DNA of 64,000 nt from the NCBI RefSeq assembly GCF_000828635.1, contig NZ_AP012547.1, positions 992,001-1,056,000 on the forward strand, read 5' to 3'. The DNA comes from Sulfuritalea hydrogenivorans sk43H (GTDB lineage Bacteria; Pseudomonadota; Gammaproteobacteria; Burkholderiales; Rhodocyclaceae). The notes below the pieces were generated by a model that was not told the origin of the DNA, ran no database searches, and saw nothing but the letters and a program-made list of their open reading frames with translations. Position numbers and translations under genes: made by a program. Below are positions 1 through 64,000 of the stretch, piece by piece. Every line of letters starts with the position of its first letter. The first letter of the stretch is position 1.

Positions 1-571
1 GCAGATCGCTGATAGGGCGCTGCCCCATGACCCACTGTACTTGATGGGCTTCGTAGAACAGCCCGCTTTGGCCAACAGCCTTGGCCAGTAGTGGTGCCAG
101 CTCGGCGGCCATGTTGGCTGCCTGTGTCGATGCGCCGGGAAGAAGTGGCTGCCCGCGTGTCAGCGCCGCCGGAGCTGGCGAGGTACCATCGCGTGCCAGC
201 AAAGCGCCAATCAATTGGGCCGTGCGCGACAGGTTGGTGAATGGATAATCGCCATCAGTCGCCGCAGTGCCGGGACTGCTCTGGCTGGCGAGTTGGGCGA
301 CGATCAGGCGTGGCGTCCGGTCGACCACGACCAATTCCAGCGTGTCGCCCGCTTTGGCTCCCTGCGGCAGTGCCAGTGTCAGGGATCGGCCCGCCACCAG
401 GGCTTTGTAGGTGTTCTCCGGCAGGACCTCCTGGATGCGCGCCGAAAAGGTCTGGCCCGGACGCAGTTCCACCAGATCGGCCGGAATTTCACTGACCGGG
501 CTTATCGGATGCAGTGCGGTTTCGGTTTCCATCCGCATGCGGATGCCGGCATCGTTGGGGATCAATACCAT
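1..571 (-). CDS. fliK: FliK-like flagellar hook-length control protein, N-terminal part (cut by window edge)
   Basis: The first 190 residues of a minus-strand reading frame are present and the rest lies beyond the window edge. The start is the ATG at 571. The protein begins MVLIPNDAGIRM and contains the segments ELRPGQTFSARIQEVLPE, LTLALPQGAKAGDTLELVVVD and LAKAVGQSGLFYEAH. These resemble the N-terminal and linker parts of FliK-type proteins that follow fliT in betaproteobacterial flagellar clusters. FliK would act at the export gate to measure hook length. Its place 65 bp downstream of fliT, on the same strand, supports the call. The conserved C-terminal domain cannot be seen, so the name rests on context and partial resemblance. 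Confidence 0.6.
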   Translation of the reverse strand, partial: MVLIPNDAGIRMRMETETALHPISPVSEIPADLVELRPGQTFSARIQEVLPENTYKALVAGRSLTLALPQGAKAGDTLELVVVDRTPRLIVAQLASQSSPGTAATDGDYPFTNLSRTAQLIGALLARDGTSPAPAALTRGQPLLPGASTQAANMAAELAPLLAKAVGQSGLFYEAHQVQWVMGQRPISDL

Positions 572-636
572 GGTGCTACCCGGATCTCAGAAGGACGTGA
601 AGGCGAGCATCGTGGTCGCCTGCCAACGCCGGAAGC

Positions 637-1011
637 TCAGGCTCCGAAGCGGCCGGGATCAGCTTCTCCGGCGCCGGCCGCATAGGCTTTCTCGACGTCG
701 CGGCGGCGGGTGCTGTTGCCCAGGTACTTGCGGACATGCTCCATCCAGGGTTCGGTGTGGCGTCGCACTTCCGCATCGTCTTCAAGGATGCGCCGGATCA
801 GGCTGCGTTTCCGCTCCAGATCCGTGGCGGGCGCATTGCGGTCTTCGGGCGTGGCCATCAAGGTGTTGCGCAAGCCGGTAACGCCTCGTTCGAGCTCAAT
901 CAGTTCGTCCCATTCGCTCGCGCGCGCGGCTTCGACCATGCGCGCCGAAAGAAGGCTCATTTCTTCGTAGAGTTCGATTTGGGAGGGCATCCCGTGCATC
1001 GTAGCCATCAT
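637..1011 (-). CDS. fliT: Flagellar export chaperone FliT
   Basis: A small, highly charged, mostly helical protein of 124 residues, typical of FliT in length. FliT binds the filament cap FliD in the cytoplasm, keeps it export-competent and in some species restrains FlhDC. The stretch QIELYEEMSLLSARMVEAARASEWDEL is the usual FliT N-terminal helix signature, split here by no domain boundary. The start at 1011 overlaps the fliS stop by four bases (ATGA), which implies translational coupling. In-frame ATGs at codons 2, 5 and 8 make the exact start uncertain; codon 8 (MPSQIELYEEM) is the likeliest alternative. Confidence 0.8.
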   Translation of the reverse strand: MMATMHGMPSQIELYEEMSLLSARMVEAARASEWDELIELERGVTGLRNTLMATPEDRNAPATDLERKRSLIRRILEDDAEVRRHTEPWMEHVRKYLGNSTRRRDVEKAYAAGAGEADPGRFGA

Positions 1012-1433
1012 GCGGGCAGCTTGTAGCGGGAAGCTACGGCCGGATCATTGGCTATTTCTTCCCAGCCGGCCTTTATCTCTCCAAGCAGGCTGGATACTTC
1101 CTGAATTGCGGCCAAATCATTGTGCAAATTGGCATGGAGCAGGCGGGTGCACATGTAGTCGTACAGCGAATTCAGGCGCTCGGCGATTTCGCCCCCCGCT
1201 TCAAGGTCGACGCTTGCCTGCAGACCGGAAGAAATGATGTCGATCGCGATCGATATCTCCTTGCCCTTTTCCGCGATGCGTTTTTCCTTGAGCGCCTGAG
1301 CCGCGCGTCCCAGCGAGAAGGCGGCGCCATCGAGCAGCATCGTGATCAGGCGATACGGATTCGCGCTATCGACTCCGGTCTCAAGGCCGACCTTGCTGTA
1401 AGCATCGGTCTTTTTGTTGGATGTGGCAAACAT
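1008..1433 (-). CDS. fliS: Flagellar secretion chaperone FliS
   Basis: A 141-residue protein close to the usual FliS length of about 130-140. FliS binds the C-terminal disordered region of flagellin and stops it polymerising in the cytoplasm. Family hallmarks visible are an N-terminal AYSKVGLETGVDSANPYRL segment, LITMLLDGA, KGKEISIAIDIISSGLQASVD and LYDYMCTRLLHANL. It lies between fliD (17 bp upstream) and fliT (four-base overlap), so fliD-fliS-fliT form one transcription unit. Two flagellin substrates are encoded just upstream. Confidence 0.93.
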   Translation of the reverse strand: MFATSNKKTDAYSKVGLETGVDSANPYRLITMLLDGAAFSLGRAAQALKEKRIAEKGKEISIAIDIISSGLQASVDLEAGGEIAERLNSLYDYMCTRLLHANLHNDLAAIQEVSSLLGEIKAGWEEIANDPAVASRYKLPA

Positions 1434-1449
1434 CAGCGTCTCCTCGACG

Positions 1450-2898
1450 TCATGAAGTGGTGCTTGGCAGGTTCGCCAGTTGCTGCGTCAGATACTGCGA
1501 TGTCTTCTGCATGCTCGCGACCAGGGTATCCAGGGCGCTGAATTGCTTGCGGTAGCGCGCTTCGATCTGCACCAGTCGGCGCGCCAGTCTTTCCCGCTGA
1601 TCGCCGACATCCGCAATGCTGCGGTTGATCCCTTCGGTCCGGCTGGCGAGCAGGCCGGTGCTTGAAAGAATCCCGTCCAGGGTTTTTGTCATGCGTACCG
1701 CGATTCCCGGCGAATTCGTCGATGTGGAGCTCAGCAGATCGCCGACATTCGTCGTCGATGAGGCCATCGCGGTTTCGAACTTCGATGAGTTGAATACCAG
1801 CGACCCGTCGCGCTGCAAGGCGACACCGAGATCCGACAAGGTGGAATAGTTGCTGCCGGTGGAGCTGCGGGAATAGCCGATCATTTCGCGCAGGGCTGTT
1901 TGCAGGCTGCGCGCGCCGCTGTCGCCGGTCAGGATCGATGCCTGCTTGGTCGATGCGTTGTAGGCAGTCGCGTCGCGCAATTGTTTGGCGATGTCGTTGT
2001 ACGCTTTGACGAAGCTGTCCAGTGCGCTCTTTGCCGAAGCCGAGTCCTTGCTGACGGTCAGTGTCGTGGTGCCGACTCCGGTCAGGCTCAAGGTGACGCC
2101 GGTGATGGCGTCGGAAACCGAGTTCGTCGTGCGATAGACATCCAGCCCGTCAATTTTGAAGTGGGCATCCTGGGCAGTTGTGTTGACCTCGAATTCATTA
2201 CCCGCGCCAGCCATTGCCGCAGGGTTGAAGGAGAGTTTTGCCAGACCCGTATTGTTGTTCTGGACGACATCGCTTGTGTCGAGGACGGTCAGCTTGATGC
2301 TGTTCTTGGCGCCCGTGCTCTCGGAGGTGACCGTCAGCTTGTATTCATTGTTGCCCACGTAAACCAGGTTGGCGCGCACGCCAGCGCCGGAATCATTGAT
2401 CGCGTCGCGTATTTCCTCGAGGGAACTGCTCGTCGCACCGATCTCGATGGTGGTTGCGGTCTTGTCGGGGTCGGCGGTAAACACTCCACCGGAGAACGTT
2501 CCCAGTTCGATCTTGATCTTGCCGTCCGCCACGCCGACATCGGTCGTGATGCTGGAAAACGCCTGGGACGAAATCGCCTGGGCCTGGGCGCGGGCAACTA
2601 CCTGAAGCGAATAGCTGGCGGCTTGTGCGGCGGTGTTGGCGCTGGCGCTGAAAACGCTGCTGTCGCCTGTTTTGGCGGACATGCTGGCGTAGAGGGAGCT
2701 CGACTTCAGCGCGCGCGCAGCCGATTGCAGCGAGGCCACCGAACTCTTGAGCGTTCCGAAGGTGGTCAATTTCGACTGATAGCCGGCCTCCTTGGTGTCG
2801 AGCGCCGTCAGGGGTTGCTTCTCGACAGCCATGAGCTGCGTAACGATGCCGTTGACATCGAGGCCAGAACCGATACCGGCAGATGAAATGCTTGCCAT
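1450..2898 (-). CDS. fliD: Flagellar filament capping protein FliD (HAP2)
   Basis: 482 residues, normal for FliD. It forms the cap at the filament tip and inserts new flagellin subunits. The N-terminus ISSAGIGSGLDVNGIVTQLM is the canonical FliD start, followed by KQPLTALDTKEAGYQSKLTT. The C-terminal half contains SALDSFVKAYNDIAKQLRD and ends with the coiled-coil SRTEGINRSIADVGDQRERL. A good ribosome site (AAAGGAG) precedes the ATG at 2898. It is separated from flaG by a terminator at about 3018-3046, so it has its own promoter in the 2899-3017 gap; I could not identify a convincing sigma-28 box there. Confidence 0.96.
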   Translation of the reverse strand: MASISSAGIGSGLDVNGIVTQLMAVEKQPLTALDTKEAGYQSKLTTFGTLKSSVASLQSAARALKSSSLYASMSAKTGDSSVFSASANTAAQAASYSLQVVARAQAQAISSQAFSSITTDVGVADGKIKIELGTFSGGVFTADPDKTATTIEIGATSSSLEEIRDAINDSGAGVRANLVYVGNNEYKLTVTSESTGAKNSIKLTVLDTSDVVQNNNTGLAKLSFNPAAMAGAGNEFEVNTTAQDAHFKIDGLDVYRTTNSVSDAITGVTLSLTGVGTTTLTVSKDSASAKSALDSFVKAYNDIAKQLRDATAYNASTKQASILTGDSGARSLQTALREMIGYSRSSTGSNYSTLSDLGVALQRDGSLVFNSSKFETAMASSTTNVGDLLSSTSTNSPGIAVRMTKTLDGILSSTGLLASRTEGINRSIADVGDQRERLARRLVQIEARYRKQFSALDTLVASMQKTSQYLTQQLANLPSTTS

Positions 2899-3017
2899 TG
2901 GGGACTCCTTTACCCTGCTGATACTTACGGCATTGCGACGGGATCCTGAAGGGCGGGGCGGTCCGACGGTGCCAGTCGCTTGCTAGATTGTAGGTTACGT
3001 GGTCAGCCGAATAAAGC

Positions 3018-3046
3018 AAGAAAAAGGCCCGCAGTGCGGGCCTTTG
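3018..3046 (-). terminator. Rho-independent terminator after flaG
   Basis: AAAGGCCCGC and GCGGGCCTTT pair around a three-base loop (3023-3045). On the minus strand the stem is followed by a run of T (complement of the A run at 3020-3025). It lies 25 bp past the flaG stop and separates flaG from fliD. Confidence 0.85.
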
Positions 3047-3070
3047 GCAAAACTATTGCATTTTTGTCGG

Positions 3071-3436
3071 TCAGGCTTTTTGCTTCAGCAGCATCCCCTG
3101 CATCTTGTCGATGGCTCGGGCGATTTCCAGCAGTTCCTTGGATGGAATCTGCCGAATCACTTCTCCGGTTTCACTATCGACGACGCGGGCAATGGTCTGC
3201 CCGGAACTGTCATCCAGCGAGAAAGTCAGCGCATTTGACTTGATCGGCACGGCTTGTTTCAGTGCCTCAAGCGCTTTCTGGAGTTGTTCCGGGGCTGGCT
3301 TCTGGGTGGGCTGTACCGACTGTACGGGTGCCTGCGGCAACTTCATCGCAGCATCCTGCACGGGCGCCGGATTGCTCCGGGCCTGTGCGGGTTGCGGCGT
3401 GTTGCCGGCGGCTCCGTTCAAGGATTGAATACTCAT
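3071..3436 (-). CDS. flaG: FlaG family protein
   Basis: 121 residues. The N-terminal half is rich in Pro, Gln and Ala and probably disordered. The C-terminal half (about 65-121) carries the FlaG domain: LTFSLDDSSGQTIARVVDSETGEVIRQIPSKELLEIA, split by the typical V-D-x-x-T-G-E-V-I-R-Q-I-P motif. FlaG affects filament length in several proteobacteria; its mechanism is not settled. It lies 77 bp downstream of the first flagellin gene on the same strand and ahead of fliD, the usual order in this group. RBS AGGAGT precedes the ATG. Confidence 0.9.
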   Translation of the reverse strand: MSIQSLNGAAGNTPQPAQARSNPAPVQDAAMKLPQAPVQSVQPTQKPAPEQLQKALEALKQAVPIKSNALTFSLDDSSGQTIARVVDSETGEVIRQIPSKELLEIARAIDKMQGMLLKQKA

Positions 3437-3454
3437 GTAAGACTCCTTGGTTTT

Positions 3455-3496
3455 ACAGGCGAGGCTGAATCATTCGGATTTTCAGTCCACGCCTGT
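3455..3496. other. Imperfect hairpin between fliC and flaG
   Basis: ACAGGCG (3455-3461) pairs with CGCCTGT (3490-3496), with further partial pairing inside. No T tract follows on either strand, so it is not a standard terminator. A hairpin here could stabilise or attenuate the flagellin message relative to flaG; this is inference from position. Confidence 0.4.
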
Positions 3497-3512
3497 CAGT
3501 CGAACTTCCCTA

Positions 3513-5048
3513 TTAGCCGCGGAGCAGCGTCAGAACCTGGTTCGGCAGCGCATTCGCCTGAGCCAGCATGGCGATGCCTGCCTGCTGCAGAATCTGGGCG
3601 CGGGTCAGGTTGGCCGTTTCCATCGCGAAGTCGGCATCCTGAATCCGGCTGCGGGACGCGGCGAGGTTCTCCGACGTCGTCTGCAGCGAGGTTACCGTGG
3701 TTTCGAACCGGTTCTGCAGTGCGCCGTAACGGGCACGCTGGCTACCTACGTTGGCCAGGGCGCCGTCGATGATGGCGATACTGCGGTTGGCCGCATCCTT
3801 GCTGGATACGTCGGCGTACTGGACGGTCTGCTGCTGGGCGGAAGCCGTGGCCGCGCTGAAGAACTCATCGACGGTCGCACCGCTGACGTTGAAGGACTTG
3901 TCCGAGTCGAGCGAAAGCTCACCGACCACGACGTTGGTTGCAGCGGCATTCGCTGCCGTGACCACGGCGGCGGTGATACCACCGTTGTTGGCCCCGGTGA
4001 AGGCGGTCAGCGTATAGGCTGCGCTGGTGTTCACCAGGGTGCTGACGGTCATGTTGTTGCCCGAAGCGTTGGTCAGCACCAGGGACGTACCCAGGTCATC
4101 GACCCGTGCCGTGACGCCGGTGGTGGCCGACTTGTCGTTGAAGGCATTCACTGCGGCGCTGAGGCCGTCGGCATTGATCGTGGCGCCGGTAGTGAAGGCG
4201 ATCGTCACGGCCGAGGCGTTGTCGGACGTCATCTGGAAGGAATAGGAAGACGCTGCCGTCAGCGTGCCCATCTTGATTTCAGTGACGGCATTTGCGGTTA
4301 CGCCGGTCTGGCCCGTCTTGGCGTTGACCAGTGCGGCGACGTCTCTGGCGGAAGCCGATGCACCGTAGGTGACGTCAGCACTGCCCAGCGCGCCGTTGAT
4401 GGTGAAGGTATCGCCGGCAAGGCGGGTTGCCGCCGCTACCGTGGAAGTGATGGTGTTTGCCGTGCTGCCGGCGACCAGCGCGCCGCGGGTGGGTTCCGGA
4501 TTGCTCGCAAGCACAGCCTGCGCGCCCATGCGGTAGCTGCCATAGTTGTTGGTGCGGAAGTTGGCGCTGGTGGCGGTGATGGTCTGGTTGGCGTTGGCGC
4601 CGACCTGGAACTGGGCGTAGGTGAAGGTTCCGTCCAGCAGGTTGCGGCCGTTGAACTGGGTGGTCTGGGCAATCCGATCGAGTTCGGACGACAGGTTTGC
4701 GACTTCGCCCTGGAGGGCGGCGCGGTCGGAGGCCGAATTGGTTTCGTTGGCGGACTGTACTGCCAGTTCGCGCATGCGCTGCAGGATGTCTTGGGAGCCG
4801 GAGAGCGCGCCTTCAGCCGTTTGGGCCAGCGAAATTCCGTCATTGGCGTTGCGGCGGGCCTGATCAAGACCGCGAATCTGCGATGTGAAGCGGCTGGCAA
4901 TCGCGAGGCCGGCGGCGTCGTCCTTGGCGCTGTTGATGCGCAGACCCGAAGACAAGCGCTGCAGCGAGGTCGACAGGCTGGTTTGCGACGTGTTGAGATT
5001 GCGCTGGGCATTCAGCGATTGGATGTTGGTGTTGATTACCTGTGCCAT
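3513..5048 (-). CDS. fliC: Flagellin (first copy)
   Basis: 511 residues with the conserved flagellin ends. The N-terminal D0/D1 region runs from [19 protein letters not shown] through [18 protein letters not shown] and [16 protein letters not shown] to about residue 170. The C-terminal D1/D0 region is the last 90 residues or so, with [20 protein letters not shown] and a TLLRG end. The central part (about 175-410) is rich in Thr, Ser, Ala and Asn, variable, and unlike the second flagellin. It has a strong sigma-28 promoter about 100 bp upstream and RBS AAAGGAG. Ser/Thr-rich surface domains of this type are common targets of O-glycosylation, which is relevant to the locus at 24-35 kb. Confidence 0.97.
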
Positions 5049-5144
5049 TTTGCTTCTCCTTTCAGAGGGTTAGACTGATCGGAAGCGCCTGAATCGCTGT
5101 CTCCGACAGATTTCTTGGGCGGCGTTGTACCGCCGACAAGTTCA

Positions 5145-5171
5145 TTATCGGAGTGCGAAATGAAAACTTTA
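5145..5171 (-). promoter_or_regulatory. Sigma-28 (FliA) promoter of fliC
   Basis: Read on the minus strand: TAAAGTTT (5171-5164), an 11-base spacer, then TCCGATAA (5152-5145). This matches the FliA consensus TAAAGTTT-N11-GCCGATAA at 15 of 16 positions with exact spacing. It lies about 97 bp before the fliC start. Confidence 0.9.
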
Positions 5172-5189
5172 GGGCATTGGCGAAATACC

Positions 5190-5220
5190 CAAAAAGAAGC
5201 GGCTCCTTATGGGAGCCGCG
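5190..5220 (-). terminator. Rho-independent terminator after second flagellin gene
   Basis: GCGGCTCC (5199-5206) and GGGAGCCGC (5211-5219) form a GC-rich stem with a TTAT loop. On the minus strand a CTTCTTTTT tract follows. It separates the two flagellin genes, so each is transcribed alone. Confidence 0.87.
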
Positions 5221-5250
5221 ATGGTTTGCTGCTGGATACGCCGTTTGTTG

Positions 5251-6900
5251 TCAGCGTTGCAGCAGCGAAAGTACCTGATTAGGCAGGGCATTTGCCTGAG
5301 CCAGCATGGCGGTACCGGCTTGCTGCAGGATCTGGTTGCGGGTCAGCACCGCGGTTTCCGCGGCAAAGTCGGCGTCGCGGATGCGCGAGCGCGAGGCGCT
5401 GAGATTCTCCGAGGTGGTTTGCAGATTGACGATGGTCGACTCGAACCGGGATTGCAGGGCGCCATAGCGCGCGCGCTGGCTGTTGATGGCGGCCAGTGCC
5501 GAATCCGCCATGGCGATGGTGCGACCCGCCGCATAGGTGGTGCTGATGTCGGCCTTGGCGACTTCCTGCAGGGCGGACGCCGATACGGTTGCGGCCGTCA
5601 TGAATCCCGCGGCGCCGCCCACGCTATCCGTGACCGAGAAGGACTTTTCCGAATCGAGATTGAGCTGACCGGTGACCCAGTAGCCATCGGCTGCGGCCCA
5701 TGTGGTCGTGGTGCCTGCCACCGCCAGTGTGGCAGCGGTGGCCGCCGTCGCCGCATCGCCGTCGATGGCCTTGATGTCCTGCATCACGACGGATGTGCCG
5801 GAAATATTGTTGATGCGCAAGTCCTTGCCGCTTTCATTGACGATGTGCAGGCCGAAGCGCCCGCCATCGGTCTTGACCACCCTTGCCGTGAAGCCGGTTT
5901 TGCCGGCCGCGTCGTTGAAGGCCTGGGCCGCTGCATTCAATTGGTCTGCCGAACTGATTTCACCACTGCCGGTGGTTCCGCCGGTGGTGAAGGAGACGGT
6001 CGTGAAACCGGCGCCGGGAGTCGCCGCCACGGTCGGGCTGGTCGTGTCGGTCGCGAGGTAGAAGGAGTAAGTGGTGTTCTGCTGGAATGCGTTGGCGGCG
6101 GCGGCGCCGTCGTTGGCGCCCAGGATGAACTGGGTGGTGGCGCTGGCGGTGATACCCAGGGCGGCCTGATTGATCGAGGCGGCCACGTCGAAAGCCGAGG
6201 CGCCCGCGGCATAGTCGAGTACGGTGGTTCCCGTGGCCGTGTTGATGGTCAGGGTTCCTGCCGCCTGGATCGGCGATTCATTGATGTTGCCGGTGTCGGT
6301 ACGTGTCAGTTGCGCATAGGCAGTCTGGCCCTTGGTCAGGTCGCCGATGCCGGTCTGCGTCGTGGCGGCGAGGGCGCCGATGCGGTAATTGCCGTAGGCA
6401 TTGGTCTGGAAATTTCCCGAGGTCGCCGAAATTGTCTGGTTGGCATTGGCGCCGACCTGGAAGATGGCTGCGGTGAATGAACCATCGAGCAGGCGCTGGC
6501 CGTTGAACTCGGTGGTCGAAGCGACCCGCTGCATTTCCTGGATCAGTTGCTGGACTTCGGCGTTCAGGGCTGCGCGGTCGCCCGCCGAATTGGTCGCGTT
6601 CATCGACTGGATCGACAACTCGCGGATGCGTTGCAGGATGTCGGATGACGTCTGCAGGGCGCCTTCCGCGACCTGTGCGAGGGAAATGCCGTCGTTGGCG
6701 TTGCGCCGCGCCTGATCGAGGCCGCGCACCTGTGTGGTCATTCGCTCGGAGATCGCCAGGCCCGCCGCGTCATCCTTGGCGGAGTTGATCCGCAGGCCGG
6801 AGGATAGTCGCTGCAACGAAGTCGCCAGATCCAGTTGCGACCGGTTCAGATTCCGCTGGGCATTCAAGGATGCAACGTTGGTATTGATGACTTGTGGCAT
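5251..6900 (-). CDS. fliC: Flagellin (second copy)
   Basis: 549 residues from the ATG at 6900 ([20 protein letters not shown]), preceded by RBS AGGAG. A longer in-frame extension to 6957 has no flagellin similarity and is not used. D0/D1 at the N-terminus and D1/D0 at the C-terminus (about 465-549, ending LSLLQR) match the first flagellin closely, while the central domain (about 180-460) is longer and different. It has its own terminator. No good sigma-28 promoter was found upstream, unlike the first copy, so it may be a minor or differently controlled filament component. That last point is inference. Confidence 0.96.
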
Positions 6901-7170
6901 GGCGATTCTCCTGGCTGGACGATTTCCGATGCGCTTGGCGGTCTCGCGTCGAGACAACCGGGCCCGGACCTCTACTCGTTGTGGTCTTGCGTTCTACTGA
7001 GCAACCTGCGTGCCATCTTTGGCGGAAAGAATGAAATTCGTTAAAGACAGGTGTTTTTCGGTGGTTGATCCGGCTACTGCGTCCATCCGGGCAATTGCAA
7101 GGGCAATTCTTGCCGCCATCCGGCCAAGTTTTCCCGAGTTGTTGCCGCCTTCGGTCGCGAACATTTCTCG

Positions 7171-7536
7171 TCAGGCCGATTCCGGCTGATACACCCGGTC
7201 GGTCGCCAATTCAAGCAGCAGCGCCTTGACGCCTTGTATGGCTTCGGCGCGATGGAAGCGGGCCGAGTCGGTGGCGAACCAGCGGCGCAAGGCCTCGCGG
7301 TCGGCCACGCTCCAGTCGGCGGCGCGCGATTCCCAGTCCGCGGCGACATAGTTCGCGAAATAGGGGAGGCCGTTCTGCTCGTTGAAATGGACCGCGTCCA
7401 GAACCGGAAGCAGGTCGTCGGGGTCGTGCAGGGCGTCGGCGGTGATGAATGCCTGCTCGAGTTCGAGCCGCCCGAGCAGGGCATAAAAGCGATCGAGAGA
7501 AAATTCGATGCGACGGCCGCTGGGTAGTACGGGCAT
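7171..7536 (-). CDS. Hypothetical protein
   Basis: 121 residues from the ATG at 7536, chosen because AAGGAG lies eight bases upstream; a start 36 bp further out has no ribosome site. It is acidic, with no signal peptide or membrane segment. Features visible are an opening LPSGRRIEFSLDRFYALLGRL, a DPDDLLPVLDAVHF segment and a Trp-rich middle (ADWESRAADWSVADREALRRWF). I do not recognise the family. It lies alone between the flagellin genes and an MFS transporter gene. Confidence 0.6.
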   Translation of the reverse strand: MPVLPSGRRIEFSLDRFYALLGRLELEQAFITADALHDPDDLLPVLDAVHFNEQNGLPYFANYVAADWESRAADWSVADREALRRWFATDSARFHRAEAIQGVKALLLELATDRVYQPESA

Positions 7537-7610
7537 GGTGTTCTCCTTGTTGAAGAAGTACATGCTCGTCACAGCGAATACCGTGCCAGTGGCAGGTGCG
7601 AATTGTTCTC

Positions 7611-7632
7611 CGCCGTATCGCCAGCGCCGACT
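7611..7632 (-). repeat. 22-bp dispersed repeat, copy 1
   Basis: On the minus strand it reads AGTCGGCGCTGGCG, AT, ACGGCG: all 20 fixed positions match the consensus built from the copies in this window. Intergenic, 28 bp downstream of the MFS transporter stop. Confidence 0.85.
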
Positions 7633-7659
7633 ATTGCCTCGCGCTGGCCGACAGGGTGG

Positions 7660-8883
7660 TCAGTGCGCGGTTGCCAACCGCCGTGTTTCCAGGCTGCGCT
7701 CGTCGATCGGCAGGTGGATCAGCGCCGAGAGCACGCCGAGCAGGATGCAGATGCCCCACACCGTGTCGTAGGCGCCGGTGGCGTCGAACAGCTTGCCGCC
7801 GAGCCAGACGCCGAGGAAGCTGCCGACCTGATGGCTGAAGAACACCAGGCCCGACAGCATGCCCAGGTAGCGCACGCCGAACACCTGGGCGACGATGGCA
7901 TTGGTCAGCGGCACGGTGGATAGCCAGAGCAGGCCCATCACCGCCGAGAACAGATAGACGCTGACGGGCGAGAGCGGCGCCCAGAGGAACAGCGAGATGA
8001 CCACGCTGCGCGCGGCGTAGATGCCGGCCAGCACATGGCGCTTGGGCAGGCGATTGCCGAGATGGCCGGCGCTGTAGCTGCCGAACACGTTGAACAGGCC
8101 GATCAGCGCCAGCGCCGTCATGCCGACTTCGGCGCCCATGCCCTTGTCGATCAGGTAGGTGGGGAAATGCACGCCGATGAACACCACCTGGAAGCCGCAG
8201 ACGAAATAACCGGCGATCAGCAGCACGAAGCTTTTCTCGCGCATGGCCTCGCCCAGTGCCTCGCGCGCCGTCTGGCCGTGTCCGGAGGCGCCCGCCACCA
8301 GGCCTTTGGTCAATGCGCCGCCGAGCGGGATGATCAGCAGGGCGGACGCGGCGAATACCAGCAGCGTGCCGAACCAGCCCATGCCGCCGATCAGGCCGGA
8401 GGCCACCGGAATCATCAGGAACTGGCCGAAGGAGCCGGCGGCGGCCACCACGCCCATCGCCCAACCGCGCTTGGCGTCGGGCACCAGCTTGCCCATGGCG
8501 GCGAATACCACGCTGTAGGTGCAGCCGCTTTGCGCCGCGCCGATCATCAGGCCGGCCGTGGCGGCAAGCCCGGTGCCGGTGGCGGCGTAGGCCATGCCGA
8601 GCAGGCCCAGCGCATACAGCACGCTGGCACTCCACAGCACGCGCCGCGCGCCGTAGCGGTCGGCGAGCCAGCCGGCGAAGGGCTGCGTCGCGCCCCACAA
8701 CAGGTTTTGCAGCGCCAGGGCGAAGGAGAACACTTCGCGGCTCCATTGGTGCTCCATGCTCATCGGCGTCAGGAACAGGCCGAAGGTGTGGCGGATGCCC
8801 ATCGCCACGCAGACGATCAGCGCGGCAAAGGTGAGCACGGTGGCGAGCGGGCGCTGCGCCAGTGGCGGGGAGGGATTTGTCAT
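7660..8883 (-). CDS. MFS transporter
   Basis: 407 residues from the ATG at 8883 (MTNPSPPLAQRPL); the open frame extends upstream but overlaps the greB start region without a ribosome site. Twelve hydrophobic segments are evident. The segment GIRHTFGLFLTPM followed by REVFSFALALQNLLWGATQPFAGWLADRYGARR holds the MFS loop 2-3 signature (DRYGARR). It resembles monocarboxylate or OFA-like inner-membrane permeases, but the substrate cannot be read from the sequence. It is divergent from greB with 43 bp between starts. Confidence 0.88.
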   Translation of the reverse strand: MTNPSPPLAQRPLATVLTFAALIVCVAMGIRHTFGLFLTPMSMEHQWSREVFSFALALQNLLWGATQPFAGWLADRYGARRVLWSASVLYALGLLGMAYAATGTGLAATAGLMIGAAQSGCTYSVVFAAMGKLVPDAKRGWAMGVVAAAGSFGQFLMIPVASGLIGGMGWFGTLLVFAASALLIIPLGGALTKGLVAGASGHGQTAREALGEAMREKSFVLLIAGYFVCGFQVVFIGVHFPTYLIDKGMGAEVGMTALALIGLFNVFGSYSAGHLGNRLPKRHVLAGIYAARSVVISLFLWAPLSPVSVYLFSAVMGLLWLSTVPLTNAIVAQVFGVRYLGMLSGLVFFSHQVGSFLGVWLGGKLFDATGAYDTVWGICILLGVLSALIHLPIDERSLETRRLATAH

Positions 8884-8926
8884 GGTTGGAATGCTAACAT
8901 TTGAAACCGCTACGGATTGCCACAAG

Positions 8927-9472
8927 ATGAACAAGGCCTTTGTCAAAGAATCCGACGACGCGGACGAGGAGGAAGCCCCCGAGTCCACGATTCCCGCCGG
9001 TACCAAAAACTACATGACGGTGCGTGGTCACGCGGCCTTGCGCGCCGAATTCGAGCATCTGGTCAAGGTCGAGCGGCCGGCCATGGTGCAGGTCGTGTCG
9101 TGGGCGGCGGGCAACGGCGACCGCTCGGAAAATGGCGACTACATCTACGGCAAGAAACGCCTGCGCGAAATCGATCGGCGCATCCGCTTCCTGACCAAGC
9201 GGCTGGAGTCGGCGGTGATCGTCGACCCGGCCGAGCAGCAGAATTGCGAGCAGGTGTTCTTCGCCGCCACCGTCACCGTCTGCGACGCCGACGGCACCGA
9301 AGCCACCTACCAGATCGTCGGCATCGACGAAGCCAATGCCATGGAAGGCCGCATCAGCTGGATTTCGCCGCTGGCGCGCGCCCTGCTCAAGGCGCGCGAA
9401 GGCGACACGGTGCGTTTCGACAGCCCCGGGGGCTTGCGCGAAATAGATATCCTCGAAATCCGCTACGAGTAA
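8927..9472 (+). CDS. greB: Transcription elongation factor GreB
   Basis: 181 residues. GreB enters the RNA polymerase secondary channel and stimulates cleavage of backtracked RNA. The N-terminal coiled coil (about 30-100) contains VVSWAAGNGDRSENGDYIYG, whose acidic GDRSENGDY tip holds the two catalytic acidic residues, and GKKRLREIDRRIRFLTKRL. The C-terminal FKBP-like domain contains YQIVGIDEANAMEGRISWISPLARALL, typical of GreB over GreA. It carries an acidic N-terminal extension of about 25 residues (KESDDADEEEAPEST) not found in the E. coli protein. An in-frame ATG at 8891 is an alternative start. Confidence 0.93.
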   Translation: MNKAFVKESDDADEEEAPESTIPAGTKNYMTVRGHAALRAEFEHLVKVERPAMVQVVSWAAGNGDRSENGDYIYGKKRLREIDRRIRFLTKRLESAVIVDPAEQQNCEQVFFAATVTVCDADGTEATYQIVGIDEANAMEGRISWISPLARALLKAREGDTVRFDSPGGLREIDILEIRYE

Positions 9473-9473
9473 A

Positions 9474-10490
9474 TCAGGCGCGACGGATCGCGTGATTCGC
9501 CCACAGCACCAGGCCGAACAGCACCATCGCCCCGGCCTGATGCGTGGCGGCCAGCGCCACCGGCACCTGCAGCAGCAACGTGGCGATGCCGAGGCTCACC
9601 TGCACCGCCAGCCAGAGCGTCAGCAGCACGGCCGCCGGCCGCGCCTCGGGGGTTTCGTTCCAGATGCGCCAGGAGAACCACGGAATCAGCCCCATCAAAA
9701 CCCAGGCGATCATGCGGTGGTCGAATTGCACGGTGGCCATGTTGGTGAAGAAGTTCAGCCACAGCGGCTCCACCATGAAAATCTCGGGCGGGACGAAATC
9801 CCCGTTCATCAGCGGGAAGGTGTTGTAGGCCAGTCCGGCGTGGATGCCGGCCACCAGCGCGCCCGAAAGGACCATGATGAACACCAGCACCACCAGCCAG
9901 TTGCCCAGGCGCCGCGTGAGAGTCGGCGCTGGCGCTACGGCGCGCGGTTGCAGCATGCCCAGTCCGGTCCAGCCCATCAGGCCGAACAGCAGGAAGGCCA
10001 GCCCCAGGTGCGCCGCCAGCCGGTATTGCGACACGCGCGGGTCGTCGACCAGGCCGCTCTTGACCATGTACCAGCCCATCGCGCCCTGCAGTCCGCCGAG
10101 TATGAAGAAGCCGAACACCTTCGCCGCCAGCGCGCCGCGCAGTTTGCCGCGCAGCAGGAACCAGACGTAGGGGACGAAGAACACCACGCCGATAAGGCGG
10201 CCGGACAGGCGGTGCGCCCATTCCCACCAGAAGATGAACTGGAAGCCATCCAGCGTCATGTCGTGGTTGCGCTTGATGAATTCCGGCGTCTGCTGGTACT
10301 TGGCGAAGAGTTCCAGCCAGTCGGCGTGGGAAAGCGGCGGCAGGGCGCCGATCAGCGGTTTCCATTCGACGATGGAAAGTCCCGAGTGGGTCAGGCGCGT
10401 CACGCCGCCGACCACCATTGTCAGGAAAACCATGGCGCAGCAGGCGAACAGCCACCAGGCCACGGCGCGTTGTTGATTGTTTGTATTCAT
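9474..10490 (-). CDS. ctaA: Heme A synthase, Cox15/CtaA family
   Basis: 338 residues, eight predicted membrane segments. It oxidises the C8 methyl of heme O to a formyl group, giving heme A for aa3-type oxidases. The N-terminal half has [19 protein letters not shown] and the loop [12 protein letters not shown], with the conserved Glu and heme-ligand His of the Cox15 (alphaproteobacterial/mitochondrial) class. The C-terminal half repeats this with QFDHRMIAW and a late THQAGAM. The start at 10490 overlaps the moaC stop by four bases. A copy of the 22-bp dispersed repeat encodes residues 184-190 (AVAPAPT) in the cytoplasmic or periplasmic linker between the two four-helix halves. Confidence 0.93.
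9921..9942 (+). repeat. 22-bp dispersed repeat, copy 2 (inside ctaA)
   Basis: AGTCGGCGCTGGCG, CT, ACGGCG; exact consensus. It lies within ctaA and is read there in antisense as AVAPAPT, in the linker between membrane halves. Confidence 0.85.
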
Positions 10491-11017
10491 TTGCAGTCTG
10501 CCAGCCAGTGTCCCGATTTGCCGCCGGCTTTTTCCAGCAGGCGAATGTCTTCGATGATCATGCCGCGATCCGCGGCCTTGCACATGTCATAGATGGTCAG
10601 CAGGCCGACGGAAACCGCCGTCAGCGCTTCCATTTCGACCCCGGTGCGGCCGACGGTCTCCGCCGTCACTTCCAGCGTCACGCGATGGCGCCCGGCATCC
10701 AGCGTGAACCCGGCGGCGACGCGGGTCAGCGCCAGCGGATGGCACAGCGGGACCAGGTCGGACGTGCGCTTGCTCGCCTGGATCGCCGCGATGCGCGCGA
10801 TGCCGAGCACGTCGCCCTTCTTCGCCGAGCCGCTCTCGATCAGCGCAAAGGTGGCGGGGGCCATGCGGATGTGGCCCTGGGCACGCGCCACGCGCGTGGT
10901 TTCGGCCTTGGCGCCGACGTCGACCATATGGGCCTGCCCGGCGGCATCGAAATGGGTCAGCGGCGCGGCCGACGGCTTGGAGCGAGCCTTGGGCGGCGGT
11001 TTGCGGGGTGGATTCAT
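10487..11017 (-). CDS. moaC: Cyclic pyranopterin monophosphate synthase MoaC
   Basis: 176 residues. MoaC converts the product of MoaA (3',8-cyclo-GTP) into cPMP in molybdenum cofactor synthesis; the nitrate reductase encoded at 41.8 kb needs this cofactor. Conserved pieces are [48 protein letters not shown] and [23 protein letters not shown]. The ATG at 11017 gives a basic, Pro-rich N-terminal tail of about 20 residues before the domain. It is translationally coupled to ctaA and divergent from the BepA-like gene (48 bp between starts). Confidence 0.96.
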
Positions 11018-11065
11018 GAAATACCCTGTCACAACTCGATTTTGCGGAGCCGCTATCATAGCGGT

Positions 11066-12523
11066 ATGAAACTGCATCTGCTCAGCCGCGCTCTGGTTCT
11101 GGGTTTCGGCATCGTCGCGGCGCCGCCCTTGTCGGTGGCCGAAGGCCTGCCCGATCTGGGCGAAGCGGCGCAAACCGAATTCTCGCCGGCGATGGAACGC
11201 CGCATCGGCGAATCGGTGATGCTGGAGATTCGTCGCGACCCGGCCTGGCTCGACGATCCCGAGGTCAACAGCTATCTCAACCGGATCGGCAATCGCTTGT
11301 CTTCGCAAAGCGAGGAAATGCGCCAGGAGTTCGAATTCTTCGCCCTGCGCGACCCGACGCTGAACGCCTTCGCCATGCCCGGCGGCTATATCGGCGTGCA
11401 TACCGGGCTGATCCTCGCCGCGGTATCGGAATCCGAACTCGCCTCGGTGCTGGCGCACGAAATCTCCCATGTGACCCAGCGTCATCTGGCGCGGCTGATG
11501 AACAAGTCGGGCCAGGGGCAGGTGACCAGCCTGCTGGCACTGGCGGTGGCGATTCTTGCCGCGCGCAGCAGTCCCGATCTTGCCGTGGGCGCGGCGATGG
11601 CCGGGCAGGGCGCGGCGATCCAGAATCAGCTGAACTACACGCGCGATTTCGAACGCGAGGCCGATCGCATCGGCTTGAGGTTGCTGGAGCGCTCCGGCTT
11701 CGACATACGCGGCATGAGCGGTTTCTTCGAGCGCCTGCAAAAGTTCGGCCGCCTCTACGAGAACAATGCGCCCGGCTATTTGCGGACTCACCCGCTGACG
11801 ACCGAACGTTTGGCCGACATGGGAAACCGGATCCAGAGCCGTCCCTACAAGCAGGTGACCGATTCGCTCGAATTCCAGCTGGTGCGCGCCAAGCTGCGTG
11901 CCCAGGAGGGCACCTCGCGCGATGCGGTGACGGAGTTCGAAACCCGGCTCAGGGATCGCAGCTTCGCCGGCAGCGAAACGGCCATGCGCTACGGCCTGGC
12001 GCAGGCGCGCCTGCGCGACGGCAATGTCGCCGCGGCGGAAAGGGAGCTGGGCGAATTGCGCCGCCTGAAAGCCGTGTCGCCGATGATCGAGACCTTTGCC
12101 GCCCAGTTGCGGCTGAAGCAGGGCGATGCCGCGGGAGCAGTGAAACTGCTGCGCGCCGCACAGCCGCGCTTTCCGCAGGAGCGCGCCATCGCCTACGGCC
12201 TGGTCGAGGCGCTGCTTGAGGCCCGCCTGCCGCAGGAAGCGATCAAGGTCACCGAGGACGACCTGCTGAGCTATCCCTCGGACCCGAAAATGCACGGCTT
12301 GCAGGCGAAGACTTACTCGCTGCTCGGCAAGCGCCTGCAGCAGCATCGCGCCCAGGCCGAAGCCTATGCCCTGCTGGGCCAGGTGCCGGCCGCGGTCGAG
12401 CAACTGGAGCTGGCGCAGAAGTCCGGCGACGGCAATTTCTACGAGCAGTCGCAGGTGGATGCGCGGCTGCGCGAAATGAAGAAACGCATGGCCGACGAAG
12501 CGAAGCAGGCCAAACAGAAATAG
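11066..12523 (+). CDS. bepA: Periplasmic M48 metalloprotease with TPR repeats (BepA/YfgC-like)
   Basis: 485 residues with an N-terminal signal peptide (about 1-25, ending SVAEG). BepA degrades or rescues stalled outer-membrane proteins such as LptD at the BAM complex. The zinc site is HEISH at residues 131-135, with the third ligand in FEREADRIG about 65 residues later. The [15 protein letters not shown] strand ahead of it is typical of M48. The C-terminal 230 residues are TPR-like helices. It ends nine bases before the NorQ-like ATPase gene, which need not be related in function. Confidence 0.92.
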
Positions 12524-12531
12524 GCGCCGAC

Positions 12532-13383
12532 ATGACTGCTCCCAGGCCCGCCGCGCGGAACGAAGTCCGCGCCGATATTCACACTCTCGCGACGCCGCTG
12601 GTGCGCCTCGCAAACGAGCCCTACTATCACGCCACCGGCGACGAAGTGGAGGTGTTCGCCGCTGCCGCCGGCAGCCGCCTGCCGGTGATGCTGAAGGGCC
12701 CCACCGGCTGCGGCAAGACGCGCTTCGTCGAGCACATGGCCTGGCGCCTGAAACGGCCGCTGGTCACTGTCGCCTGCCACGACGACCTGACCACCGCCGA
12801 CCTCGTCGGCCGCTACCTGATCGTCGGCGACGAAACCGTCTGGATGGACGGCCCGCTCACGGCCGCGGTGCGCGCCGGCGCGATCTGCTACCTCGACGAG
12901 ATCGTCGAGGCGCGCAAGGACACCACCGTGGTGATCCATCCGCTGACCGATTCGCGTCGCGCCCTGCCGGTCGAAAAGCGCGGCGAGTACATCGAGGCGC
13001 CGCCTGACTTCATGCTGGTGATTTCCTGGAATCCCGGTTACCAGAGCGTGCTCAAGGAAATGAAGCCGAGCACGCGGCAGCGCTTTGTGGCGCTGGATTT
13101 CGACTACCCGCAAGCCGACACCGAAGCGCGCATCGTCGTCCACGAAGGTGGCGTCGATGCCGATACCGCGCAGAAGCTGGTCAAGCTCGGCGGCCTGACG
13201 CGCAAGCTCAAGGGTGCCGGGCTCGACGAAGGTGCCGGTACCCGCCTCCTGGTGCATGCCGCGCAACTGATCGCCAGCGGCATGGCACCGGCGACAGCCT
13301 GCACGGCGGCCATCGCCCGGCCGCTGGCCGACGAACCCGATACGCGCGATGCGCTCGACGACCTGATCCGCGCCGTGTTCTGA
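12532..13383 (+). CDS. MoxR-type AAA+ ATPase of the NorQ/NirQ/CbbQ family
   Basis: 283 residues. Walker A is GPTGCGKT at 56-63; Walker B is [11 protein letters not shown] at about 120; sensor WNPGYQ follows at about 165. Members act with a VWA partner to activate a metalloenzyme: NorQ-NorD for cytochrome c nitric oxide reductase, CbbQ-CbbO for Rubisco. Sequence alone does not separate the two here because no norB, norC or Rubisco gene is present in the window. The VWA partner lies 174 bp downstream, with an inverted-repeat element between them. The nearby NO-response operon slightly favours the NorQ reading. Confidence 0.88.
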
Positions 13384-13398
13384 TGCTTGAAAAGCAGT

Positions 13399-13545
13399 TG
13401 ATCCGCAGATTTCGCAGATTACGCAGATGGAACAATACGCTGGGCGCGACTCACACCTCCCTCATTGAGTTTTCCGGAGATCATCTCTAAGCCGATGAGT
13501 TACCGAGTTTTAATCTGTGAAAATCTGCGTCATCTGCGGATAATT
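13399..13545. repeat. Long inverted repeat of CGCAGATT units, before norD-like gene
   Basis: The left arm (13401-13428) has ATCCGCAGATTTCGCAG then ATTACGCAGAT. The right arm (about 13511-13542) is its imperfect reverse complement, ending ATCTGCGGATAA. About 80 bp lie between. Each arm is three tandem 9-10 bp units of CGCAGATTN. The same element is at 41708-41789. Both copies end 14-16 bp before an ATG. Confidence 0.85.
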
Positions 13546-13557
13546 GACTGATTCGTC

Positions 13558-15624
13558 ATGAGCGAACGCAAGCTCTTCGCTCACGAACTCGAAGCGCGGC
13601 TCGACGAACTGCTGCTGCTTTCCCTGCGCCAGCGTTCCGCCGCGGAGCCGGCAGCGCTGCTCGAAGCCCTGCCGCGCGAGACCCAGGACCGGGTGCTGCA
13701 CTGGGCGGGGGTCGCGGCACAAACTTCGGACGATCTGGGTTGGCTGATCGCCTCGCTGGCCGCGGAACGGGCGTCCGGGCTCGGCGCGCAACTCGACGAC
13801 TGGGTGCGTGCCGGGCTCGACGCCTATGATCGCAGCGGTCTTGCCGCCACGCGCAAGGCCTTGAACGAGTTCGCCGAGACCCACGCCGCACGCGTGCGGC
13901 ATTCGCAGGAAGGCATCGATTTCGCGACGGTCGAAGGCCGCCTGTCGCGCTTTCTGCAGGCGCTCGACGGCCGTGCGCTGAAGCTCGCCAGCGGCCCCAA
14001 AGCCTGGACCGACAGCGAAACCCTGTGGCTGCCCGAGCGGCTCGACGTCGCGCCGGATGTCGTCGGCAACCAGCGGCTATACAAGGTCATGGCCGCCCTG
14101 CTCTGGGCCCAAACGCGCTTCGGCAGCTTCAACATCGATCCCGAGCCCGAGCTCGAACTCTGGCCCGATCGCGAACGCGGGCTGCGCTGGTTCGCCGTGT
14201 TCGAGGCGATGCGCCTGGAGGCCTGCATCGGCGTTGAACTTCCCGGCCTCGCCAGGGACATCGCGCTCCTGCGCGGGCCGTGGCCGGGCAAGTTGGCCGC
14301 CGTGGCGGAGAGCCTGGCGCGACCGCGGGCCACGGCGGCCGACAGCCTCGCCTGCATGGCCGAACTGCGAAGAGTCGGCGCTGGCGACACGCCGATTATT
14401 CCGCACATCGGCGTCATGGACCCGGTGGCCGCCCGCCGCGTGCGCGCCGCACGCATCGCGCGCGAGCTGGCCGTCGTGCGCCGCGCCCTCAACGTGATCG
14501 CGGCGACCGACACCAAGCCGGGCGCCGCGGAAAATTCCGACTATCCGCCGCTGGCGGCGGAAGGCGAGCTGCAGGTGCCCGACCCGCAGGCTGACCTGCT
14601 GGCCCTGCCGCCCGCCGCGCGCGAGGCGGCGAAATCGCTGATGCAGGATCTTGGCGAACTTCCTCCCGAAGCGCTGCATGCGGCCGGGCCGGGGGCCTGG
14701 CAGCCGGTCGATGGTGGCGACGAGTCCATGACGCCCGGTGTCACCACCCAGCCCGACGCCTTCTACGATGAATGGGACTACCGGCGCGGCTCCTGGCGCC
14801 ACGGCTGGTGCCATCTGTACGAGATGACGGCGCCGGTCGGCAGGCACGAATGGGTCGACGAAGTGCGCACCCGCCACGCCCACCTGATCCGCAGCATCCG
14901 TCGCCGCTTCGAGGCCCTGCGCGGCGAGGACAAGCCGCAGAAGCGCCAGTTCGACGGCGAGGAGATCGATCTCGACGCGCAAGTCGACGCCCGCGCCGAC
15001 CGCATGAGCGGCGCCGAACCCTCGCCGCGCCTGTTCATCCACCGCCGCCGCATCGAGCGTTCGCTGGCCGTGATGTTCATGGTCGACATGAGCGGCTCGA
15101 CCAAGGGCTGGGTCAATGACGCCGAGCGCGAATCGCTGGTGCTGCTGTGCGAGGCGATCGAGGCGCTGGGCGACAGCTACGCCATCTACGGCTTTTCCGG
15201 CTGGACGCGCACCCACTGCGACATCTATCCGGTGAAGCGCTTTGCCGACCGCTACGATGCCGCCACGCGCCAGCGCATCGCCGGCATCGAGGCCAGGGAC
15301 TACACCCGCATGGGCGTCGCGGTACGCCACCTTTCCGGCCTGCTGATGCGGCAGAACACGCGGCACAAGCTGCTGGTGACGCTTTCGGATGGCCGCCCCG
15401 ACGACTACGGCGACGAATACCGCGGCCGCTACGGCATCGAGGACACCCGCCGCGCGCTGCTCGAAGCACGCGAGAAGGGCATCCGCAGCTACTGCGTCAC
15501 CATCGACCGCCACGGCGCCGACTACCTGCCGCAGCTCTATGGCCCCGCGCACTATTCGGTGATCGACGATGCGAAAAAGCTGCCGCAGAAAATTGCGGAG
15601 ATCTACCGCAAGCTGACCGGCTGA
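13558..15624 (+). CDS. VWA-domain activator protein, NorD/CbbO family
   Basis: 688 residues. The C-terminal 230 residues form a von Willebrand A domain with the metal-ion site DMSGST starting at Asp510 and a following TLSDGRPDDYGDEY segment that is a hallmark of NorD and CbbO. The N-terminal 450 residues are helical and poorly conserved. It should pair with the upstream AAA+ ATPase to remodel NO reductase or Rubisco. Length lies between typical NorD (about 610-640) and CbbO (about 750-800). A copy of the 22-bp dispersed repeat encodes VGAGDTP at residues 273-279. No clear ribosome site precedes the ATG; the inverted repeat occupies that space. Confidence 0.85.
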   Translation: MSERKLFAHELEARLDELLLLSLRQRSAAEPAALLEALPRETQDRVLHWAGVAAQTSDDLGWLIASLAAERASGLGAQLDDWVRAGLDAYDRSGLAATRKALNEFAETHAARVRHSQEGIDFATVEGRLSRFLQALDGRALKLASGPKAWTDSETLWLPERLDVAPDVVGNQRLYKVMAALLWAQTRFGSFNIDPEPELELWPDRERGLRWFAVFEAMRLEACIGVELPGLARDIALLRGPWPGKLAAVAESLARPRATAADSLACMAELRRVGAGDTPIIPHIGVMDPVAARRVRAARIARELAVVRRALNVIAATDTKPGAAENSDYPPLAAEGELQVPDPQADLLALPPAAREAAKSLMQDLGELPPEALHAAGPGAWQPVDGGDESMTPGVTTQPDAFYDEWDYRRGSWRHGWCHLYEMTAPVGRHEWVDEVRTRHAHLIRSIRRRFEALRGEDKPQKRQFDGEEIDLDAQVDARADRMSGAEPSPRLFIHRRRIERSLAVMFMVDMSGSTKGWVNDAERESLVLLCEAIEALGDSYAIYGFSGWTRTHCDIYPVKRFADRYDAATRQRIAGIEARDYTRMGVAVRHLSGLLMRQNTRHKLLVTLSDGRPDDYGDEYRGRYGIEDTRRALLEAREKGIRSYCVTIDRHGADYLPQLYGPAHYSVIDDAKKLPQKIAEIYRKLTG
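14373..14394 (+). repeat. 22-bp dispersed repeat, copy 3 (inside norD-like gene)
   Basis: AGTCGGCGCTGGCG, AC, ACGCCG; one fixed position differs. Read as V-G-A-G-D-T-P in the gene, a different frame from the other coding copies. Confidence 0.75.
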
Positions 15625-15674
15625 GGCGGCGCGGCAGACAGCAAGCGACTTGCATTCCTGCAATTCAAAAGCTA

Positions 15675-15698
15675 ATATTCAAACGAATACTTGAATAT
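15675..15698. promoter_or_regulatory. Inverted-repeat operator, probably for the ArsR-rhodanese regulator
   Basis: ATATTCAA (15675-15682) and TTGAATAT (15691-15698) are perfect inverted arms with an 8-bp spacer. Imperfect AT-rich palindromes containing TTGAAT are the usual operators of ArsR/SmtB-family repressors, and the operon encodes such a protein as its second gene. The site ends 10 bp before the methyltransferase start. Confidence 0.75.
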
Positions 15699-15708
15699 GG
15701 GGAAGGCG

Positions 15709-16320
15709 ATGAGTCGAGTCGATCATTGGGAGCAGGTTTACGCCACGCGCTCCGCTCATGAAGTGAGCTGGTATCAAGTCAAGCCTGAAACGTCGCTGCG
15801 GCTGATCGCCAAACTGGGCATGCGACGGGAGGATGCAATCATCGATGTCGGCGGCGGCGCCTCGAACCTCGTCGATCACCTTGTCGATGACGGCTTCCGG
15901 TATCTCACGGTGCTCGACATTTCCGCGACGGCCATTGCCGCGGTCAAGGCTCGACTCGGCGATCATGCCGGGCAGGTGACCTGGATGACCGGCGACATTA
16001 CGGAAACAGCCCCGCCAGGGCCCTACCGCCTTTGGCATGATCGCGCGGTATTTCATTTCCTCACCACGCCCCGGCAGCGCGCACTCTATGTCGCCGCATT
16101 GCGAGCGGCCGTGCCAGTGGGTGGCTATGCGATCATGGCTACCTTCGCCGAGGACGGTCCGGCTGAATGCAGCAACCTGCCGGTTTGTCGCTATTCCCCC
16201 GACCAGCTGGCTGCCGAAATGGGCGAGGGTTTCGAACTCATCGAGTCGTTGCGCGAAACCCATGTGGCTCCATCTCAGGGCAGCCAGAAGTTCATCTATT
16301 GCTGTTTTCGTCGCTGTTGA
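15709..16320 (+). CDS. Class I SAM-dependent methyltransferase
   Basis: 203 residues from the ATG at 15709 (MSRVDHWEQVYATRS), chosen because GGGGAAGG lies just upstream; in-frame ATG and TTG codons at 15697 and 15691 fall inside the operator. The SAM-binding motif I is IIDVGGGASNLVDHL at about 46-60, followed by LTVLDIS (motif II acidic residue) and WHDRAVFHFL. It resembles the small methyltransferases related to thiopurine or tellurite-resistance enzymes. It is the first gene of an operon with the ArsR-rhodanese fusion and a DsrE protein, so a role in sulfur or chalcogen stress is plausible but unproven. Confidence 0.85.
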   Translation: MSRVDHWEQVYATRSAHEVSWYQVKPETSLRLIAKLGMRREDAIIDVGGGASNLVDHLVDDGFRYLTVLDISATAIAAVKARLGDHAGQVTWMTGDITETAPPGPYRLWHDRAVFHFLTTPRQRALYVAALRAAVPVGGYAIMATFAEDGPAECSNLPVCRYSPDQLAAEMGEGFELIESLRETHVAPSQGSQKFIYCCFRRC

Positions 16321-16329
16321 GGAATTCGC

Positions 16330-17007
16330 ATGCCTGTACCGAAGCCGTCGCCCAAGCTGAAGCTCCTGTCGCATTTCGCGGAGGTGGCGAAGGCATTGGC
16401 GCACCCGGTGCGCCTTGAATTGCTGGAGGCGCTCAGCCAGGGTGAGCGCGGCGTCGAAGCGCTGGCGCAAGCATGCGCACAGTCGATTGCCAATACCTCG
16501 CATCATCTGAAAATCCTGCGCCTGAGCGGGCTTGCCGTTTCGCGCAAGGAAGGCCTGCAAGTGATCTATTCGCTGGCAGACGACGCCATTCCCGGCGTCA
16601 TTGCCGCAATTCGCGGCGTGGCCGAGCGGCAAAGCGCCGAAGTGGAGCGCATCGTGCGCGACAGTTTCGAGCGGCGTGATGCACTCGATCCGGTGGGTCG
16701 CGACGAACTGCTGGACCGCGTCAAGCGAGGCGAGGTCATCGTGCTCGACGTCCGTCCGCCGCAGGAGTATTCCGCCGGCCACATTCCCGGCGCCGTCAAC
16801 ATCCCCCTCGAAGAATTGTCCCGGCGCCTGGCCAGCCTGTCCAGGAAGCGGGAAATTGTCGCCTACTGTCGGGGCCCCTATTGCCTGCTGGCCTTCGACG
16901 CCGTGGCCCAGCTGCGGAAATCCGGCTATCGGGCGCGCCGCTTGCAAGACGGGTTCCCGGAATGGAAGGCCGAACACAGGCCCGTGGCGACGCAGGAAAA
17001 CGCCTGA
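16330..17007 (+). CDS. ArsR-family regulator fused to a rhodanese domain
   Basis: 225 residues. An ArsR-type winged helix fills about 1-100 (HFAEVAKALAHPVRLELLEAL, then CAQSIANTSHHLKILRLSGL). The rhodanese domain occupies about 120-220, with IVLDVRPPQEYSAGHIPGA and the active loop CRGPYC (Cys180 to Cys185). Such fusions are known; they probably sense sulfane sulfur or persulfide through the rhodanese cysteines. The absence of a conventional As-binding ELCVCDL motif argues against arsenic. It lies 9 bp after the methyltransferase stop and probably represses its own operon through the palindrome at 15675. Confidence 0.92.
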   Translation: MPVPKPSPKLKLLSHFAEVAKALAHPVRLELLEALSQGERGVEALAQACAQSIANTSHHLKILRLSGLAVSRKEGLQVIYSLADDAIPGVIAAIRGVAERQSAEVERIVRDSFERRDALDPVGRDELLDRVKRGEVIVLDVRPPQEYSAGHIPGAVNIPLEELSRRLASLSRKREIVAYCRGPYCLLAFDAVAQLRKSGYRARRLQDGFPEWKAEHRPVATQENA

Positions 17008-17022
17008 AAGAAGGAGAAGTCC

Positions 17023-17373
17023 GTGAATACCCTGCTGATACTCAATGGAGCCCCCTATGGTTCCGAACATACCTACAACGGCCTGCGCCTCGCCCGTTCG
17101 CTGTTGAAGACGGGCAAAACCGACGTGCGTGTGTTTCTGATGGGTGATGCTGCATCCGGAGCCCATGGCGGCCAGAAAGTGCCGCAAGGCTATTACAACA
17201 TCGCCGACATGCTGGGCATGCTTGTCGCGCACAACGCTGAAGTGGCCGTTTGCGGCACCTGCATGGATGCGCGGGGGATCACGGACGCCGAGCTGGTTGA
17301 CGGCGCCAGGCGCGGCTCCATGGATCAACTCACCCAGTGGACTCTCGCAGCCGACAAGGTGCTGAGCTTCTGA
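17023..17373 (+). CDS. DsrE-family sulfur carrier-like protein
   Basis: 116 residues starting at a GTG with a strong AAGGAGAA ribosome site. It has the DsrE/F-like fold pattern: TLLILNGAPYGSEHTYNGLRLA at the N-terminus and DVRVFLMGDAA. Cys77 and Cys80 lie in VAVCGTCMDARG, the position of the active cysteine in DsrE and TusD. Proteins of this family pass persulfide sulfur between partners. As third gene of the ArsR-rhodanese operon it supports a persulfide-handling role. Confidence 0.88.
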   Translation: MNTLLILNGAPYGSEHTYNGLRLARSLLKTGKTDVRVFLMGDAASGAHGGQKVPQGYYNIADMLGMLVAHNAEVAVCGTCMDARGITDAELVDGARRGSMDQLTQWTLAADKVLSF

Positions 17374-17464
17374 TTTCGGCTGCGCGCCGGTTTCAGCGCC
17401 CCGTGATGTTCTCGGGAAATATCCTGCAATGGCGGATGGCGCTTCAGCGGAACGACATCCACGC

Positions 17465-17600
17465 TTACCAGTATTTCTCGAACGCCATCTGTTCCGGCAC
17501 GACGCGCCGGTTGGTGGCGAAGCCGCGGCTGTCGGCGAGCAGCAGCGGGATGCGTTGCGCCAGCTTGGTCACGCCAGTCCCAGTGCGGTGCGTCCCTTCG
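17465..17600 (-). pseudogene. Remnant of a second ferredoxin-NADP reductase gene (3' end only)
   Basis: The minus-strand frame ends IPLLLADSRGFATNRR then VVPEQMAFEKYW and stop at 17465. This matches the intact reductase at 19732-20556, which has IPLLLADG near residue 215 and ends RGFATNRRGVPGQMAFEKYW. About 34 residues between these segments are missing, and nothing upstream of the IPLLLAD region is recognisable. Nucleotide identity over the last 60 bp is very high (CAGTATTTCTCGAA and so on). It is a decayed partial duplicate that now marks the downstream edge of the NO-response operon. Confidence 0.8.
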
Positions 17601-17630
17601 GAGACTCTTGCGGCGGGGCGGCTGTGAAGG

Positions 17631-17861
17631 CTACTCCGAACCCGGCCCCTTGTTGCTGCCGCCCTTAGTGCGCGGCGGTTCCGTCTCGGTATCGATGCCC
17701 CAGTCGCCGTAGTCGAGCCAGTCCTCGCCGAGCAGTTCCGCGGGGTGCTGGGTGCGGTCCGAGCCGTTGCCGCATCCGAGCGCATCGACCGGGCAGTACT
17801 TGTCGCAGCCCCAGCAGATTCGCTCGGGATGCTTCGGGTGCAAGGGAAATTTCTTCGCCAT
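17631..17861 (-). CDS. DUF3079 small Cys-containing protein
   Basis: 76 residues from the ATG at 17861. The opening KKFPLHPKHPERICWGCDKY and following CPVDALGCGNGSDRTQHPAEL match the DUF3079 family as I recall it. Four cysteines (ICWGCDKYC and GCGNG) could bind a metal or Fe-S cluster, though they do not form a classical ferredoxin motif. Function unknown. It lies 41 bp after the ccoG stop, last in the seven-gene run facing nsrR. The ribosome site is weak. Confidence 0.75.
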   Translation of the reverse strand: MAKKFPLHPKHPERICWGCDKYCPVDALGCGNGSDRTQHPAELLGEDWLDYGDWGIDTETEPPRTKGGSNKGPGSE

Positions 17862-17902
17862 GGATCTATGGGAACAGGAGTTCCGCTTCCCGTCAATTCG
17901 CG

Positions 17903-19321
17903 TCAGGGCATCCAGAACTTTGATTTCTCGGTGACGGCCACCGCGGCGTCGGCCACGTCCTCGATACTGAAGCTGATCGGAATCGCGCCGGATTTCGCCG
18001 CGCCGGGATCGGCCCTGACGCTGGCGGTGCGGCTGCCGATCTCGCCGCCCGGCACGGTGACCGGCGTGTCGTCGTGGAGGCGGATGCCCTCGACGCCGGC
18101 GATGCGGATGCGGAAAGTCCGGGTCTTGTCGCCGGTGTTCATGATCTGCAGGCGGTAGATGTTCTCGACGGAGCCGTCGTCGGCTTCGCGCGACAGCGCG
18201 CCGCGGTCCTTGAGCACATTGACCTTGAGCGGAATGCGCGTCGATAGCGACCAGGCGGTGGCGGCGGCGAGCGAGAGCAGGATCGCGGCGTAGACGATCA
18301 CGCGCGGCCGGAAGGCCCGGCGCACGATGTCCAGCGGCGTGAGGCGCTCGCTGACGGCGTTCTCCGTCGAGTAGCGGATCAGGCCGCGCGGATAGTCCAT
18401 CTTGTCCATCACCTGGTCGCAGGCGTCGATGCAGGCGGCGCAGCCGATGCACTCGTTCTGCAGCCCGTTGCGGATGTCGATGCCGGTCGGGCAGACCTGG
18501 ACGCAGATGCCGCAGTCGACGCAGTCGCCGAGGTTCTGCTGGCGCGGGTCGACGCCCTTCGCGCGCGCGCCGCGCGCGTCGCCGCGCTTGGCGTCGTAGG
18601 CGATGATCAGCGTGTCGGGGTCGAGCATGACGAACTGGAATCGCGCGTAGGGGCAGATCTGCCGGCACATCTGTTCGCGCAGGAAGCCGGCGTTGCCGTA
18701 AGTGGCGAAGCCGTAGAACAGCACCCAGAAGGCCGACCAGGCGCCCGGGGACAGCGTCAGCAGATCGTGGGCCAGCTCGCGGATCGGCGTGAAATAGCCG
18801 ACGAAGGTGAAGCCGGTCCACAGCGAAAAGATGATCCAGACGGCATGTTTGGCGGTCTTGATTGACAGCTTGTGCAAAGACCACGGCGCGGCATCGAGCG
18901 CGATGCGCTGCCGCCGCTCGCCCTCGATGAGTTTCTCGAACCACAGGAAAATTTCAGTGTAGACGGTTTGCGGACAGGCGTAGCCGCACCACAGGCGCCC
19001 CGCTACCGCAGTGAATAGGAACAGGGCCAGCGCCCCGATGACCATCAGCAGAACGAGATAGATCGTGTCCTGCGGCCAGAGCACCAGGTCGAAGAGGTAG
19101 AACTTGCGCGTGTCGATGTCGAACAGGATGGCCTGCCGGCCGTGCCACGGCAGCCAGCACAGGCCGTAGAAGATGCCCTGCGTCAGCCAGACGAAGACCC
19201 AGCGCCAGCGGGCGTAGATGCCGCTGATCGAGCGCGGGTACACCTTCGCTTCCGGATCGGCGTAGGGCTTTATTTCGATGACTTTTCTGGCGACGGCCTG
19301 CTGGGTCATGGCCTTGTTCAA
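17903..19321 (-). CDS. ccoG: Cytochrome oxidase accessory protein CcoG (RdxA/FixG family)
   Basis: 472 residues. CcoG is a polyferredoxin that reduces Cu(II) for cbb3 oxidase assembly. Membrane segments are followed by cysteine pairs in LWCGYACPQTVYTE and CRQICPYARFQF. Two 4Fe-4S motifs follow (CVDCGICVQVCPTGID and CIGCAACIDACDQ). One more membrane helix (about 345-365) precedes a C-terminal immunoglobulin-like domain. In most genomes ccoG follows ccoNOP; here it is instead in a run with hemerythrin and a ferredoxin reductase downstream of NsrR-type sites, suggesting use under NO stress. It overlaps the hemerythrin gene by four bases. Confidence 0.95.
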   Translation of the reverse strand: MNKAMTQQAVARKVIEIKPYADPEAKVYPRSISGIYARWRWVFVWLTQGIFYGLCWLPWHGRQAILFDIDTRKFYLFDLVLWPQDTIYLVLLMVIGALALFLFTAVAGRLWCGYACPQTVYTEIFLWFEKLIEGERRQRIALDAAPWSLHKLSIKTAKHAVWIIFSLWTGFTFVGYFTPIRELAHDLLTLSPGAWSAFWVLFYGFATYGNAGFLREQMCRQICPYARFQFVMLDPDTLIIAYDAKRGDARGARAKGVDPRQQNLGDCVDCGICVQVCPTGIDIRNGLQNECIGCAACIDACDQVMDKMDYPRGLIRYSTENAVSERLTPLDIVRRAFRPRVIVYAAILLSLAAATAWSLSTRIPLKVNVLKDRGALSREADDGSVENIYRLQIMNTGDKTRTFRIRIAGVEGIRLHDDTPVTVPGGEIGSRTASVRADPGAAKSGAIPISFSIEDVADAAVAVTEKSKFWMP

Positions 19322-19713
19322 ACGGTGTCCACGCCGAGCCTGGCCTGGACTGCCTCGAAGACTTCGCGTTCCTCGAAGCGGACATGCGCGCCCAGCAGCT
19401 CGGCAAAACTCAGCAGCGTCTCCGCATCGGGCGTGGCCAGACGTTTGGCGAGGCGGCGCAGCTCGGCGTGGTCGGCCAGGGTGCGCCCTGCCAGCTCATG
19501 CTCGCCGGCTTCCGCCAGGAGAATCAGGATGCCCTGCTCCTCGACGCGGAAGTGCGGATCGAGCTCGGCGGCGAAAAGGGCGGCGACGCGCTGCGCCAGC
19601 GCCGTTACCTCGTCCGTTGCGCCCGATTCGGCCGCACGGCGAGCATCGCGTGCCAGCTTCAGCGCGCCGTAATGCTCGCGCGAGAGTTGCAGCAGGTCGG
19701 GGTGGCGCTTCAT
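19318..19713 (-). CDS. Hemerythrin HHE-domain protein
   Basis: 131 residues, all-helical. Potential diiron ligands are His in LSREHYGALKLARD, H-F-x-x-E-E in LDPHFRVEEQGIL, H in LADHAELRRL and the late HVRFEEREVFE, the standard HHE pattern. Such proteins bind O2 or NO, or supply iron for repair of nitrosylated centres. It lies 18 bp after the reductase and overlaps ccoG by four bases, so it is translated with them. Confidence 0.9.
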   Translation of the reverse strand: MKRHPDLLQLSREHYGALKLARDARRAAESGATDEVTALAQRVAALFAAELDPHFRVEEQGILILLAEAGEHELAGRTLADHAELRRLAKRLATPDAETLLSFAELLGAHVRFEEREVFEAVQARLGVDTV

Positions 19714-19731
19714 CGCGGCGGCATCTCCCGG

Positions 19732-20556
19732 CTACCAGTATTTCTCGAAGGCCATCTGCCCCGGCACGCCGCGCCGGTTGGTGGCGAAGCCGCGCGTCGT
19801 CAGGAATTGACGCAGTTCGCGGGTCATCTCTGGATTGCCGCAGACCAGCACGCGCGAGGCGGCGGCATCGAGCGGCGTCGCGGCGGCGGCTTCGAGGCGG
19901 CCGTCGGCGAGCAGCAGAGGGATACGTTCGGCCAGTAGGGTTTCACCCGGCTCGCGGGTGACGACCGGCAGATAGGTGAGCGTGGATTTGGCGTCGGCGA
20001 ACAATTCGCGTTTTGGGATGTCGGCAATTTCGTCGCGCCAGGCCAACTCGGACGAGTGGCGCACGCTGTGCGCGACGATCAGGCGCTCGTAGTTCTGCCA
20101 GACGGCAGGATCCTGGAGTATCGAGAGGAAGGGGCCGAGCCCGGTGCCGCTGGCGAGCATCCAGAGATCCCTGCCGCGGGCCAGTTGGTCGACGGTGAGG
20201 AAGCCGTAACTGGCCTTGTCGACGCGCAGCCTGTCGCCGGCGCGCAGGTGCTTGAGCTGCTCCGAGAACGCCCCGCCCGGCACCAGCACGGCGATGAATT
20301 CGAGGAAGTCGTCATAGGCCGCCGAGGCCAGCGAGAAGGGACGCCACACGATGTCATCGGCGGCGCCGAGCCCGAGGCGCGTGTAGTGCCCCGGCGTGAA
20401 GCGGAAGCCGCGATAGCGCGTGGTGCGCACGGTCACCAGCGTCGGCGTCCAGTAGCGTATCGAAAGCACACGCTCGGTGGTCCATTTTTCCTGCGGGCCG
20501 GCGCTGTTGCGCTTGCCGAGGATTTCCGGGCCGGGTTCTTCGACGGCGCCCATCAT
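19732..20556 (-). CDS. fpr: Ferredoxin-NADP reductase
   Basis: 274 residues. The FAD-binding barrel has RFTPGHYTRLGL and WRPFSLASAAYDD (the R-x-Y/F-S motif); the NADP domain has MLASGTGLGPFLSIL and ends in an aromatic Trp (FEKYW) like the subclass I bacterial Fpr enzymes. It moves electrons between NADPH and ferredoxin or flavodoxin. The N-terminus has about 25 extra residues. The start (ATGATG at 20556) overlaps the stop of the membrane-protein gene. A truncated paralog survives at 17465. Confidence 0.92.
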   Translation of the reverse strand: MMGAVEEPGPEILGKRNSAGPQEKWTTERVLSIRYWTPTLVTVRTTRYRGFRFTPGHYTRLGLGAADDIVWRPFSLASAAYDDFLEFIAVLVPGGAFSEQLKHLRAGDRLRVDKASYGFLTVDQLARGRDLWMLASGTGLGPFLSILQDPAVWQNYERLIVAHSVRHSSELAWRDEIADIPKRELFADAKSTLTYLPVVTREPGETLLAERIPLLLADGRLEAAAATPLDAAASRVLVCGNPEMTRELRQFLTTRGFATNRRGVPGQMAFEKYW

Positions 20557-21650
20557 GCAGCTCCTTGAATGGCTGTTTCGCGCTTGCCGCGCAGCACGCT
20601 GGCGACCATCGTGACGATGAACAGCAGCAGGGCGACGGCATTGAGCAGGCCGCCTTCGCGGCGCAGCGGAAATCCGTCACCGAGGCCGCCGAGGATGCGC
20701 AGCGCCAGCGAGGCGTGCAGCACCAGCAGTGGCAGGTAGAAGAACGGGTGATACGGAATCTTCACCCGCACCACGGCCGGAAAAATGATTGGCGCGTGGC
20801 CGAAGATCATCGAGAACACGAAGCCGAGGCCGACCGCATGCAGCGTCGCGTCGCGCCACGGGTGGCCGGGCAGGAAGCCACCGGCCAGCCCGAGCAGGCC
20901 GGCCAGCACCAGCCAGCCGTACCCCGAGAGCAGGCACAGGGCGATGAAGCGGACCAGCCCCTGCTGCTTTGCATTGCGCCGCGCGATGTCGTAGCGCAGC
21001 AGCCAGAGGGCGAGCGCCAGCAGGCCGGCGGCGAACAGTCTGAGGCCGGCGTCTTCCTGCCAGAAGCTGAGGGCGGCGCCGGCGAGGATGCCGCCGGTGA
21101 TGGCGAAGAACAGCCGTTGCGCGGCGGCCGGGGTGGGCAGGAAGCGCGTCAGCTCGAGCCGTTCGCCGGCGATGGTCAGCACCAGGAAGGCCAGCCACCA
21201 GGGCACGGCCGCCGTCAGCGCGCCGCCGGCAAGCCAGGCGAGGTTGCCCGCCAGCCAGCACGCGGCGCCCGTGCCGAGGATGATCGTGAAGGGCGCCACC
21301 AGGCGGCGCAGCACCTGAATACTGGCGGCGACGAGTATCGCCGCTGCGACGACCGTCAGGACTTGAGTCACCACCAGCGGCGCACCGGCGAGCAGGGCGA
21401 TGCCACCGATGCCGGAAGCCGCCGGCGCCACGTAGGCCCAGCCGCGACCGAGCGCGACGGCGCGTTCGAGGCTGATGACCGTGCCGAGGAAAGCGGAAAT
21501 CATCAGCGCCCCGTGCCAGCCGGCGGCGTTCGCCGCGGTCGCCGGCACGCCCCAGTCGAGCCGCGCCAGGCCCGCCAGCACGCCGCCCACGAGGGACAGC
21601 ATGCCCAGCACCAGCAGCGGCACGCGGGCGGCGGGGCGCAGGTCAGCCAT
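20553..21650 (-). CDS. Polytopic membrane protein, NnrS-like
   Basis: 365 residues with about 12 hydrophobic helices. Notable conserved-looking polar spots in the helices are WHGALMISAFLGTVISLERA, HAVGLGFVFSMIFGHAPIIFPAV and YHPFFYLPLLVLHASL, with several membrane His residues that could bind heme or metal. NnrS proteins, which lessen NO stress, share this general pattern. I am not sure it belongs to that family rather than a sister group. Its place between DUF2249 and the reductase in the NsrR-facing operon supports an NO-related role. Confidence 0.65.
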   Translation of the reverse strand: MADLRPAARVPLLVLGMLSLVGGVLAGLARLDWGVPATAANAAGWHGALMISAFLGTVISLERAVALGRGWAYVAPAASGIGGIALLAGAPLVVTQVLTVVAAAILVAASIQVLRRLVAPFTIILGTGAACWLAGNLAWLAGGALTAAVPWWLAFLVLTIAGERLELTRFLPTPAAAQRLFFAITGGILAGAALSFWQEDAGLRLFAAGLLALALWLLRYDIARRNAKQQGLVRFIALCLLSGYGWLVLAGLLGLAGGFLPGHPWRDATLHAVGLGFVFSMIFGHAPIIFPAVVRVKIPYHPFFYLPLLVLHASLALRILGGLGDGFPLRREGGLLNAVALLLFIVTMVASVLRGKRETAIQGAA

Positions 21651-21665
21651 GGTCGTGAGCCGGTC

Positions 21666-21956
21666 CTAGTGGTTGCAGCCGCAGCCGCCGACAGGCGCGG
21701 CGGCGCCCTCCGGGACGGGCTTGCCGATCCGGACCTGCCAGACATTGGGGCCGGCTTCCAGGTAATCCCAGGTGAACTCGCCTTTCGATTCGGCCTGGAA
21801 CTGGTAGAAGAGCGGCTTCGGATCGTGGTCGTTTACCAGCAGCAGCGCCTCGCCGGCGCCCAGATGGTCGAAGGTGCTGAAAATCAGCGGATGGCGCTCG
21901 CGGGGAATGATGTGGCGGACATCGATGGTGGCCTTGAAGTTCTGTGTCGTGCTCAT
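21666..21956 (-). CDS. DUF2249 protein
   Basis: 96 residues from the ATG at 21956, chosen for the GAGGAG ribosome site; an in-frame start at 22019 overlaps the upstream gene. The DUF2249 core is visible: IDVRHIIPRERHPLIFSTFD, then LGAGEALLLVNDHDPKPLFYQF. The C-terminus is a Cys-His cap, GGCGCNH, that could bind metal. DUF2249 genes often accompany hemerythrin and NO-response genes; the biochemical role is unknown. Confidence 0.88.
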   Translation of the reverse strand: MSTTQNFKATIDVRHIIPRERHPLIFSTFDHLGAGEALLLVNDHDPKPLFYQFQAESKGEFTWDYLEAGPNVWQVRIGKPVPEGAAAPVGGCGCNH

Positions 21957-22015
21957 GGTCCTGCTCCTCTGTGGCGGGGTTGAAAAAGGATGGGGTTCGG
22001 GATGCGTCGCTTTTG

Positions 22016-22360
22016 TCATTCGGGGGTCCAGCCGAAATGCTGCTTGGTGGCTTCGTCCATCATCGAGGGATTCCAGGGCGGTTCCCAGACCAGGCGGATG
22101 TCGGGCCCGATCGTGTCGGGCAGGACTCTCGCCAGGGCGGCATGGACGTCGTCTACGATCATGTCGCCCATCGGGCAGGCCGGCGAGGTCATGGTCATTT
22201 CGATCACCAGGCTGCCGGGGGCGACCTCGACGCGATAGACCAGGCCGAGGGAAACGATGTCGCGGCCCACTTCGGGGTCGATGACCTGGCGCAGGACGTC
22301 GCGCACCTGCTCCTCGTCGAGGGCGGATCGGTCGGAGGCTGCGGCGGCTTCTTTCGTCAT
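22016..22360 (-). CDS. MIP18/DUF59 family metal-sulfur cluster assembly protein
   Basis: 114 residues. The family core is VIDPEVGRDIVSLGLVYRVEV, MTMTSPACPMGDMI with the conserved Cys, and a WEPPWNPSMMDEATKQHFGW tail typical of the SufT/PaaD-like group. Members help load Fe-S clusters, which NO destroys. First gene of the NsrR-facing operon, with a candidate NsrR site 9-31 bp before the ATG. Confidence 0.9.
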   Translation of the reverse strand: MTKEAAAASDRSALDEEQVRDVLRQVIDPEVGRDIVSLGLVYRVEVAPGSLVIEMTMTSPACPMGDMIVDDVHAALARVLPDTIGPDIRLVWEPPWNPSMMDEATKQHFGWTPE

Positions 22361-22368
22361 GGCTTTTA

Positions 22369-22391
22369 AAGCGGTAAAATGAATACAGCTT
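22369..22391 (-). promoter_or_regulatory. Candidate NsrR operator for the DUF59 operon
   Basis: Read on the minus strand: AAGC, TG, TAT, TCA, TTTTAC, C, GCTT. Its left half (AAGCTGTATTC) matches 9 of 11 positions of the known NsrR half-site AAGATGYATTT; the right half matches 6 of 11. Length is exactly 23. A second copy on the other strand at 22416-22438 agrees at 17 of 23 positions. Confidence 0.55.
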
Positions 22392-22415
22392 TATCCTAAC
22401 ACCACCTTTTTCTTA

Positions 22416-22438
22416 AAGCAATATCTTTTTTACTGCTT
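22416..22438 (+). promoter_or_regulatory. Candidate NsrR operator for nsrR itself
   Basis: AAGC, AA, TAT, CTT, TTTTAC, T, GCTT on the plus strand. The same layout as the site at 22369-22391 but facing nsrR, 21 bp before its ATG. This would allow autoregulation. Confidence 0.5.
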
Positions 22439-22458
22439 ATTGGCGTAGACTGGCGGAC

Positions 22459-22893
22459 ATGAAACTGACCACCTTTTCCGACTACACCCTGCGCGTGCTG
22501 ATGTTCCTCGCGCTCAACCGCGAGCGGCTCGCCACCATTCCGGAGATCGCGGCTGCCTACGACATCTCGGAGAACCACCTGATGAAGGTGGTGCACCAGC
22601 TGGCGCGCTCCGGGGTCATCGAATCGGTGCGCGGCAAGGGCGGCGGCATCCGCCTGGCGCGCGAGCCCGAGGCCATTCGGCTGGGGCAGGTCGTTCGCGC
22701 CAGCGAAGGCAGCACGGCGATCGTCGAATGTCTTTCGGACGATGCCGGAGCCTGCCGCATCGCCCCGGCCTGCCGGCTCTCCGGAATCCTGGTGCGTGCC
22801 TTCGACGCGCTCTATGCGGCGCTCGACGACTACACACTGGCTGATCTGGTGCATGCACCGCGTGGCCTGAAGATGCTGCTGGTGCGCAACTAG
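22459..22893 (+). CDS. nsrR: Rrf2-family NO-sensing repressor NsrR
   Basis: 144 residues. The N-terminus MKLTTFSDYTLRVLMFLAL and the helix-turn-helix with YDISENHLMKVVHQLARSG are typical of NsrR. Cys91, Cys99 and Cys105 (spacing x7 and x5) are placed as the 4Fe-4S ligands of NsrR rather than as in IscR. NO damages the cluster and lifts repression. Divergent from the seven-gene operon, with paired candidate operators between them. Confidence 0.92.
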   Translation: MKLTTFSDYTLRVLMFLALNRERLATIPEIAAAYDISENHLMKVVHQLARSGVIESVRGKGGGIRLAREPEAIRLGQVVRASEGSTAIVECLSDDAGACRIAPACRLSGILVRAFDALYAALDDYTLADLVHAPRGLKMLLVRN

Positions 22894-22925
22894 CGCCTGA
22901 TCAACGAAAAGGAAAAGGACCCATC

Positions 22926-23138
22926 ATGGCCGGCTCATGGGGTTGCCCGCACGAAGCGAACGATCTTTGCTCGAAGGTCAACAACCTGCCGTGCGACCCC
23001 GGCATGAAGGGCTGCGTGCTGCACGGGCGCTTTGTTTTCGCCAACGACGACAAGAACGAGCGCCTCAGGCAGAAGAAGGCCCGCGAGGAGGCGGCGGCAA
23101 GGGGTCTTCCAGGGCCGTCTCCCGAAGAACTACCTTGA
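22926..23138 (+). CDS. Small conserved Cys-rich protein
   Basis: 70 residues with a good ribosome site (AAAGGAAAAGGA). Four or five cysteines lie in SWGCPHEANDLCSKVNN and LPCDPGMKGCVLHGRF, suggesting a metal-binding knot; the C-terminal third is charged and probably disordered. I recall similar unnamed proteins in betaproteobacteria but no function. It lies 32 bp after nsrR, probably co-transcribed, and its last 74 bp overlap the convergent small gene on the other strand. Confidence 0.7.
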   Translation: MAGSWGCPHEANDLCSKVNNLPCDPGMKGCVLHGRFVFANDDKNERLRQKKAREEAAARGLPGPSPEELP

Positions 23139-23283
23139 GGTCGAGACTTCGCATCGCATCGACGGCGACTTCCCAGGCACCCTCCTGGCACAGGCCGGCG
23201 ACCTGAGCCTGCTCGTAGCCTTCCAGCGCGGCCCGCACGCAGGCGCTGCGTACGGCCTGGGCGATTTCGATCGGAAGGGTCAC
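23065..23283 (-). CDS. Small conserved protein downstream of marR
   Basis: 72 residues from a GTG at 23283. The core EIAQAVRSACVRAALEGYEQ then AQVAGLCQEGAWEVAVDAMR resembles a small uncharacterised proteobacterial family, sometimes labelled acetyltransferase without basis. It lies 19 bp after the MarR stop, so it is likely co-transcribed. Its 3' end overlaps the Cys-rich gene by 74 bp on the opposite strand. One of the two 3' ends could be over-extended, but both frames look protein-like. Confidence 0.6.
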   Translation of the reverse strand: MTLPIEIAQAVRSACVRAALEGYEQAQVAGLCQEGAWEVAVDAMRSLDLKVVLRETALEDPLPPPPRGPSSA

Positions 23284-23302
23284 GGCGTTGTTCCAGTCAC
23301 GG

Positions 23303-23722
23303 CTACTCCTGCTGCAGTTCCTGGAGTCTGGGCAGGAGGAAGCCGCCTTCGAGATTCAGCAATTCGTCGCGGTGCAGCTTCGCCATTTTGCTCACCATGC
23401 GTTCGCCCTTGGCGGTGAGATGCACCTCCACTTCGCGCCGGTCCGCCCGCCCCTGTTCGCGCGTCACCCACTCGCGCGTCTCGCACCGGGAAATCAGGGC
23501 GACGACGCCATGATGCTGGGCCTGCAGGCGCTCGGCCAGCTCGCCCACGGTCGCCCATGAGCGTCCGGGAAACCCCTTGATGTGCAGCAGCAGCAGGTAT
23601 TGCAGCGGCGTAATGCCTGAGCGGCGCGTCACCTGCTCGCTGAAGCGCATGAAGCGCCGCAACTGGTAGCGGAACTGGGAGAGGGCTTCGAATTCTCGTT
23701 TCTGGAGTGCCGCGTTACCCAT
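23303..23722 (-). CDS. MarR-family transcriptional regulator
   Basis: 139 residues from the ATG at 23722 (MGNAALQKREFEALSQFRY), preceded by AAGGATG; an outer ATG at 23764 lacks a ribosome site. The winged helix has RRSGITPLQYLLLLHIKGF, VGELAERLQAQHHGVVALISRCETREWV and the wing with RADRREVEVHLTAKGE. Ligand unknown. It is divergent from the DsrC-like gene, which it may regulate along with itself. Confidence 0.88.
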   Translation of the reverse strand: MGNAALQKREFEALSQFRYQLRRFMRFSEQVTRRSGITPLQYLLLLHIKGFPGRSWATVGELAERLQAQHHGVVALISRCETREWVTREQGRADRREVEVHLTAKGERMVSKMAKLHRDELLNLEGGFLLPRLQELQQE

Positions 23723-23756
23723 TCGGCCGACATCCTTGAAATGAACTGCCACTGAA

Positions 23757-23780
23757 TATATCATAGTGTGCGTATATCAT
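23757..23780. promoter_or_regulatory. Direct repeat TATATCAT in marR/dsrC-like intergenic region
   Basis: TATATCAT occurs at 23757-23764 and 23773-23780, 16 bp apart, in the divergent promoter region. AT-rich repeated half-sites here may be a regulator site, but MarR operators are usually palindromic and this one is not. Confidence 0.3.
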
Positions 23781-23834
23781 GGCGTGATGGATTATTGCAG
23801 CGTGGACTTTTCTGGATCGACGGGAGAAATAGCG

Positions 23835-24158
23835 ATGGACGCGACAAGCGTATTGCCGGCGACGGATGGCGAAGGCTATCTGGTTGATCCGGCGGACTGG
23901 AACGAGCAGCTGGCGGAGGTGCTGGCGCGGCAGGAGAACATCGAGTTGACGGACACACACTGGATCGCGATCCGTTTCATGCGCGAGTTCTACCAGGAGC
24001 ACCAGGTGATTCCCGATGTGCGTTTCGTCACCCGCCACCTGGCGGCGCAAGTGGGTGGCTCGCGCAACCTCGTTTTCGAACTGTTCCCCTACGGCTACGT
24101 CAAGCAGGCCTGCCGTATTGCCGGCATGAGGCGACCGCGCGGCTGGAGTACCGGTTAG
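23835..24158 (+). CDS. DsrC/TusE-superfamily protein lacking the penultimate cysteine
   Basis: 107 residues from the ATG at 23835 (RBS GGGAGAA). The family pattern is DGEGYLVDPADWNEQLAEVL, THWIAIRFMREFYQEHQV and the C-terminal arm YGYVKQACRIAGMRRPRGW. Of the two redox cysteines of DsrC, the inner one is present (Cys93, QAC) but the penultimate one is replaced: the tail is GWSTG with Trp104. TusE needs the penultimate cysteine for tRNA thiolation, so this is neither classical DsrC nor TusE. It fits the RspA-like group proposed to be regulatory. Divergent from marR. Confidence 0.85.
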   Translation: MDATSVLPATDGEGYLVDPADWNEQLAEVLARQENIELTDTHWIAIRFMREFYQEHQVIPDVRFVTRHLAAQVGGSRNLVFELFPYGYVKQACRIAGMRRPRGWSTG

Positions 24159-24314
24159 CCGAAGGTTGCCAGCGCCCGGCGAAACGGAAAACGGGGGAAG
24201 AATGGCGGCATTTGCAGCGCTTTACCCGGCCTGTTCATGCTTATCCAACGGCACTGCCTGGACACACAATTGGGGCTGTCCAGACCGATACCCCGATTGC
24301 TCTTCATACGCACC

Positions 24315-27023
24315 ATGGCCAAGCCGCGAACAGCCTCCAGCCGCACACCAAGGAAGAGTACGAGCAATATCGCCGATCTCAGCAGCGTCGCCCACGCGCT
24401 GGAAGAGTCGGGTGACACGGCGGGTGCAATCAAGCTGTACCGCGACTGGCTAGCAAGAACCGACTCGCCGGATGCGTGGATCGCGCATTTCAACGTGGGC
24501 GTATTGCTCAACGGCGCGAACGATCTGGCGGGAGCGGAGGAGTCATACACCGCTGCCATTGCGCTTAACCCAGGCTATGCGGCGTCGCACGTCAATCTCG
24601 GTCATGCATTGGATCGCCAGGGCAGGGACCTTGATGCCATTGCCGCATGGTCGGAGGCCCTGAAGCTGCTCGATGCCACGCCGAACCCGGATCAGGAGGC
24701 GCTGCGCGTTACGCTCAACAGCCTGGGACGGCGCCTGGAGGCGCTGGAGCGGATTCCCGAGGCGCTGACCATGCTCACCCGCAGTCTGGCGGTACAACCC
24801 GATCAGGAAATCGTTCTGTATCACCTGATCTACCTGCGGCAGCAGCAATGCGAATGGCCGGTGCTGGCGCCCTTGCCGGGTATTTCGGCGGACAACATGC
24901 TCGCCGCCGTTTCGCCGGTGGCGATGCTGGCCATATCCGATGACCCGGCGCTGCAATTGCATGCCGCGGTCAGGCACCGCGAACCGTTGCCGCTGCCCGT
25001 CATGCCGCGCTTCGCGCCTGTTGCCGGCTACTCCCACGGGCGGTTGCGGATCGGCTACCTCTCGTCGAATTTCGGGCGGCATCCGGTGTCCTATCTGACG
25101 GCAGAACTCTATGAATTGCATGATCGGCACCGTGTCGAAGTGTTCGGCTTTTGCGGCAGCCCCGAGGACAATTCGGAGATTCGCCGCCGCGTGTCCGCCG
25201 CAATGGATCACTTCATCCGGATTGACCAAATGTCGGACGAAGACGCCGCGCGTGCAATCTGCGACGCCGAAATCGACATCCTGGTAGATCTGCAGGGACA
25301 CACCGCCGGTGCGCGTCCCAACATCCTCGCCTATCATCCGGCGCCGGTGCAAATAGCCTATCTCGGATTTCCCGGCACCAGCGGCATGCCCGAGATCGAC
25401 TACGTGCTGGCCGACCGATATGTGCTGACAGAGGAATCGGTTCGCCATTTCAGCGAGAAGCCGCTTTACCTTCCCGACTGCTTCCAGGTCAATGACAGGA
25501 AACGAGTCGCCGCGGCGCCACTGGGTCGAGCCGAATACGGATTGCCGGAGGACGCCTTTGTCTTCTGCACCTTCAACAAGAACACCAAGTTCAATCCGGA
25601 GTTTTTCTCCGCCTGGATGCGCATCCTGGCACGTACTCCGAACAGCGTGCTCTGGCTGCTTGCCGCGGATGAGGGGGCACGGGAAAACCTTGTTCGATAT
25701 GCCCTGGCTCAGGGGGTAGGCCGCGAGCGCCTGATTTTCGCCCCTCGCGTACCGATGGCCCGCTACCTCGCACGATTTGCCGTCGCCGACCTGTTTCTCG
25801 ACATTTCACCGTTCAACGGCGGCACCACCGTGGCGGATGCCTTGTGGATGGGACTTCCCGTGCTCACCTGTTCCGGCAGGAGCTTCGCCTCGCGGATGGG
25901 GGGCAGCCTGCTCAATGCCATCGGACTGCCGGAACTGATCACCACCTCACTCGGCGACTACGAGGAACTGGCGGTTGGGCTGGCCGGCGATGCGGCGCGA
26001 CTCGCTCTGATCCGGAGCCGCCTGGCGGCGAACCGGGACACCCATCCGCTGTTCGATACACCGAAGTTCGTGCGCAACCTCGAAGACATATTCCTCCGCA
26101 TTGCGAAAACGGAGTCCGGCCATGAACCTGCCAGTCCGATGAACACCTTCGATGTGCGGCCGTTTGCGGAACGGGAGATAGTCTTTGTCGTGTATGCGCC
26201 GGCCTTTCATCGCACCAGCGGTGGAGTTTATGCACTTCATGCCATGGCTGAAGACATGTACGCCATGGGCTGCAACGTCGGCATGCTGGCGGGAGCGGGC
26301 ATGCCGGGGGCGAGGGTTCCGCTCGTCAGTCTGGAGTACCTGGAGACCATGCGGGCGGCGGGGATGACGATCGTGGCGATTTACCCTGAAATCGTTACTG
26401 GAAACGTGCTCAAGGCCGATTACGCGGTATGGTGGCTGCTCAACTATCCGGGACATATCAAGGGCAACTGGGACGGCAGTTTCGACTGGGCGGATCGCGT
26501 TATTGGTTTCGGGCCGGAGCTGGGGCGCAGTGGGCGATGCGACTCGACGCTCACCTATCCCCTGTACGACCCGGATTTCTTTTTTCCGAACGACGCGATC
26601 CCGAAAACGGAAGTCACCTACTATGTGAATAGGATATTCAGCGTTGCCGAAACAATTCAGGCCCCGGTGAATCCCACCTGCGTCCTGAACCCGGCTGACA
26701 ATCTCAGCTACAGGCAACTACGCGATGTCCTGTGGCGGTCGAAGGTCGTGATTTCCAATGAATGGTCGGGAACCCTCGTCATGGCCAGACTCTGCGGTGC
26801 TCCCGTGATTTACCTTCCGTCCCCCCTGTTGTCCCCCGAGGTCCAGAACACGGTGGAGCATCGGCTTGGCGCTGCCTGGGGCTATTCCGAACGGAATGTC
26901 GAACTGGCCCGTCAATCGCTCGGGGCCTTGAAAGCGATTCATCAAGAAAGGAAGGCGACATGGTTGCCAAGCCTGGCCAGGGAGGTTCGAACATGGATTC
27001 AGGGCGCGAAGTGCAAGCCGTAG
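24315..27023 (+). CDS. TPR protein O-GlcNAc transferase-like glycosyltransferase (GT41) with extra C-terminal glycosyltransferase-like domain
   Basis: About 902 residues from the ATG at 24315; an in-frame ATG at 24237 would add 26. TPR-like helices fill about 20-190. The GT41 (SPINDLY/OGT) catalytic region spans about 240-610, with RIGYLSSNFGRHPVSYLTAE, APVQIAYLGFPGTSGMP, DRYVLTEESVRHF and FNGGTTVADALWMGLPVLT then GRSFASRMGGSLLNAIGL. A further 280 residues from about 620 (EIVFVVYAPAFHRTSGGVYA and so on) resemble a GT4/GT1-type fold, making this an unusual two-enzyme fusion. Bacterial TPR-GT41 proteins often glycosylate flagellins or adhesins on Ser/Thr. It heads the ten-gene sugar locus. Confidence 0.87.
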   Translation: MAKPRTASSRTPRKSTSNIADLSSVAHALEESGDTAGAIKLYRDWLARTDSPDAWIAHFNVGVLLNGANDLAGAEESYTAAIALNPGYAASHVNLGHALDRQGRDLDAIAAWSEALKLLDATPNPDQEALRVTLNSLGRRLEALERIPEALTMLTRSLAVQPDQEIVLYHLIYLRQQQCEWPVLAPLPGISADNMLAAVSPVAMLAISDDPALQLHAAVRHREPLPLPVMPRFAPVAGYSHGRLRIGYLSSNFGRHPVSYLTAELYELHDRHRVEVFGFCGSPEDNSEIRRRVSAAMDHFIRIDQMSDEDAARAICDAEIDILVDLQGHTAGARPNILAYHPAPVQIAYLGFPGTSGMPEIDYVLADRYVLTEESVRHFSEKPLYLPDCFQVNDRKRVAAAPLGRAEYGLPEDAFVFCTFNKNTKFNPEFFSAWMRILARTPNSVLWLLAADEGARENLVRYALAQGVGRERLIFAPRVPMARYLARFAVADLFLDISPFNGGTTVADALWMGLPVLTCSGRSFASRMGGSLLNAIGLPELITTSLGDYEELAVGLAGDAARLALIRSRLAANRDTHPLFDTPKFVRNLEDIFLRIAKTESGHEPASPMNTFDVRPFAEREIVFVVYAPAFHRTSGGVYALHAMAEDMYAMGCNVGMLAGAGMPGARVPLVSLEYLETMRAAGMTIVAIYPEIVTGNVLKADYAVWWLLNYPGHIKGNWDGSFDWADRVIGFGPELGRSGRCDSTLTYPLYDPDFFFPNDAIPKTEVTYYVNRIFSVAETIQAPVNPTCVLNPADNLSYRQLRDVLWRSKVVISNEWSGTLVMARLCGAPVIYLPSPLLSPEVQNTVEHRLGAAWGYSERNVELARQSLGALKAIHQERKATWLPSLAREVRTWIQGAKCKP

Positions 27024-27075
27024 TTTGGACAAGGGCTTTCCGGTATTCCGGCGTCCGCGACGTGAAAGGTCAAGC

Positions 27076-27858
27076 ATGAAGGTGGTCCAACTGGGCAGAA
27101 ACGATCTGTACGTTGTCCTGTCCATGACTTATAAGGCCATGGCGATCGCGCCGAAAGTCATCGAGCTTGGTGTGTTGCGCGGAGACAATGCGCTGGTGTT
27201 GCATCGAACTTTGTCACCAAGCCTCATGGTGCTGATCGATGCCTGGAGCGCGGAAGCGGCCACGCAAGGATACTGTCCGTTTGACGAGCTCCCCGCCTGG
27301 GTGAATCCGGTTGATACCTATGACTACTATTTCGGCGGATCCGTTCGGGAGCAGCGAACCTACGATGTGATCCACGATGAATGCGTGTCGAAGCTCGAGG
27401 GACTTGCCAATGTCGTTTTTCTGAGATACGCAACCATAGAGGCTTTGGCGCATATCAAGCCGAGAACCGGCGAGGATCACTTCGATCTTGTGTATGTCGA
27501 TGCCAACCATCAATATGAGTATGTCCTGCGGGATTTGATGCGCTATCAGGAAATCGTCGCAGAAAACGGCTGCATCATGCTTAACGATTGCTGCCACAGC
27601 AGCGCCGGAACCTTGCAGAACCTGGGCGTTCTCGAAGCCGTATCGAGCTTTCTGAAGCGCTCCGATTTTCGCCCGGTCGCATTGACAAATACCGATTGGT
27701 CGGATTTGATTCTCGTTCGAAAGGGATCCGCCATAGGACAACTGCTGGATTACACCATTGCGAATTCGGACATTGCCTATGTCGAAATCCCGGATCAACT
27801 TCTGCCCGCCGGAAGAATTATCGATGGCAAGCAACGAAAGAACATTTCCTTCGCGTAA
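27076..27858 (+). CDS. Class I SAM-dependent methyltransferase (Methyltransf_24-like)
   Basis: 260 residues from the ATG at 27076 (RBS AAAGGT); a TTG-started extension to 27025 looks non-coding. The fold pattern is visible: KVIELGVLRGDNALVLHR (motif I, E-L-G-x-x-x-G), LMVLIDAWS (motif II) and FDLVYVDANHQYEYVLRDLM, the signature of sugar and rhamnosyl O-methyltransferases. It probably methylates a sugar hydroxyl of the glycan built by this locus. Base composition is visibly lower in GC than the housekeeping genes around 9-15 kb. Confidence 0.8.
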   Translation: MKVVQLGRNDLYVVLSMTYKAMAIAPKVIELGVLRGDNALVLHRTLSPSLMVLIDAWSAEAATQGYCPFDELPAWVNPVDTYDYYFGGSVREQRTYDVIHDECVSKLEGLANVVFLRYATIEALAHIKPRTGEDHFDLVYVDANHQYEYVLRDLMRYQEIVAENGCIMLNDCCHSSAGTLQNLGVLEAVSSFLKRSDFRPVALTNTDWSDLILVRKGSAIGQLLDYTIANSDIAYVEIPDQLLPAGRIIDGKQRKNISFA

Positions 27859-27908
27859 CCGATGAAACAGGACTGATCAATGGGGGCGGCCTTCGGCGGA
27901 ATCTGCAC

Positions 27909-28835
27909 ATGAAATGGACAAAACTCGGCCAGGTATTTTGCGCCTCCGGCCAGAACGAGTCGATGGTGGCGGGCGGCCGAACTCCCGTACCGCTGCATCT
28001 CTTCGGGGATGTCTATCGCATCTATTTCGCCGCCTACGACGGGCTGGGACGCGGTCGCATTTTTTCACTCGAACTGGACCTGAAAACCCCCGGCCAGATT
28101 GGTAACCTGATAACCGCCCCGATCATCGACATTGGAGCAACCGGATTCTTCGACGACAACGGCATCATTCCATCCGACGTAGTGCGGGTCGACGGGAACA
28201 TCTATCTTTACACCATCGGTTTCAGCCTCAAGAATCGCCTGATGTTCGACGCCGCCACGGGGCTTGCCATTTCCCGCGATGATGGCCTTAGCTTCTCCAG
28301 ACTGAACGGACCTGTGCTCGACCGGGGCGTCGATGATCCCTGTTTTGCCGCCTCTCCCGCGGTAATGCTGGAGAATGGCAGTTGGCGCATGTGGTACGTA
28401 TCCTGCGATCACTGGACGCCGCGGCCGGAGGGCTTCCGCCATTATTACAATATCAAGCATCGTCGTTCCGTGGATGGCATCTACTGGGAACCCAGGGCCA
28501 CCGTCTGCATCGACTACGCCAACGAACACGAATATGCCATTTCGCGCCCCTCCGTCATCAGGGGGGCAGACGGAACGTATCGCATGTGGTATTCATTCAG
28601 GGCGCAACCTGGAATAGAGACCTATCGGATAGGCTATGCCGAGTCGGCCGACGGCCTTGACTGGGTTCGCATGGACGACCAAGCGGGCATCGATGTCTCG
28701 GACAGCGGATGGGATTCGGACATGATCTGCTACCCCAGGGTTTTTTCCCATGAAGGGCGCCTTTATATGCTCTACAACGGCAACGGTTACGGAAAAACCG
28801 GTTTCGGTCTGGCGGTGATGGAGGCGGAGGAATGA
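27909..28835 (+). CDS. Five-bladed beta-propeller glycosidase-like protein
   Basis: 308 residues, cytoplasmic (no signal peptide), rich in Trp, Tyr and Asp. Repeated blade motifs are YRIYFAAYDGLGRGRI, IYLYTIGFSLKNRLMF, WRMWYVSCDHW, YRMWYSFRAQPG and LYMLYNGNGYGKTGFG, each ending in a Y-x-x-Y/W-Y type strand as in GH43, GH32 and GH130 proteins. The absence of a signal peptide and its place in a biosynthetic locus suggest that it acts on a sugar nucleotide or glycan intermediate, or has lost hydrolase activity. Its stop overlaps the next start by four bases. Confidence 0.7.
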   Translation: MKWTKLGQVFCASGQNESMVAGGRTPVPLHLFGDVYRIYFAAYDGLGRGRIFSLELDLKTPGQIGNLITAPIIDIGATGFFDDNGIIPSDVVRVDGNIYLYTIGFSLKNRLMFDAATGLAISRDDGLSFSRLNGPVLDRGVDDPCFAASPAVMLENGSWRMWYVSCDHWTPRPEGFRHYYNIKHRRSVDGIYWEPRATVCIDYANEHEYAISRPSVIRGADGTYRMWYSFRAQPGIETYRIGYAESADGLDWVRMDDQAGIDVSDSGWDSDMICYPRVFSHEGRLYMLYNGNGYGKTGFGLAVMEAEE

Positions 28836-29503
28836 CGAAGGTAATTCTGGCGGGCAACGCAATAACGGCCGACATCCTTTACTCCTATCTGCGGGCCGAC
28901 AGCCGCTATGAAGTAGTGGGGCTTACGGTGGATGACGAATTCATCGACCAGGGAAGCGTGGATGGCTTTGCTGCCGTAGGCTTGTCCCAGGTAAAAGAAC
29001 GTTTCGCGCCACAGACCTGCCGTGTCGTTATGGCGGTCGGCTACAACGATCTCAACCGGGTCCGCGAGTCGCTTTTCCTGCGGCTCAAGGCAATGGGATA
29101 TGCGGTGGAGACCTACGTTCATCCCGCTGCGCAAGTGTGTTCGAGTCATGCACTGGGGGAAGGTTGCGTGGTATTGCCATCTGCCGTCATCGAACCCCAT
29201 GCACGCGTTGGCGCCAACAGCATGGTATGGAGCAACGTGACCCTGGCCCATCACAGCAGCATCGCGGAGCACTGCTGGATTGCGGCGGGAACCGTCATTT
29301 CGGGCCAGGCCAGCGTATTGCGCAACAGTTTCATCGGCGTGAATGCCACGGTGGTGAACGAAGTGACGGTGGGCGAGTACAACATCGTCGGTGCCGGCGC
29401 CCTGATCACCAAGGACACCAAGCCCCACACCGTGCATCTAGCACGCTCCGCCGAGCCGTTTCGCTACTCGTCGGATGACTATGTGAAGTATTTTGGAATC
29501 TGA
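28832..29503 (+). CDS. PglD-like sugar O/N-acyltransferase (left-handed beta helix)
   Basis: 223 residues. An N-terminal Rossmann-like part (KVILAGNAITADILYSYLRA, YEVVGLTVDDEF) is followed by hexapeptide repeats from about residue 95 (VHPAAQVCSSHALGEGCVVL, AVIEPHARVGANSMVW, AEHCWIAAGTVISGQ). The catalytic His of the family is likely in LAHHSSIAE. PglD acetylates the 4-amino group of UDP-4-amino sugars; NeuD and VioB-type proteins are related. It fits with the DegT aminotransferase at 33661. Overlaps the gene before it (ATGA). Confidence 0.85.
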   Translation: MTKVILAGNAITADILYSYLRADSRYEVVGLTVDDEFIDQGSVDGFAAVGLSQVKERFAPQTCRVVMAVGYNDLNRVRESLFLRLKAMGYAVETYVHPAAQVCSSHALGEGCVVLPSAVIEPHARVGANSMVWSNVTLAHHSSIAEHCWIAAGTVISGQASVLRNSFIGVNATVVNEVTVGEYNIVGAGALITKDTKPHTVHLARSAEPFRYSSDDYVKYFGI

Positions 29504-29504
29504 C

Positions 29505-29744
29505 ATGAACAAACGATTGACAGCTCTGTTGGCCGACGTGTTTCGTTTGCGCGAATCCGAGATTCATCCGGACCTGAAAAAGGCCGACGTGGGAAGTTGG
29601 GACTCACTGAAACAGATGGACCTGGTGATGTCCCTGGAAGGCGAATACGGGATCGTGCTGATGATCCCCGACATCGTTCGCATGGTGTCCGTCGCCGGTA
29701 TCGTCGCCGTGCTGAAGGAGAAGGGAGTCGATCTTGCGGATTGA
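29505..29744 (+). CDS. Acyl/peptidyl carrier protein
   Basis: 79 residues from the ATG at 29505. The phosphopantetheine site is Ser in WDSLKQMDLVM (D-S-L motif), followed by the typical LEGEYGI helix. A single carrier protein beside a stand-alone adenylation enzyme (31346) implies that an activated amino acid or related acid is loaded on this Ser and then passed on. No phosphopantetheinyl transferase is in the window. The stop lies 10 bp inside the next gene. Confidence 0.9.
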   Translation: MNKRLTALLADVFRLRESEIHPDLKKADVGSWDSLKQMDLVMSLEGEYGIVLMIPDIVRMVSVAGIVAVLKEKGVDLAD

Positions 29745-30474
29745 CGGCGCCGTCGCCCTGGTGACGGGAGGCGCCCGGGGACTGGGCTTGGCAATCGCCA
29801 GCCATTTGCAATCCCTCGGCGCCACCGTGATCGCCGCCGACCTGGATCAGGATGCGCTGAGCCAATTGCCCGCATCCCTGACAGGGCGCATTCTGGACGT
29901 CACCTCTCCCGCCGATGCCAGGGCGGTCATCGCCGAAATCATCGAGCGCCACGGCCGCATCGACATCCTGGTGAACAACGCCGGCGTGATTTACAACGAA
30001 CCCTTCGTCAACATCATGAATCCCGACGGCATCATGCACGACTACGGCCGCTTCCGCGCTTCGCTGAACGTCAATCTGGATTCGGTGTTCATCATGACGT
30101 CAGCGGTCGTCGAGCAGATGGTCACGCGACGCGGCAAGGGCGTGATTGTCAATATCAGTTCCATCTGTGCCTGCGGCAACGAGGGCCAGACGGCGTATTC
30201 CGCGGCCAAGGCGGCGGTCAATGCGATGACCGTCACCTGGTCCAGGGAACTGGGGCGCTGGGGCATACGCTGCAATGCCGTGGCGCCCGGCTTCATCGAC
30301 ACCGACTCTACCCGTCGGGCCCTGAGCGAGCCGATACTGAAGCATATTCAGGCCAGTACCCCTCTGCGCCGCCTCGGCGAAGCCGGTGAGGTGGCGCAGG
30401 CGGTGGCGGCCGTCATTGAAAACGATTTCATCAACGGCGCGGTCTTGGCCGTCAATGGCGGACTCGCGATCTGA
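29734..30474 (+). CDS. Short-chain dehydrogenase/reductase (FabG-like)
   Basis: 246 residues, starting at a TTG at 29734; GAAGGAGAAGGGAG lies just upstream and no ATG is available before residue 90. The NAD(P) motif is VTGGARGLGLAIA (residues about 9-21); NNAG, the catalytic Ser in ISSICACG and Y-S-A-A-K are all present. The usual reading is reduction of a carrier-bound beta-keto group or oxidation of a sugar hydroxyl. Between carrier and formyltransferase genes, either would fit. Ends overlapping the next ATG. Confidence 0.88.
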   Translation: MRIDGAVALVTGGARGLGLAIASHLQSLGATVIAADLDQDALSQLPASLTGRILDVTSPADARAVIAEIIERHGRIDILVNNAGVIYNEPFVNIMNPDGIMHDYGRFRASLNVNLDSVFIMTSAVVEQMVTRRGKGVIVNISSICACGNEGQTAYSAAKAAVNAMTVTWSRELGRWGIRCNAVAPGFIDTDSTRRALSEPILKHIQASTPLRRLGEAGEVAQAVAAVIENDFINGAVLAVNGGLAI

Positions 30475-31349
30475 TGGGCAGTCGTTTTGTTTTCGTCGGC
30501 AACAGGCGATTTGTCCTGGAGCAGATGATCCTTGAGGGCCTGGACCTGACTGCCGTGTTCGTGGTCGGCGGCACGCATCTGGAGCGCGACCTGAACAACG
30601 GCCTGCTGCCGAAAGTGACCAACTGGATCGTCGTCGGCAGCAAGGCGGAACTCCTGAGTCAGCTTGAGAAAAATCGATTCGATGTATTGGTCTCCAATGG
30701 CTGCCCTTACATCCTGCCCATATCCGACCTGCCTGCGGCCCGTTACGTCAATATACATCCATCATTTCTTCCAGACCTGCGCGGGGCCGATCCCACCATA
30801 GGCGCGATACTGCTCGAACGGGACACCGGCGCCACGTGCCATGTCATGGATGCGGGGATCGACACCGGCCCCATAATTTCGCAAGTCCGCATCCCCTACA
30901 GCGACGACCTGGACGCAACGACGCTTTACCAACTGAGCTTCATCGCCGAGAAACGGGTCTTCTCCCGGTCCCTGGCCCGGGATTTTCAACCGGCGGCGGA
31001 TCAGGAGGAGGTTCCGGGCCTGATTTACTACAGCCGGAAGGGGGGCGACCGGGTGATCACCTTCACCGAACCGAACGATCTGATCCTGCGAAAAATCCGG
31101 GCGTTCAACAACAGGTCGCAAGGCTGCGAATTCGTCGCGAGTGGCGGCCGGTTCCGGGTGTTCTCGGCGCGACTCATGCACAACCCGTTTCTTGCCGAAA
31201 TCGTGACGGATTTCCCGGCGCTGACCGTGGCCTTGATCTATGAGAATTCCATAGCCTTCCACAAGGACGGCCAGGTCATGCGCTTTGATAGCGTTCAGCC
31301 TGACGGAAATGGCGCAATGGCCATCGGCGACCGGCTGCTTTCGGCATGA
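30474..31349 (+). CDS. Formyltransferase-like enzyme (sugar N-formyltransferase family)
   Basis: 291 residues. The formyl-THF-dependent catalytic core is present: Asn in SNGCPYILP, HPSFLPDLRGADPT and the Asp in MDAGIDTGPI, matching the N-H-D triad. Related enzymes (ArnA N-domain, VioF, WlaRD) formylate the 4-amino group of nucleotide-linked amino sugars. With a DegT aminotransferase in the same operon, the simplest reading is N-formylation of a 4-amino-4,6-dideoxyhexose. The C-terminal 90 residues differ from Fmt. Start and stop overlap both neighbours, indicating tight coupling. Confidence 0.82.
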   Translation: MGSRFVFVGNRRFVLEQMILEGLDLTAVFVVGGTHLERDLNNGLLPKVTNWIVVGSKAELLSQLEKNRFDVLVSNGCPYILPISDLPAARYVNIHPSFLPDLRGADPTIGAILLERDTGATCHVMDAGIDTGPIISQVRIPYSDDLDATTLYQLSFIAEKRVFSRSLARDFQPAADQEEVPGLIYYSRKGGDRVITFTEPNDLILRKIRAFNNRSQGCEFVASGGRFRVFSARLMHNPFLAEIVTDFPALTVALIYENSIAFHKDGQVMRFDSVQPDGNGAMAIGDRLLSA

Positions 31350-32899
31350 AGGCCTATGCCTACAATTTGTCCCAGCGCTTTGCCGAGGTCTGCGGCGGCG
31401 ACGGCAGTCGCCCGGCGCTGCGGTATCCCGAGCGCACCGTCAGCTTCGGCGAACTGGCCGGCATGGTTGAACGTCTGGCCCGGCACATCCTGAATCACGG
31501 ATGCCAGCGCGGCGACGTCATCGCCATCGGCCACACCAAGCGCCCCTTGTCCTTCGCCCTGATGCTCGCCGCCCTCAGGCTGGGGGTGGCCTATGTCAAT
31601 ATCGACGTGGCGTCGCCGACGGCGCGCACGGCCAGGATTCTGCGCACCAGCGGCGCCACGCTGCTGTTTTTCGACGATCCGGCCCATTGGGACGCCATGG
31701 CGGAACTGGCCGCTTCCCACGCCTGCCCGCTGCTCCATCTCGACGAGTCGCAATTGCCGGAGATTTCCGCCGCCGAGCGGGAAGAGCACTCCCGATTGTC
31801 GTCCCGGGTGGACGGCGCCTGCATCGCCTACATCATGTTCACTTCGGGTTCCACCGGCGTCCCGAAAGGCGTGGCGGTCACCCATCAGAACGTATTGCAC
31901 TTCATCGCCTGGGGCCAGCGGCAGTTCGAGGTCTCGGAGAAGGACAACTTCGCCAACCTGAGTCCGATGTACTTCGACAATTCGGTTTTCGATTTCTATG
32001 TCGGACTGTTTTCGGGGGCATCCCTCAGCCCGGTTTCCCGTGAGTTGCTGTCCGACCCCTACGCGTTGGCGGCCCACGTCGGGAACATGGCGTGCACCGT
32101 GTGGTTTTCCGTGCCGTCCCTGCTCATGTACCTGATGACCATGAAAGCCTTGACCGCGGCGGGACTGCCTTCGCTGCGGGCCATCGTTTTTGGTGGCGAG
32201 GGCTATCCCAAGGTGGAGCTGAAAAAACTTCACGACCTGTTTTCAAGGCAGGCGCAACTGGTCAACGTCTACGGCCCCACCGAATGCACGTGCATTTGCA
32301 GCGCACATCGCCTGGGCGATGCAGACTTCGACGATCTGGAGGGGCTGCCCACCCTGGGCCATCTGAATCCCAACTTCGATTACCGCATCGTTGACGAAGA
32401 AGACCGGGACACGGCGAGCGGCGAGCTGTGCCTGATCGGACCGAATGTGGCAGCGGGCTATTTCAACGATCCGGAACGAACCGCCGCCGCCTTCCATACC
32501 CTCACCGACGCCCGCCGCTACATGAAGCGAATGTATCGCACCGGCGACCTGGTGCGTGAAGAGGGCGGCCGCCTGTATTTCATGGGCCGCAAGGACAATC
32601 AGATAAAGCACATGGGCTATCGCATCGAACTGGAGGAAATTGAACAGGCCCTGATGCGGCAGCCCGCGATACATCAGGCCGCCGTAATGTATCAACGTGG
32701 CCATGCGGCCTACGGCAAGTTGATCGGCTTCGTCGCCAGCACCGAACAATTGGACGACCGGGAGGTATTGACGGAATTGGCCGGGCTGCTGCCGGATTAC
32801 ATGGTGCCGGCCCGGCTGTTCGTCCTCTCCGAATTGCCGAAGAATCCGAATGGCAAGGTGGATCGCCAGCGGTTGAAAGACCTGCTGGCGCAGCAGTGA
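31346..32899 (+). CDS. Stand-alone amino-acid adenylation enzyme (DltA-like A domain)
   Basis: 517 residues. Adenylation motifs in order: A3 IMFTSGSTGVPKGVAVTHQN; A4 SPMYFDNSVFDFYVGLFSGA with the Asp that holds an alpha-amino group; A5 NVYGPTECTC; A7 YRTGDLVREEG; A8 GRKDNQIKHMGYRIELEEIE; A10 NPNGKVDRQ with the catalytic Lys. Layout and length match DltA, which activates D-alanine, so the substrate is probably a small amino acid. No condensation or thioesterase domain is attached. It would load the carrier encoded at 29505. Start overlaps the formyltransferase stop (ATGA). Confidence 0.88.
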   Translation: MKAYAYNLSQRFAEVCGGDGSRPALRYPERTVSFGELAGMVERLARHILNHGCQRGDVIAIGHTKRPLSFALMLAALRLGVAYVNIDVASPTARTARILRTSGATLLFFDDPAHWDAMAELAASHACPLLHLDESQLPEISAAEREEHSRLSSRVDGACIAYIMFTSGSTGVPKGVAVTHQNVLHFIAWGQRQFEVSEKDNFANLSPMYFDNSVFDFYVGLFSGASLSPVSRELLSDPYALAAHVGNMACTVWFSVPSLLMYLMTMKALTAAGLPSLRAIVFGGEGYPKVELKKLHDLFSRQAQLVNVYGPTECTCICSAHRLGDADFDDLEGLPTLGHLNPNFDYRIVDEEDRDTASGELCLIGPNVAAGYFNDPERTAAAFHTLTDARRYMKRMYRTGDLVREEGGRLYFMGRKDNQIKHMGYRIELEEIEQALMRQPAIHQAAVMYQRGHAAYGKLIGFVASTEQLDDREVLTELAGLLPDYMVPARLFVLSELPKNPNGKVDRQRLKDLLAQQ

Positions 32900-32918
32900 C
32901 TATGCCGGGCAGCTTGCC

Positions 32919-33650
32919 GTGAGGGTCGGCATCATCCAGTCCTGCTACGTGCCCTGGCGGGGCTTTTTCGACTTCATCGCCAGCGTGGACAAGTTCGTGT
33001 TCCTCGACGACGTGCAGTACACGCGTCGCGACTGGCGCACCCGGAATCAGCTGAAGACACCGAACGGCCTGGTATGGATTTCCGTCCCGGTCAGATATGG
33101 CGCCCGTGGCACGCAGGCCATCGACCAGACCGAGGTGATCTACTCGGCCACGGATGACTGGCGGGAGCGGCACTTGAACATGTTTCGCCAGCATTATTCC
33201 AGGGCGCCCTCCTACGCGGCCGCCAGAAGCATCCTGGAAAACGCCTTCGCGTTCCAGGACCGCAGCATCAGCGAGCTGAACATTCGCCTCGTGCGCTCGG
33301 TCTGCGCAAGCCTCGGCATCCGCACCGAACTCCTGTCGTCCCGCGACTTGCGCGCCGAGGGCGCAAAAACCGATCGCCTGATCGACATCCTGCGCAAGGT
33401 CGGCGCCTCCCGCTATCTGTCGGGCGCCAGCGCCGACGCCTATCTCGACAAGCATGCCTTCGCCGCCAGCGGCATCGCGCTGGAATACAAGACCTACGAC
33501 TATCCGCCGTATCCGCAGTTGTGGGGCGAGTTCATCGGCGGTGTCAGCGTGCTCGACCTGATTGCCAACTGCGGGCCGGCCAGCGCGGATTTTCTTCGCA
33601 GCCGCAGCCCCGACCGGGTCATCGTTCCGGCGCCGCATCCGCCAACCTGA
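32919..33650 (+). CDS. WbqC-family protein
   Basis: 243 residues from a GTG. The WbqC signature opens the protein: VGIIQSCYVPWRGFFDFIAS, then DKFVFLDDVQYTRRDWRTRN and WISVPV. WbqC proteins occur in O-antigen and flagellar glycosylation loci beside DegT, carrier and adenylation genes; several have been suggested to attach acyl or aminoacyl groups to amino sugars, though no firm mechanism is known to me. In this operon it is a good candidate for the enzyme that moves the activated residue from the carrier to the sugar amine. Confidence 0.88.
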   Translation: MRVGIIQSCYVPWRGFFDFIASVDKFVFLDDVQYTRRDWRTRNQLKTPNGLVWISVPVRYGARGTQAIDQTEVIYSATDDWRERHLNMFRQHYSRAPSYAAARSILENAFAFQDRSISELNIRLVRSVCASLGIRTELLSSRDLRAEGAKTDRLIDILRKVGASRYLSGASADAYLDKHAFAASGIALEYKTYDYPPYPQLWGEFIGGVSVLDLIANCGPASADFLRSRSPDRVIVPAPHPPT

Positions 33651-33660
33651 GGTGAAGTCC

Positions 33661-34800
33661 ATGGAAACAATCGGATTCAACAAGCCCTACATGAGCGGCA
33701 AGGAGCTGTACTACATCGCGCGAGCCCATTTCAACGCGCGCCTGGCGGGCGACGGACCGTTCACCGCGGCCTGCCACGAGTCGCTGGAGGGGTTTGTCGG
33801 CTGCAAGCGTGCCCTGCTGACCCATTCCTGCACCGCGGCACTGGAAATGTCGGCGCTGTTGCTTGACATCCAGCCCGGCGATGAAGTCATCATGCCGTCG
33901 TACACCTTCGTATCCACCGCCAACGCGTTTGCCCTGCGCGGCGGCGTTCCGGTATTTGTCGATATCCGCGAGGACGTCCTGAATCTCGACGAATCGCTGA
34001 TCGAGGCGGCGATCACGCCGCGCACCCGGGCGATCGTGCCGGTGCATTACGCCGGTGTCGGCTGCGAGATGGACACCATTCTCGACATCGCCGCCAGGCA
34101 CGGATTGAAAGTGGTCGAGGATGCCGCGCAAGCCTTCATGTCGCGCTATAAGGGGCGTCCGCTGGGTGGCATCGGCGATCTTGGCGCGCTGAGTTTTCAT
34201 GAGACGAAGAATGTGATCTCGGGCGAAGGCGGTGCGCTGCTGGTGAATGACGCATCCCTGATCGCGCGTGCTGAAATCATCCGCGAAAAGGGCACCGACC
34301 GCACGCGCTTTTTCCGCGGCGAAGCGGACAAGTACACCTGGCAGGAGGTGGGTTCGTCGTTCCTGCCGGGGGAACTGACAGCCGCCTTCCTGCTGGCGCA
34401 GCTCGAAGATGCCCGTGAAATCACCCGGCGCCGCATCGAGGCCTGGAATCATTACCATGAACTGCTGCAGCCCCTGGAAGCCGGGGGCCTGCTGCGGCGC
34501 CCGGTGGTTCCGCCGGAATGCGAGCACAACGGCCACATGTACTACGTCCTGCTGCCGGCCGAGGTCGATCGCCAGCACGTGCTCGCTGAATTGCTCGGGG
34601 AAGGGATCCACGCCGTTTTCCACTATGTACCCCTGCACGATTCTCCGGCGGGAAGGCGCCATGGTCGTGTGCATGGCACGTTGAAGCAAACCGAAGACCT
34701 TGCCGCGCGCCTGATACGGCTTCCGCTCTGGGTCGAAATTTCCCGGCCGCAGCAAGCGCGCATATGTGCAACCCTGAGGCGGGTACTCGAAAAGTCCTGA
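33661..34800 (+). CDS. DegT/DnrJ/EryC1 sugar aminotransferase (WecE/RffA-like)
   Basis: 379 residues. PLP-dependent; the Schiff-base Lys is in SFHETKNVISGEGG, with VVEDAAQAF ahead of it. The N-terminus ETIGFNKPYMSGKELYYIA is close to WecE/RffA, which makes dTDP-4-amino-4,6-dideoxygalactose from the 4-keto sugar. This gives the amine that the formyltransferase, PglD-like or WbqC enzymes could then modify. No dTDP-sugar synthase or dehydratase genes (rmlA, rmlB) lie in the window, so the substrate must come from elsewhere. Last gene of the locus; a GCCCGC/GCGGGC hairpin without a T tract follows at 34803-34816. Confidence 0.92.
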   Translation: METIGFNKPYMSGKELYYIARAHFNARLAGDGPFTAACHESLEGFVGCKRALLTHSCTAALEMSALLLDIQPGDEVIMPSYTFVSTANAFALRGGVPVFVDIREDVLNLDESLIEAAITPRTRAIVPVHYAGVGCEMDTILDIAARHGLKVVEDAAQAFMSRYKGRPLGGIGDLGALSFHETKNVISGEGGALLVNDASLIARAEIIREKGTDRTRFFRGEADKYTWQEVGSSFLPGELTAAFLLAQLEDAREITRRRIEAWNHYHELLQPLEAGGLLRRPVVPPECEHNGHMYYVLLPAEVDRQHVLAELLGEGIHAVFHYVPLHDSPAGRRHGRVHGTLKQTEDLAARLIRLPLWVEISRPQQARICATLRRVLEKS

Positions 34801-34873
34801 CTGCCCGCCAGCGGGCATGCGCTGCGACAGGGTAATTCCGCGTCGGCGGCACGCCTCTTGCTGCAGCTGTTTC

Positions 34874-35449
34874 ATGCTGCGCATTCTCATCATCGACGAA
34901 TCCCGCGCCCGCGCTGCCGAACTCTGCGCGGCGCTGGCCATGGCCGGCCACCAGGTGGCGGCCGTGCTGCCGTCGGCGCTCGACCTCACGGCGCAAATCG
35001 AGCAGATCAAACCCGACGTGATCCTGATCGAAACCGATTCGCCGTCGCGCGACACGCTGGAGAACCTCGCGGTGATGGAGCGCGAGATGCCGCGCCCGGT
35101 GATCATCCTGACCCAGGACCGCGACGCGGCCCTGATGCGCGCCGCGTTCCAGGCCGGAGTGTCGGCCTATGTCGTTGATAATCTTGACCTGGCGCGGCTG
35201 AAGCCGATCGTGGACGTGGCCATTGCGCGCTTCGAGGCGCACCAGCTTCTCAAGCAGGAACTGGCGACGGCCACCCGCAAGTTGTCCGAGCGCAAGCTCA
35301 TCGACAAGGCCAAGGGCATCCTGATGAAGACGCGCAGCCTGGACGAGGATCAGGCCTACGCCGCCTTGCGCAAGCTGGCGATGGACCGCGCCCAGCCGCT
35401 GGGCAAAGTCGCCGGCGATCTGGTGGAAATGGCGAAGCTGTTGCTGTAG
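34874..35449 (+). CDS. nasT: ANTAR-domain response regulator NasT
   Basis: 191 residues from the ATG at 34874 (MLRILIIDESRARAA). A receiver-like domain (1-120) is followed by an ANTAR domain (about 130-190) with KLSERKLIDKAKGILMKT and AYAALRKLAMDRAQPLGKVA, the A-x-x-x-L-R-x-x-A-M motif. NasT binds a two-hairpin leader RNA and prevents termination upstream of nitrate assimilation genes; its partner NasS, usually next to it, is absent here. The nrtA-type protein downstream may fill that role, as NasS and NrtA are related. Located 313 bp before nrtA, whose leader has suitable hairpins. Confidence 0.9.
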   Translation: MLRILIIDESRARAAELCAALAMAGHQVAAVLPSALDLTAQIEQIKPDVILIETDSPSRDTLENLAVMEREMPRPVIILTQDRDAALMRAAFQAGVSAYVVDNLDLARLKPIVDVAIARFEAHQLLKQELATATRKLSERKLIDKAKGILMKTRSLDEDQAYAALRKLAMDRAQPLGKVAGDLVEMAKLLL

Positions 35450-35539
35450 CGGCACGCCGCAGCCCGGCCACGCCGGCGCTTCATTCTGGTGCATGGAACT
35501 TCATCGGCGCGCTACCGCGGTGCAGCATCCCTCATGTGT

Positions 35540-35561
35540 CGCCGTATCGCCAGCGCCGACT
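35540..35561 (-). repeat. 22-bp dispersed repeat, copy 4
   Basis: On the minus strand AGTCGGCGCTGGCG, AT, ACGGCG; identical to copy 1. In the nasT-nrtA gap, upstream of the leader hairpins. Confidence 0.85.
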
Positions 35562-35642
35562 CCCGACTGCAATTCCCAGCACCGACGCGGCGTTGGGGCA
35601 ATTTCGGCAGGAGTGGCACAGCGGTTGCTAAGTAGTGCCTGA

Positions 35643-35745
35643 GTGCCGAATCAAAGGCGGTTCGGTGCAAATGACAACGGTGTCTGTTGCGTCTCGTGGG
35701 AGTGCTTCCCGCAGATGCGCAACGGGCGCCGTTTTGCGTTTCAGC
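35643..35745 (+). promoter_or_regulatory. Candidate NasT-responsive leader with competing hairpins before nrtA
   Basis: Hairpin 1: GTGCCGAA (35643-35650) with TTCGGTGC (35661-35668). Hairpin 2: GTTGCG (35686-35691) with CGCAAC (35718-35723), inner stem GTGGGA with TCCCGC, and a loop starting AGTG, giving the A1 and G4 positions known for ANTAR targets. The same CGCAAC can instead open a downstream stem, CGCAACGG with CCGTTTTGCG (35718-35738), followed by TTT. The two folds exclude each other, as expected of antitermination. The rest of the 35450-35762 gap holds only repeat copy 4. Confidence 0.55.
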
Positions 35746-35762
35746 CACTAGCGGAGATCGAG

Positions 35763-37076
35763 ATGAACCATGAAGACAAGCTTTCCAACCTGTCCGCGAC
35801 CAGCGTCGCTACCGAGACTGTCGAGCTTCCCGCTCCTGCCGCGACGGGCCCTTCGCGCCGCGACTTCCTTCAGCTCGCAGGCGGAGCGGCGCTCATGAGC
35901 ATGGTGCCGCCCGGAGTGCGGTCCGGCGCCTGGGCCGCCGGTTCCGATGCGCCGGAGAAGAAGGAAGTGCGCATCGGCTTCATCCCGCTCACCGACTGCT
36001 CCTCCGTCGTGATGGCGGCGGTGCAGAAGTTCGACGAGAAGTATGGCATCAAGATCATCCCGACCAAGGAAGCGTCCTGGGCCAGCGTGCGCGACAAGCT
36101 GGTGAATGGCGAGCTCGACGCCGCCCACGTCCTCTACGGCCTGGTGTACGGCGTGCAGCTGGGCATCGGCGGGCCGAAGAAGGACATGAGCGTGCTGATG
36201 AGCCTGAACCACAACGGCCAGGCCATCACGCTCTCCAACAAGCTCAAGGACGCCGGCGTCACCGACGGTGCGAGTCTGGCAAAGAAGGTCTTGTCGAAGG
36301 ATCGCGAATACATCTTTGCCCAGACCTTTCCCACCGGCACCCACGCCATGTGGCTCTACTACTGGCTGGCGGCACAAGGCATCAATCCCTTCAAGGACGT
36401 CAAGAACATCACCGTGCCGCCTCCGCAGATGGTCGCCAACATGCGTGTCGGCAACATGGACGGTTTCTGCGTCGGCGAGCCCTGGAACAACCGTGCCATC
36501 ATGGACAAGATCGGCTTCACCGCGGTGACGACGCAGGACATCTGGGTCGACCATCCGGAAAAGGTGCTCGGCACCACCGCCGACTGGGTGGCGAAGCATC
36601 CCAATACCGCGCGCGCCATGACGGCTGCGATCATCGAAGCCGGCAAATGGATCGATGCGTCGCTGGTCAACCGGCGCACGACGGCCGAGACCGTGGCGCA
36701 AAAGGCCTACATCAACACCGACATGGACGTGATCCTCGAGCGCATGCTCGGCCGCTACAGCAACGGCTTGGGCAAGAGCTGGGACGACAAGAACCACATG
36801 AAGTTCTTCAATGACGGCGCGGTCAATTTCCCCTACCTGTCGGATGCCATGTGGTTCCTCACGCAGCACAAGCGCTGGGGCCTGATCAAGGACGATCCCG
36901 ATTACCTCGCCGTGGCGAAGAAGGTCAATCGCATCGACATCTACCGGCAGGCGGCCACCGCCGCCGGCGTCAGCCTGCCGAAGAGCGACATGCGCAGCCA
37001 CAAGCTGATCGACGGCGTGGTGTGGGACGGCAAGGACCCGAAGAAGTACGCCGCGTCCTTCAAGGTGCGTGCCTGA
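35763..37076 (+). CDS. nrtA: Nitrate/nitrite ABC transporter substrate-binding protein NrtA (NasF)
   Basis: 437 residues from the ATG at 35763. A Tat signal is clear: SRRDFL at about 31-36 followed by the hydrophobic LQLAGGAALM. The mature protein begins near EKKEVRIGFIPLTDCSSVVM and has the NrtA hallmark HNGQAITLSNKLKDAG and FCVGEPWNNRAI. It captures nitrate or nitrite in the periplasm for NrtBC. Preceded by the NasT-type leader and followed 31 bp later by nrtB. Confidence 0.95.
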   Translation: MNHEDKLSNLSATSVATETVELPAPAATGPSRRDFLQLAGGAALMSMVPPGVRSGAWAAGSDAPEKKEVRIGFIPLTDCSSVVMAAVQKFDEKYGIKIIPTKEASWASVRDKLVNGELDAAHVLYGLVYGVQLGIGGPKKDMSVLMSLNHNGQAITLSNKLKDAGVTDGASLAKKVLSKDREYIFAQTFPTGTHAMWLYYWLAAQGINPFKDVKNITVPPPQMVANMRVGNMDGFCVGEPWNNRAIMDKIGFTAVTTQDIWVDHPEKVLGTTADWVAKHPNTARAMTAAIIEAGKWIDASLVNRRTTAETVAQKAYINTDMDVILERMLGRYSNGLGKSWDDKNHMKFFNDGAVNFPYLSDAMWFLTQHKRWGLIKDDPDYLAVAKKVNRIDIYRQAATAAGVSLPKSDMRSHKLIDGVVWDGKDPKKYAASFKVRA

Positions 37077-37107
37077 TTGATTGTCTGCAATGGAAAAGGA
37101 GAGCGGC

Positions 37108-38025
37108 ATGAGCACACTTGCATTGAAGCTGGTCGAAGCGCCGGTCAAGACGGAACCTGCAACCCCTGCCGCCGCGGCTGCGGAGCGTCCCGTGACAACC
37201 GAGCGCAGCGAGCAAGCTGTCACCCCTCCCGCGCGGGAGGGATTGGGGGAGGGCGGGCGTGATTTGATGCGCAGAATCATCCCGCCGGTTTTCGGGATTG
37301 TCCTGCTCATTGGCATCTGGGCGCTGGCGGCGATCAAGTCGGGCAACATTCCGGGGCCGGACAAGACCTGGGTGGCCGCGGTGAAGCTGTTCTCCGATCC
37401 GTTCTATCGCAACGGACCGAACGACCAGGGCATCGGCTGGAACGTGCTCTCGTCGCTGCAGCGTGTAGGGATCGGCTTCGGTTTTGCGGCCCTGGTCGGC
37501 ATTCCGATGGGCTTCATGCTCGGACGCTTCGCCTTCATGAGCCGCATGTTCGAGCCGATCATCAGCCTGCTGCGGCCGGTGTCCCCGCTGGCCTGGCTGC
37601 CGATCGGCCTGCTGGTGTTCCAGAAGGCCGACCCGGCGGCGACCTGGACCATCTTCATCTGCTCGATCTGGCCCATGATCCTCAACACCGCGCAGGGCGT
37701 GCAGCGCGTGCCGCAGGACTACCTCAACGTCGCCCGCGTGCTCGGCCTGCCGGAAACCAAGGTCATCACCAGGATCCTGTTTCCCGCGGTGCTGCCCTAC
37801 ATGCTGACCGGCATCCGCCTCTCGATCGGTACCGCCTGGCTGGTGATCGTGGCCGCGGAAATGCTCACCGGCGGCGTCGGCATCGGCTTCTGGGTGTGGG
37901 ACGAGTGGAACAACCTCAAGGTCGAGCACATCGTCATCGCCATCTTCGTCATCGGCATCGTCGGCCTGGTGCTGGAAACCATGCTGCTGCTGCTGGCAAA
38001 ACGCTTCACTTACGAAAGCCGCTGA
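37108..38025 (+). CDS. nrtB: Nitrate ABC transporter permease NrtB
   Basis: 305 residues from the ATG at 37108 (RBS AAGGAGAG). Six membrane helices start near residue 60. The permease EAA loop is VPQDYLNVARVLGLPETKVITRILFPAVLPY-like, seen as NVARVLGLPETKVITRILFP. The N-terminal 55 residues form an unusual hydrophilic Ala/Pro-rich extension, and part of it (PPAREGLGEGG) is encoded by an 18-bp perfect palindrome and flanking G-rich repeat at 37224-37255. This looks like an intergenic repeat captured into the coding region. Confidence 0.94.
   Translation: MSTLALKLVEAPVKTEPATPAAAAAERPVTTERSEQAVTPPAREGLGEGGRDLMRRIIPPVFGIVLLIGIWALAAIKSGNIPGPDKTWVAAVKLFSDPFYRNGPNDQGIGWNVLSSLQRVGIGFGFAALVGIPMGFMLGRFAFMSRMFEPIISLLRPVSPLAWLPIGLLVFQKADPAATWTIFICSIWPMILNTAQGVQRVPQDYLNVARVLGLPETKVITRILFPAVLPYMLTGIRLSIGTAWLVIVAAEMLTGGVGIGFWVWDEWNNLKVEHIVIAIFVIGIVGLVLETMLLLLAKRFTYESR
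37224..37241. repeat. 18-bp palindrome inside nrtB 5' region
   Basis: CCCTCCCGC followed by GCGGGAGGG, a perfect inverted repeat, then ATTGGGGGAGGGCGGG. It resembles CCCTCCC-N-GGGAGGG repeats normally found between genes in proteobacteria. It encodes part of the linker ahead of the first NrtB membrane helix. Confidence 0.7.
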
Positions 38026-38027
38026 TC

Positions 38028-38819
38028 ATGAAGACACTGGTAAAAATCGAGAAGGTCGGACAGACCTTCAACACCAAGAGCGGAAAATTCACCGCGCTGC
38101 GCGACATCGACCTGAACATCCGCGAAGGCGAGGTGGTATCGCTGATCGGCCACTCCGGCTGCGGCAAGAGCACGCTGCTCAACCTGATCGCCGGGCTGAC
38201 CTTGCCCAGCAGCGGCGTGCTGCTGTGCGAGGAACGCGAAATTCCCGGCCCCGGCCCGGAGCGCGCGGTGGTGTTCCAGAACCACAGCCTGCTGCCCTGG
38301 ATGACCTGTTTCGAGAACGTGATGCTGGGCGTCGAGCAGGTCTTCGGCAGGAAGGAAGGCAAGCCCAAGCTCAAGGCCCGCGTCGATGCGGCTCTGGCGA
38401 TGGTGCACATGGATCATGCCAGCGGCAAGTATCCGCACGAGATTTCCGGCGGCATGAAGCAGCGCATCGGCATCGCCCGCGCCTTCGCCATGGAACCGAA
38501 GATCCTGTTGATGGACGAGCCCTTCGGCGCGCTCGACGCTTTGACTCGCGCCGCGCTGCAGGACGAGCTCAACGGCGTGATGGCCAAGACCGGCGCCACG
38601 GTGGTGATGGTGACCCACGACGTCGACGAGGCGGTGCTGCTGTCGGACCGCATCGTGATGATGACCAACGGACCGGCCGCGACCATCGGCGAAATCCTGC
38701 GGGTCGAACTGCCGCGCCCGCGCGACCGCCTCGAACTGGCGCATGACCCGCGCTTTGCCGACTATCGCGCCGCGGTGTTCGAGTTCCTGTACCGCAAACA
38801 ACTGAAAAAGGCCGCTTGA
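38028..38819 (+). CDS. nrtC: Nitrate ABC transporter ATP-binding protein NrtC/NrtD-type
   Basis: 263 residues. Walker A GHSGCGKST (41-49), Q-loop VVFQNHSLLPWMTCFENV, signature HEISGGMKQRIGIARAF, Walker B ILLMDEPFGALD and the H-loop VTHDVDEAV. It is the short form without the extra C-terminal NrtA-like domain found in cyanobacterial NrtC. It powers NrtB. Starts two bases after the nrtB stop. Confidence 0.94.
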   Translation: MKTLVKIEKVGQTFNTKSGKFTALRDIDLNIREGEVVSLIGHSGCGKSTLLNLIAGLTLPSSGVLLCEEREIPGPGPERAVVFQNHSLLPWMTCFENVMLGVEQVFGRKEGKPKLKARVDAALAMVHMDHASGKYPHEISGGMKQRIGIARAFAMEPKILLMDEPFGALDALTRAALQDELNGVMAKTGATVVMVTHDVDEAVLLSDRIVMMTNGPAATIGEILRVELPRPRDRLELAHDPRFADYRAAVFEFLYRKQLKKAA

Positions 38820-38830
38820 GGATCGCGATC

Positions 38831-41299
38831 ATGAAGAAGCAAAAACTCGTCGTCGTCGGCAACGGCATGGCCGGCATCCGCGCGGTGGAAGAGCTGCTGA
38901 AGCTTGCCCCCGATCTCTACGACATCACGGTGTTCGGTGCCGAGCCGCACGGCAACTACAACCGCATCCTGCTCTCGCCGGTGCTGGCGGGCGAAATGAC
39001 CATCAACGACATCATCCTCAATCCGCTCGGCTGGTATGCCGACAACGGCATCCGCCTGCATGTGGGCAAGACGGTGACGAAGATCGATCGCACCGCGCGC
39101 AAGGTCATCGCCTCCGACGGTACCGAGGAGGAATACGACCGCCTGCTGCTGGCCACCGGTTCGATGCCTTTCATCCTGCCCATCCCCGGCCGCGACCTGC
39201 CCGGCGTGATCAGCTATCGCGACATCAAGGACACCGACGAGATGATCGCCACCGCCGCCACGCACAAGCATGCGGTGGTGATCGGCGGCGGCCTGCTCGG
39301 GCTCGAAGCCGCCAACGGCCTCAAACTGCGCGGCATGGATGTCACCGTGGTGCACCTGATGCCCTGGCTGATGGAGCGCCAGTTGGACAAGTCCGCGGCC
39401 GACATGCTGAAGACTTCATTGGAGGCGCGCGGCCTCAAGTTCCTGCTGGAAAAACAGACCGAGGCCTTGATCCGCGGTGAATCGGGAAGAGTCTGCGCGC
39501 TGCGCTTCAAGGACGGCCTTGAAATCCCCGCCGACCTCGTCGTCATGGCCGCCGGCATCCGCCCCAACACGGCGCTGGCCGAATCGGCGCGCCTGTATTG
39601 CAACCGCGGCATCGTGGTCAATGACACCATGCAGACCTACGACCCGCGCATCTATGCGGTCGGCGAATGCGTCGCGCATCGGGGCATCGCCTACGGTCTC
39701 GTCGCGCCGCTGTTCGAGCAGGCCAAGGTCTGCGCCAACCACCTGGCCAATTTCGGCATCGCGCGCTATTCGGGTTCCGTGCTGTCTACCAAGCTCAAGG
39801 TCACCGGCATCGATTTGTTTTCCGCCGGCAATTTCATGGGCGGTGAGGGCACCGACGAGATCGTGCTCAACGATCCGTCCGGCGGCGTGTACAAGAAGCT
39901 GGTGCTGAAGAACGACACCCTGGTCGGCGCCGTGCTCTACGGCGACACGGCTGACGGCGCCTGGTATTTCCAGCTGGTCAAGGACGCGCAGAACATCCAC
40001 GAAATCCGCGACCACCTGATGTTCGGCCAGAACCATGTTGGTGACGTCGGCCATGCCGGCAAGACGCTGGCCGCGACCCTGCCCGACGACGCCCAGGTCT
40101 GCGGCTGCAACGGCGTCTGCAAGGGTGACATCGTCAAGGCGATCAAGAGCCAGGGCTTGTTCACGCTGGACGAGGTGAGGAAGCACACCAAGGCGTCGTC
40201 CTCCTGCGGTTCCTGCACCGGACTCGTCGAGCAGATCCTCGCCTCGACGGTCGGCGGTGCCTACACGCCCGCGGATACCAGGGACAAGCCGATGTGCGGC
40301 TGCACCGACCATTCGCACGGCGTGGTGCGCCAGACCATTCGCGAGCGGCACCTGATCACCATTCCCGAGGCGATGCGCTACATGGAATGGAAGACGCCCA
40401 ACGGCTGCCCCTCCTGCCGTCCGGCGCTCAACTACTACCTGATCTCGACCTGGCCAGGCGAGGCGAAGGACGATCCGCAGTCGCGCTTCATCAACGAGCG
40501 GGCGCACGCCAACATCCAGAAGGACGGCACCTACAGCGTGGTGCCGCGCATGTGGGGCGGGCTGACCACGCCGTCCGAGCTGCGCGCGATCGCCGACGTC
40601 GCCGACAAATATAAGGTGCCGACGGTGAAGATGACAGGCGGCGCGCGCGTCGACCTGCTCGGCATCAAGAAGGAAGACCTGCCGAAAGTCTGGGCCGATC
40701 TCGGCGCCGCCGGCATGGTCTCCGGCCATGCCTACGGCAAGAGCATCCGCACCGTGAAGACCTGCGTCGGCGCCGAGCACTGCCGCTTCGGCACCCAGCG
40801 TTCGATGGCGATGGGCGTCAAGCTCGAAAAAATGCTGTTCGGCATGTGGAGTCCGCACAAGGTCAAGCTCGCGGTCAGCGGCTGCCCGCGCAACTGCGCC
40901 GAGGCCGGCATCAAGGACATCGGAGTGATCGGCGTCGATGCGGGCTACGAGCTCTACGTCGCTGGCAACGGCGGCATCAAGACCGAAGTGGCGGAGTTCC
41001 TCTGCAAGGTGAAGTCGGACGAGGAGGTGATGGAATACTCCGGCGCCTTCCTCCAGCTGTATCGCGAAGAAGGCTACTACCTTGAACGCACGTGTCATTA
41101 CGTCGCCCGTGTCGGCCTCGACCATGTGAAGAAGATCGTGGTCGAGGACGCGACGAAGCGCAAGGAGCTTTACGAGCGCCTGCTGTTCGCGCTGCAGGAC
41201 TACGAAGACCCGTGGCAGGCGGCGGTGGCCAAGCCCGCGGTGCGCCGCGAGTACGAGGTCATCCGGATCAAGGAAGTCGCGGCAGAGGTGGTGTCATGA
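38831..41299 (+). CDS. nirB: Assimilatory nitrite reductase [NAD(P)H] large subunit NirB
   Basis: 822 residues from the ATG at 38831. FAD/NAD region at 1-400 (KKQKLVVVGNGMAGIRAVEE, VVIGGGLLGLEAANGL), a BFD-like 2Fe-2S segment (CGCNGVCKGDIVKAI and SSSCGSCTGLVEQIL), then the siroheme/4Fe-4S domain with CVGAEHCRFGTQ and CPRNCAEAG as cluster ligands. It reduces nitrite to ammonium with six electrons. Overlaps nirD by four bases. Confidence 0.97.
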   Translation: MKKQKLVVVGNGMAGIRAVEELLKLAPDLYDITVFGAEPHGNYNRILLSPVLAGEMTINDIILNPLGWYADNGIRLHVGKTVTKIDRTARKVIASDGTEEEYDRLLLATGSMPFILPIPGRDLPGVISYRDIKDTDEMIATAATHKHAVVIGGGLLGLEAANGLKLRGMDVTVVHLMPWLMERQLDKSAADMLKTSLEARGLKFLLEKQTEALIRGESGRVCALRFKDGLEIPADLVVMAAGIRPNTALAESARLYCNRGIVVNDTMQTYDPRIYAVGECVAHRGIAYGLVAPLFEQAKVCANHLANFGIARYSGSVLSTKLKVTGIDLFSAGNFMGGEGTDEIVLNDPSGGVYKKLVLKNDTLVGAVLYGDTADGAWYFQLVKDAQNIHEIRDHLMFGQNHVGDVGHAGKTLAATLPDDAQVCGCNGVCKGDIVKAIKSQGLFTLDEVRKHTKASSSCGSCTGLVEQILASTVGGAYTPADTRDKPMCGCTDHSHGVVRQTIRERHLITIPEAMRYMEWKTPNGCPSCRPALNYYLISTWPGEAKDDPQSRFINERAHANIQKDGTYSVVPRMWGGLTTPSELRAIADVADKYKVPTVKMTGGARVDLLGIKKEDLPKVWADLGAAGMVSGHAYGKSIRTVKTCVGAEHCRFGTQRSMAMGVKLEKMLFGMWSPHKVKLAVSGCPRNCAEAGIKDIGVIGVDAGYELYVAGNGGIKTEVAEFLCKVKSDEEVMEYSGAFLQLYREEGYYLERTCHYVARVGLDHVKKIVVEDATKRKELYERLLFALQDYEDPWQAAVAKPAVRREYEVIRIKEVAAEVVS

Positions 41300-41607
41300 G
41301 CGGCTGGATCAAGGTCTGCGCGCTCGACGAGATCGCGCCGCAAGGCAGTCGCGTGGTGGCGTCGAGCCAGGGCGACATCGCCATCTTCCGCACCGCCGAC
41401 GACGGCGTGTTCGGCCTCCACGACAAATGCCCGCACAAGGGCGGGCCGCTGTCGCAGGGCATCGTGCACGGCGATACCGTGACCTGTCCGCTGCACGGCT
41501 TCAAGATCGGCCTCAAGGACGGCGAGGCCGTGGCGCCGGACAAGGGCTGCGCGCGCCGTTTCGAAGTGAAGCTCGACGGCGGCGCGGTCTGGCTGCAACT
41601 CACCTGA
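41296..41607 (+). CDS. nirD: Nitrite reductase small subunit NirD
   Basis: 103 residues. Rieske-like fold with both ligand pairs retained: CPHKGG (Cys-x-His) and CPLHGF (Cys-x-x-His), as in bacterial NirD proteins that bind a 2Fe-2S cluster; many NirD proteins lack these. It is the small subunit of the NirBD reductase. Coupled to nirB by ATGA. Confidence 0.94.
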   Translation: MSGWIKVCALDEIAPQGSRVVASSQGDIAIFRTADDGVFGLHDKCPHKGGPLSQGIVHGDTVTCPLHGFKIGLKDGEAVAPDKGCARRFEVKLDGGAVWLQLT

Positions 41608-41608
41608 T

Positions 41609-41690
41609 CGCCGTGTCACCATCCGCAGCGGCGAGGAGAGCGTACTTTGCTCGACCGCCTTGCTGCGCAGGGGGCTCATCAGCGCCGACT
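41609..41690 (-). repeat. 22-bp dispersed repeat, copy 5, interrupted by 58 bp
   Basis: On the minus strand AGTCGGCGCTG (41690-41680) and TGGTGACACGGCG (41621-41609) are the two halves of a repeat matching copy 10, parted by 58 bp (41622-41679). The dinucleotide TG stands at both junctions, as if duplicated. The inserted stretch is open on the minus strand (starts ATGAGCCCCCTGCGC). Confidence 0.65.
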
Positions 41691-41707
41691 TTTTGTATGA
41701 AAGGCAG

Positions 41708-41789
41708 TCCGCAGATTTCGCAGATTGACGCAGATTAGATCAAAGGCGGTCTGTTTTTATCTGCGCAAATCTGCGTAATCTGCGGATAA
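41708..41789. repeat. Inverted repeat of CGCAGATT units, before nasA
   Basis: Left arm 41708-41738 (TCCGCAGATTTCGCAGATT, GACGCAGATT); right arm 41757-41788 (ATCTGCGCAAATCTGCG, TAATCTGCGGATA). The loop is only about 18 bp, so it can form a long hairpin in RNA. Same element as 13399-13545, and again immediately before a gene start. Confidence 0.88.
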
Positions 41790-41802
41790 ACAGGGTTTAG
41801 TC

Positions 41803-44549
41803 ATGGCGGAAACAAAGAGCACCTGCCCCTACTGCGGCGTCGGCTGTGGAGTGATCATCGAGCACGATGAAACCCGCATCACCGGCGTGCGCGGCGATCC
41901 GGACCATCCGGCGAACTTCGGTCGCTTGTGCACCAAGGGCGGCACGCTGCACCTGACCATGACGCCGCAGGTCATGGCACAGCGCCTGACGCGCCCGCAA
42001 CTGCGCCGCGAAAAGGGTGCCGCGCGCGCGCGGGCAAGCTGGGACGCCGCGCTCGACCATGCCGCGGAAAAGTTCGCCCGCGCCATCGCCGAACACGGCC
42101 CGGACAGCGTCGCCTTCTACATCAGCGGCCAGCTCATGACCGAGGATTACTACGTCTTCAACAAGCTGGCCAAGGGCCTGATCGGCACCAACAACGTCGA
42201 CACCAACTCGCGCCTGTGCATGAGCTCGGCCGTGGCGGGCTACAAGGCCACGCTGGGCGCCGACGCGCCGCCCTGTTCCTACGAAGACATCGATCACGCC
42301 GATTGCCTGCTGATCGCCGGCGCCAACACCGCCTGGGCACATCCGGTGCTGTTCCGCCGCATCGAGGACGCGCGCGCCGCCCGGCCGGACATGAAGATCA
42401 TCGTCGTCGATCCGCGCCGCACCGATACGGCCGAGGCCGCCGACCTGCACCTCGCCATCCTGCCCGGAACCGACATCGCGCTCTACAACGCCATGCTGCA
42501 CGTGCTGCTCTGGGAAGACCTGGTCGATGCCGACTTCATCCGCGCTCACACCGAGGGTTTCGAGTCGCTGAAGGCCATCGTGCGCGACTACACGCCGGCC
42601 ATGGCCGCCGACATCTGCGGCGTGAAGGCGGAAGACATCGTCACCGCCGCGCGCTGGTTCGGTCAGGCGCCGGCGGCGCTTTCCCTTTACTGCCAGGGCC
42701 TCAACCAGTCCAGCCACGGCACGGACAACAACGCGGCCATCATCCATCTGCACCTCGCCACCGGCAAGATCGGCAAGCCCGGCTGCGGCCCCTTATCGCT
42801 GACCGGCCAGCCGAACGCCATGGGCGGGCGCGAGGTGGGCGGCCTGGCCAACCTGCTCTCCGCGCACCGCGACATGGCGAACCCCGAGCATCGCGCGGAA
42901 GTCGCGCGTTTGTGGGGCGTGGCGGACGTGCCGGCCACGCCCGGCCTCACCGCGGTGGAACTGTTCGAGGCCGTGCATCGCGGCGAGATCAAGGCGCTGT
43001 GGATCGCCTGCACCAATCCGGCGCAGTCGCTGCCCGACCTGGCGCGGGTGCATGAAGCGCTGGCGAAGTGCCTTTCGTCGTGGTCCAGGACGTCAGCGCC
43101 GACACCGACACGGCGGCCTACGCCGACCTGCTGCTGCCGGCCGCCGGCTGGGGCGAGAAGGAAGGCACGGTGACCAATTCCGAGCGCCGCATCACGCGCG
43201 TCAAGGCGGCGGTGCCGGCGCCGGGCGAAGCGCGGGCGGACTGGCGCATCGCGGTGGATTTCGCGCGGCGGCTGGAAGCCGGGTTGAAGAGTCGGCGCCC
43301 GCGACACGGCGGCACGCTGTTTCCCTACGCGAACGTCGAGGAAATCTTCACCGAGCACCGCGCCAGTACCGTCGGCCGCGACCTCGACATCGGCGGCCTC
43401 TCGTATGCGCTGCTGGAACAATCCGGACCCCAGCAATGGCCGCTGCGCGCAGGCGCCACGGCCGGCATGGCGAGCCTGTATGCCGACGGCGTGTTTCCCA
43501 CCGCCAGCGGCCGCGCCCGCTTCACGCCAACGCAGCACCGCCCCTTGGCCGAAGCCACCGATCCGCGCCATCCACTGCACCTCAACACCGGGCGGCTGCG
43601 CGACCAGTGGCACGGCATGAGCCGCACCGGCGTGGTGGCGCGCCTCGCCGCCCACGCGCCGGAACCGGCCATCGAAATGCATCCGCGCGACATGGAACGG
43701 CGCGGCATCGTCGATGGCGACCTGGTGCGGCTCAAGGGCAAGCGTGGTTCGCTGCTGCTGCGCGCGGCCGCGTCATCCACGCTGCGCCCGGCGCAGACTT
43801 ATGTGCCGATGCACTGGGGCGGACGCTACATGTCCGGTCTCGGCGTCAATGCCCTGACCCTGCCGGTCACCGACCCCGTCTCGCGCCAGCCCGAACTCAA
43901 GCACGCGGCGGTGCAGGTCGAGAAATTCGCCACCGGCTGGCATCTGGTGGCCATGCGCCGCGACGAAGTTGGCAACAACGGGGGCGGCCTGCACGCGGCC
44001 CTGCAACCCTGGCTGGCCCGCTTCGACTACGCAACGCTGACCCTGGCCGGGCGCGAATCCACGGTGGTCGTGCTGCGTGCCTGGGGCGGCGCCGAGACGC
44101 CGCCGACGACGCCGGAACTGCTGGCCGAACTGGCCGCCGCGATGGGCCTCGACGGGCCGCGAATGCTGGCCTTCGACGACGTCCGGCGCGGTATCGCCAA
44201 GCGCGCCCTGATAACCGACGACTGCCTCGCCGGTGCCCTGCTGTGCAAGGAAACCCGCGCCACCGACTGGCTGCTCGACCTCATCGTGCGCGGTGGCAGC
44301 ACACAGGACCTGCGCAAATGGCTGTTTGCCCCGCTGGCGACCCCGCCCGCCTCCGGCCCGGCGCGCGGCCGCATTGTCTGCAACTGCTTCGATGTCTCGG
44401 AAAACGAAATCCGCGCCGAGCTTACTGCCGGCCTCACGCTTGCCGCGCTGACGGAAAAGCGCAAGTGCGGCACCAACTGCGGCTCCTGCCTGCCGGAGTT
44501 GAAGCGGCTGGCCGCGCAGGCGGAGGTCCCGCTCCCGCTCGGCGCTTGA
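41803..44549 (+). CDS. nasA: Assimilatory nitrate reductase catalytic subunit NasA, with an apparent one-base frameshift
   Basis: Together about 915 residues in two frames. The first (41803 to about 43070) has the 4Fe-4S ligands Cys8, Cys11, Cys15 and Cys43 (CPYCGVGC, GRLCTKG) and Mo-bisMGD motifs (DTNSRLCMSSAVAGYKA, GCGPLSLTGQPNAMGGREVGG). At 43065-43070 the frame is lost: ALAKC continues as PFVVVQDVSADTDTAAYADL only in the next frame. One extra C after AAGTGCC would restore it. The second frame runs to 44549 and ends in a BFD-type 2Fe-2S domain (CNCFDVSENEI, CGTNCGSCLPEL). Either a sequencing error or a recent null mutation; the downstream frame shows no decay. Needs molybdenum cofactor (moaC at 10.5 kb). 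Confidence 0.9.
43290..43311 (+). repeat. 22-bp dispersed repeat, copy 6 (inside nasA)
   Basis: AGTCGGCGCCCGCG, AC, ACGGCG; two fixed positions differ. Read as S-R-R-P-R-H-G in nasA. Confidence 0.7.
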
Positions 44550-44614
44550 AATAGCTGGGCGCCTGGTGGGGTATGCTTGCACCATTGGAAATCTCAATTT
44601 TCGAGGGAAGCGGC

Positions 44615-45481
44615 ATGCCGAAGCTGGTTGTTAACGCGAATGGTCACGTGCTTGGGGAATTTCAGGTCAACAAGGACCGGATGGTCATAGGCAGCAAGGC
44701 ATCCAATGAGATTCCCCTCGACAATGTCAATGCCGACAATGAACATGCGGTAATCAACCGCTGTGGCGATCTCTACGTCATCGAAGACCTTGGCAGCGCC
44801 AATGGCACCTTCGTGCACGACAGGAAAATCACCAAGCTGCTGCTCGCCGACGAGGACCTGATTTCGGTCGGTACCTGTCAACTTCGTTTCGTCGAGGAAG
44901 ATGTCAAGCGTGGCGATGCCAGCCCTGCGGCGAGCAAAGCCAAGGCGCCGATGCCGGGCGCAGCCAAACCGGCACAGGCGCCCCAGGCCAGGCCATCCGC
45001 GGCACCGGCCGCCGCCAAAGGACCCATGGCGCCGGGCGAATGCCCGCACTGCGGCTACAAGCGCCTGCCCAAGGATGCGAAGGCGGCGGAAGACAGGTGC
45101 CCTTCCTGCAAGATGGGCTATGCCACCACGCCGGGCGCCCTGATGAGCGCCGAGTCGAAAACAGGCGACCGCCTCGAGGTCTATGACAAGGAGGTCGTAA
45201 TCAAGCGCAAGCTGGGCGTGAAGGTGCTCTTGCAGAGCCTCAAGGGCGACCTGCTGGAAGGCATCAAGGGCGACAAGTACATTCCCATCGACTCGATCGC
45301 CTCGATCCAGCTCAAGCCCGCCAGCACCCTGCTCGCCGGGCACATCACCATCGTCCTGCCGGAATCGAAGGAGGGCTTCATGCTCGCCGGGCTGGACGAT
45401 TGCACCGTCGAGTTCGTCAAGCGCGAGGAAGAGAAATTCCTCGAGATCAAGGCCTTCCTCGACGCAAGGATCGGCCGCTAG
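44615..45481 (+). CDS. FHA-domain protein with zinc ribbon and C-terminal PH-like domain
   Basis: 288 residues. FHA domain at about 1-90 (MVIGSKASNEIPLDN, NADNEHAVI, LGSANGTFVHDRKI), which binds phosphothreonine. An Ala/Pro-rich linker (about 95-138) leads to a zinc ribbon with Cys143, Cys146, Cys162 and Cys165 (CPHCGYKRLP, CPSCKMGY). The last 90 residues (VIKRKLGVKVLLQSLKGDLLEG and on) look like a bacterial PH/GRAM-type fold. It is convergent with a Ser/Thr kinase gene eight bases away, a likely partner. I do not know this exact domain order from a characterised protein. The strand-initial ATG at 44615 is chosen; an outer in-frame start lacks FHA similarity. Confidence 0.8.
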   Translation: MPKLVVNANGHVLGEFQVNKDRMVIGSKASNEIPLDNVNADNEHAVINRCGDLYVIEDLGSANGTFVHDRKITKLLLADEDLISVGTCQLRFVEEDVKRGDASPAASKAKAPMPGAAKPAQAPQARPSAAPAAAKGPMAPGECPHCGYKRLPKDAKAAEDRCPSCKMGYATTPGALMSAESKTGDRLEVYDKEVVIKRKLGVKVLLQSLKGDLLEGIKGDKYIPIDSIASIQLKPASTLLAGHITIVLPESKEGFMLAGLDDCTVEFVKREEEKFLEIKAFLDARIGR

Positions 45482-45489
45482 CCGCAGCC

Positions 45490-46761
<1,272 letters not shown>

Positions 46762-47022
46762 TTACCGTGGGCTCCTCGTGCAGGACAGGAAATCCAAGCA
46801 ATCGTCAGGAAGTATGGCTGACGCCGGGTGTAGCCGTCAAACGCCGATTTCGGTCGGCCAAAGGTAGCTGGCAGGCCGACGTCCGCCCGGTCCGCCCCTG
46901 AGTTCGCCCCTGGGTTCGCCACGGAATCGGTGCCTGTCGCGCGGGCACTTGTCCCTGCTCTTGAAATGGCCTTGGCCGACCCCATATCGGGCCGGTACAC
47001 TTCGTTTTTCAGGGGATTTTCG

Positions 47023-48937
<1,915 letters not shown>

Positions 48938-48948
<11 letters not shown>

Positions 48949-49444
48949 GCCAATCAGACTGACGGGCCTCGCGCCCGTCATCGACGCACGAGCCCGGGTG
49001 CTGATCCTGGGCTCGTTTCCGTCCACGGCTTCGCTCGCCGCGCAGCAGTACTACGCCCATCCGCAAAACCAGTACTGGCGCATCCTCGGCGCGGTGATCG
49101 GACAGCCGCTGAAAGAGATGGATTACCCGGATCGCATCGCCGCGGTGCGCGCCGCCGGCATCGCCATCTGGGATGTGTTCGCTTCCTGCGAACGCGCCGG
49201 CAGCCTCGACACGGCGATACGCGATGCGGTGCCGAATCCGCTGGCAAAGCTGCAAGAGTCGGCGCCGGCGCTACGGCGAATCTGCTTCAACGGCCGCGTG
49301 GCGGCAAGGCGCATCCGCGAAGTCGAGGCCATGGGCTTCGAAGCCGTGGTGCTGCCCTCCACCAGCCCGGCCCACGCCGGCATGAACTTCGAGGAAAAAC
49401 TGGCGCGCTGGCAGGCGGCGCTGCGGAGCGCTCCCGCCGGCTAG
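48938..49444 (+). CDS. DNA-deoxyinosine glycosylase (UDG superfamily, family 6-like)
   Basis: 168 residues from a GTG that overlaps the htpG stop by 11 bp. The opening [25 protein letters not shown], split by none, and [15 protein letters not shown] are the signature of hypoxanthine-DNA glycosylases; the late motif LPSTSPAH matches the UDG family 3' loop. It would excise hypoxanthine from deaminated adenine, a lesion increased by nitrosative stress. A dispersed-repeat copy encodes ESAPALRR at residues 107-114. Confidence 0.88.
49257..49278 (+). repeat. 22-bp dispersed repeat, copy 7 (inside glycosylase gene)
   Basis: AGTCGGCGCCGGCG, CT, ACGGCG; one fixed position differs. Read as (E)-S-A-P-A-L-R-R. 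Confidence 0.78.
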
Positions 49445-49509
49445 GCGGCTGTGGCGGATCGGCGCCCGGCGAGTATCATGACATTCGTCCGCTTCGAGGG
49501 AGCACGCCA

Positions 49510-51993
<2,484 letters not shown>

Positions 51994-52008
51994 GGCCGCA
52001 CGTCTGAA

Positions 52009-52030
52009 AGTCGGCGCTGGGGGTACGGTG
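52009..52030 (+). repeat. 22-bp dispersed repeat, copy 8
   Basis: AGTCGGCGCTGGGG, GT, ACGGTG; two fixed positions differ. Located 16 bp after the glgP stop, preceded by GAA as in copies 10 and 11. Confidence 0.7.
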
Positions 52031-52093
52031 AATTTGTTTGGGGGACCGATGCCAGGGAGGATTGCGGACGTGCGCAGTTTCATATTCAGCCTG

Positions 52094-52117
52094 AATGACG
52101 GAAAGCATTCCGTCATT
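52094..52117. other. Perfect 10-bp hairpin downstream of glgP
   Basis: AATGACGGAA (52094-52103), loop AGCA, TTCCGTCATT (52108-52117). Only a short T run is present, so it is a weak terminator candidate for glgP. It also marks the start of the accessory patch of lower-GC genes. Confidence 0.55.
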
Positions 52118-52147
52118 TAGGCGCCACATTTATCGTTAGATTTCCCA

Positions 52148-52687
52148 ATGAGACGCTCCCGTACTCCACAAGTCGGCCTCGATTCACAGTGCCTTTCGTA
52201 TCTTCTCGACGGCATAGCGGGTATTTCTGAACCAACCGATCCCTTAGCCCCCGAAAAGATTGCGTTGTTGCGCTCTTGGTTCTATCGGTCAGGCACTTTT
52301 ACCCTTACCCAAACCGTTGCCGCTGAGGTTGCTGACATTCCAAATCCAGAGCGCCGGGAGCTTCATCAGAGCTTTATGCGAACCCTGTTCCTTGACTACC
52401 CGGTGCAGGACGCTCAAGCAGTACAAAACCGCGCGGAGCTTTTTCAATCCGAGCACCCAAAGCTAAATGATTGTCGTGTTCTTGCGGAGGCCGAAGAACT
52501 TGGGCTTGATGTCATGCTCACCTACGACAACAAATTCTGGAAACGCCTTCAAAATTCATCGGCAACTACGATGCTCGTTAAGCCCTCCACCTATTGGGCC
52601 GGCTTGGGAGTGCCCCGCGGCGCACAGCCGAAAACTTTGCCCGACCATACCAACCCACTTAGTTCGCAATCGTGGTGGCGCTGGTAG
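52148..52687 (+). CDS. PIN-domain-like protein
   Basis: 179 residues, lower GC than its neighbours. A PIN-type arrangement of acidic residues is visible: Asp12 in GLDSQCLSYLL, a Glu in TVAAEVADIP, Asp in KLNDCRVLAEAEEL and Asp in LDVMLTYDNKFWKRL, which would form the metal site of a ribonuclease. No small antitoxin gene lies directly upstream or downstream, so it may be an orphan toxin or a different type of nuclease. The last 30 residues are Pro/Ser-rich. Confidence 0.65.
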   Translation: MRRSRTPQVGLDSQCLSYLLDGIAGISEPTDPLAPEKIALLRSWFYRSGTFTLTQTVAAEVADIPNPERRELHQSFMRTLFLDYPVQDAQAVQNRAELFQSEHPKLNDCRVLAEAEELGLDVMLTYDNKFWKRLQNSSATTMLVKPSTYWAGLGVPRGAQPKTLPDHTNPLSSQSWWRW

Positions 52688-52814
52688 GGAAATCTAACTC
52701 TGCGCTCGACCTTAAGTGATAAGGGGTCGGGCTCAAATGGAATTCGGCCCTCGTCGCCACGCTTGAGCGTTGGACTGATTGACAACATCCGGACATGTTG
52801 GCACTATCTCCAAC

Positions 52815-53111
52815 ATGAAAGCCGTTCAGCTTGTTGACTCTCGCATCGTCTACTCGGGGTCGGCGTTTGCGGAATTGGTGCTGTGGCGCCTTCCGAAGCC
52901 ACTCGAAGGGTCGGCGCACGCGTTCAAGTACCGGCTGGCCTATGTCGTGCGTGGACAATGCGTCCTGCGCTACGACAACGAAGCGGGGAAGGGCGATCAC
53001 CGGCATTTTGGCAAAAAGGAAAGTGCCTACGCTTTTACTACGCCGGATCAATTGATCGCCGACTTCCAGAAGGATATTGCGAGGTGGAACCATGAAAACA
53101 GTAACTCTTGA
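52815..53111 (+). CDS. Toxin-like protein of the TumE/DUF6516 type
   Basis: 98 residues from the ATG at 52815. The pattern FAELVLWRLPKPLEGSAHAF, KYRLAYVVRGQCVLRYDNE and GKGDHRHF (with a His cluster) matches small DUF6516 proteins that pair with a winged-helix antitoxin. The C-terminus overlaps the next gene by 20 bp, the usual toxin-first layout of this family. The toxic mechanism is not known to me. Confidence 0.75.
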   Translation: MKAVQLVDSRIVYSGSAFAELVLWRLPKPLEGSAHAFKYRLAYVVRGQCVLRYDNEAGKGDHRHFGKKESAYAFTTPDQLIADFQKDIARWNHENSNS

Positions 53112-53439
53112 TGTGCGACCCCCTGCCGACTCCATGGCTGATTTTGCGCGCGTCTGGAAGACCGGGAAGGCCCAAAAGACTGCGCGTATCAGCTTTGCCA
53201 CTCCCGAGTTGCTGTGGAGGGTGCTGACCGAAAAACGCTGGGAACTGCTCAAGGTGCTTTGCGGGGCTGGGCCGGTGTCCATCCGCGAAGCCGCACGTCG
53301 CGCTGAACGCGACGTAAAGGCCGTGCACGGTGACGTCACTGCGCTGCTCAACGCGGGAGTGCTTGACAAGACGGAGGACGGTCGGATCGTTTTCCCGTAT
53401 GAGGCGGTGAAAGTCGAGTTTCTATTGCAAGCCGCGTAG
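53092..53439 (+). CDS. TumA-like winged-helix antitoxin
   Basis: 115 residues from the ATG at 53092 (RBS GAGGTGG). The central and C-terminal part is a winged helix: RWELLKVLCGAGPVSIREAA, RRAERDVKAVHGDVTALLNA and GVLDKTEDGRIVFPYE, typical of the DNA-binding partner of DUF6516 toxins. It should neutralise the upstream protein and repress the pair. Confidence 0.75.
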   Translation: MKTVTLDVRPPADSMADFARVWKTGKAQKTARISFATPELLWRVLTEKRWELLKVLCGAGPVSIREAARRAERDVKAVHGDVTALLNAGVLDKTEDGRIVFPYEAVKVEFLLQAA

Positions 53440-53478
53440 TGCGGGTGATTTCAGACGCAGGTCCTTCCGGATTTCATC

Positions 53479-53867
53479 ATGGCTTTGACCATCCACCAGG
53501 GCTACCTGCCCGGCTGCATCGGCAGGATCGTCGAGCTTCACGCGCGCTATTACCGCGAAAGCACCGGATTCGGCCTGCCCTTCGAGAGCAAGGTGGCGCG
53601 CGAGCTTGCCGCGTTCTGCGACGCCTTTGACGGCGAGCGCGACGGTCTCTGGCTGGCGCTGCGGGATGGCCGCATCGAGGTCTCGATTGCCATCGACGGC
53701 TCCCGTGCCGGGCAGGACGGCGCGCATCTGCGCTGGTTCATCACGTCGGACCAGCTGCGCGGAACGGGCGTCGGCACGGCCTTGCTCACCGCGGCACGCA
53801 ATGGGGCGCCGAGGTGAATGAACAGCGCTTCGAGCGCCAGGGAGTCGGCGCTGGCGCTACGGCGTGA
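53479..53867 (+). pseudogene. GNAT acetyltransferase gene with internal deletion and frameshift
   Basis: The N-terminal 105 residues read like a MarR-associated GNAT protein (IHQGYLPGCIGRIVELHARY, DGLWLALRDGRIEVSIAID, RWFITSDQLRGTGVGTALL with the acetyl-CoA R-G-x-G-x-G loop). The frame then ends at 53817 after ARNGAPR. In the next frame, WGAEVNEQRFERQG (from 53802) is the usual end of this family. About 40 residues between these pieces are missing. The second frame ends at a TGA immediately after repeat copy 9, so the repeat forms the new 3' end. Confidence 0.75.
53843..53864 (+). repeat. 22-bp dispersed repeat, copy 9
   Basis: AGTCGGCGCTGGCG, CT, ACGGCG; exact consensus. It abuts the broken GNAT gene. 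The 70 bp after it contain an open stretch (RILNEEDYRGPLALIPE) that looks like the tail of another lost gene. Confidence 0.85.
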
Positions 53868-53939
53868 CGGCGTCGAAATGCCGCATCCTGAATGAAGAAG
53901 ACTATCGCGGCCCGCTGGCCTTGATTCCGGAGAAGACCG

Positions 53940-54587
53940 ATGACGCAAACCATTCCCGCCCGCTGGTATTTCGATCTCGTTTCGCCTTTCGCCTACCTGC
54001 ACTTCAAGCGCTTCGCCGAACTGCATCCGGCCCTTGATGTCGAGTTGGTGCCGGTGCTCTTCGCCGGCCTGCTCAAGCACTGGGACAACAAGGGGCCGGC
54101 CGAGATCGTGCCGAAGCGTCTGCACACCTACCGCAGTTGCGTCTGGAGCGCATCGCAGCACGGCATTCCTTTCCGCCTGCCGCCGCGCCACCCGTTCAAT
54201 CCGCTGCATGCGCTGCGCCTGCTGGTGGGGCTCGGCAGTCCGCGCACGGCGGTCGATGCGGCCTTTGATTTTGTCTTCGGCGAGGGGCGCGATGTCGCCG
54301 GGGAGTGGCCGCTGTTCTGCGCGCGCCTCGACGTCGGCGCGGCCGAGGCCGCCACGCTGATCGCCGATCCCGCCGTCAAGAAGCAACTCATGGACAACAC
54401 CGCGCACGCCGCCGCACAGGGCGTCTTCGGCGTGCCGACGCTGGTCGTGCGCGGCGAGAACTTCTGGGGCAGCGACACGATCGCGTGGTGCAACGCCTTT
54501 GTCGATCAGCCGCGGATGTTCGAAGCGGGAGAGATGAAGCGCGCCGCCGAAATCGGGATCGGTGCCGCGCGCAAGGAAGCGGGCTGA
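53940..54587 (+). CDS. 2-hydroxychromene-2-carboxylate isomerase family (DsbA-like thioredoxin fold)
   Basis: 215 residues. The HCCA isomerase signature opens the protein: WYFDLVSPFAYLHFKRF, with S-P-F-A-Y in place of the CxxC of DsbA. The late motif GVFGVPTLVVRGENFWGSD matches the family's cis-Pro loop and F-W-G-x-D. Members are glutathione-dependent isomerases in aromatic degradation, but many act on unknown substrates. No pathway genes adjoin, except a FAH-family gene 4.4 kb away. Confidence 0.9.
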   Translation: MTQTIPARWYFDLVSPFAYLHFKRFAELHPALDVELVPVLFAGLLKHWDNKGPAEIVPKRLHTYRSCVWSASQHGIPFRLPPRHPFNPLHALRLLVGLGSPRTAVDAAFDFVFGEGRDVAGEWPLFCARLDVGAAEAATLIADPAVKKQLMDNTAHAAAQGVFGVPTLVVRGENFWGSDTIAWCNAFVDQPRMFEAGEMKRAAEIGIGAARKEAG

Positions 54588-54745
54588 GGTTCGTTTCATC
54601 GGTGCCGGCTGTTTCGCAGCCTTTCGATCCGGCACGCAGTTGCTGACAATCGACACCGCGCTCGTCGTGTCGGCCCCGGGAAATGCGGCCAAAGAGAAAA
54701 GACCGGAGTAATATTGTGGGCAATCGCTGCATCCGGTGTTTTCCC

Positions 54746-57616
54746 ATGAGTACAACGAAACACGCTGTGAAGCATGCCGCCTCCAATTTCGGTCTCAAGA
54801 ACATGCTTCTTTGGACGTCCGTTGGCTGGTCTGCCATGATCTTCGCCCTTGTTGTCTGGGACCAGTGGGGGGCTTACGTCGCATCGCTTGACAATGTGCG
54901 AGCCACCGCGAGGGAAAGTTTCAGCAAGGATGTGGTGTATCGACGCTGGGCCTCGATACACGGAGGCGTGTATGCCCCGGTGACACCTCAGACGCCTCCC
55001 AATCCGAACTTGTCCCATGTTCCGGAAAGAGACATCACTACCCCGTCAGGCAGGAAACTGACGTTGATCAATCCGGCCTACATGACACGTCAGGTTCATG
55101 AGCTGGGACAAAATGATTTTGGCTCGAAAGGGCATATCACAAGCTTGAAGCCCCTCCGGCCCGAAAATGCCCCGGATGAGTGGGAGCGCCGCGCCCTGGA
55201 AGCATTTGAACGGGGTGAGCAGGAAGTATCGTCTGTCGAGCCGATAGGCGGCGAGGCATACTTTCGCTTCATGCGCCCGCTCATTGTGGAGCAGGCCTGC
55301 CTGAAGTGCCATGAGGCACAGGGCTACAAAGTCGGCGATATTCGCGGCGGAATCAGCGTTTCCCTCCAGTGGGCACGCTACAACGCATTTCTTTGGAGCA
55401 AGCTGTTTTTTCATCTCGCCATATACGGCGGGATCTGGGTCATTGGGCTTTTTGGGGTGCGCTATGCCGGTAGCCAGATACGGGCCCGTTTGTCCGAGCG
55501 CACTCAGGCAGCGAAGCTGGTTCAGGCAAGCGAAGCACGCTACCGCGCGGTTGCGCAATCCGCCAGTGACGCCATTGTCACTGCCGACAGCACGGGAAAG
55601 ATCATTAACTGGAATCGGGGTGCCGAAACCACATTCGGCCACACCGAAGCCGAGGCCATGGGGATGTCCCTGACCGAATTGATGCCAGCGAGATATCGCG
55701 ACCGGCACGCTGGCGGATTTGGCCATGTAATGTCAGGAGGCGAGCCGCGCACCAAAGGCAAGGTGGTCGAATTGTCGGGATTGCGCAAGGACGGCAGCGA
55801 ATTCCCGATCGAGGCCTCGCTGTCGCATTGGGACGTTGCCGAGGGACGTTTCGTCACGGGAATCATTCGTGATGTCACCGAGCGCAAGCAGCGGGAGGAG
55901 GTCGATGCCTTCCTCTCGCTCGCCGGCAGCAGTTCGATGGACGAGCCATTTTTTGACGCGCTGGCCCGGTTTCTCGCCCGGAACCTCGAAATGGACTACG
56001 TGTGCATCGACCAGCTCGAAGGGGAGGGATTGAGTGCCCGGACATTGGTTGTCTGGCACGATGGCCATTTCGAGGACAACGTCACCTACACGCTCGATGA
56101 CACACCCTGCGGCGATGTCGTGGGCCAGAACGTCTGCTGCTTTCCTTCCGGCGTATGCCAGCACTTTCCCCGCGATCAGGCGCTTCAGGGTCTGCGGGCG
56201 GAGAGTTATGTCGGCGTGACGCTCTGGAGCCACGCCGGCAAGCCAATCGGCCTGATCGCGGTTATTGGTCGTCGCCCGCTGGCGAACCGCCTGCACGCCG
56301 AAAGTACGATGGCGCGGGTCGCCATGCGCGCTTCCGGCGAACTGGAACGCTTGATTAACGAGGTCGAAATCAAAAAGCTCAATGCCGACCTCGAACAGCG
56401 GGTCCTCGCCCGTACGGCAGAACTCGAAACGGCGAATCGTGCGCTGGCGGCCGCCAAGGAAGCCGCCGAAGCCGCCAGCGTCGCCAAGAGCCAGTTCCTG
56501 GCGAACATGAGCCATGAGATTCGCACGCCGATGAACGGCATCCTGGGCATGGCCAGCATCCTGCGCCGCGAGGGCGTCACGTCCAGGCAGGCACAACGCC
56601 TGGACACGATCGACACTTCCGCCAAACACCTGCTATCCATCCTCAACGACATCCTCGACCTGTCCAAGATCGAAGCCGGAAAGTTCGTCCTCGAAGAGGC
56701 ACCGGTCGTCGTCAGCAGCCTGCTGGCCAACGTCAGTTCGATCCTGTCCGATCGAGCCAGGGACAAGGGGATCGGGTTCTTTACCGAGGTCGAAGCATTG
56801 CCGCGCAACCTGGTGGGAGACCCCACGCGATTGCAGCAGGCCTTGATCAACTACGTCGTCAATGCCATCAAGTTCACCGAAAAAGGGGCCGTGACGCTGC
56901 GTGCCTTCAAGCAGGAGGAAAGCGCCGATTCGGTGGTCGTCCGATTCGAAGTGCAGGATAGCGGGATCGGCATATCGCCCGAGGCAATGTCCAGGCTCTT
57001 CAGCGCATTCGAACAGGCCGACAATTCAATGACGCGCAAGTACGGCGGCACCGGTCTCGGATTGTCCATTACCCGGCGTTTTGCGGAGTTGATGGGAGGC
57101 GAGACGGGTGTGGAGAGCTCTCCGGGAGCGGGAAGCACCTTCTGGCTGACCGCGCGACTGAAGAAACGGGGCGCGGACGTCGCTGCAACGATATCGGCAG
57201 CGAGCATGGATGCCGAGGCGCGCATTCGCCAGGAGTATCCGGGAGCGCGCATTCTTGTCGTGGATGACGAGCCGATAAACCGGGAGGTGGCCTTGATGCA
57301 GCTGGAAGCGGCCGGGCTGGTCGTGGATGCCGCGGAAAATGGGGCAGAGGCAGTCGCCCTGGCCGGGAAGACCGGTTATGCGGCGATCCTCATGGACATG
57401 CAGATGCCGATTCTGGACGGACTGGAGGCGACGAGACAAATTCGCGGGCTTCCGGGATACCGGCAGATCCCGATTGTTGCCATGACCGCCAACGCGTTTG
57501 CAGAGGACAAGGCGCGCTGCATCGATGCCGGAATGAACGACGTCCTGGTCAAGCCGTTTGACCCTGATCAGCTGTTTGCGGTGTTGCTGAGCTCACTGGA
57601 TCGATCCGGCGCATAA
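54746..57616 (+). CDS. Hybrid sensor histidine kinase with DUF3365 heme-type sensor, PAS, GAF, HisKA, HATPase and receiver domains
   Basis: 956 residues from the ATG at 54746. A first membrane helix (about 20-42) and a second (about 215-235) enclose a periplasmic DUF3365/Tll0287-like domain with a covalent heme motif CLKCH at residues 185-189, implying redox, NO or O2 sensing. Then PAS (about 265-390; [20 protein letters not shown]), GAF (about 400-545), coiled coil, HisKA with phospho-His590 in [11 protein letters not shown], HATPase ([28 protein letters not shown]) and a receiver with phospho-Asp884 (ILMDMQMPI). No output protein is encoded nearby. The DUF3365 domain is not fused to a kinase in the best-known examples, but such fusions occur. 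Confidence 0.92.
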
Positions 57617-57711
57617 CGCGGAACCGGGCGCCACGGCCATCCGCGGGAAGATCCGGATCGCGCTCGCGAACGACGTAGAATCGTTTCACCGCGGCTCACA
57701 TCGTTCGACGC

Positions 57712-58959
57712 ATGCCTTCGCCATATGCTCCCGAGACCCTTTGGCGCGACGGCAACTACCGCCGCCTCTGGTTCTCGCTGCTGATCAGCGCCTTCGCCGG
57801 GCAAATCGGCGCGCTTGCGCTGTCCCTGACGGCGGCCGAGGTGCTGCGCGCGACGCCGACCCAGATCGGCATTCTCGGTTCGATGGGCACCCTTCCCTTC
57901 GTATTGTTCATGCTGCCCGCCGGCGTGGTGCTCGACCGGATTCGCAAGCTGCCCGCCTACCTGTTCGGCGAGGTGGTGATGAGCCTGATGTTCCTGTGCA
58001 TTCCGGTCGCGATGGTGCTGGATCGCCTCGACATGGGGCTGCTGTATGCCGTCGCCTTCGTCGGGGCATGCGTTTCCGTGGTCTCCGGCACCGCCGGGCA
58101 GATCGTGCTGACGCAGCTGGTGCGTCGCGGGGAACTGATCGAAGCCCACGGCCGCAACCGCATGGCCCAGGCGTTCGCCGAAATCGCCGGGCCGGGCCTG
58201 GCCGGGATGCTGATAAAGCTGGTCGGCTTCCCGCTGGCGATTTTGCTGAACTGCGGCCTGATGCTCTGGAGCGCGGTCGTGCTGCGCGGCCTGCGCGTCG
58301 ACGACCAACCCGCCGCAACGCGGCCGGCGGGGTTCTGGCCCGAGCTGCTCGAAGGGATTCGATTCGTCCGGCATGACCGCCTGTTGCTGACGATGGCCTT
58401 GTCGGTCGGCGGCTGGCAGGTTTTCCAGACCGGCGCGATGGTGACCCAGGTCCTGTTCGCCACGCGCGAGCTGGGCTTGAGCGCGATGGCCTTCGGCTTT
58501 TGCCTGGCCGGGGCCGGCGTCGGCACCGTCGTCGCCGGTGCGTGGGGGCATCGCCTGGCGGCGCGCATCGGCCCCGGACCGTCGATGATCGTCGGCATGG
58601 CCGCCAGCGGCATCGGCTGGCTGCAACTGGCGCTGGCGCCCGGCGGCGGGCTCGGGGTGGTTGCGTTCGTCGTGATGCTGGTCTGCCTCGGCGGCAGTGT
58701 CGTGCTGATTTTCAGCAACCTGCTGGCGCTGCGCCAGGCGGTTACGCCGGCGCCGCTGCTGGCCCGCATGACCAGCACCATGCGCTGGCTGACGCTGTTT
58801 CCGGCCTGGCCGGGCGCCTTGCTCGGCGGCGTGCTGGCCGAGCGCTTCGGCCTGCGCTTCCCGCTGCTGGTCGGCGGGCTCGGCGCGATCCTGCTCGCCG
58901 TACTGCTGTGGCGCTTCTCGCCGCTGCGCTCGGTCAGGCAACTGGGTGCCGCCGCCTGA
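57712..58959 (+). CDS. MFS transporter (EntS-like group)
   Basis: 415 residues, twelve membrane helices. It opens WRDGNYRRLWFSLLISAFAGQIGALALSLTAAEVLRATP, split by the first loop, and has the MFS motif LDRIRKLPAYLFGEVVMSL. This group includes enterobactin exporter EntS and other drug or siderophore exporters; the substrate is unknown here. Followed by the convergent FAH gene two bases away. Confidence 0.88.
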   Translation: MPSPYAPETLWRDGNYRRLWFSLLISAFAGQIGALALSLTAAEVLRATPTQIGILGSMGTLPFVLFMLPAGVVLDRIRKLPAYLFGEVVMSLMFLCIPVAMVLDRLDMGLLYAVAFVGACVSVVSGTAGQIVLTQLVRRGELIEAHGRNRMAQAFAEIAGPGLAGMLIKLVGFPLAILLNCGLMLWSAVVLRGLRVDDQPAATRPAGFWPELLEGIRFVRHDRLLLTMALSVGGWQVFQTGAMVTQVLFATRELGLSAMAFGFCLAGAGVGTVVAGAWGHRLAARIGPGPSMIVGMAASGIGWLQLALAPGGGLGVVAFVVMLVCLGGSVVLIFSNLLALRQAVTPAPLLARMTSTMRWLTLFPAWPGALLGGVLAERFGLRFPLLVGGLGAILLAVLLWRFSPLRSVRQLGAAA

Positions 58960-58961
58960 TC

Positions 58962-59729
58962 TCAGGCGAAGCGATTGACCAGCCGGCCGACGCCGTCGAT
59001 CGCCACCTCGACCGTATCGCCCTCGCGCAATTCTCCGGCGCCCACCGAGGTGCCGCAGGCGATGATGTCGCCGGCTTCGAGCGTCATGTCGTGCGAGATG
59101 CGGCTGACGATTTCGGCCGGCGAGAAGAACATGTCGCTCACCGGGTAGTCCTGCCGTTCTTCGCCTGAAACGATGGCGCGCACGCGCAGGGCGGCCGGGT
59201 CGATGTCGGTGGCGATGACCGGGCCGAAGGGGCCGAAGCTGTCGAAGCTCTTGGCGCGCGTCCAATGCACGAAGGCCGGATCGAGGCGCATCAGGTCGCG
59301 CGCGGTGACGTCGTTGACGCAGGTGTAGCCGAAGATCGCGGCCGGCGCGTCGGCCGGTGCGATGGCGCTGGCGCGGCGGCCGATGACGATGCCGAGCTCG
59401 GCTTCGAACACCACCATGCCGCCGTAGCCCGCCGGGCGGCGGATGGTTTCGCCGTGGGCGGCGAAGCAGGTGCCGGCCTTGAGGAAGTAGAGCGGATGCG
59501 CGGGGCGTTGCAGGCCTTCCTTCGCCGCGCGCTCGTGGAAGTTGTTCCACAGGCCGAGCATCTTGCCCGGTTTGCAGGGCGTCAGCAGGCGTACCTCGGC
59601 CAGCGCGAAGCGCTGCGCGGTTTGTTGCGGATGATCGAACATGTCGCCGCGCCAGGCGGTGACGGTGTCGCCGTCGAGGGTGCCGAAATGTTCCGCGCCC
59701 GCGGCTTCGAATCGCAGCCAGAGTGCCAT
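58962..59729 (-). CDS. Fumarylacetoacetate hydrolase (FAH) family protein
   Basis: 255 residues from the ATG at 59729. The C-terminal FAH fold is clear: EAELGIVIGRRASAIAP with two metal ligands in F-E-A-E-L-G, YTCVNDVTARDLMR with the third (Asp), KSFDSFGPFGPVIAT and GDIIACGTSVGAG. Reactions in this family include hydrolysis of fumarylpyruvate or acylpyruvates and 2-oxo-hept-3-ene-dioate steps; the exact substrate cannot be assigned. The N-terminal 50 residues form the usual small cap. Confidence 0.92.
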   Translation of the reverse strand: MALWLRFEAAGAEHFGTLDGDTVTAWRGDMFDHPQQTAQRFALAEVRLLTPCKPGKMLGLWNNFHERAAKEGLQRPAHPLYFLKAGTCFAAHGETIRRPAGYGGMVVFEAELGIVIGRRASAIAPADAPAAIFGYTCVNDVTARDLMRLDPAFVHWTRAKSFDSFGPFGPVIATDIDPAALRVRAIVSGEERQDYPVSDMFFSPAEIVSRISHDMTLEAGDIIACGTSVGAGELREGDTVEVAIDGVGRLVNRFA

Positions 59730-59734
59730 GGCGT

Positions 59735-60193
59735 TCAGCCGCTTTCCCGCGCCCGCTGCTTGGCGGCGACGTAGTCGGCGTGCGGGACGTAGAGCAGGTC
59801 GGCAATCTTGCGCATGAAGTGCTGCTCGTGGGCGTCGAGGTGGCCGTCGGCATACGCCACCTGCCACAGGTATTCGACGACCTGGATTTTCTGCCCGGCG
59901 CTGAAGTTCTTGTTGATGAGCGAGGTGAACTGGAAGTAGTCGGTTGCCTGGCGCGCCTCGTCCGCCGCCAGCACCAGGAGCGTTTCGACGTCTTCGGCGC
60001 GAAGCCCGAAGCGGCCCTGCAACAGCTTCGTCACGGCCGCCGTTTCCTCGGCGGTGACGGCGCTGTCCATGCGCATCATTTCCAGCAGCAGCGCCGCCGT
60101 GGCGAGCTGCAGTGCATGTTGCGACGCGGCGCCAGGCTCCTTGGCGCCCGGTTCGATCATCTGGGTGAAGAAGTTCCTGATGCCGGCAATCAT
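59735..60193 (-). CDS. TerB-family protein
   Basis: 152 residues, all helix. The TerB/YjgA-like core has LATAALLLEMMRMDSAVTAEE, EYLWQVAYADGHLDAHEQHFM and RKIADLLYVPHADY; the acidic pairs D-x-x-x-x-x-E-E and D-G-x-L-D-x-x-E are the likely metal sites. Function unknown; found in many proteobacteria next to secreted or envelope proteins. Overlaps the upstream gene by four bases. Confidence 0.88.
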   Translation of the reverse strand: MIAGIRNFFTQMIEPGAKEPGAASQHALQLATAALLLEMMRMDSAVTAEETAAVTKLLQGRFGLRAEDVETLLVLAADEARQATDYFQFTSLINKNFSAGQKIQVVEYLWQVAYADGHLDAHEQHFMRKIADLLYVPHADYVAAKQRARESG

Positions 60194-60537
60194 GATGCTT
60201 TCTGTTTCCGGGCCTTCTTTTTCTTCTTCCGCGGCTGTTCGTCGCGCAGGCATTTTTTGAGTTCCTTGCCGGTCTTGCCCTTGCAGACTTCCTTGGCCTT
60301 TTGCGCCGCTTCGCAGCGCTGCGGGTTTTGCGCCTTGCTGCAATCCACCGGCGGAATGCTGGCGTCGAGGCAGGCGCGTTTTTCGGCGCCGCGCTTCTCG
60401 CCGCAGCTCTTCAGGGCGGCCTGGCGCGCTTCGCAGCGGGCCGGGTCGCGCGCCTTGGCGCAGTAGTCGATTGCGGACTGGGCGAAGGCGGGCAGGGCGA
60501 GCAGGGTGCCCGCGGCCAGCATCAGCAATTTCTTCAT
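60190..60537 (-). CDS. Small secreted Cys-rich basic protein
   Basis: 115 residues from the ATG at 60537. A signal peptide (MKKLLMLAAGTLLALPAFAQ) leads a mature part with seven regularly spaced Cys (DYCAKARDPARCEARQAALK, SCGEKRGAEKRACLDAS, VDCSKAQNPQRCEAAQKAK, VCKGKTGKELKKCLRD), suggesting three disulfide-linked helical hairpins. The tail is a run of Lys and Arg. It resembles unnamed periplasmic proteins of betaproteobacteria; function unknown. Coupled to TerB by ATGA. Confidence 0.85.
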   Translation of the reverse strand: MKKLLMLAAGTLLALPAFAQSAIDYCAKARDPARCEARQAALKSCGEKRGAEKRACLDASIPPVDCSKAQNPQRCEAAQKAKEVCKGKTGKELKKCLRDEQPRKKKKKARKQKAS

Positions 60538-60620
60538 GCGGTATCTCCCGGTGTCTCGAATGAAATTGGAGCCGGGATAATACCCCGGCATTGAGGCCAA
60601 GCCGGCTGTCGGCTATAGTT

Positions 60621-60642
60621 CGCCGTGTCACCAGCGCCGACT
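60621..60642 (-). repeat. 22-bp dispersed repeat, copy 10 (at the PilB-like start)
   Basis: On the minus strand AGTCGGCGCTGGTG, AC, ACGGCG; one fixed position differs. It ends seven bases before the ATPase ATG, so the repeat takes up the ribosome-site region. Confidence 0.82.
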
Positions 60643-60649
60643 TTCCGCC

Positions 60650-62437
60650 ATGAACCACGCTTCGCACAAGGAACACCGCCTGACTCTGCCTGAAACCGTC
60701 GATGCCCTCGTCGCCGATGGCCTGGTCGATGCCGAAGAAGCCGCCCGCTTCAAGCAGGAGCGGCGCTACTACAAGGGCGAGGTGCATCCCCTGATCGCGA
60801 TTGCCGAGCAGCGCTGGAAATCGTTGCAGCCGCCGCACCGCGTGCTCGACCTGGACGGCCTGACGCAATGGCTGGCGAAGTGGTCCGGGCTCGACTACTT
60901 CCACATCGATCCGCTGAAGATCAATTTTTCGGCCGTGACGGAGGTGATGAGCAACTCCTACGCGACGCGCTACCGCATCCTGCCGGTCGAGGTGAAGTCG
61001 CACGAGGTGGTGATCGCCACCGCCGAGCCCTTCCAGCGGGCGTGGGAGGCGGAGATGCTGCCAATCCTGCGCAAGGACATCCGCCGCGTCATCAGCAGCC
61101 CGGACGACATCACGCGCTACCAGGTGGAGTTCTACAACCTGGCCAAGTCGATCAAGGGCGCGCTGGGCAAGGGCGACGTCACCGGCGGCGCCGCGAACTT
61201 CGAACAACTGGTGGAGCTGGGCAAGGGCAACAAGCAGTTCGACGCCAACGACCAGCACATCGTCACCATCGTCGATTGGCTCTGGCAATACGCCTTCGAG
61301 CAGCGCGCCTCGGACATCCACGTCGAGCCGCGGCGCGACCTGGGCATCGTGCGCTTCCGCATCGACGGCGTGTTGCATCAGGTGTATCAGATGCCGATGG
61401 CGGTGCTCAACGCCATGACCAGCCGCATCAAGATCCTCGGCCGCATGGACGTGGTGGAAAAGCGCCGCCCGCAGGACGGCCGTATCAAGACGCGCACCCA
61501 GGACGGGCAGGAGGTCGAACTGCGCCTGTCGACGCTGCCGACGGCCTTCGGCGAAAAGCTGGTGATGCGGATTTTCGATCCGGAAGTACTGGTCCGCGAT
61601 TTCTCCGAACTCGGTTTCGCCGACGACGAAGCGAAGACCTGGCACAGCATGTCCGCCCAGCCCAACGGCATCATCCTGGTGACGGGCCCGACCGGCAGCG
61701 GCAAGACGGTGACGCTGTACTCGACGCTGAAGCAGCTGGCGACGCCCGAGGTGAATGTCTGCACGCTGGAAGACCCGATCGAAATGGTCGAGGCCGCCTT
61801 CAACCAGGTGCAGATCCTGCCCGACATCGGCATGGGCTTTGCGGAAGGCATCCGCTCGCTGATGCGCCAGGACCCGGACATCATCATGGTCGGCGAAATC
61901 CGCGACCTGGAAACCGCCGACATGGCGATCCAGGCCGCGCTGACCGGCCACCTGGTGCTGTCGACCCTGCACACCAACGACGCGCCATCGGCGATGACGC
62001 GGCTGATCGATCTGGGCGTGCCGCCCTACCTGCTGTCGGCGACCGTGCTCGGCGTCATGGCGCAGCGCCTGGTGCGCACGCTGTGCCCGCATTGCAAGCA
62101 GCCCGGCGGCCTGCGCGCCGAGGACGAAGCGGCATGGACGGCGCTGGTGGCGCCCTGGAAATCCAGCATGCCGACGCAGATCTATCGTCCCGTGGGCTGC
62201 CTCGAATGCCGCATGACCGGCTACAAGGGACGCATCGGCATCTACGAGATCATGCCGATGTCGCTCGACATCAAGAAGCTGGTGGCCGGCGGCGTCGAGT
62301 TGTCGAAGCTGCGCGAGCAGGCCATGCGCGAAGGCATGAAGCCGCTGCGCATCGCCGGCGCCAAGAAGGTCGCGGCGGGGCTGACCACGATTGAGGAAAT
62401 CATCAAGGTCGCGCCGCCGATGTTCGACGCGGGCTGA
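60650..62437 (+). CDS. GspE/PilB-family secretion or pilus assembly ATPase
   Basis: 595 residues. N-terminal GSPII_E_N-like domain (about 60-180), then the ATPase: Walker A GPTGSGKT in ILVTGPTGSGKTVTLYST, Asp box, Walker B IIMVGEIRDLETADMA and His box ALTGHLVLSTLHTNDAPSA. A four-Cys zinc site is present (CPHCKQPG and CLECRMTGYKG), as in PilB and GspE. No pilus or type II secretion genes adjoin, so it could serve MSHA, type IV pili or T2SS elsewhere. A dispersed-repeat copy sits seven bases before the ATG, leaving no normal ribosome site. Confidence 0.9.
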   Translation: MNHASHKEHRLTLPETVDALVADGLVDAEEAARFKQERRYYKGEVHPLIAIAEQRWKSLQPPHRVLDLDGLTQWLAKWSGLDYFHIDPLKINFSAVTEVMSNSYATRYRILPVEVKSHEVVIATAEPFQRAWEAEMLPILRKDIRRVISSPDDITRYQVEFYNLAKSIKGALGKGDVTGGAANFEQLVELGKGNKQFDANDQHIVTIVDWLWQYAFEQRASDIHVEPRRDLGIVRFRIDGVLHQVYQMPMAVLNAMTSRIKILGRMDVVEKRRPQDGRIKTRTQDGQEVELRLSTLPTAFGEKLVMRIFDPEVLVRDFSELGFADDEAKTWHSMSAQPNGIILVTGPTGSGKTVTLYSTLKQLATPEVNVCTLEDPIEMVEAAFNQVQILPDIGMGFAEGIRSLMRQDPDIIMVGEIRDLETADMAIQAALTGHLVLSTLHTNDAPSAMTRLIDLGVPPYLLSATVLGVMAQRLVRTLCPHCKQPGGLRAEDEAAWTALVAPWKSSMPTQIYRPVGCLECRMTGYKGRIGIYEIMPMSLDIKKLVAGGVELSKLREQAMREGMKPLRIAGAKKVAAGLTTIEEIIKVAPPMFDAG

Positions 62438-62468
62438 TCACCTCGGTCGGCGGAACGGGTATTCTGAA

Positions 62469-62490
62469 AGTCGGCGCTGGCGGGACGGCG
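62469..62490 (+). repeat. 22-bp dispersed repeat, copy 11
   Basis: AGTCGGCGCTGGCG, GG, ACGGCG; all fixed positions match. Intergenic, 32 bp after the ATPase stop. Confidence 0.85.
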
Positions 62491-62523
62491 GGAGCCGGCT
62501 AGACAGAGTCAAAATTGGCTTGA

Positions 62524-62952
62524 CTATTCACCCAAGTGTGCTGTCAGGAACAGTGATTTTTCCAATGAAGAAAAGAAGTCCTGATATGCCTTGGGGTCTT
62601 CGATCGGCTGGATGTTCAACTGACCGTTTGCACGGACCGCCATTTGTGTGTTGCCTTTAGGCCTTACTGATACTGTCATCCGAATTGCAAGTTGTTGTTG
62701 ATATTTTGTCCCGCTGACGGTTCCGAGCATCATGTCAGCACGCTCAACAACGAAAGAAAGGTCTTGCAGAGTGCTAATGACTCCACGCATAACCTTCTCT
62801 TTGTCAGCCGTATCGAATAGCCTAGTCTGGTAGCTACGCTTCTGTAGTTGAGACTGGTCGCTTGAATCGAGGACACGTTCCTTCATGGTGGCGTTGCATC
62901 CACCAAGAAATATGGCAGCGGTAATGACGGTCAGTGCGGCAGGATGTTTCAT
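62524..62952 (-). CDS. Putative lipoprotein, paralog of the next gene
   Basis: 142 residues. Signal peptide with lipobox FLGGC (Cys at about residue 19). The mature part has RSYQTRLFDTADKEKVMRGV, ISTLQDLSFVVERADMMLGT and ends with a SLFLTAHL segment. It aligns along its length with the protein encoded at 62949 (TRLFDTADKE with TRRYDGAKEE; STLQDLSFVVERADMMLGTV with NVLQDLGYTLDNSETKLGVL). Lower GC and many rare-looking codons set the three lipoprotein genes apart. Overlaps its upstream neighbour by four bases. Confidence 0.82.
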   Translation of the reverse strand: MKHPAALTVITAAIFLGGCNATMKERVLDSSDQSQLQKRSYQTRLFDTADKEKVMRGVISTLQDLSFVVERADMMLGTVSGTKYQQQLAIRMTVSVRPKGNTQMAVRANGQLNIQPIEDPKAYQDFFSSLEKSLFLTAHLGE

Positions 62953-63488
62953 ATCTTTTGCGCCTCCAGAAAGATCGATTTGGATAGCTTCTCAAAAAAA
63001 CCTTCGTAGAGTTCGTTATCGCTCAGGGTCTCCGCAAACAGGCTGTTATCAGTTCGTCGAACTACGCGCTGGAACGTGATTCTTACGAAGTGGCTATCGG
63101 TTGGGGCAGTTTCTTTTGTTGCTTGTAGGGGCCTAACCACTAGCGAAACGCGGATGGTCTGGTCTTTGCTGACAGGTGTAGCGCCGCCACCGAGGAGGGC
63201 GATAATTATCGCTGCTGCGACTTCTCCACCATGCGTCGCATCACGCTGCTTGCTCGCTGTGAGTACCCCAAGTTTTGTTTCAGAGTTGTCAAGCGTATAG
63301 CCCAAGTCCTGTAGAACGTTAGAGGATGCGACTAGGATGCTTTCTTCCTTGGCGCCGTCATATCGACGTGTTTCAATTTGACGTCGTGCCAATTGCTCTG
63401 GCGTCACGACAAACGCATTGGGTGGCAAAGTAACGCAGCCGGATAGCAGTACTGATATTGCTATAACGCAACCCAGAAGACGTCTCAT
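62949..63488 (-). CDS. Putative lipoprotein
   Basis: 179 residues from the ATG at 63488. Signal peptide with lipobox LLSGC. Paralogous to the 62524 gene in its RQIETRRYDGAKEE and VLQDLGYTLDN region, but with an extra hydrophobic Gly/Ala stretch (GGEVAAAIIIALLGGGATP) that may dip into the outer membrane. It ends SKSIFLEAQKI like its paralog. One base separates it from the gene before it. Function unknown to me. Confidence 0.82.
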   Translation of the reverse strand: MRRLLGCVIAISVLLSGCVTLPPNAFVVTPEQLARRQIETRRYDGAKEESILVASSNVLQDLGYTLDNSETKLGVLTASKQRDATHGGEVAAAIIIALLGGGATPVSKDQTIRVSLVVRPLQATKETAPTDSHFVRITFQRVVRRTDNSLFAETLSDNELYEGFFEKLSKSIFLEAQKI

Positions 63489-63489
63489 G

Positions 63490-63942
63490 TCAGAACCTCG
63501 ACGTATGGTAAGCAAAGTCCCGTACTTTGCTAGTTTTGTCAAACTTGATAATCACCGTCAGTGTTCGTTGACTAGTCGATGAAGCACCTGCACTAGAACT
63601 CCCTCCTCCACCGAGACCGCCTGCGGCACCATGACCAAAACCGAAGATCAACGCGTTAACACCACCACTGCTGCCTGAATAAACTCTTTCAGTAGCGATC
63701 TTGTCGTAAACCCAGACTTCTCTGCGCTCATCATCAGTGCTGATCATGTTTGGTGACCCAAGGACAGAAACAACATCGGCGCCGCTCATGCCGATACGGA
63801 TTTCTTTCTGAACCACACCAACAGTCAATCGATCGCCCGTATCGTCCTGAACAGCCCTTCGGTGTTCTCCTGCCGTTTGACAGCCGCTGGCTAACAGGGC
63901 AACAAATGCTGTGAGAATGATATTGATGACAAAACGGTTCAT
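63490..63942 (-). CDS. Putative lipoprotein with SmpA/BamE-like domain
   Basis: 150 residues from the ATG at 63942 (RBS AAGGAA). Signal peptide with lipobox LLASGC. The middle IRIGMSGADVVSVLGSPNMI then DERREVWVYDKI is the SmpA/BamE-like pattern (G-M-x-x-x-x-V-x-x-x-L-G-x-P). A Gly/Ser-rich stretch (FGFGHGAAGGLGGGGSSSAG) follows, then an amphipathic strand (RTLTVIIKFDKT). First of three coupled lipoprotein genes; the set probably forms one envelope complex. Confidence 0.85.
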   Translation of the reverse strand: MNRFVINIILTAFVALLASGCQTAGEHRRAVQDDTGDRLTVGVVQKEIRIGMSGADVVSVLGSPNMISTDDERREVWVYDKIATERVYSGSSGGVNALIFGFGHGAAGGLGGGGSSSAGASSTSQRTLTVIIKFDKTSKVRDFAYHTSRF

Positions 63943-64000
63943 GGCGAAATTTCCTTGTTGGTTTTTTACTGCTGGCGAATTGCTCTCTTGAATCGGAGCG

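Follow-up and report, generated by a model that had tools for sequence, protein, structure and literature searches.

The closest known system to the locus described here is the viosamine island of Pseudomonas syringae. As set out in the excerpted text of PMC3927599, the island of P. syringae pv. tabaci 6605 comprises vioA, vioM, vioT, vioS, vioB, vioR and acp, has a counterpart in P. aeruginosa PAK, and yields an N-acylated 4-amino-6-deoxy sugar for the flagellin glycan. In the flagellin glycosylation islands of enterobacteria, genes for GT41, NeuD, ACP, the CoA-ligase-type CaiC, FabG, DegT, methyltransferases and formyltransferases each occur, with fmt genes in the islands of 9 of the 307 strains that have such islands; the excerpted account does not state that these genes co-occur in a single island (PMC4875605). 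Vibrio cholerae O1, according to extracts of PMC3441752, uses a dedicated gene set to acylate perosamine with tetronate. Amino sugars bearing amino acids have been found by chemists in bacterial surface glycans (PMC3210612, in excerpt), and the literature searched held no account of the step that forms their amide.

The window analyzed here, a 64,000-nucleotide stretch of the Sulfuritalea hydrogenivorans sk43H genome, contains ten plus-strand genes at positions 24315 to 34800, none of which has internal stops. A first-pass annotation had proposed a closely packed ten-gene locus at these positions, and this was borne out: all ten genes are open, and neighbors overlap or sit at most 52 bases apart, with overlaps of 4 bases between the propeller-like protein (PROP) and PglD-like genes, 11 between the carrier protein and short-chain dehydrogenase/reductase (SDR) genes, 1 between the SDR and formyltransferase (FMT) genes, and 4 between the FMT and adenylation enzyme (ADEN) genes. 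The locus is the lowest-GC 10.5 kb in the window (0.60 versus 0.64 elsewhere in the window), and the operon may have been horizontally acquired. The earlier family assignments were upheld by profile matches for most genes but not for the "propeller," whose matches were weak and below cut-off; the search queries for the GT41, methyltransferase, PROP, carrier and WecE proteins began 2 to 6 in-frame residues upstream of the likely start codon.

Compared by family rather than with the Vio proteins themselves, the locus shares with the viosamine island, as excerpted, a DegT aminotransferase, a VioB-type acyltransferase, an ACP, an SDR of the 3-oxoacyl-ACP-reductase type, and a methyltransferase. 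The acyl-ACP of that island is proposed to come from the ketoacyl synthase III VioS (PMC3927599, in excerpt), whereas the window locus encodes an amino-acid adenylation enzyme instead, and a profile search found no ketoacyl synthase match among its ten proteins. The formyltransferase, WbqC and the propeller are additional to the viosamine set, the transferase is a GT41-GT-B fusion, and the aminotransferase is of the WecE (Fuc4N) rather than the VioA (Qui4N) type. The enterobacterial islands are alike in gene kinds by description, but the excerpted account names no WbqC and calls the ligases fatty-acid CoA ligases (PMC4875605). The V. cholerae O1 genes resemble the locus, by description, in being dedicated to acylating the amine of a 4-amino-4,6-dideoxy hexose; there, the extracts indicate, the acyl group is a hydroxy acid and the product is lipopolysaccharide (LPS), unlike what is proposed here (PMC3441752). 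The statement that no characterized system has this exact set holds literally for the literature searched, although the viosamine and enterobacterial islands are of a close kind.

The reading that we prefer, and judge about evenly balanced between right and wrong, is that the operon makes an activated Fuc4N carrying an N-formylated, amino-acid-derived acyl group on its amine and then places the decorated sugar on a protein. The first-pass interpretation is supported in part, in that one locus combines amino-sugar synthesis with the activation of a carrier-bound acyl group and with a glycosyltransferase of the protein type, a combination that offers a testable biosynthetic route to amino-acid-bearing amino sugars. 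RmlB, encoded elsewhere in the genome (rmlB was found at 1559833; 485.8 bits versus 365.1), and RmlA, presumably also encoded elsewhere, would supply dTDP-4-keto-6-deoxyglucose as substrate. The WecE-type dTDP-4-amino-4,6-dideoxygalactose (Fuc4N) aminotransferase (33661 to 34800, plus strand) is above cut-off for TIGR02379 and NF008687 (582.9 bits; equivalog cut-off, 375) and matches the PDB entries 4piw and 6blg at about 440 bits; with its function assigned strongly by family, it most likely makes dTDP-Fuc4N.

ADEN (31346 to 32899, plus strand) is a stand-alone enzyme that exceeds the cut-off of the amino-acid adenylation family TIGR01733 (331.9 versus 317.4 bits). Judging by its family, it would adenylate an amino acid and load it onto the acyl or aminoacyl carrier protein (29505 to 29744, plus strand; PF00550 above cut-off), in whose sequence the DSL serine can be read; the AcpS family has a single match in the genome. 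The predicted ADEN pocket, taken from a 77-sequence alignment, consists of D211, N212, F215, S258, V281, G283, V308, C316, I317 and K504. The amino-binding Asp that had been claimed for the enzyme is D211, kept in 77/77 aligned sequences, a conservation partly selected by one of the two search patterns, which contained it. Among PDB entries, ADEN is best matched by LgrA, a linear gramicidin synthetase that carries a formylation domain as well. Identity with DltA was rejected (TIGR01734, 293.6 versus an equivalog cut-off of 559.85): ADEN shares a superfamily with DltA and LgrA-type enzymes but differs from DltA in score and in pocket, DNFSVGVCIK against DLMSLCTVAK in one DltA comparator that is itself above the DltA cut-off.

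The SDR (29734 to 30474, plus strand; PF13561 and FabG-type matches), a FabG/VioR-like reductase or dehydrogenase with an S-Y-K triad kept in three aligned sequences, would modify the carrier- or sugar-bound acyl chain, by analogy with the proposal for P. syringae VioR. Its likeness to FabG also fits an alternative that we regard as unlikely, in which the carrier bears a hydroxy or keto acid (such as 3-hydroxybutyryl or tetronyl) instead of an amino acid, and ADEN, the carrier, the SDR and the PglD-like protein yield a plain N-acyl sugar. Analogues of VioA, VioB, VioR and ACP are all in the locus (PMC3927599, in excerpt), and the tetronate genes of V. cholerae O1 are a precedent (PMC3441752, in extract), but this alternative has to contend with an ADEN score above the amino-acid adenylation cut-off and with the Asp of the partly pattern-selected alignment. 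Moreover, the pathway has one sugar aminotransferase, and a second amine would account for the presence of a formyl- or acetyltransferase next to PglD.

The genes around ADEN recur in other genomes. In a sample of 80 ADEN relatives from 12 named phyla (30 loci in clade A, the window enzyme's own, and 50 in clade B), 55 loci were at least 19 kb long; SDR, carrier and PglD-like genes occurred in all 55, with WbqC, aminotransferase and propeller homologues additionally in 41. The ten-gene set is beyond chance, because this six-family set surrounds most sampled ADEN relatives whereas 20 WbqC neighborhoods sampled by the same procedure held the carrier in 0/20 and an SDR in 2/20. The delivery genes (Gtr flippase, ABC exporter or GT41) vary. 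The sugar-making part is a widespread cassette, common to several phyla and coupled to differing delivery systems. PROP (27909 to 28835, plus strand), a GH130/GH43-type beta-propeller-like protein with weak matches to PF04041 (E = 0.0028, under the cut-off) and NF052550 (35 bits; cut-off, 450), has a homologue in 52 of the 55 long loci. The class I methyltransferase (27076 to 27858, plus strand) matches Methyltransf_24 (PF13578) at 35.5 bits, against a cut-off of 26.3.

The hexapeptide acyltransferase of the NeuD/PglD/VioB type (28832 to 29503, plus strand; Hexapep) falls just below the cut-off of the NeuD/PglD family TIGR03570 (155.4 versus 160.8 bits), and among its relatives in the PDB are N-acetyltransferases for UDP-N-acetylbacillosamine and perosamine. 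PglD, WbqC or both would link the acyl unit to the 4-amine as an amide, and FMT (30474 to 31349, plus strand; PF00551 and PF02911) would cap the free amino group of the acyl unit. The FMT sequence is about equally distant from PseJ, PurN, the sugar formyltransferases and LgrA. FMT may formylate the sugar itself, since PseJ, a sugar formyltransferase and its closest PDB match, scores somewhat higher (47.7 bits) than the LgrA domain, which formylates aminoacyl groups (about 37 bits). It is improbable, in our estimate, that FMT acts straight on the 4-amine of Fuc4N to give Fuc4NFo, with ADEN, the carrier and PglD acylating another position or another sugar. The dTDP-4-amino-sugar formyltransferases match FMT as well as LgrA does (39 versus about 37 bits), and fmt genes occur in enterobacterial flagellin islands (PMC4875605, in excerpt), but the gene strings of the relatives point the other way. 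The slot between the SDR and ADEN is filled in 19 of the 30 clade A loci, by a GNAT acetyltransferase in 14, hence in many relatives, and by FMT in 5, and across the loci of ADEN relatives FMT presence goes with absence of the cassette methyltransferase; together these suggest that FMT acts on the same acyl unit. The link with the methyltransferase, which also occurs in 20 of the 31 loci that lack both FMT and GNAT, is not significant after kinship correction (6 independent pairs; median p, 0.125), and it is no blind prediction, because the gene strings were already visible when it was framed.

WbqC (32919 to 33650, plus strand; 243 aa) belongs to an uncharacterized family (PF08889; 245.7 bits, cut-off 21.3) with members in 65 of the 249 genomes that make up a phylum sample. 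Its predicted fold, with a Rossmann-type core, has BshC as its best match by a wide margin, while a Foldseek search with the model gave no PDB match at E ≤ 0.001. BshC presumably attaches cysteine to glucosaminyl-malate in the bacillithiol pathway (PMC4360819, in excerpt). WbqC differs from this putative cysteine ligase in sequence profile (no match by hhalign; E = 0.29 over 18 columns against six BshC sequences) and in length, being too short for the coiled-coil dimerization domain of BshC, whose fetched sequences span 522 to 549 aa. The predicted resemblance suggests that WbqC may join an amino acid to an amino sugar, a first function for the family; this favors the aminoacyl transferase role suggested earlier but not a tie to ADEN, which was in 0/20 WbqC neighborhoods.

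A more speculative and rather unlikely reading is that the cassette, which occurs in 12 named phyla and for which the literature searched held no description, processes an amino acid on a dedicated carrier. ADEN would load the amino acid, the SDR would oxidize its side chain, and either GNAT with a Trm112-type methyltransferase or FMT alone would tailor it, with Gtr flippases, ABC exporters and GT41 as interchangeable outlets. WbqC would be a BshC-like amino-acid:amino-sugar amide synthase working without the carrier, so that the finished sugar would bear a peptide-like side chain. With GNAT and the methyltransferase, the acyl group could even close to a methylated 5-oxoproline, a group that occurs in O-antigens; FMT would leave it uncyclized, as an N-formyl aminoacyl group.

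Transfer would fall to a 902-aa protein (24315 to 27023, plus strand) with TPRs and an OGT/SPINDLY-like GT41 region, matched by PF13844 at 295.6 bits (cut-off, 25) in two stretches covering both domain halves, and it also matches OGT, SPINDLY and XcOGT structures. By eye, its segments HPVSYL and FNKNTK align with OGT and retain the His and Lys that we take to be the active-site residues. The first-pass annotation missed a second, GT-B-like domain of about 290 aa at its C-terminus (26139 to 27020), which has no Pfam match; Foldseek gave 34 matches at E ≤ 0.001, those listed being named as glycosyltransferases, from a weak model (pLDDT 65) and with low TM-scores. The GT41 domain would attach an initial sugar to Ser/Thr, after which the fused domain would add the decorated Fuc4N; the most likely target is flagellin.

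The absence of a Wzx flippase and a Wzy polymerase among the ten genes had been taken to argue against a polysaccharide. The absence stands, but by itself it does not point to a protein, because the same cassette lies beside GtrA or ABC-2 exporters elsewhere. A GtrA label, for membrane delivery, appears in 17/30 clade A loci and a Wzm-type exporter label in 9/50 clade B loci; the 11 direct GT41 matches are all in clade B, so that no other clade A locus (0/30 direct matches) has a confirmed GT41. These counts would suit a polysaccharide product (LPS or capsule) whose flippase and polymerase are encoded elsewhere, an explanation that we nevertheless consider of low probability: the operon's only glycosyltransferase is the TPR-GT41/GT-B fusion, GT41 being a family of cytosolic protein glycosyltransferases, and the Massilia relatives with GT41 adjoin flagellin. 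That one sugar cassette stands beside both polysaccharide-type and protein-type delivery genes cautions against calling clusters "O-antigen" or "flagellin" by their sugar genes alone.

Flagellin, put forward earlier as the simplest target, is probably the acceptor, by analogy with two Massilia loci in which GT41, aminotransferase and flagellin genes lie side by side and with another genome in which a relative of the GT-B domain lies in a sugar cluster next to flagellin. The two flagellin genes of the window (3513 to 6957, minus strand; PF00669 above cut-off; genome positions 996620 and 998472) are the proposed acceptors; against this, they lie about 17 kb from the locus, and the genes in between appear unrelated by eye. 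We doubt that another surface protein is modified instead, such as the giant repeat protein encoded upstream of the window. A second GT41 gene (genome positions 964975 to 966030) lies near genes named by eye as ABC-, HlyD- and TolC-like, in a region with a repeat protein of more than 3500 aa, but that region thereby has a GT41 of its own, and flagellin genes are found close to relatives of the cassette and of the GT-B domain alike. Relatives of the GT-B domain were found in 4 of 397 other genomes: two have a DegT aminotransferase gene as their immediate neighbor, with two flagellins also close to one of them, a third belongs to a cluster whose WecE lies about 8.5 kb from it, and the fourth lies 6.5 kb from a DegT protein that is of the RfbH type by eye.

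The locus lies at window positions 24315 to 34800 on the plus strand and consists of ten head-to-tail genes without internal stops, whose ends mostly overlap or lie near each other. In order, they encode a TPR-GT41 glycosyltransferase, a Methyltransf_24 protein, a propeller-like protein (PROP; weak matches only), a NeuD/PglD-type acyltransferase (PglD), a carrier protein (ACP) with a DSL serine, a FabG-like SDR, a formyltransferase (FMT), an adenylation enzyme (ADEN), WbqC, and the DegT-family aminotransferase WecE, which scored well above its equivalog cut-off. No other 10.5-kb stretch of the window has a lower GC content (0.60, versus 0.64 elsewhere in the window). The island looks acquired, since ADEN had no match at an E value of 1e-90 in a sample of 149 other genomes from the same family (including three from the same genus), with up to 10 candidates scored per genome. 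Elsewhere in the source genome, rmlB was found above its cut-off at genome position 1559833; the genome contains one AcpS-family match, one WbqC, and three flagellin matches. Two of the flagellin matches lie inside the window, and the third, a lower-scoring flagellin-N match, is located outside it at genome positions 943182 to 943589.

ADEN scored above the amino acid adenylation cut-off and below that for DltA. Its ten-position pocket reads D N F S x G V C I K and is nearly invariant across 77 aligned sequences; only the fifth position varies freely (V, I, S, T, or A, with G and L once each). The invariance of the first two positions is partly a selection effect because they are contained in one of the two scan patterns, which the remaining eight are not. 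D-alanylation of the DltA type is ruled out both by the family cut-off and by the pocket, which in one protein above the DltA cut-off reads DLMSLCTVAK. We know of no specificity code that DNFSVGVCIK fits, and we infer that ADEN activates a single conserved small compound, probably one with an amino group.

Scanning 84,980 species genomes with the ADEN alignment recovered 469 relatives, and the analysis was confined to the best 80. These 80 loci represent 12 phyla named in record titles (two loci carry no phylum), and many come from metagenome assemblies. In the 55 loci that span 19 kb or more, homologs of SDR, ACP, and PglD were always present, anywhere in the locus; PROP was found in 52, WbqC in 47, and a WecE-family aminotransferase in 46, and 41 contained all six families. 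Over the whole set, many of whose members end early at contig ends, all six occurred in 49 of 80. The family profiles (thresholds of 45 to 150 bits) were built from the window proteins in two iterations on the very loci scored, so the scores lean toward the sampled loci. An artefact or a chance grouping of neighbors is ruled out, since ADEN relatives, unlike sampled WbqC genes, repeatedly have this gene set around them: among 20 control WbqC neighborhoods, none contained ACP or ADEN and only 2 contained SDR. ADEN matches also occurred in 7 plasmid records (E value of 1e-60) and 28 phage records (1e-30), all below 60% identity and at 36% or less among the matches listed. A literature search of limited reach found no paper describing the cassette.

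In a quick tree of 77 ADEN sequences, the window protein fell within a clade of 29 rows with support of 100. This clade, plus two loci that were too short to include in the tree, is referred to as clade A (30 loci, at least 57% identity), and the remaining 50 loci are referred to as clade B. The slot between SDR and ADEN is occupied in clade A by a GNAT acetyltransferase (14/30) or a formyltransferase (5/30), whereas the two genes adjoin directly in 33 of 50 clade B loci. Among 79 loci scored, including the window, 11 carried FMT alone, 35 GNAT alone, 2 both, and 31 neither. The Trm112-type methyltransferase of the cassette was present in 1 of 11 FMT-only loci compared with 29 of 35 GNAT-only loci (Fisher P value of 2e-5, kinship ignored), as well as in 2/2 loci with both and 20/31 with neither. 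The contrast held within clade A (1/7 with FMT versus 15/17 with GNAT) and clade B (0/4 versus 14/18). The ADEN tree required at least eight changes between FMT and GNAT. In six independent pairs, taken on starred branches, the methyltransferase changed in the opposite direction in 4.3, in the same direction in none, and showed no difference in 1.7. Because the median P value of that test was 0.125, coupling of the swap to the methyltransferase is suggestive rather than proven, and the question was framed after the gene strings were visible rather than as a blind prediction.

Since the pathway has one sugar aminotransferase, an N-capping enzyme in addition to PglD is best explained by an activated acid that itself carries an amine. 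Capped aminoacyl groups are known: Qui4N occurs with N-acetylglycyl or N-(3-hydroxybutyryl)alanyl, and both Qui3N and Qui4N occur with N-acetylalanyl (PMC3210612). Ring closure of the acyl group to 5-oxoproline would lead one to expect that the methyltransferase accompanies GNAT but is absent alongside FMT. The counts fit this expectation, but the independent pairs did not reach significance, and 20 of the 31 loci with neither enzyme also contain the methyltransferase, so that ring closure is retained only as a speculative and less likely reading; a literature search on 5-oxoproline-type acyl groups gave nothing useful. Two Lachnospiraceae (Gram-positive) loci, L088 and L090, are exceptions to the usual either-or distribution in that both FMT and GNAT labels are present, and each has two PROP genes. 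A sugar cluster of Francisella noatunensis (L055, positions 412 to 7168) contains the cassette with FMT and no labelled methyltransferase. The lipopolysaccharide of the related F. victoria contains alanine and 3-aminobutyric acid as well as a novel branched amino acid; a literature search on that of F. noatunensis yielded nothing of use.

The clades also differ in delivery genes. GtrA labels were found in 17 of 30 clade A loci versus 1 of 50 in clade B, whereas Wzm-type exporter labels (0/30 versus 9/50) and flagellin labels (0/30 versus 3/50) were confined to clade B. A "WZT" label was dropped as unspecific because it was also given to an ABC gene that lies elsewhere in the window and is not part of the locus. 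The GT41 region of the window protein was matched by direct blastp in 11 of 80 loci, four of which were also checked with Pfam (L061, L066, L073, and L080), and this is the count used; labels from the iterated profile (clade A, 4/30; clade B, 15/50) were not taken as counts. Rejected labels include those in L023, L059, L078, and L082, with scores of only 29 to 53 bits, and that in L097, a short frame without a Pfam match. Those in L042, L044, and L054 (514 to 578 amino acids, iterated profile alone) were likewise rejected, as Pfam gave no match for the first two and just weak GT4-type matches below cut-off for the third. These three loci (Roseomonas, Bosea, and Acetobacteraceae) contain the cassette without WbqC. 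Because all 11 direct matches belong to clade B, the window is so far the only place where a clade A cassette is seen together with GT41. GT41, aminotransferase, and flagellin genes adjoin in two Massilia loci, L073, whose flagellin carries both Pfam flagellin domains, and L074, whose flagellin is identified by label alone. In an Undibacterium GT41 locus (L096, positions 7870 to 8955), a 361-amino-acid protein with Methyltransf_24 in its C-terminal half lies between PMT2 and ACP; by eye, a frame in L076 resembles its start.

Beyond approximately residue 610, the GT41 protein contains an extra domain that the first reading overlooked and that belongs to no Pfam family. Relatives were found in 4 of 397 other genomes: two stand-alone 369-amino-acid proteins, the N terminus of a 1151-amino-acid protein with a Glycos_transf_2 stretch, and one 305-amino-acid protein. 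The AlphaFold model is weak (pLDDT of 65, from 4 sequences), and its 34 Foldseek matches at an E value of 0.001 or less, with low TM-scores and with those listed named glycosyltransferases, hint at class only. The relative directly adjoins a DegT aminotransferase gene in L174 and in L173, where two Pfam-confirmed flagellins lie nearby. Downstream in L173 are PglD-like and SDR genes and a carrier-like frame recognized by the iterated profile and not by Pfam, with no ADEN or WbqC label. In L154, the relative shares a cluster with WecE (approximately 8.5 kb away), WbqC, PglD, and PROP homologs, and in L172 it lies 6.5 kb from a DegT protein typed by eye as RfbH. Because its relatives cluster with aminotransferase genes, the fused domain probably transfers an amino sugar.

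For WbqC, a sequence search of the PDB gave nothing of weight (best E value of 0.3), and Foldseek gave no match at an E value of 0.001 or less. A likeness of the predicted fold to BshC comes from a second aligner alone, which re-ranks Foldseek's own candidates; profile comparison of the two families gave no match, an 18-column local alignment being judged chance. A PIG-L deacetylase gene occurs beside WbqC in 3 of 20 WbqC neighborhoods and is ruled out as a cassette member because none of the 80 ADEN loci has it. In L158, L159, and L161, a PIG-L-type deacetylase homolog and a DegT aminotransferase are encoded near WbqC, reminiscent of the bacillithiol synthesis pair BshB/BshC, BshB being a PIG-L family protein. 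Among 12 papers in which the name WbqC appears, none, judged by titles and abstract openings, concerns its function, and literature searches found none linking WbqC, flagellin, and glycosylation.

The best explanation, whose chances of being right or wrong we judge about equal, is that Fuc4N bearing an N-formylated aminoacyl group is put on protein, likely flagellin, by the GT41-GT-B fusion. It is given no more weight because no clade A locus compared with the window has a directly confirmed GT41 and because the FMT/methyltransferase question was not blind. Family evidence is strong for the steps in which WecE would make dTDP-Fuc4N and ADEN would load the carrier; a formyl cap, a part for WbqC, its order relative to PglD, and a protein target are putative. 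The closest known system is the viosamine island of Pseudomonas syringae, whose VioA, VioB, VioR, and ACP have analogs in the window locus but which has a ketoacyl synthase in place of ADEN (PMC3927599). GT41, NeuD, ACP, ligase, FabG, DegT, and Fmt each occur in enterobacterial flagellin islands, although the sections of that report describing them do not place all in one island (PMC4875605). In Vibrio cholerae O1, a dedicated gene set acylates perosamine with tetronate (PMC3441752). What a specialist would find new is how broadly the cassette is conserved, together with the predicted BshC-like fold of WbqC. The region upstream of the window, at genome positions 957001 to 992500 (L005 and L006), may encode a separate glycosylated giant surface protein: a 3519-amino-acid open frame of simple repeats and genes assigned by eye to type I secretion (ABC, HlyD-like, and TolC-like) are found close to a second GT41 gene.
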